Below, one piece after another: positions 1 to 64,000 of a stretch of DNA of 64,000 bases. The DNA lies in the NCBI GenBank assembly GCA_907163375.1, contig CAJQUW010012959.1, forward strand, positions 124,001 to 188,000, given 5' to 3'. The notes under the pieces were generated by a model, which ran no database searches, had not been told where the DNA came from, and saw only the letters and a program-made list of their open reading frames with translations. The DNA comes from Prostheceraeus crozeri. Lineage: Eukaryota; Platyhelminthes; Polycladida; Euryleptidae. The translations under genes were made by a program, and so were the position numbers. The number at the start of each line of letters is the position of its first letter. Position 1 is the first letter of the stretch.

Positions 1-2
1 TT

Positions 3-449
3 GAAAAATACTTAAGTCATCGTCCTCCAGGGGTTTCGCGATTATACCTTCGGCCATTAGTAAACGCGAGAGGAAATGTGTGGTATTCCGTTCAGCCGGT
101 AGGCTTGCACACAATTGAGTCTATGGTTGGCGACATAATGAAAAAGGCCGGATACAATGGATATCATGCCACTCATTCTTTGCGTGCTAGTTCGGCAACT
201 CGTATGTTTGCCGCAGGACTTGACAGTAAAATAATAATGAAAATGACAGGTCATCGTAGTGAAAAATGCGTTAACAGCTATAAACGCATTTTAAAAGACC
301 AAACAAATACCGCATCCTTGATAATTCAAGGAGCAGAAAAAAATGTCGATAGCAACCAGATTGATTTGAGTAATATTGGTGATGGACATTCTCGAAAAAA
401 CATAAAAATTATTACTTCCAGTGGGACTATACTCGAAATCGACCAGTAA
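3..449 (+). CDS. Crypton/DUF3504-type tyrosine recombinase, C-terminal part (5' end outside window)
   Basis: The frame is open from the first bases of the window to the stop at 447-449, so the N-terminus lies upstream. The visible part covers the end of the tyrosine-recombinase catalytic fold: HSLRASSATRMF supplies the H-x-x-R box, MTGHRS the second His/Arg region, and the Tyr of VNSYKRIL fits the nucleophile. The ~40 residues after it are a non-conserved tail. This arrangement is typical of Crypton DNA transposons and of the DUF3504/ZMYM/KCTD1-type host genes derived from them. Such enzymes would cut and rejoin DNA through a 3'-phosphotyrosine. No stop or frameshift is seen here. It could be a Crypton or a domesticated derivative; the missing N-terminus would decide. 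Confidence 0.75.
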   Translation, partial: EKYLSHRPPGVSRLYLRPLVNARGNVWYSVQPVGLHTIESMVGDIMKKAGYNGYHATHSLRASSATRMFAAGLDSKIIMKMTGHRSEKCVNSYKRILKDQTNTASLIIQGAEKNVDSNQIDLSNIGDGHSRKNIKIITSSGTILEIDQ

Positions 450-1034
450 ACTGTACGAGTGCATGAACGATCAGTTATCAATAGCCGTTGATTATTTGCC
501 ATGTATATTAATGACTTATTAAATTATAGGAAATGTTGAAACGTGATACTCTGTTTTAACTAGAATTTTTCTAGGGTTACTGCACATATATTATATTGTC
601 TGACTAAAAATAAGCCAACAACATGATATTACATCTAGCCTATCGAGAAAATTACATCAACTGTCGTCACATTTCTTAGATCAAAACGTTAACACTTTAA
701 ACGATGGCAAAAACAACTTGGACGGGCTCCTCCTGACATTTCAATGCCACTTGCGTAATTTACGCAAAAACCGCTAGTCTGATATTATATCTCTAGGGTT
801 CTTATGCATATAGATATTTTTCCGGACATTATCTGCTTAAGCATTGAAATCCCATTGGAACATACTGTACTGTGATAATGTACTGTCTCCATTGCCGCAA
901 TGCAAATTTTTGGATTATGCATATAATAATTTGAAGCCGCTAATGTCCTACTGAGTGATAGAAGGAGGTTATGGTGAAAGAAGATCCAATATTAAGAAGA
1001 TAAACAAGCACATATGATGTGATTATGTATTGGC
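450..1034. other. No gene recognised
   Basis: AT-rich sequence with stops in all frames and no recognised repeat, RNA or promoter. Confidence 0.5.
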
Positions 1035-1497
1035 ATGGAAACACCGTTTGTTGATAAACGTCATCCAGTTATATCTCGAGTTGGCAGACATCAGGGTAAA
1101 GACTCCTCTCAAACATTACCCAGTGTTACGGGAATGTTATATCTGTTTTATCTCCTAATGATTTGTTTCGTTCTATCGATACAGACAAGATGTATGTTTT
1201 GCCAAACAAATTTCGTGCTGAATTGCAAGCTTAGTGCAAAACCGATGAGCTTATTGGTCAGACAGAAAGTGCAGAAGAGTTTTTGAACCTGCTGGTACGA
1301 GGTTTTTCTGATGTTTTTCACACGAATGAAAAGCTGCTCAAAACACTGACCACGCTTAGCGTGTCTAGTTGTGGTTGTGAAAGATCTTTCTATACTCTCA
1401 AAAGAATTAAAAGATTTTCTAGGACGAGTACATGTCCGATGAGAGATGGTGTAGTTTGTCGTTTCTTTCCATTGAAAAAGAACTCATAGCCCGTATG
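1035..1497 (+). pseudogene. hAT transposase, C-terminal remnant
   Basis: The recognisable part is the hAT dimerisation domain at about 1330-1490: LSVSSCGCERSFYTLKRIK matches the family's (L/V)SSAxCERSFSxLKxIK signature. A second frame then gives FLSIEKELIARMI, the usual end of such proteins. The domain is split over at least two frames and the BED zinc finger and catalytic core are absent, so this is a fossil. The frame from 1035 to 1286 has weaker similarity and may be the decayed middle of the same gene. Confidence 0.65.
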
Positions 1498-1499
1498 AT

Positions 1500-2384
1500 A
1501 TAAAGTGGCCCTGAAAAATGGCATTCAGATGTTATCGACATTTTTGCAACGTCAGAAAGAAGAATAGAATTGATGAAAAAATGAATGTTGAGTTGGAATG
1601 CTTTGTTTATTCTTCATCTAGAAGGTACAAGTGTACGGATGCTGTATATACTCGTATGCATTTTAAAACGATATGATAAAAGGCGAACATTTACATAATC
1701 GTTTGTAACTACCGTTTGCCTATTGATTCCAAGTTTAACAGGTTTAGGTGTTTACCTGGAATGAGAGACAATAATCGCCGATGATACATAGGCATATTGT
1801 TATATATGATGAGAAATTCATTCAGGAAGAGAGTTTTGCATTGATCAAGTATTTTATTGGTCAATTAGCAAACTGGTCGTATTGTAGACTACATGTATAT
1901 AAGTATTGTCAATCAGAATGATTATCATATTACAATATCAATGTACTGAAGATAAATATAATAGCAAAAATCTTCTTTTGCATAAAAACCTCCGGCACTG
2001 AGAAACAATTCTATTACGTATTGTGATGGTACTAAGCCCAGTTGGAAATAAAATTTATGTCAGTCCCAGACGAATAATTCGACTGTGGCATCGAAAGGGT
2101 TAATCGGTTAATCGACTGTGGATCGAAAGGGATCTCGAAACAAATCTGCTCTCGCTTCACACAGTGCATAAAAGAACTCCGTGCATTTTACATCCCATAA
2201 CATGAACGGGTTGGATTTCTTGTATATTAACTGAATACATTTTTAAACATACTTGGCGGAGGATTCGTTTCCAATCCAGCGTTGATTTTAGCTGAAGTGT
2301 TCTTGATTGAATTGTTCTTTAAGTGTGTGAGTATTTGACCGCTTGAATTTTATAATCCAGACTACATTATAAACTTCAAAATCG
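1500..2384. other. No gene recognised
   Basis: AT-rich non-coding sequence. A short imperfect direct repeat (ATCGAAAGG-containing units around 2090-2140) is the only structure noticed. Confidence 0.45.
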
Positions 2385-2896
2385 TTACAATATAGAACGC
2401 GTAATGTGTATTACGAAGATCAATAAACATTTTTCCACAAATATGCGAAAGTTCAGGCCTAGCATTGGCGATCCATACTTACATTCCCGCTCGCCACATC
2501 CTATTTTAGAATCCGACAACTGGCCTAGCATCAAAGCGTAAACGGAAGCTCCATAGTACCAAACAAAAACCGAGGATATTTTTACATGTTTCCGTCTGAC
2601 ACCCTCATACCTGGAATAGATGCTGACTTGCATACAGAAGAGAATGTCTTGCATGTCTTCTTAATATGAAGATAAACAATGCATTATCCTAGCTGCAAAA
2701 AAACAGCGCACTTTAATCGTGACATCACTGTACTGTAGGTACCTGTTGCAAAATCAGGACTTAGAACCTTTCCGCCATATACTATATATACTCTGGAAAA
2801 TAGAATGTTTGTAAGAAATTTCGCTACTTCGCATTCAGAGCTATAGAGCTAAAAAACAAATATAAACCGTATAGCAAGGCGACGTCGTTGAGACAT
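2385..2896 (-). pseudogene. Degenerate copy of the PAN/C-type-lectin gene
   Basis: Read on the minus strand from an ATG at 2896, the sequence follows the intact gene at 59727-58945: the RRR-containing start, a hydrophobic signal-peptide-like stretch now carrying a stop, SSE, YSRV-like and YGGKV-like matches, then a section reading RRKHVKISSVFVWYYGASVY that parallels RQKHTKILTQ...WHYGTSVYAL. The second half of the lectin domain is mostly lost. Homology continues upstream of the ATG (about 2940-3100 against 59800-59900), so the promoter region was copied too. The copy has stops and frameshifts and is non-functional. Confidence 0.7.
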
Positions 2897-3752
2897 AGCC
2901 ATCTATAAACAACTCTGTGTACAGATGCGGAAATATTTCTCATGTTTCAAATCGAGTATACATTGGGATACCAATCATCCAACACAGAACCAACGTTCGT
3001 ATAGTTAGCGATGTAGCGCTTATCATTCCATTGACCTCAAATTCGATTCGACACTCGCTAACATGGCAAATTTTTGATGAAATAAATACAATCAGTTCCA
3101 TTACTTTAACATCAAGTCTCTCAACAAAGCAAGCGAAGACAAACAATCTATTTTTCATGAAATTAGCAATTCTTTCAAAGCCAAACAATAAATTTCAGTA
3201 GAGTTTCTGTTGACGCGGACTTCCCTGCAGATGAAGGATAACAAGCACGAAGAGGAATAGTCTGCATCCAGGGCGGCACCTGAATATTGTTGGTTCAAGA
3301 TGTTTGCACTGTGAAAGTCAAAAATGTCAGACGCTTTCGACGATCAGCCAAACTTTGCGCAATCATCCAATTTTCCAGTGTTTTCGCTCCATTACGGTAG
3401 GCCTATAGTTCAGGAAATATAAAATCTGATGCCCAAGTTCCCAAATTTTGTCAAGTAGCTGTGACAAAGGCTGTTGAAGGCTCAAGCAACTACTCCACCT
3501 AGTCATGATTGCCTACATCTATGTCTCTGACTGCATTGCTTTTTGCTTACTACACATAAGAGAACACACGCGCACTTTTCTTCGCTAATATTGACACAAT
3601 TAAACGTTTAGTGCTGGTATTCGTTTACTAACTCGATCGAAAAGCACTTAGCATAGATATCAATAACTAATTAACGTTGACTCATAGATGCAATCTCTGT
3701 ATACATACCGCAAGCCTATTTTTGTTACAGTATTTCATCAAGCTGTTGTGTT
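2897..3752. other. Intergenic; first ~200 bp are the copied upstream region of the lectin gene
   Basis: The stretch 2940-3100 is recognisably related to the 5' flank of the intact lectin gene at 59800-59900. The remainder up to the transposon boundary shows no gene. Confidence 0.5.
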
Positions 3753-4512
3753 AGTAGTAATCCCATCCCAGGCGCAAGTCCAAAATGCGCAACCCCCCTC
3801 TGTCCGGCAGGTGAGGGAGTTCGCCAAGGATGTGTTGGGAGGAATGGGTCCGAGAGGAGGAAACGGGCCCCCCCCTCTGGAAGGAAGGCAGGAGTTTTCG
3901 GGTAAGGGTTGGGAAGGAAGGTGATGTGTGAGGGATAGAGTTGGAAAGAGGTGGGTGTTGATGGTGTGTGGAATGAGAAACGTTGGAAATCGTCATGAAG
4001 GAGGGTTTGGATTGGAAAGTGGAGTTCAGATGTAGAATCTGCGTGAAATGTTGGTTGGGGAAGGATTGAAGGAGGAGCAGCAAGGGGTAGAATCTCTGAA
4101 AACGTCAGAGTTGAAAAAGTCAGGTTTTGGGATGAGAAAGTCCATTTTTCGGTATGAAGGAGGTCTCGGATGGGAAAACGGAGTGCAAATTCGGACGTTT
4201 TGGCCACTTTTAGGTCTAGGAACGTCTTCCCAACTCAATCGGAGAGAAAAAGTTCTGACCCCCCCCCCTGCCAAACTTCCAACTTTGGTGTTAGAAATCG
4301 TAGAAAGTCGTGCAATAGCTCATTTAAAAGCTAAGAGTGAGAAAAATTCAGTGAAAAACATGGCTTCTTCGTATCTGCCTTCGTTTAGAGGTGAGACTTT
4401 ATTGAAATTTTGGACATTGACGAAAAAACGACAGAGTTAGAATTTTTATGAAAATCACTCTAGCGGGTGAAGCAAGCCTCGGACGGGAAAACAAAGACCA
4501 GATTTGGAATCA
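3753..4512. repeat. Left terminal inverted repeat of Polinton-like element 1
   Basis: Homologous to the outer ends of both arms of the 31367-51291 element; the portion 4210-4512 is repeated inverted at 19099-19401. C-rich tracts around 3787, 3870 and 4260 correspond to the G-rich tandem-repeat zone near 50700-51290. Open frames across it are shared by all copies but have no protein-like features. Confidence 0.75.
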
Positions 4513-4580
4513 GCGTCAAATTTGTAACAAATAATGTTCCGACCCCCCCTGCATGGATTGCCGATTGCATATTCACAGAA

Positions 4581-4635
4581 TATATAAGAACGGGATCCGG
4601 AGAGGAATTTCACTAAGTTGAGGAACTGACTACAG
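4581..4635 (+). promoter_or_regulatory. TATA box with short leader exon, subterminal promoter
   Basis: TATATAAG at 4581 is followed ~50 nt later by CTACAG|GTAAGT, a strong donor. The same module stands at 32085 (plus) and, inverted, at 50022-50029. It reads inward from the repeat and lies upstream of the second promoter at 5431, so it may be an alternative promoter of the coiled-coil gene or drive a non-coding transcript. Confidence 0.45.
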
Positions 4636-5430
4636 GTAAGTCGTTTCTCTTGAGTTCCGATATCGGACTTCTGACTTTCCATTGCTGATGTCAGCTAAGG
4701 TGTCAGGCTTATAGGTTAGTCAGTATAGCATGACTGACCATTTGATGATAGTAGGCCGAAATCTTCAAACGGCTATAACTTTGCTTCTACAAGTCCTTTA
4801 GACTTGATTCAAAAAACATTCGACAGCTCTTGCTGTGCTGTAGGTGACAGACTACTTATAAACGTTTTATGAGTAGTACTAAAATACTGAAAAATTTAAA
4901 TTTATATTTAATGATAATAATTAAAGTTTTTGAATAAAAAGCAGTCGTTTATGAGTCTCAGTGACTTGGGTCGTTTCCTCTTGTAAATAACTCCACTGGT
5001 TTTCATGTCGAAACTGGGGCCCGGATACCAACACAGTGATATGACGCACGCTCTGTCCGATCGAGGTTGGATTTGTGGGTCGAGGCCTTGGAGCTGGGAT
5101 AAGATCCCCTCTGAGTAATGCCTGTAACGGATTCAAGAGCTTAACACCCAAACGGTTGCTGGCTTGCTATCAGGCCTTCTCCGTCTAGCCTCAGTAACTC
5201 AGGCTTGGCAACGTCTATCGTTTGTCATTGTAACTTGGTAAAAATGGGACGGTTACTGCAAGCATTGACGTCAAACATTTTCGCGTCATAGGGGATTCCG
5301 TCTTTGTGTTGGGAGTTGGTAACGGAAAGCACGGTGACTGCCGATGCCCATACATGGTAAAACTGCTGTTGTCAAGTCAAAAGCACGGCCAAATAAGGAA
5401 GGTCTGAATCATAGCTTTGCGCTCCCTGGG
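4636..5430. other. Conserved non-coding stretch of the element
   Basis: Closely conserved at about 32136-32930 and inverted at 49180-49980. A minus-strand frame at 4921-5151 is not preserved in the right-arm copy (a stop interrupts it), so it is unlikely to be a gene. The function may be regulatory or related to replication. Confidence 0.45.
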
Positions 5431-5667
5431 TATATAAACCACGACTTTTCTCTAGTCTTCACTCCTGTTTCAAGTTGCAAGACGAACGGTGAGTGCTCTG
5501 ACAAGGTTTGCTATCAAACTTTGGGATTTAGGATAAAGCTAGGAATCATACCCTTTAACTTTGGTTGACGATTTTATTCCAACGTTTGCTATCAAATGTC
5601 TTTCAATGCATATCAGTAAGTAGTATCCTATAAACACTTGCAATCAAGTTTCACTCTATCTTTACAG
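5431..5667 (+). promoter_or_regulatory. TATA promoter, non-coding exon 1 and first intron of the coiled-coil gene (copy A)
   Basis: TATATAAA at 5431-5438; the leader runs to a donor ACG|GTGAGT after 5488; the intron ends TTTACAG at 5667, seven bases before the ATG at 5675. The same layout is kept in the two other copies (TATA at 32934 and 49178). Confidence 0.6.
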
Positions 5668-5674
5668 AATTATC

Positions 5675-6812
5675 ATGACTAAGCAGTGTAATGCTAGAAT
5701 GCTGGTTGGAAAATGCAGCTGTGGCCGCATCGCACGAGGGAGCGATCTTAAGAAACATCTAAAAGCTAAAGAGGGGACGATGGGCCATGAGAGGAAAGTG
5801 ATCTTGAGGTTGTGTGTGTCTTGCCGGATATGTGCGATGTGGGATGAGGCAGAGTTTATGAAGGTGCATTTGCAGTGTGAGACTGGGAACATCGGAGAGA
5901 AGGGGTTTAAGTCGTGGTTTGAGGGAATATTGTTGGCAATGGAGGAGAATGATTAGGATGTAGCTTCGATTGCGAAGGGGATGGCTGAGAAGAGTGATGA
6001 GGATACGACTGAGAAAGTGGAGTTGAGAGCGGAGATTAGGAAGATTAGGAAGATTAGGAAGATTTGGATGCGGTAATGGAAGATTTGTTTGGGGATATAG
6101 CGCATTTGAAGGAAGAGTGGGACGCACAGGAAAAGAAAGACAGGGAGGAAGTTGTTGAGTCTGTAGCGACATAATCGCCTAGGAAAGAGGTGCATGATAT
6201 GGAGGCGTTTGTGAGGTTGAAGGATCGTATGATGGCTATGGAGAGTGTAAATAGAAAAGTTTTGAAGGAGAATGAAGAGGTGAAGGCTAAGGTTGAAGGT
6301 ATGAAGGTGATGAGAGGGGAGTTGGAGGAGATGCGAGTGAAGGAGCAGGAGTGGTTGAAGGAAAGGAGTGGTATGATGAAGCGAGTGAAGGCGGTTGAGG
6401 GCTCAGAGTTGGAGTTGATGCGTGAGAAGAATGAGGTGGAGCGCATGCGAGGTGTGATGGAGGAAGTGAAAGAGACGAAGGTGATCAACAGGCGGTTGTT
6501 GTCGGAAGTGGAGCGATTGCATGAGCGTGTGAAGTGTATAAAAAGAAGAGTGTATGAAGTCCATCTTCCCTTCTTTGAAAATAATGTGTGCGATGCCCCA
6601 TCCATTACAAGCGACCCAAATCAAACACAACAATGCTACGAGGGCGACGGAGTCCGATGTCTCCACATGAGTATGGACATTACCGGTCAGCTTGAAGACT
6701 TCGTCGTCCGAAAAATTCGAAAGAAGTTGCCCAGTAAGTTTCCTCAACATGATCACTTCCTTTCCGCCTCTAATCTCCTATTCTTTTTCTTTCAGAGTTT
6801 TTGCAGAAGTGA
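5675..6812 (+). pseudogene. Coiled-coil protein of the Polinton-like family, copy A (broken)
   Basis: Homologous to the intact 354-codon gene at 48921-47795. The N-terminal Cys/His region (KCSCGRIARGSDLKKH, then Cys and His pairs) and the C-terminal part (YEVHLPFFENN, QLEDFVVRKIRKKLP) are clear, but in-frame stops occur near 5954 and 6172 and the acidic middle is shortened. The terminal intron 6734-6795 is 62 nt and is followed by a 17-nt coding exon ending at 6812. Decayed, but its 3' hairpin and ribozyme remain. Confidence 0.75.
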
Positions 6813-6841
6813 GAGTGTCGGTGGACGGAGAACGACCCATG

Positions 6842-6857
6842 GGCTCTTTTAAGGGCC
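6842..6857 (+). promoter_or_regulatory. Histone-like 3' stem-loop (copy A)
   Basis: GGCTCTTTTAAGGGCC folds into a 6-bp stem with a 4-nt UUUA loop, the size and near-consensus sequence of the metazoan histone mRNA 3' stem-loop, preceded by ACCCATG and followed by AACC. It lies 29 nt after the stop codon and 3 nt before the twister ribozyme. Confidence 0.65.
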
Positions 6858-6860
6858 AAC

Positions 6861-6927
6861 CTTCTAATGCAGCTAAAGCGGTCCCAAGCCCGCCACATAT
6901 CTTCGGATATGGAATGCAGAGGGGAAG
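6861..6927 (+). ncRNA. Twister self-cleaving ribozyme (copy A)
   Basis: It contains the diagnostic GCGGTCCCAAGCCCGC loop-stem and TAATGCAGC. P1 is CUUC/GAAG, P2 UGCA/UGCA, P4 GCGG/CCGC around UCCCAAGC, and P5 CAUAUC-UUCG-GAUAUG; GAGGGG can form the loop pseudoknot with UCCC. The expected cut is after U6865 (CU|AAUGC). All core positions look intact although the neighbouring gene is broken. Twister is an established ribozyme class; activity here is inferred. Confidence 0.88.
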
Positions 6928-7032
6928 AAAAATGATGAATGGAATGAAGGGAGGACATTCATGCGCCACACGCAACACATCACAAACTTCTCTCTTTGCT
7001 AGTGAACAAGCTCTTGTCAGTGTCGTACAAAA

Positions 7033-7560
7033 GTTTTACTGCAGCACAGGTTGATGTATAGTTAGAAAGTTTGATCATGACATTTATTCGTAAGTCTAGT
7101 CAGAAACTTTATCATGTTGTACAAAGGTTTTACTGCAGCACAGGTTGATGTATAGTTAGAAAGTTTGATCATGACGTTTATTCATAAGTCTAGTCAGAAA
7201 CTTTATCATGTTGTACAAAGGTTTTACTGCAGAACAGGTTGATGTATAGTTAGAAAAGTTTGATCATGATGTTTTATGAAACACAAGTGTTATGAAATGT
7301 AAGCGTTAGTGTAGTCAAATAATATTACCGCGACACCCGTTTGAGAAAGTAAAGTTTGATCATGACGTTTATTCGTGAGTGTCGTCAGAAAGTGTATCGT
7401 GGTTTGTAAAAGTTTTACTGCAACACAGGTTAATGTATAGTTAGAAAAGTTTGATCATGACGTTTTATGAAACACACATGTCATGAAATGCAGGCGTTAG
7501 TGTAGTCAACTAGTTTTTTACCGCGACGCACGTTTGTGAAAATAAAGTTTGATTATTGAC
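7033..7560. repeat. 94-bp tandem repeats downstream of the ribozyme
   Basis: Units beginning GTTTTACTGCAG start at 7033, 7127 and 7221; later units (from about 7409) are more diverged. The other copies of the element have only one or two equivalents (near 34550), so the array expanded in this copy. Confidence 0.75.
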
Positions 7561-7849
7561 GTATGACTGAACGAACTCACCACAGCACTAGAAAGTTTTA
7601 GAAGGTTTTACTGCACAGTGTAGATTGTCTTGTAACTTACTTTCAGTGTTAGAAAGTTTTTTTGGAGACAGTTGTCAAATGTTTCCCTAATAGAAAATTC
7701 AAACTCCATAACTGGTAGATTAGCTTCATCAGGTTTACTAAAAGCAGTTTTCTACTGCAGTGAGACTGAGAGTTTAGAATGTTATATGAAAACAGTGTTC
7801 ACCACAGCGCTAGAAAGTGTAGCACAACACAAGTGTTATGAAAAATACT
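7561..7849. other. Non-coding tail shared by all copies of the family
   Basis: Homologous to about 34690-34970 and, inverted, 47160-47440. Homology between element 1 and the palindromic element ends near 7826/34973; beyond this the two carry different genes. Confidence 0.5.
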
Positions 7850-8302
7850 TTATTTGGTCTTTGATTTAACATCATTGAAACCCACTTTACTAATAGCAAT
7901 GACAATATGGTTTATTTCATTCAGAAGCAAATGATCGCCGTAACCATGAAAGTTGTCCATCCGAGAAATAATCTTCCACAGATGTCGTGTATAAAACTCA
8001 GAAGCATCAGTAACATATTCTTGTCCACAGGAAGGAAATTGAAAATCAACACTTTCCGCTACTTCACCTTGTGGAAAATGAATGTAATTTACATGTGCAA
8101 TTAAATGAGCTTTGATGAGACTGTCTTTGAAATAAGATATCAACTACGTAAATATTTTTCGTGTGTAGTCTAAACATGCTTCCAATTCTGTCTCCTCCCT
8201 TTGAAACTCAAGGATGTAATCTTGTATTAGGCCTCCGAAGCACTCTTGATGAAAACGAATCGTGCAATCATCATGTTTCAATGTATTGACTTCAGGTGCC
8301 AT
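7850..8302 (-). pseudogene. 140-150-codon family protein, copy 1 (one in-frame stop)
   Basis: From ATG at 8302 the frame runs to the stop at 7850 with a single internal TAG (about 8146). It is a paralogue of the genes at 16389-15967 and 19039-18617: shared features are an N-terminal RFHQECFGGLIQDY-like segment, KGRLVA-like and IEF-like strands (here KAHLIAHVNYIHF), FYxRHxxKIxSRxDxF and a final LLLxxIxHIxI strand. No known domain is recognised. AATAAA overlaps the stop codon (CCAAATAAAG). It points away from the polymerase gene, which starts only ~150 bp upstream. Confidence 0.65.
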
Positions 8303-8441
8303 GGTTGAGTCTATTGCTAAACATCATGTTTGCCAAACACGATTTCAAGAACGCGCTATAAATGTGCGTGCGCACATCGGGAACTATAGCTCGTCTGTGA
8401 TTGGACGAGAGGTCTCATCCATTCACCGCTTAGGAAAATCT

Positions 8442-8490
8442 TATAAAAGGCAGTGCACCAGCTCTGCTCTTCACATTTATCTTTCACAAG
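8442..8490 (+). promoter_or_regulatory. TATA box and non-coding exon 1 of the DNA polymerase gene
   Basis: TATAAAAGG at 8442-8450, then a short leader ending CACAAG|GTGAGT after 8490. The first intron probably ends at 8876 (CCTTTTCAG). The architecture matches that of the coiled-coil gene. Confidence 0.55.
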
Positions 8491-8919
8491 GTGAGTGTCG
8501 GTGAGCTCCTGCTATCAAGTTGAATAGTCTCTTGCTATCACATCTTCTGCTCATAAAACATATCATCGCTGTAATACTTCCTTTGCTCGAGCGTTCCTTC
8601 GGGACCGCGGGTACTGCCGTAGAGGGATTGCGTCGCACGGGTTGTTCGTCGTTTGTTAGACTGAAACCTCTGAGCCGTTGCTCATGTTGGGCGTTCGACT
8701 TCATACTCAACCTGATGCTTTCTCTCGCCAGGTCAGAGTACTTCAGCCATTCGACAAAGGTTAGTCTTTATGATATAGAATAGAGTGAAATGTAACTCAT
8801 TAGATGTCACTTCAATGATTGTTCCCATGATAAACGTTGACTAGGTAAATGAAACGATTCTCATTTTCCTTTTCAGTGATTGAAGTTCAACAATTAATCC
8901 ACTACATCCTGCCAAGAAA

Positions 8920-11900
8920 ATGGAATTCAACAAAGTTGAAAATTACCGCATTGCTACTGAGATGGAGAAGGCCACGATCGAGCAATGTAGGTATTTGTAT
9001 CAAGATTGACTCTATTACTAACATCATTAGGGTAGTCATCCTCATTAAAATTAAGAGCCCTTCCCTTATTTTGTTCACGTTTAAACCGAATCCAAATTTA
9101 CCTCTGCTCATCTTTGCTGTCATTATTTTTCAGTGCATGAATGCGTTTGTAATGGGGAACCCGTCCCCCAAGGAGCAATCGGGCAAGCTTACGAGCGGCT
9201 TGGAAAGTGTAAGTACCCTCACTTATGAAAGTTGGAATGTCATGTTTTAGCACTTCTGTATTCGTATAGCTTGCTCTCCATCATTGTTGTCTCCGCAACC
9301 TCTAATCTCATCTCTTTGGCGAATATGAAGAAGTAAAAGGAAGCCGCGAGGCGGAGATTTAAGGACGAATTTCCGGCCCTACCTTCCCGCTCCACCACCA
9401 CTACCAACCAAACAACTCCCTACCATCCATCGATCTCGGCCATTGTCCAACCTCCACCGTCGCCAGCACCGGTACCTGTGCCAGTCCCTGCTCCCCGTCA
9501 CCACATCCCTCCGACACCGAAGCCAAGGACCCTTCCACCTTCGACCCGTGTCCCACTCCTACCTCCTCCGCGTCCATCCCTGCTGCCAGACAACAACGTC
9601 ACTCTAAGGCTGAGCAAGTTTTCCCTTGAGAGGCTCGTTCGCGATTATGAGTTAGAAAGCTTTGAAGCTGTACAAGACATTCATCCTTTCTTGATGAATA
9701 ATATAGGCTTAATTCATCAAATGTTGGCGAGATTGGATAGATTTTTACTTATTGGCATGTTCTATCTCACTGCTCGTTTCAATAAGGTAGACAGTAGCAC
9801 GGAAGAAGTAGAGTCCACTGTGACCATTAGGATAGCCTCCTGTGCTGCTGATCTCATAGGTGATGTAAACGAGTGGATAGAAAGACATGCGACCTATCTC
9901 GTCAGCAACTTAAATAAATTGATGAAAGAGACAGCGGTCTGGTCTTTGATGGGATAGAGAAGGTAGACATTAAAATAAATCTTTTAGAAAATTTACAAGG
10001 GAGTGGTTGTTTCACCCTCCCCAAAGCACTGGCTGACAAAAAGGCTGTCATCAATGTAGAATGTCAGTCCCAGTGTTTTAAGTATGCCGTCCTCTCCATT
10101 CTTCACTATAATGATGTAGGTATGCATCGTCAAAGAGTCACCAAGTATTGTGAATGGGAGGATGAGCTTAAGTTTGACGGGTTAGATGTCAACACATTAG
10201 ATTTTAAAGGCATCGCCCAATTTGAAAAATTGAATAACATTAAGATCGTCGTCCATCTCTGGGAAAAAGGTCTGAAGGGCGTTAGGTATAATAATCGCCA
10301 AAGTAACTTCGACCGGGTTGTCAATCTCCTCCTAGTCCATAGCGACAACCACCCAGAATGGCATTATTGTGGCATTCCTAAAATTTCAAAGTTATACCAT
10401 CATCAAGCAACCTATAGGGATAATTTCTACTACTGTGATCGCTGCACACGGCGTTTCACATCTAAACCATATCTTGAACAGCATTACGAGTGGTGCTCTC
10501 GGGGGTAAACTTCAAATGGAATACATGCCCAATGATAAATTTTATAGGTATGAAGAAAACGGCAATGAGCTCAGTCCCATATGTACCATCTATGCGGACA
10601 TTGAATGCTATATTGAACAAGAAGATCTAAGTCATGAGCCAGCAGCCATTGCCTGTTATGAAGTCTGGCATCCATATTATAGGAACCAAAATAAAATGCA
10701 TGTGTGGCAAGGCGAGGAGTGCGTTGAAGACTTCCTCAACTTTCTAGATAGGAAAGCCCGTTTTCATCAACGCTATGAAACGGAGCTAACTAGGAAACCC
10801 ATGTGCTTCACAGAAGCCGATAAAATCAAGTTTGATAGGACCACGGAATGTCCCCGCTGCTGTTCATCCTTTGATGATCAGCAACATAAGAAAGTGAGGG
10901 ACCATTGCCATCTCAGTGGTAAATTTAGGTCTGCGTTATGCAGTAAATACAATATGAAACTTAGGCTCAAACGGCGAACGCTCCCCGTCATCTTCCATAA
11001 CTTTAAATGTTATGATGCTCACATCATCATTCGCCATGGATTCGGTAAAATGAAATCCTGGTCATCCAAAGTGATTGCACAAAGTAAGGAAAAATTTATG
11101 TGCATCACTGCTAAAGTCCAAGTCGATAAGACGAAGGAGGGGAAGCCTTCTATCGTCTTCTATGACATAAAGTTTCTAGAGAGTTTCCAGTTTATGTCTC
11201 TTCCTTAGCCGCGTTGGCTAATAATTTAGAAACACTTCCCCTCACTCAACATTTAAGGAAATACTATCCCAACATAAGTAACAGTCTGATACGACGGAAA
11301 GGGGTGTTTCCTTATAGTTATTTTAGTTCAATGGATACATTGAAAGAAACATCCCTTCCGTCCATCGATAAATTTAAAAATGATTTGACGGGTGAGGACT
11401 GTTCGCTGGATGATTATAGGCATGCAGAGCAAGCATGGTTAGTATTTAGGTGCCGCACTTTTGGTGACTACATGCTTGCCTACTTAAAATTAGACGTCTA
11501 TCTGTTGGCTGACGTGTTTGAGACTTTTAGGAAAGTTACATTAGAACAGGACGCCTTAGACCCCGTTCATTTTGTTAGTCTGCCGGGTCTGTCCTATCAG
11601 TCAGCCTTCAAAATGACGAAAGAGAGCATTCATTTACTGCAAGATGCAGAAATGTACACGTTATTTAAACGAGGTATTAGGGGTGCCTTAACATTTGTTA
11701 ACAAACATGTTGTCAACAGCACCCAAGACATAGGATCGACCACGCATTTAATGTACATAGACCAAAATAATTTGTATGGGAGTGCACTCTCCAAGCCTTT
11801 GCCACAGTCTGACTTCCAATGGGTAGAGCCCCATGACATTGAACACTTCTCCAATCCAGCACACATCATGGCACTGGGAGATGACGCCGACATAGGTTAT

Positions 11901-13107
11901 TTATTTGAAGTCGACCTCATCTATCCAGACTGTATTAAGAATAGAACCGTTGATTTTCCTCTCGCACCCGAATCTGGCATAGTCAGTCCAGATATGTTCT
12001 CTCCCTTTATGGAAGAACACAATAAGCAACATTAGGCGGAAAATGACTTAAAATATAAAGCCACTAGGAAGTTGTTGCTCACCCAATTGAACAAGCAGCA
12101 TTACATCGTGCACTATTCCATCCTCAAATTCTATCTAGGTATGGGGATGTAACTTGATAAAGTCCATCGCGCTATCCAGTTTAGGCAGAAGCCCTTTCTA
12201 AAACCGTATATAGAATTTAATAGCAAGAAACGGGCTGAATTCAAGAATCCTTTCGAAAAGGACTTCTTAAATTTAAGAATAATGCCCTCTTTGGTAAAAC
12301 CATGGAGGATGTAAGGAAGCGCATGGACTATCGTATCTTAACTGATCCGGAAACGAGTATCAAAGAATGTTGCTCGCCGTTGTTTTGCCACCATGATGTC
12401 ATTTCCGAAGACATCACTGGTTTTAAAATGCTAAAATCTAAAGTATAACTTTGCAAGCCCATTTATGTCGGTCAAGCCGTCTTGGATCACTCCAAGTTAG
12501 AAATGTAAAAGTTATTTTACCATACTTTTAAAACGTGTCCATTGATCCAACATGTGGAGGCGACAACATGAGGAGGCGATACAGACAGCTTCTTCCTAGC
12601 TTTGAAACCACTAACCAAGTCAAGCAGAAAGACATTTTAAAATGTTTAGCATCCAAGTTTGATAGTTCCAACTATCCCACTGACCATCCGCTTTACTCTA
12701 CCTCAAATAAAGCAAAGCTTGGCTGCTTCAAGGATGAGTGTGCCGGCAAACAGATAAAGGAGATGATCTTGCTTCGCCCCAAGATGTACTCCATGAAGCT
12801 AAAATCCTCAGAGCTTTCTATAAAACGGGCGAGAGGCATCTCGAAGTCAATCGTTAGAAAAATGACACATAGGGACTATCAAGATGCCCTAGATTCTCTT
12901 AAAATTAAAAAAGTAGAAATGACCATTTTAAAATCACAGTCGCATCAAGTCAGAACAACGACGTTTAGGAAACGAGGTCTCTCAGCTTGGGAAGACAAGC
13001 GATGCTGGATGAGTCCTAACCACTCATTACCATACGGCCATCCAGACACTCATCTACCTCCACCCAAGAGACAGGAACTTTTTCCTCCTCCGTCCGGCGA
13101 TGTCTGA
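8920..13107 (+). pseudogene. polB: Protein-primed family-B DNA polymerase (Polinton/Maverick type), multiply broken
   Basis: Domain order follows Polinton/adintovirus PolB. Two short tentative 5' exons (ATG at 8920; 9134-9208) precede a Pro-rich linker from 9340. Next come an N-terminal region, a HPEWHYCGIPKISKL block, a C2H2-like finger (CDRCTRRF...HYEWC, about 10436-10500), the exonuclease motif YADIECY (about 10590), the HNH-like CPRCC...VRDHCHLSGKFR region (10850-10930), FHNFKCYDAH, the polymerase MYIDQNNLYGSAL block (about 11750), GGDTDS motif C near 12571-12588 and the C-terminal thumb ending LPYGH. Reading-frame changes occur near 9957, 10505 and 11200 and between 12030 and 12540, with several stops, so it cannot make an enzyme. 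The phases of the proposed 5' introns do not reconcile, so that part is uncertain. Confidence 0.85.
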
Positions 13108-13150
13108 TGATGAATGCTTCCTCTCTGTTGTGGTTGATGTTTTGCTTTTT

Positions 13151-13176
13151 CACTCCATGGCGTTTTCTATGGGGTG
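13151..13176 (+). promoter_or_regulatory. Hairpin downstream of PolB
   Basis: CACTCCATGG and CTATGGGGTG pair over 10 positions (two G-U) around a CGTTTT loop, ~45 nt after the polymerase frame ends. Its geometry differs from the 6-bp/4-nt histone-like hairpins, so its role in 3' processing is only a guess. Confidence 0.3.
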
Positions 13177-14067
13177 TTGTGAGTGAGTGCCTTGTAACAT
13201 GCGTCCAACTCCTGATCACTTCATATCATGACTTGCATATCAACTGGTTTTTCCTGACTTTGTTTTGTCCCTGCACATGAGTGACTTTGTATTCTCCCTG
13301 CACATGAGTGACTTTGTTTTCTCCGGTGATGTGAGCCACAAAAACTTTGTTTTCTGCTACCATCAGTATTAACTGCATGTGGCTGTGATGAAAATCGGTT
13401 GTGTTGATGAATAACATATCATGTACATACTGTGTTGTTTTCCTTTTGACATAAAGATGGGATTCTCACTCATTAGACAGAAGTAAAAGTTCCAATCATT
13501 TTGTAAGATGGGTAGGGTTAGAATTAAAGTTGTTGATTGTAAGTTGGAAATAAAGTTATCACCATGTCGCTGTTTGTAAGATAGGTGAAATATAAATGAA
13601 GTCATAACCATGTTAGAGTTTGTAAGTTAACATCCTCACCAACGAATGTAACATCTTGACAATTTCTTCGGCTTAGGAAACATCAACCACTTTGCTGACT
13701 CATGTCTATAAATAGCTCTGACTCATGAAGGGGTAAGGCTCCAGTCATACGAATCTAATCAGTCTTGTTCAACCTTTTCACCGACACGTGTGTGGGCTAG
13801 TCATTCAAAATCGATGGTGCCTCACGTCAGACAGCGTGACCTTTTCACCGACAAGTGTGTGTGTGTGTGTGTGGACATCATTTCATGTCTATAAATAGCG
13901 CTGACTCATCATAAAGCGAAGAACCTTGTTGATGACCTTTTCACTGACAAGAGTGTGGGCGATAGTTACTCATTCAAAACACATCATGTGATTAACACGA
14001 TTCTATTAACTGTGACTCACAAGGATAACACATTAAAGATTTAACAATGTCAGCTACTTTACTGATA
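13177..14067. other. Non-coding region with 27-bp tandem repeats and two duplicated TATA modules
   Basis: 27-bp units (GACTTTGTTTTGTCCC...) lie at 13256-13336. Modules reading ATGTCTATAAATAGC occur near 13703 and 13887, each next to CCTTTTCACYGACAAG-type repeats, with a (GT)n run near 13857. No coding frame follows either TATA on the plus strand, so these look like orphaned promoter duplicates. AATAAA occurs near 13545 and could end the PolB transcript. Confidence 0.5.
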
Positions 14068-14841
14068 TCACGTAAACCAGTCATGATACAATGTCCGTTG
14101 TGAAACACTGCAATATGTATAGGATGTCACTTCCGAATCAGAACAGCAAGAAAAGAGTTCAGTTTCATAAAATATACAATGATTACTGGTTTTAATGTTG
14201 GCTAGATTCACTAACATCTTCAAGTGAACAGACACTACTATATTCTGAGGGGACTGAGGCGTAGATGAGGCATGAGTGTTCGCATTTTCTTGACGACTTC
14301 GTAACACATGGACTGTATCACGAAATGAGAAAGGTTTCCTAGGACTTAGATTTTGCCGCAGCGAAAAATTTGAAAATTTCGACCGTTGCTCATGCGAATG
14401 ACCAACATTTGTGGACGACCGCGATGATAGACTGAATCGGGAAGATGGGTATGCAACTGTTCTAAATCGATGTCTCTTCTGAGATTCATTTCGCGCATGG
14501 CGTTGATGATGCGGATGGGGAGCAGGACTCACAAATGACATGAGGGTTGAGTGAACTTCCCTTTTATACTTTTCCCATGAGGGTTTTGGAATCACAATGT
14601 AGCAGTGATCATTATGTAGAATCATCTCTTGAATGCGAATAAATACAATGCCGTCTCCTACGTTAATGACACGGCAAGACTTGGATAGGATTGCGCGATG
14701 CAACCTTCGTATATGAAAGCGTTCTAGAGTTATCTGAAGTTAACGTTTCGCATCATGAAATGTAACACACTGACTTTTCCATGATACATGGAGCCATGCT
14801 GATAATTTCCACATGATTAAAACCTGAGTGAAGAAGGGCAT
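14068..14841 (-). pseudogene. Small basic protein, possibly PC4-like ssDNA-binding
   Basis: A splice acceptor (TTCTTTCTTAG) precedes ATG at 14841. The frame has one in-frame TAA (about 14740) and then continues to 14068. The first ~90 residues after the stop include GDGIVFIRIQEMILHND and IVIPKPSWEKYKREV, whose strand-turn-strand then xxxSWxxxK pattern resembles the PC4/SUB1 fold; this is weak, pattern-level similarity. The rest is low-complexity, rich in His, Arg and Ser. The position near the right end of the element, in line with other minus-strand genes, suggests a single transcriptional block. Confidence 0.4.
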
Positions 14842-14898
14842 GCCTAAGAAAGAAGGAGAGAGAGTCATGTTCATGTGTGGCATGGTGAGTGTACATTT

Positions 14899-14943
14899 TC
14901 TTTCTTGATACGGTGGCCGTTAGGCCGTGGTCTCATAAAGACC
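14899..14943 (-). promoter_or_regulatory. Histone-like 3' end: hairpin plus CAAGAAAGA box
   Basis: On the minus strand, 29 nt after the stop of the gene at 15569-14973, GGTCTTTATGAGACC (14943-14929) can fold into a 5-6 bp hairpin. Twenty-one nucleotides further is CAAGAAAGA (14907-14899), identical to the sea-urchin histone downstream element that pairs with U7 snRNA. The hairpin is one base shorter than the 16-nt histone consensus. Confidence 0.4.
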
Positions 14944-14972
14944 GATGGTGCGTTCTCAGTGTGTGGAGAGTG

Positions 14973-15569
14973 TTACTGTAGTTGATCATCATCAACATGG
15001 ACATCATTTTTAAAGGTGATGGAGACAAGATAGGGATTCAACGTAAACAACCTTCCGTCCCTGCGCGGACCCATGTAGATGGTTTGAATTTTAATTTCGA
15101 AAGAGTAGAATCCTTTTCCCAAAATGGGGAGTGGTTTGCAATTGAGTAAGTCGAATTCGCTGCCCTCCTTTTCATGGATGATGAGACAGTGTCTATCCAT
15201 ATGCACATACATGTATCGTCTTTCCATGATGGGAACTTGTGGCCGCTTCCCATTGTGTCGAACAATTTCTTTGGGAATGGTGAGATTTTCTTTCAGGAAT
15301 GTTTCAAGAGTATTGAATTGTAACCGTGTCCAATAGTCTAACGGCACACACACGGCCAGTCCATACTTTGTTGACATAACCTTTAGATAATCTATCCGAT
15401 GACTTGGAGTTTTTATGGTCACGGCTTCTCCATGATGAGTTATCTTTTGATTGAAAGCATTTTTACCCGATGCTAAAGTAAGGGAGTTCAGTGTACCCAG
15501 TGCGAGAGCAGAGGAGTTGATGGCTTCGAGCAACTGCATGGTTAGCGCAAGGACGGAAATGATTGCCAT
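14973..15569 (-). CDS. ~200-codon protein of the Polinton-like family, unknown function (paralogue of 17355-18034)
   Basis: 198 codons from ATG at 15569. An alternative start at 15539 is favoured if the TATA at 15588-15595 is used, because transcription would begin after the first ATG. The N-terminus has a hydrophobic, weakly signal-like segment (AIISVLALTMQLL). The middle has AVCVPLDYWTRLQ and the C-terminal part GKGFYSFEIKIQTIYMGPRRDG, both matched in the paralogue (SIPIDNWLRQQ; GAGFYSFHIEVPAVYVGP). No known domain recognised. The frame is intact, unlike most genes of this copy. Confidence 0.55.
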   Translation of the reverse strand: MAIISVLALTMQLLEAINSSALALGTLNSLTLASGKNAFNQKITHHGEAVTIKTPSHRIDYLKVMSTKYGLAVCVPLDYWTRLQFNTLETFLKENLTIPKEIVRHNGKRPQVPIMERRYMYVHMDRHCLIIHEKEGSEFDLLNCKPLPILGKGFYSFEIKIQTIYMGPRRDGRLFTLNPYLVSITFKNDVHVDDDQLQ

Positions 15570-15587
15570 GAGCTCAGTCGTCCGTTT

Positions 15588-15595
15588 TATAAGCA
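15588..15595 (-). promoter_or_regulatory. TATA box
   Basis: TTATAAAA on the minus strand, 16-20 bp upstream of the first ATG of the gene at 15569-14973; it fits initiation at about 15560. Confidence 0.45.
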
Positions 15596-15742
15596 GACCT
15601 AGCTCCAATCACATACGTTTCCCTTTTCACGTTTTCCCTGTCTTTGTTATGTGACAAAGAGTTATCGCACGTGAACTTTTGACTGCGTGGGTGGAAACCT
15701 TCCCTCATACAAAGTCGTTCTAGTCCTCACAAAGACTTGAGT

Positions 15743-15918
15743 GACACGCCCCTTCTAGCGAACAAAGACGCATTCATTAATCTAACAAAGAGACTGATAG
15801 TAATGCACAAAGCGGAATGACTCATGTTATGACACGCCCCTTCTAGCGAACAAAGACGCATTCATTAATCTAACAAAGAGCCTGATGGTAATGCACAAAG
15901 CGCAATGACTCATGTTGC
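15743..15918. repeat. 88-bp tandem duplication
   Basis: Two units starting GACACGCCCCTTCTAGCG at 15743 and 15831 with a few substitutions. They lie between the genes ending at 15967 and starting at 15569. Confidence 0.85.
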
Positions 15919-15966
15919 TCTATACACCATTACAAAATACTCAGTGAAAAGAAATCTTTATTGCAT

Positions 15967-16389
15967 CTACACAATGTGTCGACGATCAAACAAAGTCGTG
16001 GATGTAAACACACTCATTTGAATCATGATATATTTAACAACGTATGCATTTCCTTCCATCGCCCCTTCCATTTTCTCCATAACTTTCTCCGTATGTCGTG
16101 CATAAGATAGGTCACTAAGAGTAGTCCATTCTGAGCAATAAAATTCAAAACGAAGTGGTTTTTGCAAATCTTTCAACTCAATATAAGCAACGAGTCTACC
16201 CTTCACATCTTCAGGTTGTAAACTCTCCATCAATCTTTTGAAGAGAGGAAGGCTTTTATTTGCTGCCACTTTCATATCATTCATCTCTACTTTAAATGTA
16301 AGTTTCCAAGCTTGTAAAAATCCATCGAATCCTTGTTTATCAAGAGTCAAATGAAACATGTGGTTACTTAAGGTACGATGCGCCATCAT
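15967..16389 (-). CDS. 140-codon family protein, copy 2
   Basis: From ATG at 16389 (a splice acceptor TTTATTCATAG lies upstream) to the stop at 15967 there are 140 codons without breaks. Related to 18617-19039 and 7850-8302: it shares LMESLQPEDVKGRLVAYIEL with LMDSLMNKDVKGRLVAEIEF, a FEFYC strand and the R-H-x-x-K helix. AATAAA begins four bases after the stop, so this transcript probably has an ordinary poly(A) end. No known function; equal length and tandem placement point to duplication inside the element. Confidence 0.6.
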   Translation of the reverse strand: MMAHRTLSNHMFHLTLDKQGFDGFLQAWKLTFKVEMNDMKVAANKSLPLFKRLMESLQPEDVKGRLVAYIELKDLQKPLRFEFYCSEWTTLSDLSYARHTEKVMEKMEGAMEGNAYVVKYIMIQMSVFTSTTLFDRRHIV

Positions 16390-16559
16390 AAACGTTGTGA
16401 CTATAGATTTCACATTGCTTCAATGGCTTCCACTATGAATAAAACAGAAATAACAATCATGTTCCACTGTAAGTTTATTCAACACCAGACAAAATTCACA
16501 AGTACAGAATACACTTCATAAAATGACCATCATTCATTCACAAGGAGTAAAAACATGTT

Positions 16560-17325
16560 TTACATAGACCCATGCTGTTGACAATAATATAGATACAGTT
16601 CATAAACGTCATAGAGACTACAATGCCAGCGTGAAGAGAGTTTTGCAATGTAGGTAGCTTTATTTCTAGTTTTACAATAGGATGGTGGTCTGTACAGGTG
16701 ATGTCTCTCACCGAAACATATAGCCATGTGAAAAATCATTTCATCTCTAAACTTCTTTTGATCACAATGCATATGATAGTCTTGCCTTACACGATCTACC
16801 CAACATGGTAAATATAAATGATCAATGTGCAACTGAAGTGTTGTTGCTTCTCGTTCAGAATCATTTCCTAATATCTTAACAATATGAAAACCTGACAGCC
16901 ACCGTTTGAAATCACTTATCAAATACGTTTCATTTACAAATCCAATATGAATCAAAATAGAAGGATCAAGTCCATGCACATGACGTCGTGACCATTCGTC
17001 TTTGTGTGGAGGACAGTAGGCAAATCTATGATATACACTAACAACAGTTTGATCACTTTCTCTCATTGCAATAGCACTCAATTCCTGCATGGGTGTTCCC
17101 TCACTGTCTATGAAGATGACAACCTACAATATCAAAAAGACTTCATTACAAAATAATACAATTAGCAGGAACTTTCCAAGGATGTCTATCCTTTACATAA
17201 CAAAAGATACATACAACATGATGACAATGTTTTATTTGAACATAACGCGCAAGGCCGCGTTTTCCACATTCACTACATACTAACTGATTACAATACTTAA
17301 GATTTCTCTTTGGTGGTAACACCAT
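16560..17325 (-). CDS. DEDDh (DnaQ/TREX-like) 3'-5' exonuclease, two exons
   Basis: Proposed CDS: exon 1 17325-17281, intron 17280-17124 (GTATGT...TTGTAG, 157 nt), exon 2 17123-16560; the join keeps frame and gives 202 aa. Motif I is IDSEGTPMQELSAI (D-x-E followed by G-T), as in TREX/DnaQ enzymes; motif II is the Asp in LGNDSEREAT; motif III is HCSLYD (H-x4-D) followed by VYELYLYY, like the HxAxGD helix of TREX1. All four acidic/His residues are present and the frame is open. It would degrade DNA or RNA ends from 3'. A separate DEDDh gene is not among the core Polinton genes I know. An AATAAA lies ~80 nt downstream. The unspliced exon-1 frame alone encodes a Cys/His-rich stretch that I take to be intronic. 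Confidence 0.65.
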
Positions 17326-17354
17326 CTTTCTTTGATGTGCGACGACGTTTAGGT

Positions 17355-18034
17355 TTAGTGACAGGTTCTTGACACTCCTTGACACTCTTTGACACAAGAA
17401 TCAATGACTTTCTCAATGTGATCAAGTCCTGTTAACTCAGGTTGATGATGAATTTGAGCAATGCGCAAATTGAGAGAAATCAAATTCCCATCAGATTGAT
17501 GAGGTCCCACATAAACAGCAGGTACCTCAATATGAAAGGAATAAAAGCCTGCACCTAACGATGACAATTCTGTTTTAACTGACTGTTCAACTGTCACTCC
17601 TGAAGTGACTTTACAATACTTGCTTTGTAAAATATAGCAGCGAGTGCCGCGATACAAAGGTTTATAATAAGAAGTTTCTTTTCTGGCCACAACTGTAATA
17701 GTTCAGTAGGAATAAGAGCCTTTTGCCTCACAACGTCTTCTAAAATGTCAAGCTGCTGACGCAACCAATTATCAATAGGGATACTCAGGTTTTGACCGCA
17801 ACGATTTACTTGCGTATCCACTTTTGGTAAGTATACCGCCGGCGTTTGAAGATAGAGTCGAACACTGTTGTAGCGCACTTGTTGTTTGTAGGTAGGATAG
17901 CCGTGAATTACCTTTTCAATTTTCGGATTCCACAGCTCGAGATGTTGAGGATTCAGTGATGCAGCATTTGGAGTAGGATTCATGGCCATGGCAGTCTGTA
18001 ACGAAAGAATACCACTAAGTACATTCATGATCAT
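17355..18034 (-). pseudogene. ~200-codon family protein, paralogue of 14973-15569, with frameshift
   Basis: Starts at ATG 18034 (or 18028). It aligns with the 14973-15569 product through the N-terminal hydrophobic segment, the SIPIDNWLRQQ strand/helix and the C-terminal GAGFYSFHIEVPAVYVGP block. A one-base frame change is needed near 17690 (after IPTELLQ). The last ~15 codons overlap GAGTGTCAA repeats; in the other frame the end would be a basic tail (KPKRRRTSKK) resembling a nuclear localisation signal, so a second indel there is possible. Either a recent pseudogene or affected by sequencing error. Confidence 0.5.
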
Positions 18035-18076
18035 CAGAGAAAAGAAAATTGTTAGCTTAGCAGTGACATATGAGGT

Positions 18077-18092
18077 GGCCCTTAAGAGGACC
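18077..18092 (-). promoter_or_regulatory. Histone-like 3' stem-loop without ribozyme
   Basis: On the minus strand CCAAAA-GGTCCTCTTAAGGGCC-ACC: 6-bp stem (one G-U), CUUA loop, with the CCAAA 5' flank and ACC 3' flank typical of histone mRNA ends. It starts 20 nt after the stop of the gene at 18343-18113. No twister and no CAAGAAAGA follow. Confidence 0.55.
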
Positions 18093-18112
18093 TTTTGGAG
18101 CGTTCACAGGAT

Positions 18113-18343
18113 TTAAAGCTTATCACCAAAGTCTAAGTCTTCGTCATCGTCCAGTAAATTAAATGTCTTGGGCTTAAGACCCGAATTGCGTTTCAATTCC
18201 CTAAAAGACTTAAACGTAAAGCGTCTAGGTGGTGGAGGCGGTGGTGGCGATGGTTCAACAAAATCTGCCTGCACAATCATCGGCCACACAATCTCCTGCG
18301 TCTCTCTTCTAAAATGCTGGTAAGGTTTATGCCACACCGTCAT
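18113..18343 (-). CDS. Small protein with poly-Pro tract and acidic C-terminus
   Basis: 76 codons from ATG at 18343. Contains PSPPPPPPPRR near the middle, then a basic KSFRELKRN region and the acidic end LLDDDEDLDFGDKL. No domain recognised. CTATAAAAG at 18479-18471 (minus) provides a TATA box, giving a ~110-nt leader, and a histone-like hairpin follows the stop. Frame intact; short length leaves the coding call moderate. Confidence 0.5.
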   Translation of the reverse strand: MTVWHKPYQHFRRETQEIVWPMIVQADFVEPSPPPPPPPRRFTFKSFRELKRNSGLKPKTFNLLDDDEDLDFGDKL

Positions 18344-18470
18344 GACACTCACTTGCAAATTTGCAAACAGGAATGATCAGACAAAGTTGAGAGGGGAGAA
18401 TGACTTCAGCAAGTCACACACACTTTCCAAGTCAAGAGAATGAAATGAAGAGAAAATGGGGAGACGTCTG

Positions 18471-18479
18471 CTTTTATAG
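18471..18479 (-). promoter_or_regulatory. TATA box of the small Pro-rich protein gene
   Basis: CTATAAAAG on the minus strand about 130 bp upstream of the ATG at 18343. Confidence 0.5.
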
Positions 18480-18616
18480 TCTCCTGCGAATCCACATTTG
18501 ACACTATGTGAGCCAATCAGAGACCTCCGTTTCTCCCCTGACTTCGTTGCGGCAGGGAAAAGGAGTCACGCGGACGACTGACTCATGAATGCTTTTCCCA
18601 AATCTTGTAGTCAAAT

Positions 18617-19039
18617 CTAGTTTAGCACATTGAGTTGAATATGAATGTGTTTTATGCGACATAAGAGCAAGTTGGATCCATGCTCATGAAATGAATCTAG
18701 TCGAGATGCAATTTTCGCCATGTGTCGCTGATAGAAATCTTTGGGATCATGTATCGTCTCTGCAGAATAGGATGCAAAATGAAACACTACACGTTCACCT
18801 GCATGTTCATCAGTTACTTTCTCAAATTCAATCTCTGCAACTAATCGTCCTTTCACATCTTTATTCATCAAACTGTCCATGAGATGTTGGAAAACGAAGT
18901 AACCTTTAGCGATAGCAAATTCTAAGTCTGCCTTTTCATGATGAAAGGAGATGATGTAGTCCCTAATCACACCACGAAGACTTTGTCGATGAAAACGTAG
19001 TGAACAAAATTCATTCGTAAACTTTACTGCTCCTGTCAT
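18617..19039 (-). CDS. 140-codon family protein, copy 3
   Basis: 140 codons from ATG at 19039, the same length as the 15967-16389 gene. It carries KDVKGRLVAEIEF, VVFHFASYS, DFYQRHMAKIASRLDSFHEHG and LLLCRIKHIHI, which define the family with the other two copies. The frame is open upstream to 19108, into the terminal repeat, so the original promoter may have been lost when the right end of the element was cut. Function unknown; a compact mixed fold ending in a strand is suggested by the pattern. Confidence 0.6.
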   Translation of the reverse strand: MTGAVKFTNEFCSLRFHRQSLRGVIRDYIISFHHEKADLEFAIAKGYFVFQHLMDSLMNKDVKGRLVAEIEFEKVTDEHAGERVVFHFASYSAETIHDPKDFYQRHMAKIASRLDSFHEHGSNLLLCRIKHIHIQLNVLN

Positions 19040-19098
19040 CTTTCTTCCTTTCACTTCGGAGACATAGCATGAATGACATTCAGGTGTAACATGGCACA

Positions 19099-19401
19099 CT
19101 GATTCCAAATCTGGTCTCTGTTTTCCCGTCCGAGGCTTGCTTCACCCGGTAGAGCGATTTTCATAAAAATTCTAACTCTGTCGTTTTTTCGTCAATGTCC
19201 AAAATTTCAATAAAGTCTCACCTCTAAACGAAGGCAGATACGAACAAGCCATGTTTTCCACTGAATTTGTCTCACTCCCAGCTTTCAAACGAGCTATTGC
19301 ACGACTTTCTACGATGTCTACAACCAAAGTTGGAAGTTTGGCAGGAGAGGGGGGAGTTAGAACTTTTTCTCTCCGATTGAGTTGGGAAGACGTTCCTAGA
19401 C
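19099..19401. repeat. Right terminal inverted repeat of element 1 (truncated)
   Basis: Inverted copy of 4210-4512, ending abruptly at about 19401 with unrelated sequence beyond. Confidence 0.75.
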
Positions 19402-19632
19402 CCTACAGCATCCCAGCTCTAAAAGATGCAGAAATCTGAACAAATAGAGGAATAGTATCACTTTTAGAGGACATGAAAGCATAGACTCCGAGTCAGCGTC
19501 CGAGGAATTTTGCATTTAGTGTCCGATAGAAGTGGATATTATTGGTATTCTAACCTAATGAAGATGAAATCCATGGCGATGTCAACAAGCAATGATTCTG
19601 AAATGATGATCTATGTTTTTATAACGCATAGT
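19402..19632. other. Flank of truncated element; no gene seen
   Basis: No recognisable feature; ends in the CGCATAGT target copy at 19625-19632. Confidence 0.4.
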
Positions 19633-20146
19633 CAAGGAGGTCTAGATATCTATAATTATAGATAATGGATTGTTAACTATTATACCTTTTCCATTAATTA
19701 TTGACACAAACTGCAAAATAAATGTCACAAATGATTTCTACGGATAAACATGGTATAGTAGATGAGTAGATGTAATGCAAATGTTCTATGATAGGCCGAT
19801 ATCTTCGTGATTCCATGTTCAGTGAAGGCCGTAAACCCCAAGTTTTATAATGACCAATTTCCTATTATTTTCCATCTAGCTTATTGCGATAAGATAAAAC
19901 AAATACGTGACAAGGTTTGACAATGCATTTGTAAAATAAAGAACAGCAAGTTTTAAATCTACTAGTCAACAATGTCCTCTTTATTCAGGCACTTCTCTGT
20001 GTAAAAAAGAGAGCAATTATGCCACTGATGGCATTTAAAAGATGTGATTGATGACATTGCTTCCTCGATCTGCTGTCTAAGAATGTTCATTCGATGTCGG
20101 TTATTTATTATTATTAGCTATAATTATAGATATCTAGACCTCTTTG
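19633..20146. mobile_element. hAT-type MITE
   Basis: 514 bp with inverted ends CAAGGAGGTCTAGATATC and CAAAGAGGTCTAGATATC, flanked by identical 8-bp direct repeats CGCATAGT (19625-19632 and 20147-20154). Eight-base duplications and CA-starting ends fit hAT; no coding capacity. Confidence 0.8.
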
Positions 20147-20154
20147 CGCATAGT

Positions 20155-21362
20155 TTAGCGCAGATATCTCTGGTCTTCCAATAATCTCAGTGTATTATAT
20201 GAAGAAATGTCACACGGAAATTTTCATGAATTCCTAAATGACTAAATATCACATATACATGTACATAGTTTGAAGAGCTGGGGTTCAACGGAAAAGGTCT
20301 GTTAGTGTGTCGCTATAAGCATATAAAAGAATTACTTCATAATTTTCCGAAATAGAAGTTTGGATTGGAGACTTGTTTGTTTCTTATAATAGGATCCATC
20401 GACGAATTCCATCTTAATGGAGCGCATACTGTAATCTGCCACTGTCCATTGATGTTGATGCCGCGCTTGGTGGTATGTTATGCTACACAACCTGCAACAG
20501 CAAGATTTCACGACTTCGGTCTTGTGTATTGATTAAATGGCGCAGAATTTTCTTCAATCATTGAGCAACCCCGAAGGACATGTTTGATTCTTGAAGCTGC
20601 TATAAGTTCACTCATTCTTAGAGGAAGTTATAAAATGCACACTTTTTAGCCGACAAACTTTGAATGTCATCAGCGTTAGACGGACCATTGAACCATATGC
20701 ATTTTATCAAGCTTGAGTCATACTATCTTGAATATATGTCATGCTATATTTCAAGAATGTCGAGATTCAAAATTTTCTTGCTTTCCATGCCCGTCATTGG
20801 GATCTGAGTAGTAAATTAGAAAACAACAATTTGACACCATTGATGTAGATGTAGTGGTAGGCCATAAACAATTGATGGAATGTCACGCCGTCTCCATGCG
20901 CTAAATGATTCGAATGGAAATAAATGGATTTGGATATTTCCATGGACTTCTGCATGGATTTCTATAACATTTAGAAATCCATGGTTATTGCCTGATATAT
21001 TCCGTGTATTATGTGCATAGCAAACGGAAGCCATCACATATCACACTCCGAATTACAGGTAAAACTAATGTATGCGTTATGGTAGATATCATGCGATATT
21101 TTCAAGCATTATCCTGTTACAAACTCCGGCCTGCGGACGTCGCTTGTTATGTTGATAATGCTTTCAAATATTGTTTGATATCCTATACAGAAAGGATATC
21201 TAAGAAGTTTTGATCCAAAATTCTGACTATTAGATGATTTCTATGGAGATTTGACATAGAATGCTTCTTCCGGACAGCGATGCAGTTTTAACTCAATACA
21301 ATTTCAATGTAATTCAGCGGACAATAAGTAAAGGTTATATCATGGCTAAATGTAGTTTAGTA
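20155..21362. other. No gene recognised
   Basis: AT-rich with only short chance frames (the longest about 70 codons); no domain, RNA or repeat recognised. Confidence 0.45.
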
Positions 21363-21800
21363 GGTCTCAACAAGGGCAACTGCCTGTAAATATCCGGAGG
21401 GCGAAGTCCGAGGTATGTTTACATGAACAATTGCCCGAAAGTGAGGCCTGATGTGGTCTAGATTTAGATGCATCTAGATTATATCTACACCTTTTCCATG
21501 TCTATTACAGATATTTCCAAATTGAATCCAGATCTTTCCAAATGAATTTCAGATATTTCCGGATGGATTTCAGATATTTCTAATTGAATTTCAGATATCT
21601 TCAAAGTTGAGCCTGTGGTAGATATCTGAAATTCAATTAGAGAAATCTAAAATCGGTCTGGAAATGTCTAAAATTCATTTGGAAAGATCTGGATTCGATT
21701 TGGAAATATCTGCAATAGACATGGAATAGGTGTATTGTAGATCTAGATCTAGATGGTCTCAACAAGGGCAATTGCCCGAAAGTGAGGCCTGCTATGAACT
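21363..21800. mobile_element. Foldback MITE flanked by a repeated motif
   Basis: 21478-21752 is an imperfect palindrome built on ACCTTTTCCATGTCTATT and repeated CAGATATTTCC-like units. GGTCTCAACAAGGGCAA...CGAAAGTGAGGCCTG flanks it on both sides (21369 and 21753); the left flank is split by a ~46-bp hairpin-forming insert (TCCGGAGGGCGAAGTCCGAGG). Confidence 0.6.
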
Positions 21801-22202
21801 AGATTTAGCCATGATATAAAACATTCTGTTAAAACATTTCTTTTTGACATTAATCAACCAAGATATTTTTGATTTATAGAAATCCGAGTAAACAGATACC
21901 GGGGAATGATACAAATCTGAGTAAACAGTCCCTCTCAGGAGTTTACGTTCCATATCGCTATCACATAGATAGGAAAATTACACAATAGAGTTAAACATAC
22001 ATGGTTTAATCATGGCTTAACACCCGGCAAGTACATTTAGATATCAAATAGCTAAAATTAAAGTGCTATGACATTATGTTTAAATTGGAGACAGTATAAC
22101 ATTTACATGGGATATTGTATATGGTCAAAATGCTATGATGCTATAATGCTTCGTATCAATAATTTCGAAGGCAAGATGATAACCGGTGCAAGCCGTGATG
22201 AA

Positions 22203-22391
22203 CTACACCTTGTCCATGTCTATTTCAGATGTTTCCAAATGAATTTCAGACATTTCCAGATGAATTTCAAACATCTATCAGACGGTCAACTTTGAAGATA
22301 TCTGAAATTCAATTGGAAAAATCTGAAATTCATCTGGAAATGTCTGAAATTCATTTTGAAAGATCTGAAATAGAAATGGAAAAGGTATAGA
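22203..22391. mobile_element. Second, smaller foldback MITE of the same family
   Basis: Palindrome from ACTACACCTTGTCCATGTC to GAAATGGAAAAGGTATAG; same internal units as the element at 21478. Confidence 0.6.
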
Positions 22392-22449
22392 ATTCTTGTC
22401 TCAGCTATCGCCTTTTATTGACGATAGTCAGTAGTGGGGAAAATGTCGA

Positions 22450-23331
22450 AATCGCGGCTGCGCAGAGGTAGGCTACGCTGTGGCTTGCTAAGACGGAATC
22501 CACCTTATCCCAACCTTCTGAAGTCGATAACATAAGGCGTGGTCCTGATTGGATTCCAGCTGGTGCATTCTTGGAGCCCGTCTTTAATGTAATCGCTGCA
22601 TTGGGAAGAGAGTGCCGGGAGTGGCCGATGCATACGGCTTATGTTGAGATCAGACTACTGGTGGAGGCGAACTCAAGACCAGGTGATGTAGTGATATACA
22701 CTGATGGTTCAGTCAAGCGAGGTATGCTGTCTGGTTGGGCTTTGGCGGCGTTCGTCTGTGGCAAGCTGGTACAGGAAAATTGCGGCGAGTAGTACGATCT
22801 CCAGTATGTGCATGTGCATATAAGTGAGGGCTGTGACAGAGGCTATGTACTGGCTCGAGTTGACTGCTTACGAGCATGCTGTTCTCATCACTGACTACAT
22901 GTCCACATTGGAAAAGGTCAAAGGTGGCCTTATTTACAATGACTGGAGAAGTTCCCTCGAAAAGAGCCGATTCAAAAAGATGACATGGATATTTTGTCCT
23001 GGCCATTGTAGTGTCAGGCATAGGTAGGCAGGCAGTGTCAGGCATCAGGCCATTGTAGGCAGATAAGCTTGCGGGTGCAGCTACGATTCATGGCAGTATG
23101 ACACCTGATCCAGCTACTGTCATGTCTCTCGTGCATGATGACTTGCGCGAGAATGATTCAAGTGAGGACTCCTACACTCTGGAAAGACTGGTAGACAAAG
23201 GCATTCAACGCGGTGCCGGAAGTAAGAGCGATCTATTTGAACCAGCACGACGGCGAAGAAATCACCTGTTGATGGAGACCATCAGCAGAGCGACCCTCAA
23301 GTCGGACGGAGCAGATATGGGTTCATCCTGA
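22450..23331 (+). pseudogene. LINE (I/Jockey-like) RNase H remnant
   Basis: VVIYTDGSVKRGMLSGWAL is the first RNase H motif (D-G-S). After a frame break at ~22790, MRAVTEAMYWLE carries the conserved Glu, LITDYMSTL the next Asp region and WIFCPGHCS the W-x-P-G-H end. A DKLAGAATIHG-like stretch follows. Stops and frame changes show it is dead. The reverse-transcriptase domain upstream is not preserved. Confidence 0.7.
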
Positions 23332-23439
23332 CTGCGATGATGTCGAATCTCCGCCTATGTAGCCAAGGTAGGTAGTCAGCAGTGGAATCAGTTTACTGGT
23401 TTGCAGAACAGTGATTTATCTTACTTAGACGATTAACTG

Positions 23440-24655
23440 TGAGGGGATGAAGTTGAATTATATCTCAATGTTGCTGAACTTTCAGATCTTGATCATGTAA
23501 GGACGCAGTCACTCGATAATTTGGAGAAGGAGGAAGTCCCATTCAACGAAGACGCGAACAACAGCATATACGTCAAGATTCAAGGACTTCCTGAGTTCAA
23601 AAGGTCTTCCAAATACTATTGAAAGCATACCAGTGCGTTTTCTGAGTCAGTGCTTACAACTTTTTTATTCGTCATTAAGAAAAGATGATGGATTCCTTTA
23701 TGCACCAGCAACTCTTGTTTTGATTAGAGCAGCAGTAAATCGATATTTGACTTCAGCACCCTGGAATGAGACAGATAGATCTAAAGACTGATCGAGAATT
23801 CAAGCCTGATGACAACATGCTGACTGCTATGGCTAGCAAATATCTCCAGCATCGTCTAAAGATAGGATCTACAAGGCTATATCAAACAAGGACCTGGAAA
23901 CCGTGGCTCTCTATTTTGATCGATCACATGGAAAAAAATTACAAGAAGAAGTGTTCTTCAAAATACTCTATCACAAGGGTTATCGTGGCAGAGAATGGAT
24001 CAGAAAGTTAATGGTTTCTGACTTTAAGATTTACACCGATGACTATGGTGTAGAATATGCAGATCTTGACACACCAACTTTCTCAGAGACAACTAAGGGT
24101 TCAGTCGAAGAAAAGCAATATTCCAACTGTAAGCAAAGTCGCATATATTTGACTGGTCGAGCGAGTCAGTGTTGCCAAGTCGAAGCTATTAAAATGTAGG
24201 CCTCTATCGGAATTTCCGCCAAATGTTGATGCGCTTCTCCCATTACCAAAGAGAAATGGTAGATGCACCGATGAATTTTGGCTCTCCGGAGTACAAGCAT
24301 TGGGAAAGAACAAGCTGAGGTCAGTGATGAATGTAAACTCTGTTGATGCGAACCTGTCAGCCCATTATGTGCGAGCCACATGCGTCACCCAAATTATCAA
24401 ATAATAGATTTTCTGTATCCGATATTCAGGCTGTCACTGGCCGTAAGAGAGCCAATCGTCTTCAAAGATATATTAAACAAATAGACTTAGAGAAAAACGC
24501 GTTATCATGCAGTTTGAATGAATGTGGTACGCATACTAAAACCGAACAAGTCGAGCAAATTAACCAAAACATAAGTATCTCAAAAAAAGGAACTTCAAGA
24601 ATCATCAGACCGTTATTTTATCAACTGCTTGTTTTCCAACTGCAAAATTTCAATA
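23440..24655 (+). pseudogene. Crypton/DUF3504-type tyrosine recombinase, degenerate
   Basis: Matches the DUF3504-family order across several frames: YSSLRKDDGFLYAPATLVLI and LTSAPWN (23650-23770), then KKLQEEVFFKILYHKGYRGREW (~23920-23998; the first Arg region), KIYTDDYGVEYADL, LLPLPKRNGRC, LGKNKLRSVM, HYVRATCVT (H-x-x-R box) and VTGRKRANRLQRYI near the C-terminus, with His replaced in TGR. Numerous stops. A different copy from the one at the window start. Confidence 0.7.
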
Positions 24656-24659
24656 ATTA

Positions 24660-25410
24660 ATAGCGTCAGAGGATAGCCTATCTGCATTATCTGTCCGATA
24701 AAACTATATCAATATTCCAGCTATAATTCATCCAAAGGTAGTGAGTGACTCGAAGTATGTCAAAAATGACAGAATTTGGTTGAATATGACATAGAACATT
24801 ACAATTCAAATTCCTAGCAGTGGAAGTTTCATATCACATTGATCAAAACTTTCCTGACTACAGGCTGCATTCAGCAGTGGTTTAGTCAACATAAATGTAC
24901 AAACTGCACATGTAAATAGGGAAAGCAACGCAACTCTATAAAGTGAACAGAATGGCTATCAAAAGTGAATGGGAGTTCTCATGCTTTCATTCGGCTTGCT
25001 TATTTATACCTTCTCATTATAATAGCCACTGATACTGGGCTTTAATTGCAATAATCTGACGGCTGGAAAACCTGAGCTTTAACATATATCATATCACCTT
25101 ATGTACTATAAAGCAAGTAACAGCTAGAACAGTACATTGCAATTAGAAAAACAGTTTGTCTTTATTATAACAGTATAAGGCACCTACCAGTTCTCATATT
25201 CTAAATGAAATTAGAATATAGTTATTACAAGATGAAGTAACGGTAAAAAGATGTACAAGAATTGTACAAGATGTACAACGTCTGTTGAATAATGTTTTAC
25301 AGTCCATAGAGTAAGTATATTAGGCAGAGTGGCAACTCCGCATTTATTAAATCCCCAATGTGCATACACTTTCGATTTTGTTAAATGAACTCGTGGGGGA
25401 TGTAGGTGGT
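24660..25410. other. No gene recognised
   Basis: AT-rich, without recognisable coding or structural signal. Confidence 0.4.
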
Positions 25411-25547
25411 ATCTTGTTACCAAATGTGAGACATGCAAATTTTTGTAGTTTTGAAGAAATTTCAACAGAATTGACTGATCATGATGGTAATGCAGAAGAA
25501 ATGATATTTACAGATCATGGGTGTCATGACATCCTTGGAGAGGCAAT
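25411..25547. repeat. Left half of an interrupted dispersed repeat
   Basis: Homologous, inverted, to about 62705-62842. Its continuation is found at 57486-57795, on the far side of the nest. It ends with the AAT target copy at 25545-25547. Confidence 0.6.
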
Positions 25548-25830
25548 AGTTGAGTTCATGTCCGGTGTAAGTGTAAGTGTCAGAGTTTACTCCGGAGTTA
25601 ACTCCGGGGTAAGTGTAAACTTAACACCGGACATGAACTCGGGTTGAGTTTACACTTACCCTGGAGTTAACCCCGGAGTAAACTCTCGGTGTAGAGTTAA
25701 CTCCGGTGTAAGTGTAAGTGTAACCCTAACACCGAACATTAACTCAGGTCGAGTAAACACCTACACCGGAGTTAACTATAGAGTTAACCCCGGAGTAAAC
25801 TCCCGGTGTAGAGTTAACCTGAACTAAACG
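25548..25830. repeat. Palindromic satellite-like subterminal repeats
   Basis: Irregular tandem array of GGAGTTAACTCCGG, GTAAGTGTAA and ACACCGGACATGAACTC motifs; counterpart at 57320-57485, with a single motif copy near 26015. Confidence 0.75.
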
Positions 25831-26262
25831 AATCGAGCTCTTTTTCAAATGCAAAGTATGCGATAGCAGCTGAATTTCACAACGGGATAAAAGTCTTAAA
25901 ATTTAAGTCATTTACCGAATTATATGAAAATGCATCATTCCAGCATCAAATCCTACTGCTACATAGATTACTCGGACCATGCGAAAGTTGACCACCTAGA
26001 GGATAACTCCTTGTCGAGTTCATGTCCGGTGTAAAGTGTTAAGTTCTGCATATTGATGAAATTTTTCCATTGGTTGCACAACAAAGATGTATGTCAACAT
26101 AATGAAATCATAAAGCGCTATCAGATCATATTTCACAACCACCAAAATATCATTGAATATTGCTTTCTTCATGAAAATTCTGCACGGTGAATAAATAAAT
26201 TGCGATTTTCGCTCCTGTTCGGTGGAAAGAACTCTCAATGATAAAGAATATGTGTTCAATCA
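25831..26262. other. No gene recognised
   Basis: AT-rich interior of the outer element with one stray copy of its end motif near 26015. Confidence 0.4.
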
Positions 26263-26944
26263 GTCACGTGGTTACAATCTGAAACGAAGAAAAGGTTATT
26301 TGAATACTACGTATAAACAATTAAACAATAGGTAATGTTAGTTAAATATCTTTAAGAAATAAGAGCTACCATTATAACCTAATGTTCGGTTAAGCAATGG
26401 ATTGCTACTAAAAAATTTTATAGATTCAACAATACTAATCTCAAAGTCCGAGTTTCCACGGTAAATGATTTTAAAGCAATCATTGTAGTTACGAAAACAA
26501 TGGTTACATTGTTCTATGTGTTTTGCAATGGCACTATTGCCACTTTAGTGTTCAAGTTTACGTTGATGCAGACGTCTTTTGGTTTTGCCAATATATTGGC
26601 AATCAGGATCAACCTGACATTGAAAGCAATAGACAAGACGCGATTGCATGCTTGGACCTAACTTACTTTTAAGGGAGAAATATCTTCCAGTTTTGAACGA
26701 GGTCATAACAACCTTGCATTCCAAGTTAAGTTTACGAAATATTTTTACTAACTTATTACTAAATTTCTGTGATGCATAACCCACGAAGGGGATTTTGATT
26801 ATTTTATTGAAGTCATTATCAATTGTTACGCGTGGAGAATTGTTTAATTTACGACCTATAAATTTGTTAATTGTTGATTGAATTAATTGCAATGGATAGC
26901 CATTTCTACTTAAGATATTGGCAATTTTACTATATTCATTATGG
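26263..26944 (-). pseudogene. Penelope-like element 1, 3' part (linker + GIY-YIG)
   Basis: Minus-strand frame ending QYIGKTKRRLHQRKLEH, after VYCFQCQVDPDC, is the Penelope GIY-YIG endonuclease; it continues after an in-frame TAA with SAIAKHIEQCNH and SFEISIVESIKFF-like sequence. The upstream part (NILSRNGYPLQLIQ) is the RT-to-GIY linker. The 3' segment (about 26263-26515) is repeated on the opposite strand at 54683-54922, so this family surrounds a second Penelope copy on both sides. Confidence 0.7.
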
Positions 26945-28430
26945 AATAGATTCCAATTGGTGGATACATTGTAAGCACGATGGACCGAAGTACGAAGAAA
27001 AAGTATTTAAGGACTTATTAAAATTTGCCACGTCTGGTTGTCTGGGTGTATGTGAGAATGCGACGTCACTAGGTCTGGTCGTACCAAAGAAGCATCTTCG
27101 ATACGTAGATGACTGTTTGGATGTAGTGGAGGGCAATGGGGAAGACATAGAAGAGTTGGTAGAATTTATGAATTCGGTTCATCCCGATATAAAATTCACG
27201 TACGAAACGGAAAACGAGAATACAAGGAGTTTGGCAGTTTTTCTTGGATGTAGAGCTAGAGAGAAAAGAAAAAAGAATTATTACCAAGGTCTACAGAAAG
27301 AAAACACACACGGATTTATATATTAATGAAAGATCGAATCACAGCGAACGGGTCAAGTCGGGAGTTTTGAAAGGGTTGATAAGACGAGCGATGAAGGTAT
27401 GTGACGGAGACAATAGAGAGGAGGAATTTGAACATCTGAAGTGGGCTTTTCGGCAGAATGGTTACAACAGGGGTTTCATAGAGAGATGCTTTCGATCAGT
27501 CAGGAGGGAGAAAATACATGTAGATGTGAAAGATGATGATTGGGAAGGAGTAGTCTTTTTACCATACCAAAAGAATTTGTCTGAGAGAATTTACAACATT
27601 ATGAGAAGGCACAAGATAAAAGTGTTCGAGAAGAATTCCGGTTCTGTCGGAAAAGGACTCATAAGAAAGAGGGAGGCAATGGAAAGGAAAGAGATAATTT
27701 ACAGTATTCCATGCTCAGATTGTGACAAAGTTTACATCGGAGAGACAAAACGAGGTCTGTGGCCTGTCCCACAATACAACAAGTAACAAGAAACTAGTAA
27801 AATTTGTTGACTTGTTGAAAATTAGGGTTTCACAATTAATACGCAACAAACAACTAGCAACAAGAAAAAATCGACTTTTTACAAGTCTTTGTATTCCACA
27901 ATCACTGTGACAACAAGTTGACGAATCGATACTATTGAAATTTCGTATGAATTAATTGCAACCAGTTAACAAGTCTCATTTGACCCATGACAAGTTATCT
28001 GACTAGAGAAAAATGGAATATTTTGACTCTGACAGCGATTCAGATATTGAATTCCTTGATCTATCCCATACTCGGATATCACGCAGGAAGATTTTCCGTC
28101 CAAGAATAAACATGGGTCTGACTGACTTCGAATTTCGATTTCGACTTACAAGTACCCAATTCGAAGAAGTGTTATCATTTATCAAAGGAAACGTGGAACA
28201 CAACAGTGGAAAAAGTGCAGCCTTGTCCGCTCGTGAAAAGCTATTAATGACACTCCGATTCTTATCGACTGGAGTCTTTTATAGCCTTATTGGGGATTCA
28301 CATGGAGTATCAAAATCAACAGTCGGTCGATGCGCTCAACGTTGCGTGAGTGCTATCAATGATCGTCTACTTCATTCACAAATAAAATTTCCAGAAGATC
28401 AAGAAATTCCTTTGAAATTCCACGACATGG

Positions 28431-30929
28431 TAGGGTGCGGCGATGTTTTATTTTCCCCAACGATCGATTTAATTTCGATTTTTCAGAAAAATTTCGATTT
28501 TTTTCCGATTTCGATTTTTTTGTAAACCAAAAAAGAAATCATTTCAAAACAGTCTGAGCTTTATTTTCTAATTACGTGTAAGTGAGCATCGATACATGCA
28601 TGACAAACGTCTCAAAATATCGGTCAATACTGAATCATATGAAAGCATATTGTGAAGTATAATTAGAAAAACCGCATTACCCCCTACTCATTCAAAAGTT
28701 TACTGTTGCGTCTGATTTAGATCAGTTGCCGCTGCCACTCCATCATAGCTCGGTCTTTGATGTTTTTGCTATCTGATTCCACCGGAGATCTAATTTTCAT
28801 CTGCGACCACAAGGAAACACGTTGTCGTTTCTCATCAGACTTTTCTTGGCTCACTCCTGCAGTAATCACCTTCTCTTCTGTGTGAGATTATTTCTGCATT
28901 AAGTCGACAATACGCGCGACGATAATGTTCTTCGCAACATCAACTTGTGTGGAAGAGAGAATACGTAGAAATCGTGGATCGATCGCTGATGGACTTGTTC
29001 AATTCTGGATTTCATCGAGTTCAATATTGTGACTTTGAATGAAGTCAAGGCGGTGGGGACGTCGATAGATCCAATGAGTTCAGTCAGGGTTGACAGTAGA
29101 GGCAGGATAAGATTGATCGAAGGAGACAGTTCACAACACAAGTCACGAGTAACTTCCTCGAATGGTGCCAACAATGATGTCAAGGTTTCGAGTAATTCCC
29201 ACTCATTGTTTTGGAGAATCGGTGGAGGATTGCGTGAATTCCGAATTTCGAGCAATGAGCGATTGATTTCTTGACGATTTTCTATCATCACTGACCAAGT
29301 ATAGAAAGATGAGTTCCATCGTGTTGGAACATCTTGCGGAATTCTTTGAACCGATTTTCCAGATTCTTGCTGCAGATTATTTAGAAGTCGAACTCCAGGA
29401 TTGCAACGATGGAAGAAGCCAGCCATCGCTCGACAAGATTTCCGAAGATCATTAGCTGCCTCACAGGCTGTGAAGGAGTCTTCAGTACACAATTGTAGTG
29501 TGTGAGCCATGCAAGGCATCCAAGGAATTCCAGTCAATTCAATACCTCGTCGAACATTGCCAGCGTTGTCGGTCACTCCAGCTTCGAATATCTGATCATT
29601 AACATCGATGGACATTTCTTCCATTAATGACAAATCTTTAATTAATGGAAATTTTCTTCCACGCAGACACTGTGATATCGTTTCTCCAGTATGGTCTCTA
29701 TCCGACGAATTGAAAGGTTCAACTCCGATGCAATAGGAATGTAGCCGGTAGTCGGCGTCAATAGAAGATGCAGTCAGTTCTAAGAAACTCTCATGATTCT
29801 TGGCGTCGTAGAAATCGAGAGTTATTGCGTATGACGGGAAATCATTCTCTTGGAAAAAGTTCTGCATTTTCACATCGATTTCTCGTTCCAACGTCGGAGG
29901 CACAGTGCACTGCATTTTGGTCTCACTAGGAATGTCATATCTGTCGTTCAAGCATTCGACAAACTTGCGAAAATGTTCATTTTCGACGAAACGAATATAT
30001 AGACATCCCTCAGCGATATAGTTTGAGCAAGTAGACGATCGAGCTTTAGAGCTTTGGCACTACCATGTGGATACTTGTGATGAACAACAAAGGAAGTTTC
30101 GATGGTTGATTGATGAGATGGATAAGGATTTCTTTTCACCGCCTTCTTTGCTTTCTCCTCTGATCGGAGTAGATTTTCGGATGATTGTCTTTCAAATGTC
30201 TGAACATATTGGTAGTCAATCCATCCTTCACCTTTACACTCGGATTCCTACAGCCACCTGTGAGACATTTCGCTGACGTCTTGCAATTGTCTAAAGTAAA
30301 ATAACGATGTATTTGTGATTTCTGTTTCGTGGACATAACGACGGTAGGGGGAGCGTAGAATGCCGAAATTGACTACAGCATAGCCCTCTCGATCGAAGGC
30401 GATCATGATAACAATGTCTAACTTTAAACCAATCAGCGTCCCAACGAGTTTCGTCACCTGCTGCTCACCTTAAATCAACTATTTTTATAGTGATCTATCA
30501 ACTAAGAAATAGTGCACGGAGTCAAGGACAATGCCAACGCCGCTGACTCGTAGCTTCAACCACAGAATTGACTTCAACTGACATCACAGATCAGTAACAC
30601 AATAGACTGCCTGAGCCGATTCTGGCTGATAGCAGTAGCAGTCTAGCACAGCAACTTGTTTGATGATCAAGTAACCATCCTACATGTAGCTAGCTGGGAG
30701 GAATCACAGATATTTTCAATTAAGAAATCGTTCTCGTGTATTGTGCATGAAATGAATTGGGTTTAACCACTTCCCATACCTGTATTGACCTGAATTGGGA
30801 AATGTAGCATTTATTTATCAAAACGAAAAAATCGAACTGAAAATCGCGATCTCTTTTGATTACCGATCGATTTTCGATTTTTCAACTCCGATCGATTTTT
30901 TCCCGATCGATTTAAATCGCCGCACCCTA
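28431..30929. mobile_element. hAT transposon inserted in the Harbinger transposase gene
   Basis: 2,499 bp with perfect 14-bp inverted ends TAGGGTGCGGCGAT, flanked by CGACATGG at 28423-28430 and 30930-30937 (8 bp, as for hAT). Subterminal TTTCGATTTTT motifs occur at both sides. Confidence 0.93.
28899..30336 (-). pseudogene. hAT transposase, BED finger to catalytic core, C-terminus deleted
   Basis: Minus-strand order: BED-type finger (CLTGGCRNP...MFRHLKDNHP, 30336-30136), then, after frame changes near 30135 and 30005, the catalytic region with LDFYDAKNHESFLELTA, VTDNAGNVRRGIEL, MPCMAHTLQLC and PQDVPTRWNSSFY. The C-terminal dimerisation domain (CERxFS) is missing and the frame ends at 28899. 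Non-autonomous copy. Confidence 0.8.
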
Positions 30930-32933
30930 CGACATGGCTAACATGCCATCTGTTGCTGGGTGCTTGGATGGGACCCATGTTTACATTGATGCTACTTATA
31001 CTGATATACTGATTATACTACTTATACCGCAGTACATCAATCGACATGGAACGCATTCGAAAATTGCTATGTGTGGTTGTGGAACTGACTGTCGATTCTA
31101 TTACGTCAGTGCAAAGTGGCCAGGATCGGTCAATGATACTCGCATTCTCAAGAAAAGTACGCTTTGTAGGAAATTTGATGGAGGTTGGCGACCATTTCCC
31201 AATGCAATAATTCTTTGGGATTCCGCTTACCCATTAAAGGAGTGGTTAATTCCGCCAGTGAGACATCCGTAGACCCAACCTGAGGAGAGATTCAACATCC
31301 CTCACAAGCGAACGAGACGGATAATAGAGAACGCATTTGGAGCTTTAAAACAGCGTTTCTCATGTTAGTAGTAACCCCATTGCAGGCCCAAGGACAAAAT
31401 GTGAAATGCTGACTCAGCCCCTTCCCCACCCGGCCGGCGTCACACTTCCAACTTTGGTTGTAGAGATGGTAGAAAGTCGTGCCATAGCTCATTTGAAAGC
31501 TGAGAATGAGAAAAAGGCAGTGGAAAGCTCAGTTTGGACTCATTTTCTTGGGTTTAGGAAGGAAAATGGCAGGAAACTGTCAGAGTTGGAAAAAGTCAGG
31601 TTTTGGAGGTTTTGGGATGAGAAAAGTCGTTTTTCGACATGAACGAGTGCTCGGATGGGAAAATGGAGTGCAAATTCGGACGTTTTGACCAATTTTGGGT
31701 CTAGAAACATCTTCCCAACTCAATCGGAGAGAAAAAGTTCTGACCCCCACACCTACCCGCACCCCCACCCCCTCCTGTCACACTTCCAACTTTGGTTGTA
31801 GAGATGGTAGAAAGTCGTGCAATAGCTCGTTTGAAAGCTAAGAGTGAGACAAATTCAGTGGAAAACATGGCTTGTTCGTATCTGCCTTCGTTTAGATGTG
31901 ATGCGTCATTTAAGATTTTGGGAGATTGGCGAAAAACGACAGAGTTAGAATGTTTATGAAAATCACTCCAGCGGGTGAAGCAAGCCTCGGACGGGCAAAC
32001 AGAGACCAGATTTGGAGTCACCGTCAAATTTCAGACAAATGATGTTTTGACCCCCACCCCCTTATCGATTGCATATTCACAGGGTATATAAGAATGGGAT
32101 CGGGAGAGGAATTTCGCTAAGTTGAGAAACTGACTACAGGTAAGTCGTTTCTCTAGAGTTCCGATATCGGACTTCTGACTTTCCATTGCTGATATCAGCT
32201 AAGGTGTCAGACTTATAGGTTAGTCAGTATAGCATGACTGACCATTTGATGATAGTAGGCCGAAATCTTCAAACGGCTATAACTTTGCTTCTACAAGTCC
32301 TTTAGACTTGATTCAAAAAACATTCGACAGCTCTTGCTGTGCTGTAGGTGACAGACTACCTATAAACGTTTTATGAGTAGTACTAAAATACTAAAAATTT
32401 AAATTCATATTTAATGATTATAATTAAAGTTTTTGAATAAAAAGCAGTCGTTTATGAGTCTCAGTGACTTGGGTCGTTTCCTCTTGTAAATAACTCCACC
32501 GGTTTTCATGTCAAAACTGGGGCCCGAATACCAACACAGTGATATGACGCACGCTCTGTCCGCCCGAGGTTGGATTTGTTGGTCGAGGCCTTGGAGCTGG
32601 GATAAGATCCCCTCTCAGTAATGCCTGTAACGGATTCAAGAGCTTAACACCCAAACGGTTGCTGGCTTGCTATCAGGCCTTCTTCGTCTAGCCTCAGTAA
32701 CTCAGGCTTGGCAACGTCTATCGTTTGTCATTGTAACTTGGTAAAAATGGGACGGTTACTGCAAGCATTGACGTCAAACCTTTTCGCGTCATAGGGTAAT
32801 CCGTCTTTGTGTTGGGAGTTGGTAACAGAAAGCACGATGACTGCCGATGCCCATACATGGTAAAACTGCTGTTGTCAAGTTAAAAGCATGACCAAATAAG
32901 GAAGGTCTGAATCATAGCTTTGTGCTCGCTGGG

Positions 32934-33183
32934 TATATAAACCGCGACTTTTCTCTAGTCTTCACTCCTGTTTCAAGTTGCAAGACGAACGGTGAGTGCT
33001 CTGACAAGGTTTGCTATCAAACTTTGGGATTTAGGATAAAGCTAGGAATCATACTCTTTAACTTTGGTTGACGATCTTATTCCAACGTTTGCTATCAAAT
33101 GTTTGATGACTTAGTCTTTCAATGCATATCAGCAAGTAGTATCCTATAAACACTTGCCATCAAATTTTACTCTATCTTTACAG
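32934..33183 (+). promoter_or_regulatory. TATA promoter, non-coding exon 1 and intron of the coiled-coil gene (copy B)
   Basis: TATATAAA at 32934; donor ACG|GTGAGT after 32991; acceptor TTTACAG at 33183, seven bases before the ATG at 33191. Confidence 0.6.
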
Positions 33184-33190
33184 AATCATA

Positions 33191-34321
33191 ATGACGAAAT
33201 CAAGCAATGCAAAAATGTTGGTTGGCAAATGCAGTTGCGGCAAGATTGCCACAGGTAGTGAGCTGAGGAAGCATATTAAAGAGGGGACGGTGGGCGTGCA
33301 TATGAGAGAGGTGTTGTTGAGAGTGTGCGTCCATCATCGGGTGGTATGTGGGGAAGGGAATGAGGTGGCATTTATTAAGGATCACAACGAGTGTCCAAGT
33401 GGCAATATAGCTATGGCAGGGTTCAAGGAGTGGTTGGAGGGAGAGTTGTTGGAAAGGGAAGAGGTGAGGAAGGCGGTGGCAACGATTGAGGGCGTGGTAG
33501 GGGAGAAAGTGGTGACGAAGGCGAGTGATGAGAGTTCGAGTGAGGAAGTTGAGTTGAGAGCGGAAATGAAGAAGAAGGATGATGTTGATTTGGATAAGGT
33601 GATTAAGGATTTGTTTGGGGATATCGGTGATCTGGAGGGGGAGGGTGAGGAAGTGGGTAAGCCGATGGCAGCGTCATCGCCACGGTGGGAAGAGGGGTGT
33701 GATACGGAGGCATTTGTTAGGTTGAAGGATCGTGTGATGGGTTTGGAAAGTGTAAATAGAAAAGTTTTGAATGAGAATGAACAGCTGGTGGCGAAGGTTG
33801 AGGGGTATAGGGCAACGAGGGAAGAGTTGGAGAGCATGAGAAAGAAGGAGAAGGAATGGATGGCGGAAAGGAGCGAGTTGATGAGGAAGGCAGGTTTGGT
33901 GGAGAGTTTGCAGGCGAGTTTGTCGAGGAAGGATGAAGAGATAGAGAGGATGCGAAGCGTGGTGAAGGAGACGGAGGAAGTGAAGGATATAAATAAGAGG
34001 TTGGCGGGTGAAGTTGAGCGACTGCATGAGTGAGTGTTTGAAGAGTAGAAAAAGAAGAGTGTATGAAGTCCATCTTCCCCTCTTTGAAAATAATAAATGT
34101 GACGTCCCCACAATCACTGACGACCCTAATGTGACTCAGCAATGCTATGAGGGCGACGGAGTCCGGTGCCTACATATGAATTTGAACATCACTGGAGAGC
34201 TGGAGGACTTCGTCGTCCGAAAAGTTCGGAAGAAGTTGCCCAGTAAGTTACTTCAACATCATCATTTCCTTGCCGCCTCTAATCTCCTATTCTTTTTCTT
34301 TCAGAGTGTTTGCAGAAGTGA
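33191..34321 (+). pseudogene. Coiled-coil protein, copy B (left arm, 4-bp frameshift)
   Basis: Nearly identical to the right-arm copy but with a duplicated GAGT near 34030, which shifts the frame after GEVERLHE; the downstream C-terminal part and the 62-nt terminal intron (34243-34304) remain. See the intact copy at 47795-48921 for domains. Confidence 0.75.
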
Positions 34322-34350
34322 GAGTGTCGGTGGACGGAGAACGACCCATG

Positions 34351-34366
34351 GGCTCTTTTAAGGGCC
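34351..34366 (+). promoter_or_regulatory. Histone-like 3' stem-loop (copy B)
   Basis: GGCTCTTTTAAGGGCC, 29 nt after the stop codon, followed after three bases by the twister. Confidence 0.65.
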
Positions 34367-34369
34367 AAC

Positions 34370-34436
34370 CTTCTAATGCAGCTAAAGCGGTCCCAAGCCC
34401 ACCACATATCTTCGGATATGGAATGCAGAGGGGAAG
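34370..34436 (+). ncRNA. Twister ribozyme (copy B, one change in P4)
   Basis: Same as the other copies except GCGGTCCCAAGCCCAC: the P4 stem now has one C-A mismatch. Predicted cut after U34374, 8 nt beyond the hairpin. Activity may be reduced. Confidence 0.82.
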
Positions 34437-35009
34437 AAAAATGATGAACGTATGAAACGGGAGGACATTCATGCGCCACACGCAACATATCACAGACTTC
34501 TCTCTTCGCTAGTGAACAAGCTCTTGTCAGTGTCGTCAGAAAATGTATCATGTTGTACAAAAGTTGATACTGCAACACAGGTTGATGTATAGTTAGAAAA
34601 GTTTGATCATGATGTTTTATGAAACACACATGTCATGAAATGCAAGTGTTAGTGTAGTCAAATAATTTTACTACGACACACGTTTGTGAAAATAATGTTT
34701 GATCATTGACGTTGTATGACTGACCGAACTCATCACAGCACTAGAAAGTTTTAGAAGGTTTTACTGCACAGTGTAGATTGTCTTGTAACTTACTTTCACA
34801 GTGTTAGAAAGTTTTATTGGAGACAGTTGTCAAATGTTCCCTATTAGAAAATTCAAACTTCATGACTGTTAGATTCGCTTCATCAGGTTTACTAAAAGCA
34901 GTTTTCTACTGCAATGAGAGTTTAGAATGTTATATGAAAACAGTGTTCGCCACAGCACTAGAAAGTTATTATCCTTAGTTGAGATCCGGACTGCAGTGTG
35001 TAAACTTTT
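34437..35009. other. Non-coding tail after the ribozyme
   Basis: One to two diverged units of the repeat seen at 7033-7560 and the conserved tail ending near 34973. Confidence 0.5.
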
Positions 35010-35310
35010 TTATGTGACAGTCTTTTCACAAACGGTGAAGTGTAAATTCAGAGTGAATACATCTGTTAGGTAGTCATTAACTTTGGATGTGAAGAAAAGC
35101 GAATCTGTGTACAGAATGAATTGAATATTAGACAACGCATGCAAGTTTTTGACGACTTGAGTGGTTGAAACCAAGTCTAAGTTTAACATGTTGGATATAA
35201 AAGTGAGATGGATAGGAATAAGTGTTGAATGTTTTATAAAACCAGATGTTGCCACACACGTTGAGTGTGATTCCATGACATTGAATCGCCTGGGTTGTAA
35301 AGTCCATCAT
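35010..35310 (-). CDS. Two overlapping small frames (60 and 88 codons), left arm
   Basis: A TATA-like GATATAAAAC lies near 35350; ATG 35310 opens a 60-codon frame, ATG 35276 an overlapping 88-codon frame. Both are preserved in the right arm (46805-47105). No similarity recognised; which, if either, is translated cannot be told. Confidence 0.25.
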
Positions 35311-35850
35311 CCAAGGCTAGGCTCCTCTATGGTTGGATTTAGGGTTTTATATCACATGTGTTAACCGTTCGTGTAGAATACGTGAAACACATGTTCGCTT
35401 AAATGCAAATGTTGAAATAAGTTTGTAAGAAGTCTTTGACAGGTTGTTGTGAAACTTAGCGAACGTTGAAAAAAGTTTTATGAAATGTTTCTTCACTCAC
35501 ACTCGTTAGCGTACCAGCTTTACTAAATGTGTTGTTTGCCTTTATCAAATTGAATGTGTGTGTTTTGTAATAAAGACAGCGTGTTTGCACTCTGCATCGA
35601 CAGCATACAAGTATAGACATAACAACTTGTTGTTAGTCGAATGCATATGAGATAGGAAACATTATGTGTGAGATAAAAATCAACCTGCTAGATGAAGTGA
35701 AACACAAAAGTGTCACAACTAGTTTACGGGAAATAAAGGAGAACTGTGACAACGTTTACACTCATCATAGACAGATGAACATACAAATCTGACATTCAAA
35801 TGAAAGTCGTAAACATGAACTGCCGTGTAAGAAACTTTATATCAACAACT
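35311..35850. other. No gene recognised (arm sequence)
   Basis: AT-rich arm sequence, mirrored at 46270-46760. Confidence 0.4.
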
Positions 35851-36066
35851 TTATGTTGGTAAAACTTTCATAGGTTGCAGGCGTGTTGAAAGCTGATATA
35901 AAGACCTGTAGAAACGCATAAGTCTTAGTTCAATGACTCGATCCTTGAACTCATACAATGAATACGTCTTTGTAGAAAACTCATTCGTAGGAAACAGCAT
36001 TTTCTGTGTGAATGCAGACGATGTAAACATGACATTTAACATGGCTTGCAATAGTCAACATGCTGC
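35851..36066 (-). pseudogene. Small frame (72 codons), left arm, interrupted
   Basis: Counterpart of the open 72-codon frame at 46047-46265; here the fifth codon is TGA instead of TGG, leaving a shorter frame from an internal start. Confidence 0.3.
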
Positions 36067-36156
36067 CATTCAAAATGTTTATCATGAAACCTATCAGTGA
36101 AAAACCCCTCCTGTGCCCACAAAGAATCATAAGTGCTCTCTGACGCCTGTTTGTCT

Positions 36157-36264
36157 CGCTAGCCCCTCAGCAGATAGAGTAGAACACAAAGATGAATGAC
36201 AGCGCAGCAGGTGGGCAATCGTCTGTCGCGCTAGCCCCTCAGCAGATAGAGTAGAACACAAAGA
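36157..36264. repeat. 72-bp tandem duplication upstream of the SIM-protein gene
   Basis: CGCTAGCCCCTCAGCAGATA units start at 36157 and 36229; mirrored near 45850-45960. Confidence 0.75.
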
Positions 36265-36549
36265 TGTACGCGCTCTCTCTCTGGCGCCCGTCTGTCACAT
36301 GAAACAGAGAGCTATCGCATCTGTCCCACGAGCAAGGATGCAGGAACGTATCGTAGCACCTAGCTGATTCCCACACAGCTCATTGCTATCGCACCGGAAG
36401 GGAGATTCTCGCGATGAATGCATCTAAGTTTGTTGAGTGGTTGAGGATGGCAGTCAATCAAAATATGACTTCCCTTTTCGTCCACCAACCATAAGCTTAG
36501 AGCGATTTGATTGCGCGAACCAGACATTTGAAAGGCTGTATCATTCTCA

Positions 36550-36555
36550 TATAAA
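36550..36555 (+). promoter_or_regulatory. TATA box of the SIM-protein gene (left arm)
   Basis: TATAAA in CATATAAAGC, ~32 bp upstream of the ATG at 36587; the leader would be very short. Confidence 0.5.
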
Positions 36556-36586
36556 GCAGAGTCTCGTGCATTTTACTATCATAATC

Positions 36587-37008
36587 ATGTCCGAGAAGCC
36601 AACTGCTCAAGTTACCCCATATAGGATTACTTATATGGGTGAAACGTTTCTCTCCGATGAGAGTGAGGATATAGTATTTCATTTTATGAAATACTATTCC
36701 TTGTTCGATGAATCGAACGTCATACCTCCACCCGAATCCCCGATGATAGATCTGCAGGAATCTCCGAGTGAGAGCGAGACGGTGGGGAGCGAGGCCGAGA
36801 TGGCAACCAGCGAGAGCGAGACGGTCGAAAGTGATAACATGGAAAGAGAGGAGATGATGTGGAGTGGGGACTCGGAAAGTGATAACATAGAAAGTGAGGA
36901 AGTGGAAGCGAGTGAAGATGTCATTGTGATATCGGATGATGAAGTAAGAGTTTTACACATGCATACGAATGACTATCATCTCAACTCATTCATGTTTTCT
37001 TTCAGTGA
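36587..37008 (+). CDS. Acidic protein ending in a SUMO-interacting-like motif (left arm)
   Basis: Start MSEKPTAQVTPYRITY; 119 codons to the donor GATGAA|GTAAGA (exon 36587-36943), intron 36944-37005 (62 nt, TTTCTTTCAG), then TGA as the first codon of exon 2. The spliced protein ends DVIVISDDE: a hydrophobic VIVI core followed by Ser-Asp-Asp-Glu, a textbook SIM. The middle is rich in Ser/Glu (repeated SESETV, SESDNIESEE), resembling CK2-type substrates. No enzyme domain. An unspliced reading extends to 37090. Followed by hairpin and twister. Confidence 0.6.
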
Positions 37009-37100
37009 TGGAGTGAGTGATGGGCGTTCTTTAGTTCATAAAATCATCATGCACACATACAGCACACTGCTTCACCACATTTCCTCGTGAATGCATCATG

Positions 37101-37116
37101 AGTTCTTATAAGAACT
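37101..37116 (+). promoter_or_regulatory. 3' stem-loop (6-bp stem, UAUA loop) of the SIM-protein gene
   Basis: AGTTCTTATAAGAACT: perfect 6-bp stem and 4-nt loop, the same geometry as the histone-like hairpins but a different sequence, followed one base later by the twister P1 strand. Confidence 0.55.
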
Positions 37117-37117
37117 T

Positions 37118-37186
37118 CCTTCTAATGCAGCTAAAGCGGTCCCAAGCCCGCCACATATCTTCGGATATGGAATGCAGAGGGGAAGG
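37118..37186 (+). ncRNA. Twister ribozyme (left arm, inner copy)
   Basis: P1 CCUUC/GAAGG, P2 UGCA/UGCA, P4 GCGG/CCGC, P5 CAUAUC-UUCG-GAUAUG, conserved TCCCAAGC and GAGGGG. Cut predicted after U37123, 7 nt beyond the hairpin. Confidence 0.9.
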
Positions 37187-37964
37187 ATATATGATGAATG
37201 GAATGAAATGGGAGGACACTCTTGCACCACATGCAGCCACAAACACATTTCTATCTTCATTAGGATGACATTCAGTCACTTGAATTCTAATGTGACCATC
37301 ACATCCTTAGACCTCAGTACAGTCAACTCTCTAAAGTACTTATTAAACCTATTATCTCTAACTTTACAAACACTGAAAGGATTCCAACATGATTTCAAAC
37401 TTTGCAAACATCAACTTTATTTCTAACGTTGCAAACAGTGAAATGCTTGTGACACTATTTTATACTTTACCTAACTTACAAACACTGAAATGCTTGTCAC
37501 TTTATTTATACTTGACCTATAAATTGCTAAAGTCCATCATCTAAGGGGTAGGGTTACCTACCGTTGGGTTTAGGGACTTAGGGCTTTGGATAACACAAAT
37601 GAACGATCTCTTTTAGTGTAGAATACGTGATGCATATGTTCGCTTTATAAAATGACTTTGAAGGCAAGACTTAATTTCAGGTTGAAAAGACAGATTTCAT
37701 ATTGTTGATGAGAGATAGTTACATGCTCATTATGTTATACACTTTACATTTGATGTGGTGAGCTGAAAGGTGATTGATGCATGTTCAATAGAAGAGTTGT
37801 ATGTATCTTAGTGATTGGAATAATAAGTGTGTAAAGAGTTAAAATATATAATAGTCAACGCAGGAAAGTTTCTTGTTATCCAAGCTAGGAATATATGAGC
37901 ATCATTCATCAGTCAGTGTTGTATTTTAAAAGTCGTATGCTGACAGAGACATAAGTTTACTAAA
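37187..37964. other. AT-rich arm sequence, no gene recognised
   Basis: Short repeated AACTTTGCAAACA-type units; mirrored at 44153-44930. Confidence 0.45.
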
Positions 37965-37968
37965 TTAT

Positions 37969-40271
37969 CCCTTTAGAGTTTAGTGGTACATTTTTATACC
38001 GCCAACAATGTATTCTTTTGTGATCGTGTTTCGGCTCTTGTTTTCCGCTGTCATTTACCATATCTAACAACTTGGTAGAAAATGCATTGAAAAAAAGATG
38101 TGACGAGTTTGTTTCACAAAATCAATTATTTTCTAGTGGATACCGACGATGAAATTGGACATTTTTTTCATTATCGACTTTTTGGGAATTGCATCGGGTA
38201 AGTGCTCATGTCATCTGTCTCTTTCATGTTCTAGTAACTTTTCTACCACAATGTTGTTAAGATGATAACCTGAAAAAACACAATTGGTCAAGAGATGATC
38301 TGATAGTTTGTTTGTTTGTGCAAAATTGAAATAGAACACGTAGGTGGTACAAATATATACCACTAAGCCTTAGAGGAAAATTATGCAAAATAATGAAATA
38401 TTCACGAATGCTAGTACATGTTCTGAAAAATGTATTGCTAGGTACTTGACATACATACATCCAAAGCCTAGATACACTTTTGCGTCTATGACGCTCCACC
38501 AATGTAGTTTTTGGCAAAATTTTCTCTTCAGGGACTCGACCACACACTATTAGCATCGTTATTCCGAAGTTGTTCCACTAGGCTATGTCCGTTTCTGTGG
38601 TGCTTATGCCTTAATTATAGTTTATAGCGTAGCCGTAGATGTTTGCTTTCTGTGACTTTAAGTAATACATTGAATCTTCTAAATAATGTACAGAATCAGA
38701 AAATGATTACAAGTAGCTGCTGCTTCAAATTTGACTTCTTATTTCAGGTGAGCCTGCCCATGTTGATGAAGAGGATATGTCTTTCTTTGAAGCGGACTAT
38801 GACGCCGGATTGGACGAAACCGTCATATCGACTTCACAAGCACCTGAATCTGATGAACGACCTACTACTTTAACTATGACAGGACCCAGAGAAACCCTCT
38901 TCTGTAACTCATGAAATACTAAAGCTAGTCTTCAACACAATCCATCGTTCTCAAAAACAATTGAATATGACATTATTCGGTCTGACATCCTTGAGCTGAA
39001 CTGCCCATATGTAGTATTTCTCAAAGTTTCTGGTTTGAATCAACTTATTGGTGACATACTAATTCCCCAGTCACACGAATACGCGAAACAAAATGGGAAC
39101 GTTTTTTCTGTTGAAGAAGAAGAAATGAAGGCCTTCGTGGGTATTTGTGTTCTAATGGGCCTGCTTGCTCTTCCTGAAATGAGGGATTATTGGTCCACTG
39201 ACAAAGCAGTTGGTGTTCCATTTGTGAATAATATAATGACCCTGGCAAGATTCGAAGCAATTAGAAAGAATCTGCACTTCTCTAATAATTGGGACGCCAC
39301 CCCTAATGACCGTGCCTACAAGATTCAGACGGTTTTAGATCATTTCAACATGCACATCTCTGTGTACATCATGTGTACATCTCTAATCAAAGGAAAAAGT
39401 GCTATGAAATCAACCACCGAAGCCGGTACAAATACTACCTCAGACTATTCTTCGATCAAATTGACACCGCCATTTCAAATGCCTACATAGTGTACAAGCA
39501 GATGAAAGACGCTTCCTGTAGCAATTCCTGTAGCTTCCCTTCCATGTCATCAAAGGACTTTCGCTTGAAGATTGTTCATGGTCTAGTAGGACAATTCTCA
39601 TCAAAATCCAAACCGAGGTTCGAATCGGCAAAGTCGAAGAAAAGAAAGTTGCTCCAACCATCATCCAATGGTATTCCTCACCTTCCAATTGTCAAAAGCA
39701 ATAGAGCACGATGTACGTTCTGTTCTTCAAACGAAAACGACTGCCGAAGTAATGTATTCTGCAGGATCTGTGACGTTGCTCTATGTCTGAATAGTCAGAG
39801 GAACTACTACTCATGTTATCATGAATAGTTTCATTCCCCTATTGCTTGATAGGCCTAAATTTGGACACAACACACGAATGATAATGTATATTGCTAATCG
39901 TCATCAATCATCGATTGATCATTTTTTTGAGTTGTATGTGAAAAACAGGCATTTCTCCAACAAGTGTAGTGCTCTGAATTACACAATAACATGAGGGGTT
40001 TGGTATATTGCACAATATCAAAATACAATTTTAACCATGCCTACGTAGGTACTTGCATTAAAGAGCGCAACAACAATTGCAAAAAAACTATCTGCCCAGA
40101 GCGAAAATTTCACTAGGGTATAGTGGTACAAAAATGTACCACCCCCAAAAATAATATTCCCGATATATATTTTTCAAAATACTTGAGATATGTCTTAATG
40201 GACCCTATAACAACTATCCATGAAAAGAAAATAAGATTCCTCAGTAAAATGAAGATCTGTGCCTTAAAGGG
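37969..40271. mobile_element. piggyBac element inserted in the left arm only (TTAT target)
   Basis: Ends CCCTTTAGAG and CCCTTTAAGG (inverted), flanked by TTAT at 37965-37968 and 40272-40275. The mirror position in the right arm (44149-44152, ATAA) has a single uninterrupted copy, so the borders are exact: 2,303 bp. piggyBac normally uses TTAA. Confidence 0.93.
38751..39828 (+). pseudogene. piggyBac transposase, internally deleted
   Basis: An acceptor at ~38749 opens an acidic N-terminal region with an in-frame TGA near 38912, then KAFVGICVLMGLLALPEMRD and YWSTDKAVGVPFVNNIM (39120-39240), typical of the piggyBac domain start. After 39370 the sequence jumps to the C-terminus: LFFDQIDTAISNAYIVYKQ and a Cys-rich zinc-binding end (CTFCSSNENDC...CRICDVALCL). 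The catalytic Asp residues in between are gone; non-autonomous copy. Confidence 0.85.
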
Positions 40272-40275
40272 TTAT

Positions 40276-42132
40276 ACAGCAAAACTCCTAAATCACTAAA
40301 ACCATAGGATAGGTATCCCTGTGTTAAGATTTAGGGATTTAGAGTTTTAGAAGTACAAGTTACCTTGATAAATCACTAAGTCATTAGTATAGTCAACCTT
40401 ATATGATCCATGTTAGCAATATCTGCTCGTGTAGGATGTGACTCAATGAGTTTAGTCAGATAATGTATCATCAACTTTATTCACTTAGTTATATGATGGA
40501 GAAAGTGTGAGATAGAAGTGAAAGCGATCTCATAAAGTTTAGAACACATAGTAGTAGCATTGTAGGAATAAGTAAAGTGAAAAGTTATGTCGCATGAAAT
40601 CAGTGATGCAAGATTAGCTCGCATTGAAATGAATTGGTAGTGTAACAAACAAGCTATGTGAGATTCAGCATATGTTTGAAGACAAGCGCTGTTAAAAGGT
40701 TTTGAGATGATGTGAATTTTATCACGTCATGTTCATGGATGTATGTAACAGAATGAATGTTTCTACTGGTTGAGTGTATAAGATAGAACACATATCATAG
40801 TTGTTGCATGTAAACTGGAGGTTCATATTCAACGAAAGCAAAGATTGAGATTGCAAAGTTTAATGAATAGGTAGTGTAGCAAACTGGTTAGACATAGTTA
40901 GAAGAAACCGCAGTAACATATCGTGATAGTATCATATTGCATTAGGACTGTTAATTTATGAAAGTAATTCACGTAAAGTTAAACTGAAGTAGTTTGTATA
41001 CTTGATGAAGACAAGATACTATGAGTGTGAACGTAGGAATAGCATGCAATGGAGTATGCGTTGAAATGATTGTATGCCAACTGTATATGAAAAGTTATTT
41101 CCAACAGCAAATGAGTAACACGAACGTATTAAGGTGCTACAAGTCTTTCATGTTGATGAGGTTGACTGGAAGAAATGACTGTTGTCGTAAATGAGGAATT
41201 CAGCCTATGTTGAAAGTCAGGTACTGTGAAAGTTTTTATGATGATATTTGTCAAGATTGAATGCAAAGTATCACATCATGTTTATAGATGAAAAGCGGAA
41301 GAGAATAAATGTCTTTACAGGTTTTGAGTGTATAGGATAGAACACATGAAACAGTTACACATGTAAATAAAGTTAAAGGGTCACAGTTGATGAAAGGTAG
41401 CTTTGATAGATTTCACATGGGTTGTTATGTAGAATGAATTGATATTCATAAATGGAAGTATGATGTAGTGATAAAGTGTTTCTAAGCCTTTCTTATGAGT
41501 GTCTATGTAAGGCTGACTTTCATAAGTTGAGAAATGACTGTCTTCATAAGTGCAGAATAAAAGTATTTAGCTAGCATGCATTATCTTTCAGGGATGATTG
41601 AACTCAAGTATTGTTATGCAGTATGTCTTGTGATGATATTTCGTATTGAACACTGTATCAAGTCATAAGTATGGGTATGAAGTATAATAGAATAAATGTT
41701 TCATTCACAGGTTGAGAATATAGGAGGCACAAAGTATTGGTTGTATGTCATAGAGGGAAAAGCAAGTAATTTATAGAGTGACAGAGTCGATGTGTATGTG
41801 AAAGTATGTTAACGTATACATCCTATCCGAGAAATAGTATTAGGTCTCTGTGTAGATGTCTCAATAACGTTTCATGGTTGTATTAGAATAAATCTGGTCA
41901 GTTGGGTAGTTCTCCCTTTAATTTCATCTTTATATTCTCTCTCTCTCTCTATGTCTGCCTGTGTGTATTTTCTTCTTTGTATCTGGTTGGGTGAGTGTTG
42001 TGACTTTTTAAGTTGGTTTCCTTTAGAGTATAGAATGTTCATTTCGTATAGAATATGTTAATAGGAATATATTAAGGGTAGTATCTTTGTATATTGCAAG
42101 AGGTATAGCATCATGGTTAGCAAGGTAGCAGC
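40276..42132. other. Long AT-rich repeat zone of the left arm
   Basis: Diverged repeat units sharing GAATGTTTCTACTGG/GTGTATAAGATAGAACACAT-like segments around 40510, 40760, 41310 and 41690. No coding frame. Mirrored at 42274-44148. Confidence 0.5.
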
Positions 42133-42273
42133 CAAATGATGCCATTTGCTTCTTCTGTTTTTGTCTAATGTTCATTAGTTTGATGAATGGTTACAAGTCA
42201 TCGCTTTATTATCATGCACTCATACGCACACAGACACGCTCACACAAACATGCATGGAATTCACGCACATAGA
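42133..42273. other. Spacer of the giant palindrome (141 bp)
   Basis: Unique sequence between the arms; the arm match ends at GGTAGCAGC (42132) and restarts at GCTGCTACC (42274). A frame crossing it (42187-42474) shows no protein features. Confidence 0.85.
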
Positions 42274-44930
42274 GCTGCTACCCTGCTAACCATGATGCTA
42301 TACCTCTTGCAATATTCAAAGATACTACCCTTAATATATTCCTATTATCATATTCTATACGAAATGAATATTCTATACTCTAAAGGAAACCAACTTAAAA
42401 GGTCACAACACTCACCCAACCAGATACAAAGAAGAAAATACACACAGGCAGACATAGAGAGAGAGAGAATATAAAGATGAAATTAAAGGGAGAACTACCC
42501 AACTGACCAGATTTATTCTAATACAACCATGAAACGTTATTGAGACATCTACACAGAGACCTAATACTATTTCTCGGATAGGATGTATACGTTAACATAC
42601 TTTCACATACACATCGACTCTGTCACTCTATAAATTACTTGCTTTTCCCTCTATGACATACAACCAATACTTTGTGCCTCCTATATTCTCAACCTGTGAA
42701 TGAAACATTTATTCTATTATACTTCATACCCATACTTATGACTTGATACAGTGTTCAATACGAAATATCATCACAAGACATACTGCATAACAATACTTGA
42801 GTTCAATCATCCCTGAAAGATAATGCATGCTAGCTAAATACTTTTATTCTGCACTTATGAAGACAGTCATTTCTCAACTTATGAAAGTCAGCCTTACATA
42901 GACACTCATATGAAAGGCTTAGAAACACTTTATCACTACATCATACTTCCATTTATGAATATCAATTCATTCTACATAACAACCCATGTGAAATCTATCA
43001 AAGCTACCTTTCATCAACTGTGACCCTTTAACTTTATTTACATGTGTAACTGTTTCATGTGTTCTATCCTATACACTCAAAACCTGTAAAGACATTTATT
43101 CTCTTCCGCTTTTCATCTATAAACATGATGTGATACTTTGCATTCAATCTTGACAAATATCATCATAAAAACTTTCACAGTACCTGACTTTCAACATAGG
43201 CTGAATTCCTCATTTACGACAACAGTCATTTCTTCCAGTCAACCTCATCAACATGAAAGACTTGTAGCACCTTAATACGTTCGTGTTACTCATTTGCTGT
43301 TGGAAATAACTTTTCATATACAGTTGGCATACAATCATTTCAACGCATACTCCATTGCATGCTATTCCTACGTTCACACTCATAGTATCTTGTCTTCATC
43401 AAGTATACAAACTACTTCAGTTTAACTTTACGTGAATTACTTTCATAAATTAACAGTCCTAATGCAATATGATACTATCACGATATGTTACTGCGGTTTC
43501 TTCTAACTATGTCTAACCAGTTTGCTACACTACCTATTCATTAAACTTTGCAATCTCAATCTTTGCTTTCGTTGAATATGAACCTCCAGTTTACATGCAA
43601 CAACTATGATATGTGTTCTATCTTATACACTCAACCAGTAGAAACATTCATTCTGTTACATACATCCATGAACATGACGTGATAAAATTCACATCATCTC
43701 AAAACCTTTTAACAGCGCTTGTCTTCAAACATATGCTGAATCTCACATAGCTTGTTTGTTACACTACCAATTCATTTCAATGCGAGCTAATCTTGCATCA
43801 CTGATTTCATGCGACATAACTTTTCACTTTACTTATTCCTACAATGCTACTACTATGTGTTCTAAACTTTATGAGATCGCTTTCACTTCTATCTCACACT
43901 TTCTCCATCATATAACTAAGTGAATAAAGTTGATGATACATTATCTGACTAAACTCATTGAGTCACATCCTACACGAGCAGATATTGCTAACATGGATCA
44001 TATAAGACGCTAAGTCTTGTCATAGGGTTGACTATACTATGGACTTAGTGATTTATCAAGGTAACTTGTACTTCTAAAACTGTAAATCCCTAAATCTTAA
44101 CACAGGGATACCTATCCTATGGTTTTAGTGATTTAGGAGTTTTGCTGTATAATTTAGTAAACTTATGTCTCTGTCAGCATACGACTTTTAAAATACAACA
44201 CTGACTGATGAATGATGCTCATATATTCCTAGCTTGGATAACAAGAAACTTTCCTGCGTTGACTATTATATATTTTAACTCTTTACACACTTATTATTCC
44301 AATCACTAAGATACATACAACTCTTCTATTGAACATGCATCAATCACCTTTCAGCTCACCACATCAAATGTAAAGTGTATAACATAATGAGCATGTAACT
44401 ATCTCTCATCAACAATATGAAATCTGTCTTTTCAACCTGAAATTGAGTCTTGCCTTCAAAGTCATTTTATAAAGCGAACATATGCATCACGTATTCTACA
44501 CTAAAAGAGATCGTTCATTTGTGTTATCCAAAGCCCTAAGTCCCTAAACCCAACGGTAGGTAACCCTACCCCTTAGATGATGGACTTTAGCAATTTATAG
44601 GTCAAGTATAAATAAAGTGACAAGCATTTCAGTGTTTGTAAGTTAGGTAAAGTATAAAATAGTGTCACAAGCATTTCACTGTTTGCAACGTTAGAAATAA
44701 AGTTGATGTTTGCAAAGTTTGAAATCATGTTGGAATCCTTTCAGTGTTTGTAAAGTTAGAGATAATAGGTTTAATAAGTACGTTAGAGAGTTGACTGTAC
44801 TGAGGTCTAAGGATGTGATGGTCACATTAGAATTCAAGTGACTGAATGTCATCCTAATGAAGATAGAAATGTGTTTGTGGCTGCATGTGGTGCAAGAGTG
44901 TCCTCCCATTTCATTCCATTCATCATATAT

Positions 44931-44999
44931 CCTTCCCCTCTGCATTCCATATCCGAAGATATGTGGCGGGCTTGGGACCGCTTTAGCTGCATTAGAAGG
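44931..44999 (-). ncRNA. Twister ribozyme (right arm, inner copy)
   Basis: Mirror of 37118-37186 with identical core and P1 of five pairs; cut expected after the U at 44994. Confidence 0.9.
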
Positions 45000-45000
45000 A

Positions 45001-45016
45001 AGTTCTTATAAGAACT
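45001..45016 (-). promoter_or_regulatory. 3' stem-loop of the SIM-protein gene (right arm)
   Basis: AGTTCTTATAAGAACT, mirror of 37101-37116. Confidence 0.55.
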
Positions 45017-45108
45017 CATGATGCATTCACGAGGAAATGTGGTGAAGCAGTGTGCTGTATGTGTGCATGATGATTTTATGAACTAAAGAACGCCCATCAC
45101 TCACTCCA

Positions 45109-45530
45109 TCACTGAAAGAAAACATGAATGAGTTGAGATGATAGTCATTCGTATGCATGTGTAAAACTCTTACTTCATCATCCGATATCACAATGACATC
45201 TTCACTCGCTTCCACTTCCTCACTTTCTATGTTATCACTTTCCGAGTCCCCACTCCACATCATCTCCTCTCTTTCCATGTTATCACTTTCGACCGTCTCG
45301 CTCTCGCTGGTTGCCATCTCGGCCTCGCTCCCCACCGTCTCGCTCTCACTCGGAGATTCCTGCAGATCTATCATCGGGGATTCGGGTGGAGGTATGACGT
45401 TCGATTCATCGAACAAGGAATAGTATTTCATAAAATGAAATACTATATCCTCACTCTCATCGGAGAGAAACGTTTCACGCATATAAGTAATCCTATATGG
45501 GGTAACTTGAGCAGTTGGCTTCTCGGACAT
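45109..45530 (-). CDS. Acidic SIM-containing protein (right arm)
   Basis: Mirror of the left-arm gene: exon 45530-45174, 62-nt intron 45173-45112, stop codon 45111-45109 as the first triplet of exon 2. 119 aa. The only amino-acid difference I noticed near the start is YMRE for YMGE. Both arm copies remain open and keep the VIVISDDE end. Confidence 0.6.
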
Positions 45531-46046
45531 GATTATGATAGTAAAATGCACGAGACTCTGCTTTATATGAGAATGATACAGCCTTTCAAATGTCTGGTTC
45601 GCGCAATCAAATCGCTCTAAGCTTATGGTTGGTGGACGAAAAGGGAAGTCATATTTTTATTGACTGCCATCCTCAACCACTCAACAAACTTAGATGCATT
45701 TATCGCGTGAATCTCCCTTCCGGTGCGATAGCAATGAGCTGTGTGGGAATCAGCTAGGTGCTACGATACGTTCCTGCATCCTTGCTCGTGGGACAGATGC
45801 GATGGCTCTCTGTTTCATGTGACAGACGGGTGCCAGAGAGAGAGCGCGTACATCTTTGTGTTCTACTCTATCTGCTGAGGGGGTAGCGCGACAGACGATT
45901 GCCCACCTGCTGCGCTGTCATTCATCTTTGTGTTCTACTCTATCTGCTGAGGGGCTAGCGAGACAAACAGGCGTCAGAGAGCACTTATGATTCTTTGTGG
46001 GCACAGGAGGGTTTTTCACTGATAGGTTTCATGATAAACATTTTGA

Positions 46047-46265
46047 ATGGCAGCATGTTGGCTATTGCAAGCCATGTTAAATGTCATGTTTACATCGTCT
46101 GCATTCACACAGAAAATGCTGTTTCCTACGAATGAGTTTTCTACACAGACGTATTCATTGTGTGAGTTCAAGGGTCGAGTCATTGAACTAAGACTTATGC
46201 GTTTCTACAGGTCTTTATATCAGCTTTCAACACGCCTGCAATCTATGAAAGTTTTACCAACATAA
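46047..46265 (+). CDS. Small frame (72 codons), right arm
   Basis: Open from ATG 46047; contains a QAMLNVMFTSSAF start and an Arg-rich ELRLMRFYRSLYQL helix. No similarity recognised; the left-arm copy has a stop at codon 5, which argues against strong constraint. Confidence 0.3.
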   Translation: MAACWLLQAMLNVMFTSSAFTQKMLFPTNEFSTQTYSLCEFKGRVIELRLMRFYRSLYQLSTRLQSMKVLPT

Positions 46266-46804
46266 AGTTGTTGACATAAAGTTTCTTACACCGCAGTTCA
46301 TGTTTACGACTTTCATTTGAATGTCAGATTTGTATGTTCATCTGTCTATGATGAGTGTAAACATTGTCACAGTTCTCCTTTATTTCCCGTAAACTAGTTG
46401 TGACACTTTTGTGTTTCACTTCATCTAGCAGGTTGATTTTTATCTCACACATAATGTTTCCTATCTCATATGCATTCGACTAACAACAAGTTGTTATGTC
46501 TATACTTGTATGCTGTCGATGCAGAGTGCAAACACGCTGTCTTTATTACAAAACACACACATTCAATTTGATAAAGGCAAACAACACATTTAGTAAAGCT
46601 GGTACGCTAACGAGTGTGAGTGAAGAAACATTTCATAAAACTTTTTTCAACGTTCGCTAAGTTTCACAACAACCTGTCAAAGACTTCTTACAAACTTATT
46701 TCAACATTTGCATTTAAGCGAACATGTGTTCACGTATTCTACACGAACGGTTAACACATGTGATATAAAACCCTAAATCCAACCATAGAGGAGCCTAGCC
46801 TTGG

Positions 46805-47105
46805 ATGATGGACTTTACAACCCAGGCGATTCAATATCATGGAATCACACTCAACGTGTGTGACAACATCTGGTTTTATAAAACATTCAACACTTATTCC
46901 TATCCATCTCACTTTTATATCCAACATGTTAAACTTAGACTTGGTTTCAACCACTCAAGTCGTCAAAAACTTGCATGCGTTGTCTAATATTCAATTCATT
47001 CTGTACACAGATTCGCTTTTCTTCACATCCAAAGTTAATGACTACCTAACAGATGTATTCACTCTGAATTTACACTTCACCGTTTGTGAAAAGACTGTCA
47101 CATAA
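46805..47105 (+). CDS. Two overlapping small frames (60 and 88 codons), right arm
   Basis: GATATAAAAC near 46760 could act as TATA box; frames start at ATG 46805 and 46839. Both stay open in both arms. Unknown function. They occupy the place taken by the 150-codon gene in element 1, in the same orientation. Confidence 0.25.
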
Positions 47106-47679
47106 AAAAGTTTACACACTGCAGTCCGGATCTCAACTAAGGATAATAACTTTCTAGTGCTGTGGCGAACACTGTTTTCATATAACATTCTAAACTCTCA
47201 TTGCAGTAGAAAACTGCTTTTAGTAAACCTGATGAAGCGAATCTAACAGTCATGAAGTTTGAATTTTCTAATAGGGAAACAGTTCGCAACTGTCTCCAAT
47301 AAAACTTTCTAACACTGTGAAAGTAAGTTACAAGACAATCTACACTGTGCAGTAAAACCTTCTAAAACTTTCTAGTGCTGTGATGAGTTCGGTCAGTCAT
47401 ACAACGTCAATGATCAAACATTATTTTCACAAACGTGTGTCGTAGTAAAATTATTTGACTACACTAACACTTGCATTTCATGACATGTGTGTTTCATAAA
47501 ACATCATGATCAAACTTTTCTAACTATACATCAACCTGTGTTGCAGTATCAACTTTTGTACAACATGATACATTTTCTGACGACACTGACAAGAGCTTGT
47601 TCACTAGCGAAGAGAGAAGTCTGTGATATGTTGCGTGTGGCGCATGAATGTCCGCCCGTTTCATACGTTCATCATTTTT

Positions 47680-47746
47680 CTTCCCCTCTGCATTCCATAT
47701 CCGAAGATATGTGGCGGGCTTGGGACCGCTTTAGCTGCATTAGAAG
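47680..47746 (-). ncRNA. Twister ribozyme (copy C)
   Basis: P4 is fully paired here (GCGG/CCGC), P5 CAUAUC-UUCG-GAUAUG, P1 CUUC/GAAG. Lies just downstream of the intact coiled-coil gene. Confidence 0.9.
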
Positions 47747-47749
47747 GTT

Positions 47750-47765
47750 GGCCCTTAAAAGAGCC
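47750..47765 (-). promoter_or_regulatory. Histone-like 3' stem-loop (copy C)
   Basis: GGCTCTTTTAAGGGCC on the minus strand, 29 nt after the stop of the coiled-coil gene. Confidence 0.65.
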
Positions 47766-47794
47766 CATGGGTCGTTCTCCGTCCACCGACACTC

Positions 47795-48921
47795 TCACTT
47801 CTGCAAACACTCTGAAAGAAAAAGAATAGGAGATTAGAGGCGGCAAGGAAATGATGATGTTGAAGTAACTTACTGGGCAACTTCTTCCGAACTTTTCGGA
47901 CGACGAAGTCCTCCAGCTCTCCAGTGATGTTCAAATTCATATGTAGGCACCGGACTCTGTCGCCCTCATAGCATTGCTGAGTCACATTAGGGTCGTCAGT
48001 GATTGTGGGGACGTCACATTTATTATTTTCAAAGAGGGGAAGATGGACTTCATACACTCTTCTTTTTCTACTCTTCAAACACTCATGCAGTCGCTCAACT
48101 TCACCCGCCAACCTCTTATTTATATCCTTCACTTCCTCCGTCTCCTTCACCACGCTTCGCATCCTCTCTATCTCTTCATCCTTCCTCGACAAACTCGCCT
48201 GCAAACTCTCCACCAAACCTGCCTTCCTCATCAACTCGCTCCTTTCCGCCATCCATTCCTTCTCCTTCTTTCTCATACTCTCCAACTCTTCCCTCGTTGC
48301 CCTACACCCCTCAACCTTCGCCACCAGCTCTTCATTCTCCTTCAAAACTTTTCTGTTTACACTTTCCAAACCCATCACACGATCCTTCAACCTAACAAAT
48401 GCCTCCGTATCACACCCCTCTTCCCGCCGTGGCAATGACGCTGCCATCGGCTTACCCACTTCCTCACCCTCCCCCTCCAGATCACCGATATCCCCAAACA
48501 AATCCTTAATCACCTTATCCAAATCAACATCATCCTTCTTCTTCATTTCCGCTCTCAACTCAACTTCCTCACTCGAATTCTCATCACTCGCCTTCGTCAC
48601 CACTTTCTCCCCTACCACGCCCTCAATCGTTGCCACCGCCTTCCTCACCTCTTCCCTTTCCAACAACTCTCCCTCAAACCACTCCTTGAACCCTGCCATA
48701 GCTATATTACCACTTGGACACTCGTTGTGATCCTTAATAAATTCCACCTCATTCCCTTCCCCACATACCACCCGATGATGGACGCACACTCTCAACAACA
48801 CCTCTCTCATATGCACGCCCACCGTCCCCTCTTTAATATGCTTCCTCAGCTCACTACCTCTGGCAATCTTGCCGCAACTGCATTTGCCAACCAACATTTT
48901 TGCATTGCTTGATTTCGTCAT
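47795..48921 (-). CDS. Coiled-coil protein of the Polinton-like family, copy C (intact)
   Basis: CDS: 48921-47874, 62-nt intron 47873-47812 (CCCA|GTAAGT...TTTCTTTCAG), then 17 nt to the stop at 47795; 354 aa. Residues 1-80 have paired Cys/His (KCSCGKIARGSELRKHIK, VCVHHRVVC, HNECP) suggesting zinc binding. Residues ~85-180 are acidic. Residues ~185-290 form a long heptad-rich coiled coil (e.g. ERSELMRKAGLVESL, RMRSVVKETEEVKDINKRL). A compact C-terminal part (VYEVHLPLFENN, GELEDFVVRKVRKK) ends in a basic tail. No known family recognised. Without splicing the frame would run on to 47755; the strong sites and the conservation of the intron favour the spliced form. Confidence 0.7.
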
Positions 48922-48927
48922 TATGAT

Positions 48928-49178
48928 TCTGTAAAGATAGAGTAAAATTTGATGGCAAGTGTTTATAGGATACTACTTGCTGATATGCATTGAAAGACTA
49001 AGTCATCAAACATTTGATAGCAAACGTTGGAATAAAATCGTCAACCAAAGTTAAAGAGTATGATTCCTAGCTTTATCCTAAATCCCAAAGTTTGATAGCA
49101 AACCTTGTCAGAGCACTCACCGTTCGTCTTGCAACTTGAAACAGGAGTGAAGACTAGAGAAAAGTCGCGGTTTATATA
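48928..49178 (-). promoter_or_regulatory. TATA promoter, exon 1 and intron of the coiled-coil gene (copy C)
   Basis: TATATAAA at 49178-49171; donor ACG|GTGAGT at 49121/49120; acceptor TTTACAG just before 48928. Confidence 0.6.
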
Positions 49179-50716
49179 CCCAGCGAGCACAAAGCTATGA
49201 TTCAGACCTTCCTTATTTGGTCATGCTTTTAACTTGACAACAGCAGTTTTACCATGTATGGGCATCGGCAGTCATCGTGCTTTCTGTTACCAACTCCCAA
49301 CACAAAGACGGATTACCCTATGACGCGAAAAGGTTTGACGTCAATGCTTGCAGTAACCGTCCCATTTTTACCAAGTTACAATGACAAACGATAGACGTTG
49401 TCAAGCCTGAGTTACTGAGGCTAGACGAAGAAGGCCTGATAGCAAGCCAGCAACCGTTTGTGTGTTAAGCTCTTGAATCCGTTACAGGCATTACTGAGAG
49501 GGGATCTTATCCCAGCTCCAAGGCCTCGACCAACAAATCCAACCTCGGGCGGACAGAGCGTGCGTCATATCACTGTGTTGGTATCCGGGCCCCAGTTTTG
49601 ACATGAAAACCGGTGGAGTTATTTACAAGAGGAAACGACCCAAGTCACAGAGACTCATAAACGACTGCTTTTTATTCAAAAACTTTAATTATTATCATTA
49701 AATATGAATTTAAATTTTTCAGTATTTTAGTACTACTCATAAAACGTTTATAAGTAGTCTGTCACCTACAGCACAGCAAGAGCTGTCGAATGTTTTTTGA
49801 ATCAAGTCTAAAGGACTTGTAGAAGCAAAGTTATGGCCGTTTGAGGATTTCCGGCCTACTATCATCAAATGGTCAGTCATGCTATACTGACTAACCTATA
49901 AGTCTGACACCTTAGCTGATATCAGCAATGGAAAGTCAGAAGTCCGATATCGGAACTCTAGAGAAACGACTGACCTGTAGTCAGTTTCTCAACTTAGTGA
50001 AATTCCTCTCCGGATCCCGTTCTTATATATTCTGTGAATATGCAATCGATAAGAGGGGGTCGGGTTGGGGTCGGGGTCAAAACATCATTTGTCTGAAATT
50101 TGACGCTGACTCCAAATCTGGTCTCTGTTTGCCCGTCCGAGGCTTGCTTCACCCGCTGGAGTGATTTTCATAAACATTCTAACTCTGTCGTTTTTCGCCA
50201 ATCTCCCAAAATCTTAAATGACGCATCACATCTAAACGAAGGCAGATACGAACAAGCCATGTTTTCCACTGAATTTGTCTCACTCTTAGCTTTCAAACGA
50301 GCTATTGCACGACTTTCTACCATCTCTACAACCAAAGTTGGAAGTGTGACAGGAGGGGTGGGGGTGGGGGTTGGAGTGGGGGTGGGGGTCAGAACTGTTT
50401 CTCTCCGATTGAGTTGGGAAGATGTTTCTAGACCCAAAATTGACCAAAACGTCCGAATTTGCACTCCATTTTCCCATCCGAGCACTCGTTCATGTCGAAA
50501 AACGACTTTTCTCATCCCAAAACCTCCAAAACCTGACTTTTTCCAACTCTGACAGTTTCCTGCCATTTTCCTTCCTAAACCCAAGAAAATGAGTCCAAAC
50601 TGAGCTTTCCACTGCCTTTTTCTCATTCTCAGCTTTCAAATGAGCTATGGCACGACTTTTTACCATCTCTACAACCAAAGTTGGAAGTGTGACAGGAGGG
50701 GGTGGGGGTGGGGGGG

Positions 50717-51291
50717 AACAGTTTCCTCCTCACGGACCCATTCCTCCCAGCACATCCGTGGCCATGTCCCTCACACTGCCTGCCAGAGGGTGGGGGTGCG
50801 GGTGGGGGTGGGGGTGGGGGCTGAGTCAGCATTTCACATTTTGTCCTTGCGCCTGCAATGGGTTACTGGGGAACAGTTTCCTCCTCACGGGCCCATTCCT
50901 CCCAGCCCATCCTTGGCAATGTCCCTCACACTGCCTGCCAGAGGGTGGGGGTGGGAGGGCTGAGTCAGCATTTCACATTTTGTCCTTGCGCCTGCAATAG
51001 GGTTACTGGGGAACAGTTTTCTCCTCACGGACCCATTCCTCCCAGCACATCCTTGGCCATGTCCCTCACACTGCCTGCCAGAGGCTGAGGGTGGGGGTGG
51101 GGGCTGAGTCAGCATTTCACATTTTGTCCTTGAGCCTGCAATGGGTTACTGGGGAACACTTTTCTCCTCACGGACCGATTCCTCCCAGCACATCCTTGGC
51201 CATGTCCCTCACACTGCCTGCCAGAGGGTGGGGGTGGGGGCTGAGTCAGCATTTCACATTTTGTCCTTGCGCCTGCAATGGGGTTACTACT
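50717..51291. repeat. Four terminal tandem units at the right end of the palindromic element
   Basis: Units of ~140-150 bp starting GGGGAACAGTTTCCTCCTCA or close variants, each containing a (GGTGGG)n-like tract, CTGAGTCAGCATTTCACATT and the terminal motif GCCTGCAATGGGTTACT. Only the last unit ends with the true terminus GGGGTTACTACT. The left end has a single, shorter equivalent. Confidence 0.85.
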
Positions 51292-52117
51292 CATGTCTAA
51301 AATATCTGCGCGTGCAGCCCAAATTCGCTTGTAACATATTTAAGGCATGCTGTGTTCTGCACAACATGTGCTCAAGTGAGTTCTCAGATTGGAATGAGTC
51401 TATGAGTGAGAATTACAATTCATTTAACAACGATACCGATGAGATCCAGGAAGAATCAACGGACGCGAGTGTCACGCGGCGAGAAAGTCTTATTGAAAGC
51501 TTTGTGTAGGACCACAACCAGAACTTTATACTAATGTTGTCGCTGTTTTAACCTGTAGATTTGTAATGTTGTCGCTGTTTGTAGATTTTCCTCGTTTAAC
51601 AATAAAACATAAATATTTACTGAAACATTTTTCTTAGCACGACGTATAACCGTTTGTAGATTACTTTAGGTCTAAGGGTTTAGGTAAGTATAAACTTATA
51701 ATCTATATTTGGATACATACAGTTAATCGTAAAGCGCGTTTTGCTAAAATTCAGTAGTTACATGTAATAAGAATCCCGGTCGGTAAGTCTATTGATCATG
51801 TCCGTATGTCTAGCATAAATTTAAGATGGGACAATATATACTATGTGCTGGAGTAGTCGACAGGATTTCGTAGATCACGTGACCCAATGAAAGGCACGAT
51901 TTTAGGACCCTAAAATGTTAATTCACGGTAAAATTATGCATTTTTGAATCAAAAATGAATTTTACTCCAATGACATAGCATAATCACGCGTACATGCTAT
52001 ATTTTTTACGGTAGAAGAATAGTTGCAAATAGTGAGCCTGGGTTATTCATTGTAATTTGAGGCGGAATCCCAGTAAGGCTGATAGTAGCCAAGAAAACCA
52101 AAACGTCGTTTTTCTAA

Positions 52118-52183
52118 TTAAAAGTGCTTAGATCTTTCGACCGGCACTGCCGGCTATCATCAGAGGAACTGACTGTAGAACCA
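52118..52183 (-). ncRNA. Hammerhead-like ribozyme core, left arm of Penelope palindrome
   Basis: Minus strand CTGATGA (52163-52157), stem II GCCGGC/GCCGGU and GAAA (52138-52135). Mirror of the core at 52975. Confidence 0.55.
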
Positions 52184-52570
52184 GCCACAGATGACAGTTC
52201 ACACTACACAATTAGATTGTATGACTCCGCTGCTGTGAAAAACACAAGACACAAAGATAAAAATGCCTAAGTAAGAACACTACTGATTACAAGTGAAAAG
52301 TAACACCACAAAATACGAAAATTAGGTGAAAGAAGAAAAGTCAAGTCAACACAAGCAGTGCCAAGATTCACTGAGGGCATGCTTCACTTTGTTCTGCGAA
52401 TCCATCCATCTTCTTGGTCCAGAACGCCTCCTTTACCACTCGCTTACTCCAAACACTCTCTCTGTCTAGCACTTCAGCTTTCTCCACGTTGATTCGATGA
52501 CCAGTCAACGCCACATGCTTAGCCAGCTCGGACCGGTCCACGTCGAGTTCTCGTATCGCGCGATGCTCGC

Positions 52571-52770
52571 ATGCTCGCGCGATACGAGAACTCGACGTGG
52601 ACCGGTCCGAGCTGGCTAAGCATGTGGCGTTGACTGGTCATCGAATCAACGTGGAGAAAGCTGAAGTGCTAGACAGAGAGAGTGTTTGGAGTAAGCGAGT
52701 GGTAAAGGAGGCGTTCTGGACCAAGAAGATGGATGGATTCGCAGAACAAAGTGAAGCATGCCCTCAGTGA
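52571..52770 (+). pseudogene. Penelope GIY-YIG C-terminal fragment
   Basis: RSELAKHVALTGHRINVEKA then LDRESVWSKRVVKEAFW and stop at 52770: the H-x(n)-G-H and E-containing end of the GIY-YIG nuclease, with the GIY and YIG motifs themselves missing. An inverted copy is in the left arm. Confidence 0.75.
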
Positions 52771-52954
52771 ATCTTGGCACTGCTTGTGTTGACTTGACTT
52801 TTCTTCTTTCACCTAATTTTCGTATTTTGTGGTGTTACTTTTCACTTGTAATCAGTAGTGTTCTTACTTAGGCATTTTTATCTTTGTGTCTTGTGTTTTT
52901 CACAGCAGCGGAGTCATACAATCTAATTGTGTAGTGTGAACTGTCATCTGTGGC

Positions 52955-53020
52955 TGGTTCTACAGTCAGTTCCTCTGATGATAGCCGGCAGTGCCGGTCG
53001 AAAGATCTAAGCACTTTTAA
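52955..53020 (+). ncRNA. Hammerhead-like ribozyme core, right arm of Penelope palindrome
   Basis: CTGATGA (52975-52981), stem II GCCGGC-AGU-GCCGGU, then CGAAA (52999-53003). Hammerheads are known in Penelope elements. Stems I and III are short or unclear, so activity is uncertain. Confidence 0.6.
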
Positions 53021-53294
53021 TTAGAAAAACGACGTTTTGGTTTTCTTGGCTACTATCAGCCTTACTGGGATTCCGCCTCAAATTACGATAGAAGAATAGT
53101 CTGTTTCAGAAAATCTGAAGTGCACAAAAATATTGTCTATCAAGAATTACCAACAGATTAACAGGAAGATGGACTGTTAGTGCTGAAAAGCATATCCAAA
53201 TGCGGAGTTCCATGAACACTTGAATCACTACAGAGCTGACGTCGCAAAAGTTCATTGCGCAACTCTAAGTTTTGGATTTCTAAATCCATCTTTC

Positions 53295-53826
53295 TTAACT
53301 TTTTTTGCGAAACTCTTTCACGAAGTCTTCTTTACATTCAATAGTATCTCTTTTCTTCGAGCTCGTTTTCGATGAAGCTGCTGTTGCTATAAACGATGAT
53401 CCCGCATTTTCCTTCTCGCTGTTCTCAACGTCGTCAGCGTCCTCTTTTTCCATATCCTTCTCTCCGTCATCCCACGTTTTTTCGACGTCGAGTCCGTTGA
53501 TAACCGGTGAATCCTTTCCGATTATTTCGAGTACTCAGTCGTCTACTTCGGTTAACTTTGCTTTCCGACCGCCACCTTCTCCTGATTGTGCTTTTCGATC
53601 GCGCTTGTCGACCGAATATCGGCGTAGATTTGGCCAAGCGACGTCTCGAAAATAAGTCCATTATTTTTTCAAGCTCAAGACAATATTGTGAGCACGAAGA
53701 GTATTGTGGATCCTTACCCAGGTCTTTTGCTTATCGTCCTTGGTGACTTGGTCACTGAATTTTTGGAATAATACATGCTTTTTGTCATTGATCAACGATA
53801 AAAAAAGAATTTTCTCGGATGGATTC
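53295..53826 (-). pseudogene. Harbinger Myb/SANT-like accessory protein
   Basis: Minus-strand pieces NPSEKILFLSLINDK, FSDQVTKDDKQKTWVRIHN (Myb/SANT-like helices) stop at ~53660; another frame continues to LTEVDD, then, after a TGA, VLEIIGKDSPVINGLD and an acidic Ser-rich tail with stop at 53295. These match the second protein of Harbinger elements, which helps the transposase enter the nucleus and bind ends. At least one frameshift and one nonsense codon. Confidence 0.7.
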
Positions 53827-54574
53827 ATTAGGATTCAGATGGATGTCACTCACAAGCACAACGCACTATATTTCTCGTAGTGTGGGGACGTGAATCAATG
53901 AGCGAACGATGAGTAAACGGATGCCTTGTATTTTGACAGACCGCTGTTCTCATCACGCGCTCGATGACGTTAAAACATCGATGCTGTTGTTAGGTGATCT
54001 TCGTTAACTTCGAGAAGCAATGATATATTTAGAACAGAACTTGTTATTTGAATACTTGTTGCAATTAGTCGATTAAAATCATTGTGAAACGCTTGTTCTT
54101 GTTGCTTGTTACTTGTTGCACTTGTACTTGTTGCTTGTTGCTTGTTGAATTGTGGGACAGGCCACTGGAGGTGAGAACAAAAGAGCACAAGAAAAATGTT
54201 GAAAAAGCAAGTATTACTACTTCTAAGATAGCGAAACATTGTTGGGAAGAAGGTCATAGGATGGCGTGGCGGGAAGGGCGGATTTTAGCTGATGAGGGGC
54301 ATTGGTATAAGAGAAAGGTGAAGGAAGCGGTGTTATCTGAGAGGACGGCGAGTTTCAACAACAGGTGGGAGATTAGCCAGGCATGGAAAGGTCTTCTGGT
54401 GTGAGGGGCGGGTACGAGGGATCAGTTACTTCTGCAGGTGTGACTCCCTACTGTTAAGACTTGATGAAAAGATTCCCTTTCATATCATGTGCTAATTGAT
54501 TTGACATGCTTGGACAGTGATGTTTGAAAGTTAATTGACGATGTTTATATCTTGTCTTAAATGTGAAGAATAAC

Positions 54575-54630
54575 ACAATTGCCTGAAGATGCCTGTAAGA
54601 CGCAGGTGAAAGGCGTTGCAAAAACTGTTG
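54575..54630 (+). ncRNA. Hammerhead-like core in Penelope-like element 2 3' region
   Basis: CTGAAGA (54583-54589; CUGANGA consensus), stem II GCCTG-TAAGACG-CAGGT, GAAA (54608-54611). Lies ~180 nt after the GIY-YIG stop. Flanking stems not resolved. Confidence 0.45.
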
Positions 54631-54682
54631 GTTTTTTATTACGTGGTTTCTGTTCGGAAGCTTAGTGCTATTTTATTGACTA

Positions 54683-54990
54683 ATGTAACCATTGTTTTCG
54701 TAACTACAATGATTGCTTTAAAATCATTTACCGTGGAAACTCGGACTTTGAGATTAGTATTGTTGAATCTATAAAATTTTTTAGTTGCAATCCATTGCTT
54801 AACCGAACATTAGGTTATAATGGTAGCTCTTATTTCTTAAAGATATTTAACTAACATTACCTATTGTTTAATTGTTTATACGTAGTATTAAAACCTTTTC
54901 TTCGTTTCAGATTGTAACCACGTGACTTATTGTGAACACATATTGACTGAATAGATCTCCACCGTCTAAACATTCAATGATAAAGAAAAA
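54683..54990 (+). repeat. Penelope-like element 1, 3' fragment (inverted partner of 26263-26515)
   Basis: Reads GTAACCATTGTTTTCGTAAC and onward, closely matching the complement of 26515-26263, including the stretch down to GATTGTAACCACGTGAC. Confidence 0.75.
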
Positions 54991-55238
54991 TTGCACATTT
55001 TTGAATCGCACTTGTGCGTGACATAATTTCTAATTAATTTCGTGAACCCTTGCTAATTTTCTTATCTGAAATGATGAAATCGGAAACTTCAAGCCTTGAT
55101 TCTATGAGAGATGCTGCGGGCAATCAAGGAGCTCGACTTGCAAAAAACTAGAAATAGGTCCGCCCACCTGTCCATTGTCTTTGTGTAGGCCTGTCTATAC
55201 TCGTCGCATCAGCTCATTCATAATGCTGTCTAAATGTA

Positions 55239-55911
55239 CACTGTAAATTGCTCAATACCAATCACATACGAAGGATGCATATCAAAATATTTTTTTGGTA
55301 TATTTCTGTATTCTCTTGGTATATATTTGTATGCTTTTCGTATGTTATTTCAAATGTGGTATGGTTTACATACTAAAGCCATACCAGCACAATGTTAAAA
55401 GAAAGCATAAATCATTTCCTAAGTACGTTGATTTGAGGCCTTTTGTCAATAAATATCACACTAATGTTGCTACTGTTTTGTAAGTAGTGAGATAATGACA
55501 TTCAAGAGTCATACTTTAAATACCGAATTCGATTTTAATACACGTAAGTCTAAGGCACTTCATGAATAATCAATAAGATTTCAACCATCAGCAATTATGC
55601 ATTGTGTAATTTTGAAATTAAGCATATTATCAATCCTAAATAAAAACACATTATAATTCATGAACGCAAAAAATAGTATAAGTCAACAAGATTTCACTAA
55701 AGATATCGTTTAAATGAAATGATGTTTAACAACTTGGGTCATAAAGTAGAGTTAACTAAACGTCCTGTTAATGTTGCGGGACAAATAGCATCGACGACAT
55801 ATTCGTGGAGCATAAAATTTACAATAAATCTGATGTACGTACATATCACTGTATCAAACAAAAAATATTCACGACTGGTATTACCGAAAAAAGTTTTTTG
55901 ACAGTAGTATG

Positions 55912-55977
<66 letters not shown>

Positions 55978-56281
55978 TATGTGACTTAAAGCTTCACATA
56001 CCAAACACATACCAGAGGCATACGAGTAAGGATGAATTTGCATCGGTTCTCGTATATGAAACATACCAACAATTCGCATTTCAGTGTAAAACAACCAATC
56101 ACAGATAGAATAGTTCACATCGCTACATACCAATCACATAATAAAGTAAGTGAGATGTGGTATGAAAAACATACTAGATCTCTGTAGACATACCAGAATC
56201 TCGTATCAGATGTTAGTTTCAAATTGTATGTGATTTTGTTATATGTTTGTATGTAATTTTCGTATCCAGCGATTTACAGTG
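55239..56281. mobile_element. Putative MITE with CACTGTAAAT ends
   Basis: Inverted ends CACTGTAAATTGCT and CACTGTAAATCGCT with TA on both sides; interior rich in GGTATGT/ACATACC motifs and a (TA)n run. No coding capacity. Confidence 0.5.
55914..55974. repeat. (TA)n microsatellite
   Basis: About 60 bp of uninterrupted TA dinucleotides. Confidence 0.95.
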
Positions 56282-57319
56282 TACATATCTTCCTGCACCC
56301 CGCCTTGTATCCGAAAGTGAATTTCGTGTTGACCTACTCGATCCTGGGTCCTACCGGCACTTGTGCCCGGAGCCGGTTGCTCCTGAGTTAGCTATCAGCT
56401 ACATACGAAATTTTTAAGCGAATTCAACCGAAGCTATGGTATATTTTTTGCTTTTATTTAGCCAAAGATAGCATAAAGCGGAGTGAAGTAATGCGATGAC
56501 AATTATTGCAAACCTAATTCAATCTTCTAGAAGTGTAGGAACCACGCGTGGAGGAGCCAGTATACGTACATTCATTTCAAATGCATCCGTGTGGCACGTA
56601 TCACGCTAATCATCTCAGAATTGTAGCTTGGAGATTGACTGCCATATGCTCGCATGAAGATGGTTAATTGCAACCTAGGACCTGATGGACGGTGTCACCG
56701 CGCACACGTCATCAGCAACTTGGTTGATTATCCCTTAATTTTACATTGAATATTTTGTAGACCTCATTGCTGATATCCGCTGTCGATGATTCTAACTTAG
56801 TTGACATTTATCCCATTTACAATTATAAAATTACCTGTTTGCCAAGACGAGTAATCTGAATGACATACCAGTATTTGTACCGGTATTTACATTAAGGCAT
56901 TTGGAAACGCATTTGGTCGTTGACGCAATTAACCGAAACTATATCGTTGCATGCAGATGTCCCACGTAAGAGGGCCTTCCTCGAAATGACATCTCAGTAT
57001 TGGCATGCAAGGAAACAGTCGGAATAATTTAACAAATTGGCAGTAAAAATTTAGAAAGATACACAGCTCTTCAAGCTCGTCCGTCTAAGAAATTAGTAAT
57101 CTTTCCTTTATTAAACTGCATGAACGATAACTCTTGCTTTAACATCCTTCGTTTGTTCAGCTTTCTCCGCGGAGTTGTAATGAGAATGATGAAAAATGCA
57201 CCCAATTCATTTGTATTTTGTTTTCTGATGGAATTTGTCTGATTTCAGTCAACTTTCGGGGTGACTGGATAAAAATTTCGATTTTATGAAAGCGCTGCCA
57301 AATGTCGTTCGTTCAAACA
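56282..57319. other. No gene recognised
   Basis: Right interior of the outer element; no recognisable feature. Confidence 0.4.
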
Positions 57320-57485
57320 TAACCGGTTTAACCCCGGAGTTTACACCGACGATGGAGTTAACTCCGGAGTTAACCCCAGAGTAACCTCCGGAGTTAACTC
57401 TGGAGTTTACTCCGGGGTTAACTCTGGGTTTGGGTAAACGGAGTAAACACTAACACCTACACTTACACCGGACATGAACTCAACT
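57320..57485. repeat. Palindromic subterminal repeats, right end of outer element
   Basis: GGAGTTAACTCCGGAGTTAA-type motifs ending ACACCGGACATGAACTCAAC at 57483; counterpart of 25548-25830. Confidence 0.75.
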
Positions 57486-57795
57486 AATGTTTGTTAAATT
57501 AGCAACATTAGCAACTCGATGACGTGCTATTACTTTCATGCTCAACCTCAAGAGAATCTTCTTAAGCGTGATCATGTCACATAGGCAACCTGTCACTTGC
57601 AGAACAAAATCACATAACCAAAGATAATGATTTCAATTAACTTTGAAAGATGTAAATGGGTCCACATCACTATTCAGATTCAAGAAATGAAACATGAATT
57701 TAGCAAATCATAAAACCATGCCGGTGAAAATTGAATTAAAAACTTGAAATTTCAGCCATGTAAGCACGAATAATATCGCGACTTTCCATGAAGAC
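57486..57795. repeat. Right half of an interrupted dispersed repeat
   Basis: Homologous, inverted, to 62398-62700; starts with the AAT target copy. Confidence 0.65.
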
Positions 57796-58188
57796 CTCCA
57801 ATTCCTACTCTATGTTACAGCCATTGCCAAAGCGGAAGCATAGCCTACACGAGCTCGTATAAGCTCGCACAGCTTCATAAGCATATTTACTTTCTTCACC
57901 TACAATCTCTACATATTCAAATCTGGCGCCTTGATTTGGCTTTAAACATTGATTTGGTGCAATGTTAAAGGCTAAACTTTTAATTAAATAAATTTTCATT
58001 TTTGCACAGTAATTATATCATTAGCGGAATGAATAAACGAACAAAATAGCTAATTGAGTGGACAACTGGGTGAACTGAAAATGTCCCTCGTTCGATTGCA
58101 CACATAAGAACTATATTCGAAATCACTAATCGAATTTACGTAATTAAGAGCTTACTAGACGAGACTTGAATTTGAAAATGCATTTTAC
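57796..58188. other. No gene recognised
   Basis: A 64-codon minus-strand frame (57805-57999) has no recognisable features. Confidence 0.4.
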
Positions 58189-58379
58189 CTAATGGGACAT
58201 CACATCCCAAGTTTTGTCATCTCGGATCAGTCCCCGTACGTAGTCACCCATCATAACCCCTCGTAACGGCTCCCGAAGTACAGAAGATCTTGGTGGAATC
58301 GTTCCCATTCCTCTTCGGCGTGCTCAAGGTGAGTGTCAAGAATATGCACTTTTAAAGACATTCCGCGGCCCATGTTGCA
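58189..58379 (-). pseudogene. Fragment of a transposon-associated protein (SLKVH...ERFHQD motif)
   Basis: Minus strand: CNMGRGMSLKVHILDTHLEH, EEEWERFHQDLLYFGSRYEG, a one-base frame change, then MMGDYVRGLIRDD. This series (MSLKVHFLHSHL, GERFHQDI, RYQG, MMGDYxWxLxR) recurs in uncharacterised repeat-encoded proteins of many invertebrates, as far as I recall. Truncated and frameshifted. Confidence 0.5.
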
Positions 58380-58944
58380 GCAGTTTTCACAAGTGAACGA
58401 ACAAGGTCCGCATACTTTTGCGCTCTCTGATTTTCAAGAAATCTTTGACCACAGCTGCGAAACCTCTCCAAGCTCTCGTTTCTGTTTTTGCGAACTGTAG
58501 TTTTATTAAGTTTTATATTGCCAATATAGATTTATGTATTTCATGTAAAGAGTCTGCTCAAGTCACTATCCAAATTAATAATGAGTCATTATTTGACCTG
58601 TAAATTATGTGGGCCCATGTAGCCTAATTTGTCAAATTAAAATTGCAGAGTGAAAAATTCAAAATCAAGAATAAGTCAGTTCAAGCGATGTTGATAAATA
58701 ATTGATTGATGAATCTAAATAGCGGCAATTACTTGATTGCTTCCATCAAATTGCAATTAATTTTTGATAACCACTGCATTGGATATTAGTCAATGTCATC
58801 ACAGACAGCCGTATGAACAGGTATGAGGAAAGGGTCATCTGCTGACGCATTTTCCAATGTGAATTGCAACCATTTTCCACTCATAAAATTGCATGTTTCA
58901 TCGATAGGAATGAATTTTGAGTCGTATGTACAGCAAATTTCACA
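58380..58944. other. No gene recognised
   Basis: AT-rich downstream flank of the lectin gene. Confidence 0.4.
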
Positions 58945-59727
58945 TCAGATTAAAAACGGATCCTTTCTCGCCTCGCATAGAGCGTAAAATGCGTCACCGC
59001 ATGTAATGTCATTCAACAAAAACCAGTAGGCACGGGAGTAAGTTATCTGCAGACATTTTTCTGAAAGAGACGATGGTTGATGTGTACCGAATCCAACCCT
59101 GTACGTAGCTGGAGTGTTATCAGTTAAAGTGATCAACCGACCACTTGGGTTTTTCCATCCAAACCATATCTTATATCCCCAGGACATTGCCCAAGAAACG
59201 TAATATTGATTGGGAAGTTGATAAATCAAGTTTGTGATGTATGTGAATTCTGATTTGCTTTGAGGGATCCATAAGTACATGCCCAATCGTCCACACATGG
59301 TATTCATCTGTGTCCATGAGCCGGGACTCCGTGTTAACGCATAAACGGAAGTTCCGTAATGCCACACTTCTGTTGTCCATGTACCTTGTGTGAGAATCTT
59401 GGTGTGCTTCTGCCTGATGCCTGCCAATTCAGAACTAGTCTTGGGTTTACAAACGCATGCCATTGTCTGACATTTCTTTTTAGTGTGAAAATAAGACATA
59501 CATGAAGCGTCCTGGCTGCAAATAACAGCGCATTTTAATCGTGACACCACGGTGTTGTAAGCTTGTAAATTACAGGAAGAACATGCCACTTTTCCAACAT
59601 ATTGAATGTAATTTGGATCCACTCTTGAATATCGAGTAACCGTTGGAATTTCCTTACCTTCAATTTCTGAGCTATGGATAAGAAAAGCAAATACTGTCTG
59701 TAGAACAAGAAGACGTCGCCTAGGCAT
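58945..59727 (-). CDS. Secreted PAN/Apple plus C-type-lectin-domain protein
   Basis: 260 aa in a single exon from ATG 59727. The first ~24 residues (MPRRRLLVLQTVFAFLIHSS) form a signal peptide. Residues ~45-100 are PAN/Apple-like (CSSCNLQAY, CAVICSQDASCMSYF, CQTMACVC); residues ~120-255 are a C-type lectin fold (YALTRSPGSWTQMNTMCG, LWIPQSKSEFTYI, WFGWKNPSG, EKCLQITYSR, CGDAFYALCE). The Ca-binding EPN/QPD and WND motifs are not evident (LLNDITC stands near the WND place), so sugar binding is uncertain. An in-frame TTG start at 59775 is possible but the signal peptide favours 59727. Likely an extracellular recognition protein. A dead copy lies at 2385-2896. Confidence 0.8.
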   Translation of the reverse strand: MPRRRLLVLQTVFAFLIHSSEIEGKEIPTVTRYSRVDPNYIQYVGKVACSSCNLQAYNTVVSRLKCAVICSQDASCMSYFHTKKKCQTMACVCKPKTSSELAGIRQKHTKILTQGTWTTEVWHYGTSVYALTRSPGSWTQMNTMCGRLGMYLWIPQSKSEFTYITNLIYQLPNQYYVSWAMSWGYKIWFGWKNPSGRLITLTDNTPATYRVGFGTHQPSSLSEKCLQITYSRAYWFLLNDITCGDAFYALCEARKDPFLI

Positions 59728-60142
59728 TGTCAAAACATGAGAAAGTGTGTACTGACATGAAGATATACTTCTCAATTTTCAACCGAAACGCACATTGGAA
59801 AATGAATCTGCCAATACAGAATCAACGTTTGTAATTAGCGATATGTCAGCCATTTTTTTTCCATTAATCTCAAATTCGATTCATCATTCACTAATTTCAA
59901 GTTGATCTTCTTATCTCTCAAAATTTGACCGGAAATATTAAGTATTTTCTCTCCACAGAGCGATTACAAGCAATCAACATTTTTTTTGTCAGCCAAACGA
60001 TCGGTGGCAATGAAGTTTATTTTTTCGGAATATTATGAACACGAGAAGTAATAATAATTTGCTGCGTCCAAATTTGTTTCAGTGAACGTTTAGAGATAAC
60101 CACGTGACAAACAGCCATTTTTCTACACAAGAAAAAGAAATA
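59728..60142. other. Upstream region of the lectin gene
   Basis: The first ~170 bp are conserved at 2940-3100; no clear TATA box. Confidence 0.4.
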
Positions 60143-61798
60143 CAGTCCGTTTCATAAAAAGTGGATCATACTAAAATTTGACAAAATAAAACATAAGTAT
60201 GATACAGAAAGCATTTTTCATGTTATTTCATATCCCTAATATATCGAAATGTCCTTATATAATCTGATAAGCTATGATACAGTAACGGTTCTTAAGAAGC
60301 TAATATTTTGTGGCCCTACCTTTATTGTCAATGACATTACCAATTTGTCTAGGCATTGATTCGATGATATCGTTGATTTTTGACTGATCTAACTTTCTCC
60401 ACTCTCTTTTTAACAGTGACGTAAGTTGTGATACGCCATCTGTAGGTAGCAGTGAACGACGAACGTTACGTTTTAGAATACTCCATACATTTTCTATGGG
60501 ATTCAGATCAGGAGAACGAGCTGGCCAAGATAATGTCCTAAGCCCTAATTGAGACTTGCATAAGTTGACTCTACTACTCCTGTGACACGTAGCATTATCA
60601 TCCATAAATGACCAAGTCGATGGATCACCAAGTTGATCTGTCATTTGGCCAATGTTCATTCGTAAAACATTCACATAGCGTTCAGAATTCATGGTTCCTT
60701 GCTGTATGTGAAGTTCAGAGCGGCCATTGGTCCAAATGCCAGCCCAAATCAGTAGAGTCGCACCACCTTGTACCCGGAGACGATGTAAATGTCTCGGAAT
60801 TTCCTGATCAGATCTTATCCATAATCTCAATCGACCATCACTATCCTTCAGACAGACTGATGCCTCATCAGACCAGACAACCCGATCCCATTGATTTCGT
60901 CAGTGACAATGACTCATTGCCCATCTGAGACGTCTTTTTGTATGCTGATCTGATAATTCGATCTGAGAGGGCCTCTTACAGCTCTTGAAATTCGACTCAA
61001 TAAGTCTTCTACGAATAGTGGACTTAGAAATAGACGAGATTAGTGCAACCATCTCAGTTAACGAGAGACTTGGACCAACTTTAACAAATCTCAAAATTAG
61101 GCGGTCTCTACGTTTGGATGTTTTGCGTGGACGGCCAGAGCCCTCTTTACGACAGAGTCGAAAATCATCATTATGCCATCGATGCACATTTGTGTAAGGG
61201 ACATTTAGTCGCTTGATTGTAGCTCGCAAAGAAAACCCTAGTTCTAGCAAGGCTGACACTTTGCCTTTTGTGAATGCGATCTCGTTATTTTTCATTTGTG
61301 CTTTGTATTGTTTTCAACCGGTAAGAGATACATTTCTAGCTGAAAGCAATCAGGAGTGCTGCCAACACCACCGCAACGAAGTCAGGAAGCTATGGAACAT
61401 GAAGTCCAGTTAATCACATGTAGCAGTTACATTATTGTTGATGAATAATGGTGCTATACTGGCTCTGATTGACCGATTTTCTTTATTTTTGTTTTGCTTG
61501 ATAGCTTTTGGCTTGCAGAACAACATAATACATAACAAAGGAAACAAATGTAATTTTATAAGAGTGAGGTATGATTTTGTGTAACATTGCTAAATGAAGA
61601 TCAAATTATCTACTACTTTTTTATCTATAACAGGAAAACAACTCAATATTCATGCTTGAAATTTCCAACAATGATATTAGTAAGCACAATTGACATATCT
61701 TCCAAATTTCAGAGAAATTCGTTCAAGTTTGGCGGAGTTAGACAAAGTTGAACTTAAGGCGATGTTTAAGGGTGATCCATTTTTTATGAAACAATCTG
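60143..61798. mobile_element. Tc1-type transposon
   Basis: Inverted ends CAGTCCGTTTCATAAAAAGT and CAGATTGTTTCATAAAAAAT flanked by TA (60141-60142, 61799-61800); 1,656 bp with one transposase gene on the minus strand. Confidence 0.88.
60300..61295 (-). pseudogene. Tc1 transposase (DD34E) with one nonsense codon
   Basis: N-terminal paired HTH domains (KVSALLELGFSLRATIKRL; GSGRPRKTSKRRD as GRPR hook), then catalytic Asp in VVWSDEAS, second Asp in FMDDNATCH and Glu in SPDLNPIENVW with 34 residues between the last two. The frame is open except for TGA at 60900, at a position where relatives usually have Trp. Ends at 60300. Otherwise well preserved, so the insertion is probably recent. Confidence 0.88.
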
Positions 61799-61800
61799 TA

Positions 61801-62397
61801 ATTTTCTGGTGAAAGATAGATCTCTATGGAGCTCCCTGTGAGAGTTTCACTGAAATAGATAAAATGAGTCATGTTTTTCATCTTTTTTCAAAAAGACCTA
61901 ATATTCAATTCAAGCATTTACTTTATAGCATTTATTTACAAATGTTGATAAGTAACCTTATATTATACCATCTATCAGTTAATCATGCTATGAGGCCAAT
62001 CAATGAATGTCACATTTCAACAATGAAGCATTAAACATAGAATGAGGAGATGGACCCATGGAACAAATATTAATTTTGAAACAAACAAAGTCGCAAGCAT
62101 AGAGTAGGGACATATATACAGAGTGTCGACTCAAAAAAGTATCTGTATACAGTGAACATTTTTATATCAAAAGATTCAGTTTTTTGCGGAGATTGCGTTC
62201 CCGTGGTCAAAAAATTTATTTGAGCACTTTTGAAAAAAATCAAAATTTGTCAATTTATATACTACCGAGATGACTCTCATATATAAGTAGTATGAAACAA
62301 GTTGGATATCAAAAGAAATGAATATTTGATAACAAGCATTCTCACTAAGCGGAAATTAAGCTGATTGTCAAGGGAATTTCATGAACGGCATTATGAT
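61801..62397. other. No gene recognised
   Basis: AT-rich flank; no feature seen. Confidence 0.4.
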
Positions 62398-62842
62398 GGA
62401 AGTCTTCATGAAAAAGTCGAGATCTTATTGTGTTTTCTTGGCTGAAATTTCAAGTTTTTAATTCAATTTTCACTGGCATGATTTCATGATTCACTAGATT
62501 CATGTTTCATTTCTAGAATCTGAATAGTGATGTATGTGGAACCATTTGCATCTTACAAAGTTAAATGAAGTCATTGTCTTTGATTATGTGATTTTGCTAC
62601 GTCAGTGGTAGGCTGCCTGTGAGATGATCACGCTTAAGAAAATACTCTTGAGGTTGAGCATGAAAGTAATAGGAACCCATCGAATTGCTAATTTAGCAAG
62701 CACTACCTCTCCAAGGCTGTCATGAGAATCTGTGAAATACCATCATTCCTTCTGCATTACAATCATGATCACTCAATTCCGTGGCATTTCCTTCAAAACT
62801 GCAAAAATTTGCATATCTATGGTCGCATGCTTATTGCCAAAA
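62398..62842. repeat. Uninterrupted copy of the repeat split by the nest
   Basis: The complement reads as 25411-25547 followed directly by 57489-57795, with no outer element between (junction near 62700). Confidence 0.6.
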
Positions 62843-63656
62843 TATGGACAAGCAGTGACATAATAACAATAGACGAGATAGGAAAGTGATCTGACATATC
62901 AACTCAAAAATCTAACATATCAGTTTTAATATATTTTGGCAGCAAGGGGAAATTGTATTGCATGAGGGAGAATTAATTAATTGCATATTTGCAATTGAAT
63001 TACAATTATTTTGCACCGTTTGAATAGATTAACTTTTCAATAATTATTCCACTCTGGCGTATTAGGCTACATACGTCTACACAATCATTTTGACCAATCA
63101 CATAATGGCTAATTGACAATTTGGACTGTGGTTTGTGTAGATCCTCTACATGAAATACATATGACTATTTTCTTATTTGGATGTGAATATTGCCAAATAT
63201 TATTACAGACCTAGGTTCGTGCGTCATAATTAAAGTGATAATCAGTTATTAAAGCAAGTCAATGAATAATAACACAGACCTAAATAATCGAAGATAAAGT
63301 AGAGTTTTAAAAATGATCATTGAAGTACCATTAAAGACATATAAGCGGATTTAAGGGGGCTACCGTGCTCAGGCCCCCCTTCGGTATGAAATTAATGGTG
63401 TAAATATTATTTGTACGAGTTCTTCAGATAGCGCTGTAATTAATTTCTATCAAGATCTTTTACCGGATGACAGTGAAGAGCAGAATGAGAGCTGTTTTGA
63501 GAGCAGAATTTGATGGTTCGCTTACGAAATGGTCAACAACTGATATCAGCGTACGTCCATGTAACGACATCGATTCAATGATTTAAACTGATTAAAATTT
63601 TTATCCTAACATATTTGTCATTTTTTTTAAAAAATATTTGCGACAATACCAGTATC
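62843..63656. other. No gene recognised
   Basis: AT-rich; no feature seen. Confidence 0.4.
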
Positions 63657-63839
63657 AACAGCGACGCCGGAAAGAACGTTTTGTATGATGAAGTATTTGA
63701 AAACTATCTACGCAATAAGATATCACCACAGCAACGTTTAACAGGTCTGGCACTATTGTACTGTTACGATGACATTCGCACCAATGTGGACTCTTTAATT
63801 GATGAATTCAAACATAAAGATATACTTCTGAAGTTTTAA
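63657..63839 (+). pseudogene. hAT-type transposase C-terminal fragment
   Basis: QQRLTGLALLYCYDDIRTNV and DSLIDEFKHKDILLKF, then stop, match the last ~40 residues of hAT/ZMYM-like dimerisation domains (RLxGLALLxI...VIDxFAxxxxRxLxF). The preceding CERxFS part is absent. Confidence 0.5.
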
Positions 63840-64000
63840 AATCTTTTTGATGTCATACTGAATAAGGACCTTCACTTAGTGCTTGATCTCTGAATTGATT
63901 GAGCCGGGACTCATTGGGTGGATGGATTTTAATGAAATATCCTATGAAAGAAAAATTTCATCTTAAGTAAGCTTATGAATTAAAAAATGGAATAGATATT

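Follow-up and report, generated by a model that had tools for sequence, protein, structure and literature searches.

Histone-type stem-loops followed by self-cleaving ribozyme motifs at gene ends of a flatworm DNA mobile element suggest ribozyme-made, tail-less messages

The window, a stretch of 64,000 nucleotides from Prostheceraeus crozeri (genome of 2.05 Gb in 14,165 contigs, with transposons and introns that look like those of an animal), carries two related mobile elements, designated here A and B. Element B is a near-perfect palindrome in which positions 31418-37968 match 44149-50713 in inverted orientation at 98.5% identity in a self-comparison of the window. It has terminal inverted repeats, next to which CATGTT and CATGTC form a 6-bp target duplication that differs in one letter; each of its arms holds gene 1 and gene 2. 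The left arm is broken by a piece of about 2.3 kb, by eye a piggyBac-type insertion, and the right end alone carries four tandem copies, about 140 nt each, of the terminal sequence (50713-51288). The whole element apparently sits, also as judged by eye, inside a Harbinger-type transposase frame. Inverted pairs of gene-1 modules, 7-14 kb apart, are present on seven contigs including that of the window, among the matches listed in a DNA search with the module, so that long inverted repeats with gene 1 look common in this element family.

Element A begins with the same terminal sequence as element B, and its right inverted repeat (19096-19403) is seemingly shortened. It carries a broken gene for a protein-primed type-B DNA polymerase, for which the Pfam DNA_pol_B_2 score exceeds the cut-off of 25.8 bits; the polymerase region shares no DNA with element B in the window self-comparison. 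Relatives of this polymerase with an organism name, among the best 120 of 376, come from a flatworm, a spider, ants, a beetle, a stick insect and a fruit fly, plus one bacterial bin. Twenty ORFs (11 from element A and 2 from element B, with broken frames) gave no Pfam match to an integrase, double jelly-roll capsid, packaging ATPase or protease. Other features of the window are a perfect palindrome outside the elements (52049-53089; two 515-bp arms, 100% complementary, with 11 nt between them), which lies behind a sub-threshold microRNA match, and transposase fragments of the DDE type (HTH_Tnp_4; 28013-28522) and the Tc1 type (60303-61295). A search with a C-type lectin ORF returned no match. 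The coordinates of the elements, genes and motifs are listed in Table 1.

Table 1. Positions of the mobile elements, genes, stem-loops and ribozyme motifs in the 64,000-nucleotide window
Feature	Position	Strand	Description
Element A, left end	3753..3766	+	AGTAGTAATCCCAT, same end as element B
Stem-loop, gene-1 copy of element A	6842..6857	+	Hairpin reading
Twister, gene-1 copy of element A	6860..6927	+	RF03160
Type-B DNA polymerase, element A	9918..12032	+	Frames broken; DNA_pol_B_2 32.4 bits on 11166-12032
Histone stem-loop, histone-like flanks	18077..18092	-	CCAAAA-GGTCCTCTTAAGGGCC-ACC; RF00032 22.8 bits
ORF ending in histone stem-loop	18113..18376	-	Stop 20 nt ahead of stem-loop
Element B	31367..51291	.	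Palindrome of about 20 kb, ends AGTAGTAACCCCAT; self-comparison
Gene 1, predicted last coding exon	34305..34321	+	Ends KCLQK, stop TGA 34319-34321, after predicted intron 34243-34304
Stem-loop, gene 1, element B left arm	34351..34366	+	GGCTCT-TTTA-AGGGCC; RF00032 15.3 bits in restricted search; folds
Type-P1 twister, gene 1, focal copy	34369..34436	+	RF03160; predicted cut after T34374; P4 mismatch A34401
Gene 2, open frame	36437..37090	+	217 aa, acidic; no Pfam match
Stem-loop, gene 2 end	37101..37116	+	AGTTCT-TATA-AGAACT; hairpin reading; folds
Twister of gene 2	37118..37185	+	RF03160
Twister, inverted partner of gene-2 copy	44932..44999	-	RF03160
Stem-loop, inverted partner of 37101	45001..45016	-	Hairpin reading
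Twister, inverted partner of gene-1 focal copy	47680..47747	-	RF03160
Stem-loop, inverted partner of 34351	47750..47765	-	Hairpin reading
Gene 1, open frame	47755..48921	-	388 aa, coiled coil; reads through predicted last intron, stops inside hairpin loop

Each of the five places at which the original prediction had reported a hairpin directly ahead of a twister ribozyme contains both. The type-P1 twister model RF03160 matches all five, at 6861-6927 (+), 34370-34436 (+), 37119-37185 (+), 44932-44998 (-) and 47680-47746 (-) (35.3-41.3 bits, E-values of 6 × 10−4 to 1.2 × 10−5 in the 64-kb window), and 6-bp/4-nt hairpins, GGCTCTTTTAAGGGCC at 6842, 34351 and 47750(-) and AGTTCTTATAAGAACT at 37101 and 45001(-), end 1-3 nt ahead of the twister at every site. 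Taking the cut to be at U^A, as in the twister family, cleavage is predicted 8 nt past the hairpin in gene 1 and 7 nt in gene 2, within the range of 7-8 nt claimed beforehand. The five sites are all real, and we reject them as independent cases: in the window self-comparison, 31418-37968 and 44149-50713 form an inverted duplicate and the gene-1 part recurs in diverged form at 4098-7818, so they represent two kinds of gene end, that of gene 1 in three copies and that of gene 2 in two. Between these two ends, detectable homology begins at the twister of gene 2 (37118) and spans 141 nt.

With the predicted splice, gene 1 has its stop codon 29 nt ahead of the hairpin, inside the spacing of 12-29 nt after the last coding region given in the original prediction. 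The frame that retains the intron and ends in the hairpin loop, which may or may not be coding, is also open in the one relative, with 78% identity, these copies being close. A structure model of the gene-1 protein is one long helix with a mean pLDDT of 47.5, too poor for use.

We also compared the direct copies of this region in the two elements. Over the stem-loop and the twister they are 90-100% alike, and the 5′ noncoding DNA over 4591-5597 is 92-100% alike; because the module is no better conserved than this noncoding DNA, the A-B comparison by itself shows no selection, and we discarded it as a proof of selection. In the same alignment (5624-6852 against 33140-34358) the gene-1 coding region is largely 47-90% alike per 60-base window, with 92-100% in the 1 kb 5′ of it and mostly 86-100% in the 3′ part; the coding part looks as if it had been exchanged or were evolving fast. 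Tandem noncoding repeats (TTATCATGTTGTACAAAAGTTTTACTGC...) lie behind the ribozyme of element A at 7021-7562, and likewise 3′ of several module and gene classes.

The twister assignment was examined further on an alignment of 16 hand-picked modules. The conserved core is present in this set together with P1, P2, P4 and the pseudoknots T1 and T2: with both pseudoknots included, 97.3% of 301 cells are paired, and slid controls reach at most 43.7%. Seven pairs are changed on both sides, including the T1 pair 44-84 (C-G or U-A), and T2 is invariant; these two-sided changes amount to few events, because most of them separate two classes. Their number does not exceed that in shuffles (233 of 500 reach it); the number of changed cells and the covariation score are reached by 0 of 500 shuffles. 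Position 34401 is A in the focal copy, which leaves a C.A mismatch in P4, and G in the other four window copies. Minimum-energy folding by itself does not set the modules apart (z of 0.15, −1.95 and −0.45). No twister reaches the RF03160 gathering score of 67.2, with 35-41 bits in the window and a best score of 57.1 in the genome; genome E-values of 2.7 × 10−9 to 7 × 10−4 mark these motifs as alike in fold, though below the curated cut-off.

The hairpins were judged by the criteria of the histone stem-loop: a 6-bp stem, a 4-nt loop whose first letter is a pyrimidine and whose third is U, and a G-C second pair. Simulation of 60 windows puts the expectation for such hairpins at 0.12 per 64 kb, counting both strands, with no more than 2 in any of them; the window contains seven, five of them the ones ahead of twisters. 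The other two lie in element A, on the sense strand and 3′ of ORFs. The first, at 18077, has a second genomic copy (L208); neither the Rfam models run on the window nor a search for hammerheads by eye revealed a ribozyme behind it, and another route may therefore serve this gene. The second is weak (AGTCTTTGTGAGGACT, 15722-15737, minus strand) and follows two 87-bp tandem repeats about 230 nt past the ORF at 15967-16419(-). Against the 16-nt Rfam histone loop, GGCTCTTTTAAGGGCC shares 15 letters and AGTTCTTATAAGAACT shares 11. The two RF00032 scores listed in Table 1 lie below the gathering score of 34, and RF00032 reports no match for the gene-2 hairpin in the window place searched.

In the window and the wider genome, four classes of module can be told apart by their hairpin stems, GGCTCT/AGGGCC in class 1, AGTTCT/AGAACT in class 2 and AGCCT/AGGCT in classes 3 and 4, which differ by compensating changes at homologous positions. 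The histone form defined above is shared by the hairpins of gene 1 and gene 2 in the window and by the HDV-type copies described below; class 3 and 4 hairpins depart from it, with 15 nt that can be read as a 5-bp stem and 5-nt loop or as 6 bp including G.U and a 3-nt loop. SLBP binding is least certain, given these two twister classes whose hairpins depart from the histone consensus. At the four class-4 loci such hairpins stand two in tandem, with CAAAC ahead of the second and, in three of the four (not L112), ACCC behind it; these flanks resemble the CAAA and ACCC of histone messages, as in the Rfam consensus.

RF03160 has at least 38 matches in the P. crozeri genome and RF00032 at least 52; both are lower bounds, since 62 of 85,252 and 75 of 295,389 candidates, respectively, were scored. 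Among the 38 twister loci, examined with 600 nt of upstream sequence, 35 have an element gene just ahead on the sense strand: gene 3, a small gene of about 78 aa, in 31 (with a reference protein from L105, itself one of the tested loci), and a gene-1 homologue in four, leaving three without a gene match. An intact hairpin stands directly ahead of the twister in 30 of the 38. It is damaged in L123, L124, L135, L137 and L139; the loci without a gene match (L143, L145 and L146) have none at the tested place, although L145, counted as hairpin-less, has a GCTCC/GGAGC stem further upstream, beyond the tested geometry. Twisters lying mostly without a hairpin or away from genes, the pattern named beforehand as evidence against the proposal, are the opposite of what these 38 matches show. 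The class-4 gene-1 homologues keep the module at 31% protein identity over the full length in L102 and 26-43% by segment in the others; their last intron is read at the same position, and their spliced C-terminus is similarly short.

Searching with the module DNA itself returned at least 40 near-identical copies, of which 30 were examined and one (L163) has a damaged hairpin; all 30 lie at a gene, an association that is not independent, because the query included the module and the last exon. When the 38 RF03160 loci, the 30 from the DNA search and 3 window places are combined, near-identical copies included, a stem of at least 5 bp ends 1-3 nt ahead of the twister in 62 of 71 modules, compared with 15.6% of random positions. 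The hairpin AGTTCTTTTAAGAACT followed by GTCTCTATCACGGAGAC is a further histone-like hairpin with the usual downstream sequence, found at L188:4243, L188:1182-, L189:6000 and L189:2936-. No ribozyme is recognisable behind these hairpins (in L188, no hammerhead by eye at the hairpin, and Rfam models gave only the twister and low-scoring matches); an unfamiliar or decayed cutter perhaps lies there.

Viral sequences in IMG/VR provide an outside comparison. One twister pattern scan returned nothing and a second a single contig (L001), whose ORFs we read as inovirus-like. A third yielded 111 twister-like cores in 97 loci, none with a histone-like hairpin upstream; 6-bp/4-nt hairpins of any kind precede 49 of the 111, so that a hairpin as such is common there. 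No relatives of gene 1 were found in IMG/VR, and the examined parts of two contigs with polymerase relatives, 12,193 of 15,128 bases in L002 and 14,001 of 17,398 in L003, contain neither the stem-loop nor a twister.

A second class of ribozyme motif emerged from the RF00032 matches. Nine of these exceed the gathering score, and seven of the nine are followed by an HDV-like motif. We examined 20 places (21 of the 52 matches), a set that favours perfect stem-loops, and found 18 stem-loops at 17 loci in which CAAAC-GGCTCTTTTAAGAGCC-ACAC, or a near variant, precedes such a motif. The spacer between stem-loop and motif is 4 nt in 16 of the 18, 9 nt in L193 and 2 nt at the first site of L202. The parts of the motif, which has the nested double pseudoknot layout of the HDV family, are P1 (GGAGCAA/UUGCUCU), P2 (GUGAUAG/CUAUCAC), P3 (ACC-UCCUCGU-GGU), P1.1 (CC/GG), P4 (CAGAC-UUCG-GUCUG) and a J4/2 with C. 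As a set, 17 aligned copies have this layout, with 94.5% of 510 cells paired and slid controls at no more than 43.3%; L196, which has a changed loop and an internal loss, was left out of this alignment and of the homology test below. No covariation is seen among the 17, because the copies are too alike. A strict descriptor demanding every pair finds five of the 18 copies (the other 13 have at least one broken pair or altered spacing), no further one in the own-genome strands scanned (726 kb, overlapping in part), nothing in 800 kb of shuffled sequence, and five matches in 1.08 Mb of IMG/VR DNA. The strong RF00032 matches L191 and L192 were considered as host histone genes and set aside, no histone coding being recognised upstream in the stretch examined.

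At 15 of the 17 loci the gene that ends in the stem-loop and HDV-like motif is a homologue of gene 1. Another gene ends in this way at L198 and at the second site of L202, a locus with two successive genes, each with its own stem-loop and HDV-like motif; the gene ahead of L210 is not clearly assignable. With gene 1, gene 2 and gene 3 ahead of twisters and the L198/L202 gene ahead of the HDV-like motif, at least four different genes have a stem-loop and ribozyme motif at their 3′ end, on the sense strand. The distance from the predicted stop to the stem-loop is 29-31 nt in 11 of the 15 gene-1 loci, close to that of window gene 1; it is 19 nt in L206 and L207, L194 has no stop ahead of the loop, and L200 gave no splice acceptor and hence no distance. 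Taking one site from each of 16 loci, the upstream sequences of 14 align with window gene 1 at scores of at least 134, compared with shuffled maxima of at most 27 (the exceptions are L198 and L210), and downstream of the stem-loop none of the 16 exceeds the shuffled maximum against the window copy. Homology thus stops at the end of the stem-loop, behind which the element carries either a twister or an HDV-like ribozyme motif. Homologues of gene 1 with a kept stem-loop and either class of ribozyme are hard to explain unless cutting at this place is the function, and this exchange is the strongest evidence for gene ends that would be made by ribozymes.

The same comparison bears on a reading in which the ribozyme serves the RNA downstream of it, its cut setting free the 5′ end of a transcript that begins there, the upstream gene being incidental. 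Homology among the twister classes does extend about 70 nt past the ribozyme, and HDV-like ribozymes that free element RNA from co-transcripts are described (PMC4035085). The HDV-type copies, however, are homologous to the twister copy in gene and stem-loop and unrelated to it in the sequence 3′ of the module, and nearly all RF03160 matches (35 of 38) lie directly behind a gene; we regard this alternative as improbable. Still less credible is that one module was merely duplicated along with the element and has no present function. Copies within a class are 96-99% alike, and between window copies A and B the noncoding DNA around the module is no less similar than the module itself, as such inheritance would have it; against it stand the compensating changes that separate the classes in both hairpin and twister, the persistence of the module where the protein is 31% identical, and a stem-loop that stays while the ribozyme class behind it changes.

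It may also be asked whether the hairpin is an SLBP site or a plain stem that protects or insulates the 3′ end, the ribozyme making the mRNA end and the stable hairpin blocking 3′ exonucleases. The departure of class 3 and 4 hairpins from the 6-bp/4-nt histone form fits a plain stem, as does the gene-2 hairpin with its 11 of 16 letters of the histone loop. The HDV-type stem-loops point the other way: 17 of 18 have the Rfam loop consensus at 16 of 16 positions (in a set picked by that model; the loop of L196 is changed), mostly with CAAAC ahead and ACAC or ACAT behind. Class 4, too, retains CAAAC and mostly ACCC flanks, and at 18077 a histone stem-loop stands between histone flanks with no ribozyme found. 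We consider the plain-stem reading unlikely.

The ends of histone mRNAs consist of the stem-loop followed by ACCCA and are made by the U7 snRNP and CPSF73. For the element genes we propose that transcription would pass the stop codon, run through the histone-type stem-loop and reach a self-cleaving ribozyme, either twister or HDV-like, which would cut its own strand about 4-8 nt past the stem-loop. The resulting mRNA would end in the stem-loop and a few further letters (ACAC, ACCCAU, AACCUUCU or UCCUUCU) that carry a 2′,3′-cyclic phosphate, and the stem-loop, probably through host SLBP, would stand in for the poly(A) tail in export, translation and stability. The sequences show the anatomy, its repetition at several genes, its sense orientation, the support for the folds and the ribozyme exchange; cutting in vivo, a mature end identical with the cut end, and SLBP binding are inferred.

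Ribozymes placed in the 3′ UTRs of reporters reduce expression, which would suit a different role, that of a brake or switch in which transcripts that escape cutting would run on to a poly(A) site and be expressed, the cut ones being destroyed. An AATAAA at 35569-35574, about 1.1 kb 3′ of the gene-1 twister, makes read-through to a poly(A) site possible for gene 1. A switch leaves unexplained why a histone-type stem-loop is kept at the cut end across genes and ribozyme classes, and we hold it to be very improbable. Preferred here is that this DNA mobile element makes its own mRNA 3′ ends by ribozyme cleavage behind a histone-type hairpin, independently of U7 and non-polyadenylated, which we judge probable. 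Towards a fuller form of this reading we lean only slightly: a modular, U7-independent 3′ end of histone type, in which a kept SLBP-type stem-loop is combined with interchangeable ribozymes (two twister subtypes and one HDV-like) at several genes, without poly(A), and is used perhaps in S phase when SLBP is abundant. The original prediction is partly supported. Its idea of ribozyme-made mRNA ends is favoured, more strongly than was visible from the five sites, by the occurrence at four or more genes on the sense strand, the many copies and the class exchange; the two 15-nt hairpin classes and the gene at 18077 without a ribozyme fit it less well, and its terms stable and non-polyadenylated remain conditional readings of the anatomy.

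Few of the self-cleaving ribozymes in animal genomes have a known natural role. The modules suggest that the element makes its own tail-less message ends; if so, two ribozyme classes would gain a concrete job, mRNA 3′-end formation, and there would be a natural route to histone-type tail-less messages without the U7 snRNP. A virus-like element would in that case be tied to the SLBP pathway and hence to the cell cycle, and a histone stem-loop a few nucleotides ahead of a ribozyme would be a signature searchable in other genomes. The exchange of classes behind one stem-loop would be rare evidence that cleavage itself, and not a particular sequence, is kept.

Among known mobile elements, those of the Polinton/Maverick and adintovirus type resemble the ones described here in the type-B DNA polymerase (seen in element A), in terminal inverted repeats and, as family traits, in a 6-bp target duplication and 5′-AG ends. 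Unlike them, the elements have no recognisable capsid, integrase, ATPase or protease in the 20 ORFs scanned, whose frames are broken. Replication-dependent histone mRNAs (SLBP, U7 snRNP; RF00032) have in common with the element genes the stem-loop and its flanks, a short distance from the stop and a cut a few nucleotides past the loop. That cut is made by U7-guided CPSF73, whereas the element would use a ribozyme in cis, at non-histone genes and with some hairpin classes off the consensus.

Open literature, searched by titles and the beginnings of abstracts and with subscription journals mostly outside the search, contained no description of a natural gene end of stem-loop plus ribozyme; the original prediction knew of no mobile element described with this pairing. 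An engineered case is known (PMC4456446). Penelope-like Terminons with hammerhead ribozymes at their 3′ ends (PMC6431247) and retrozymes also carry a ribozyme at or near the element 3′ end. They are, however, retroelements with hammerheads that are linked to telomere attachment or RNA circles, and the available text on Terminons (PMC6431247) yielded no histone stem-loop. The HDV-like ribozymes of retrotransposons (PMC4035085), R2 among them, are likewise self-cleaving HDV-like folds in mobile elements; they are described as freeing element RNA from a cellular co-transcript (PMC4035085), whereas those described here are positioned 3′ of the stop codons of several genes. One counterpart is man-made. 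The beta-His-delta reporter has the same order of gene, histone stem-loop and self-cleaving ribozyme, and in human cells its stem-loop restored the levels of the ribozyme-ended RNA (PMC4456446). The same source reports that the terminal intron of the reporter was poorly spliced (PMC4456446), a warning for gene 1, whose predicted last intron lies right before the module. That construct is a single engineered reporter with an HDV ribozyme (PMC4456446), whereas the arrangement in P. crozeri belongs to a natural element, recurs at several genes and has exchangeable ribozymes.
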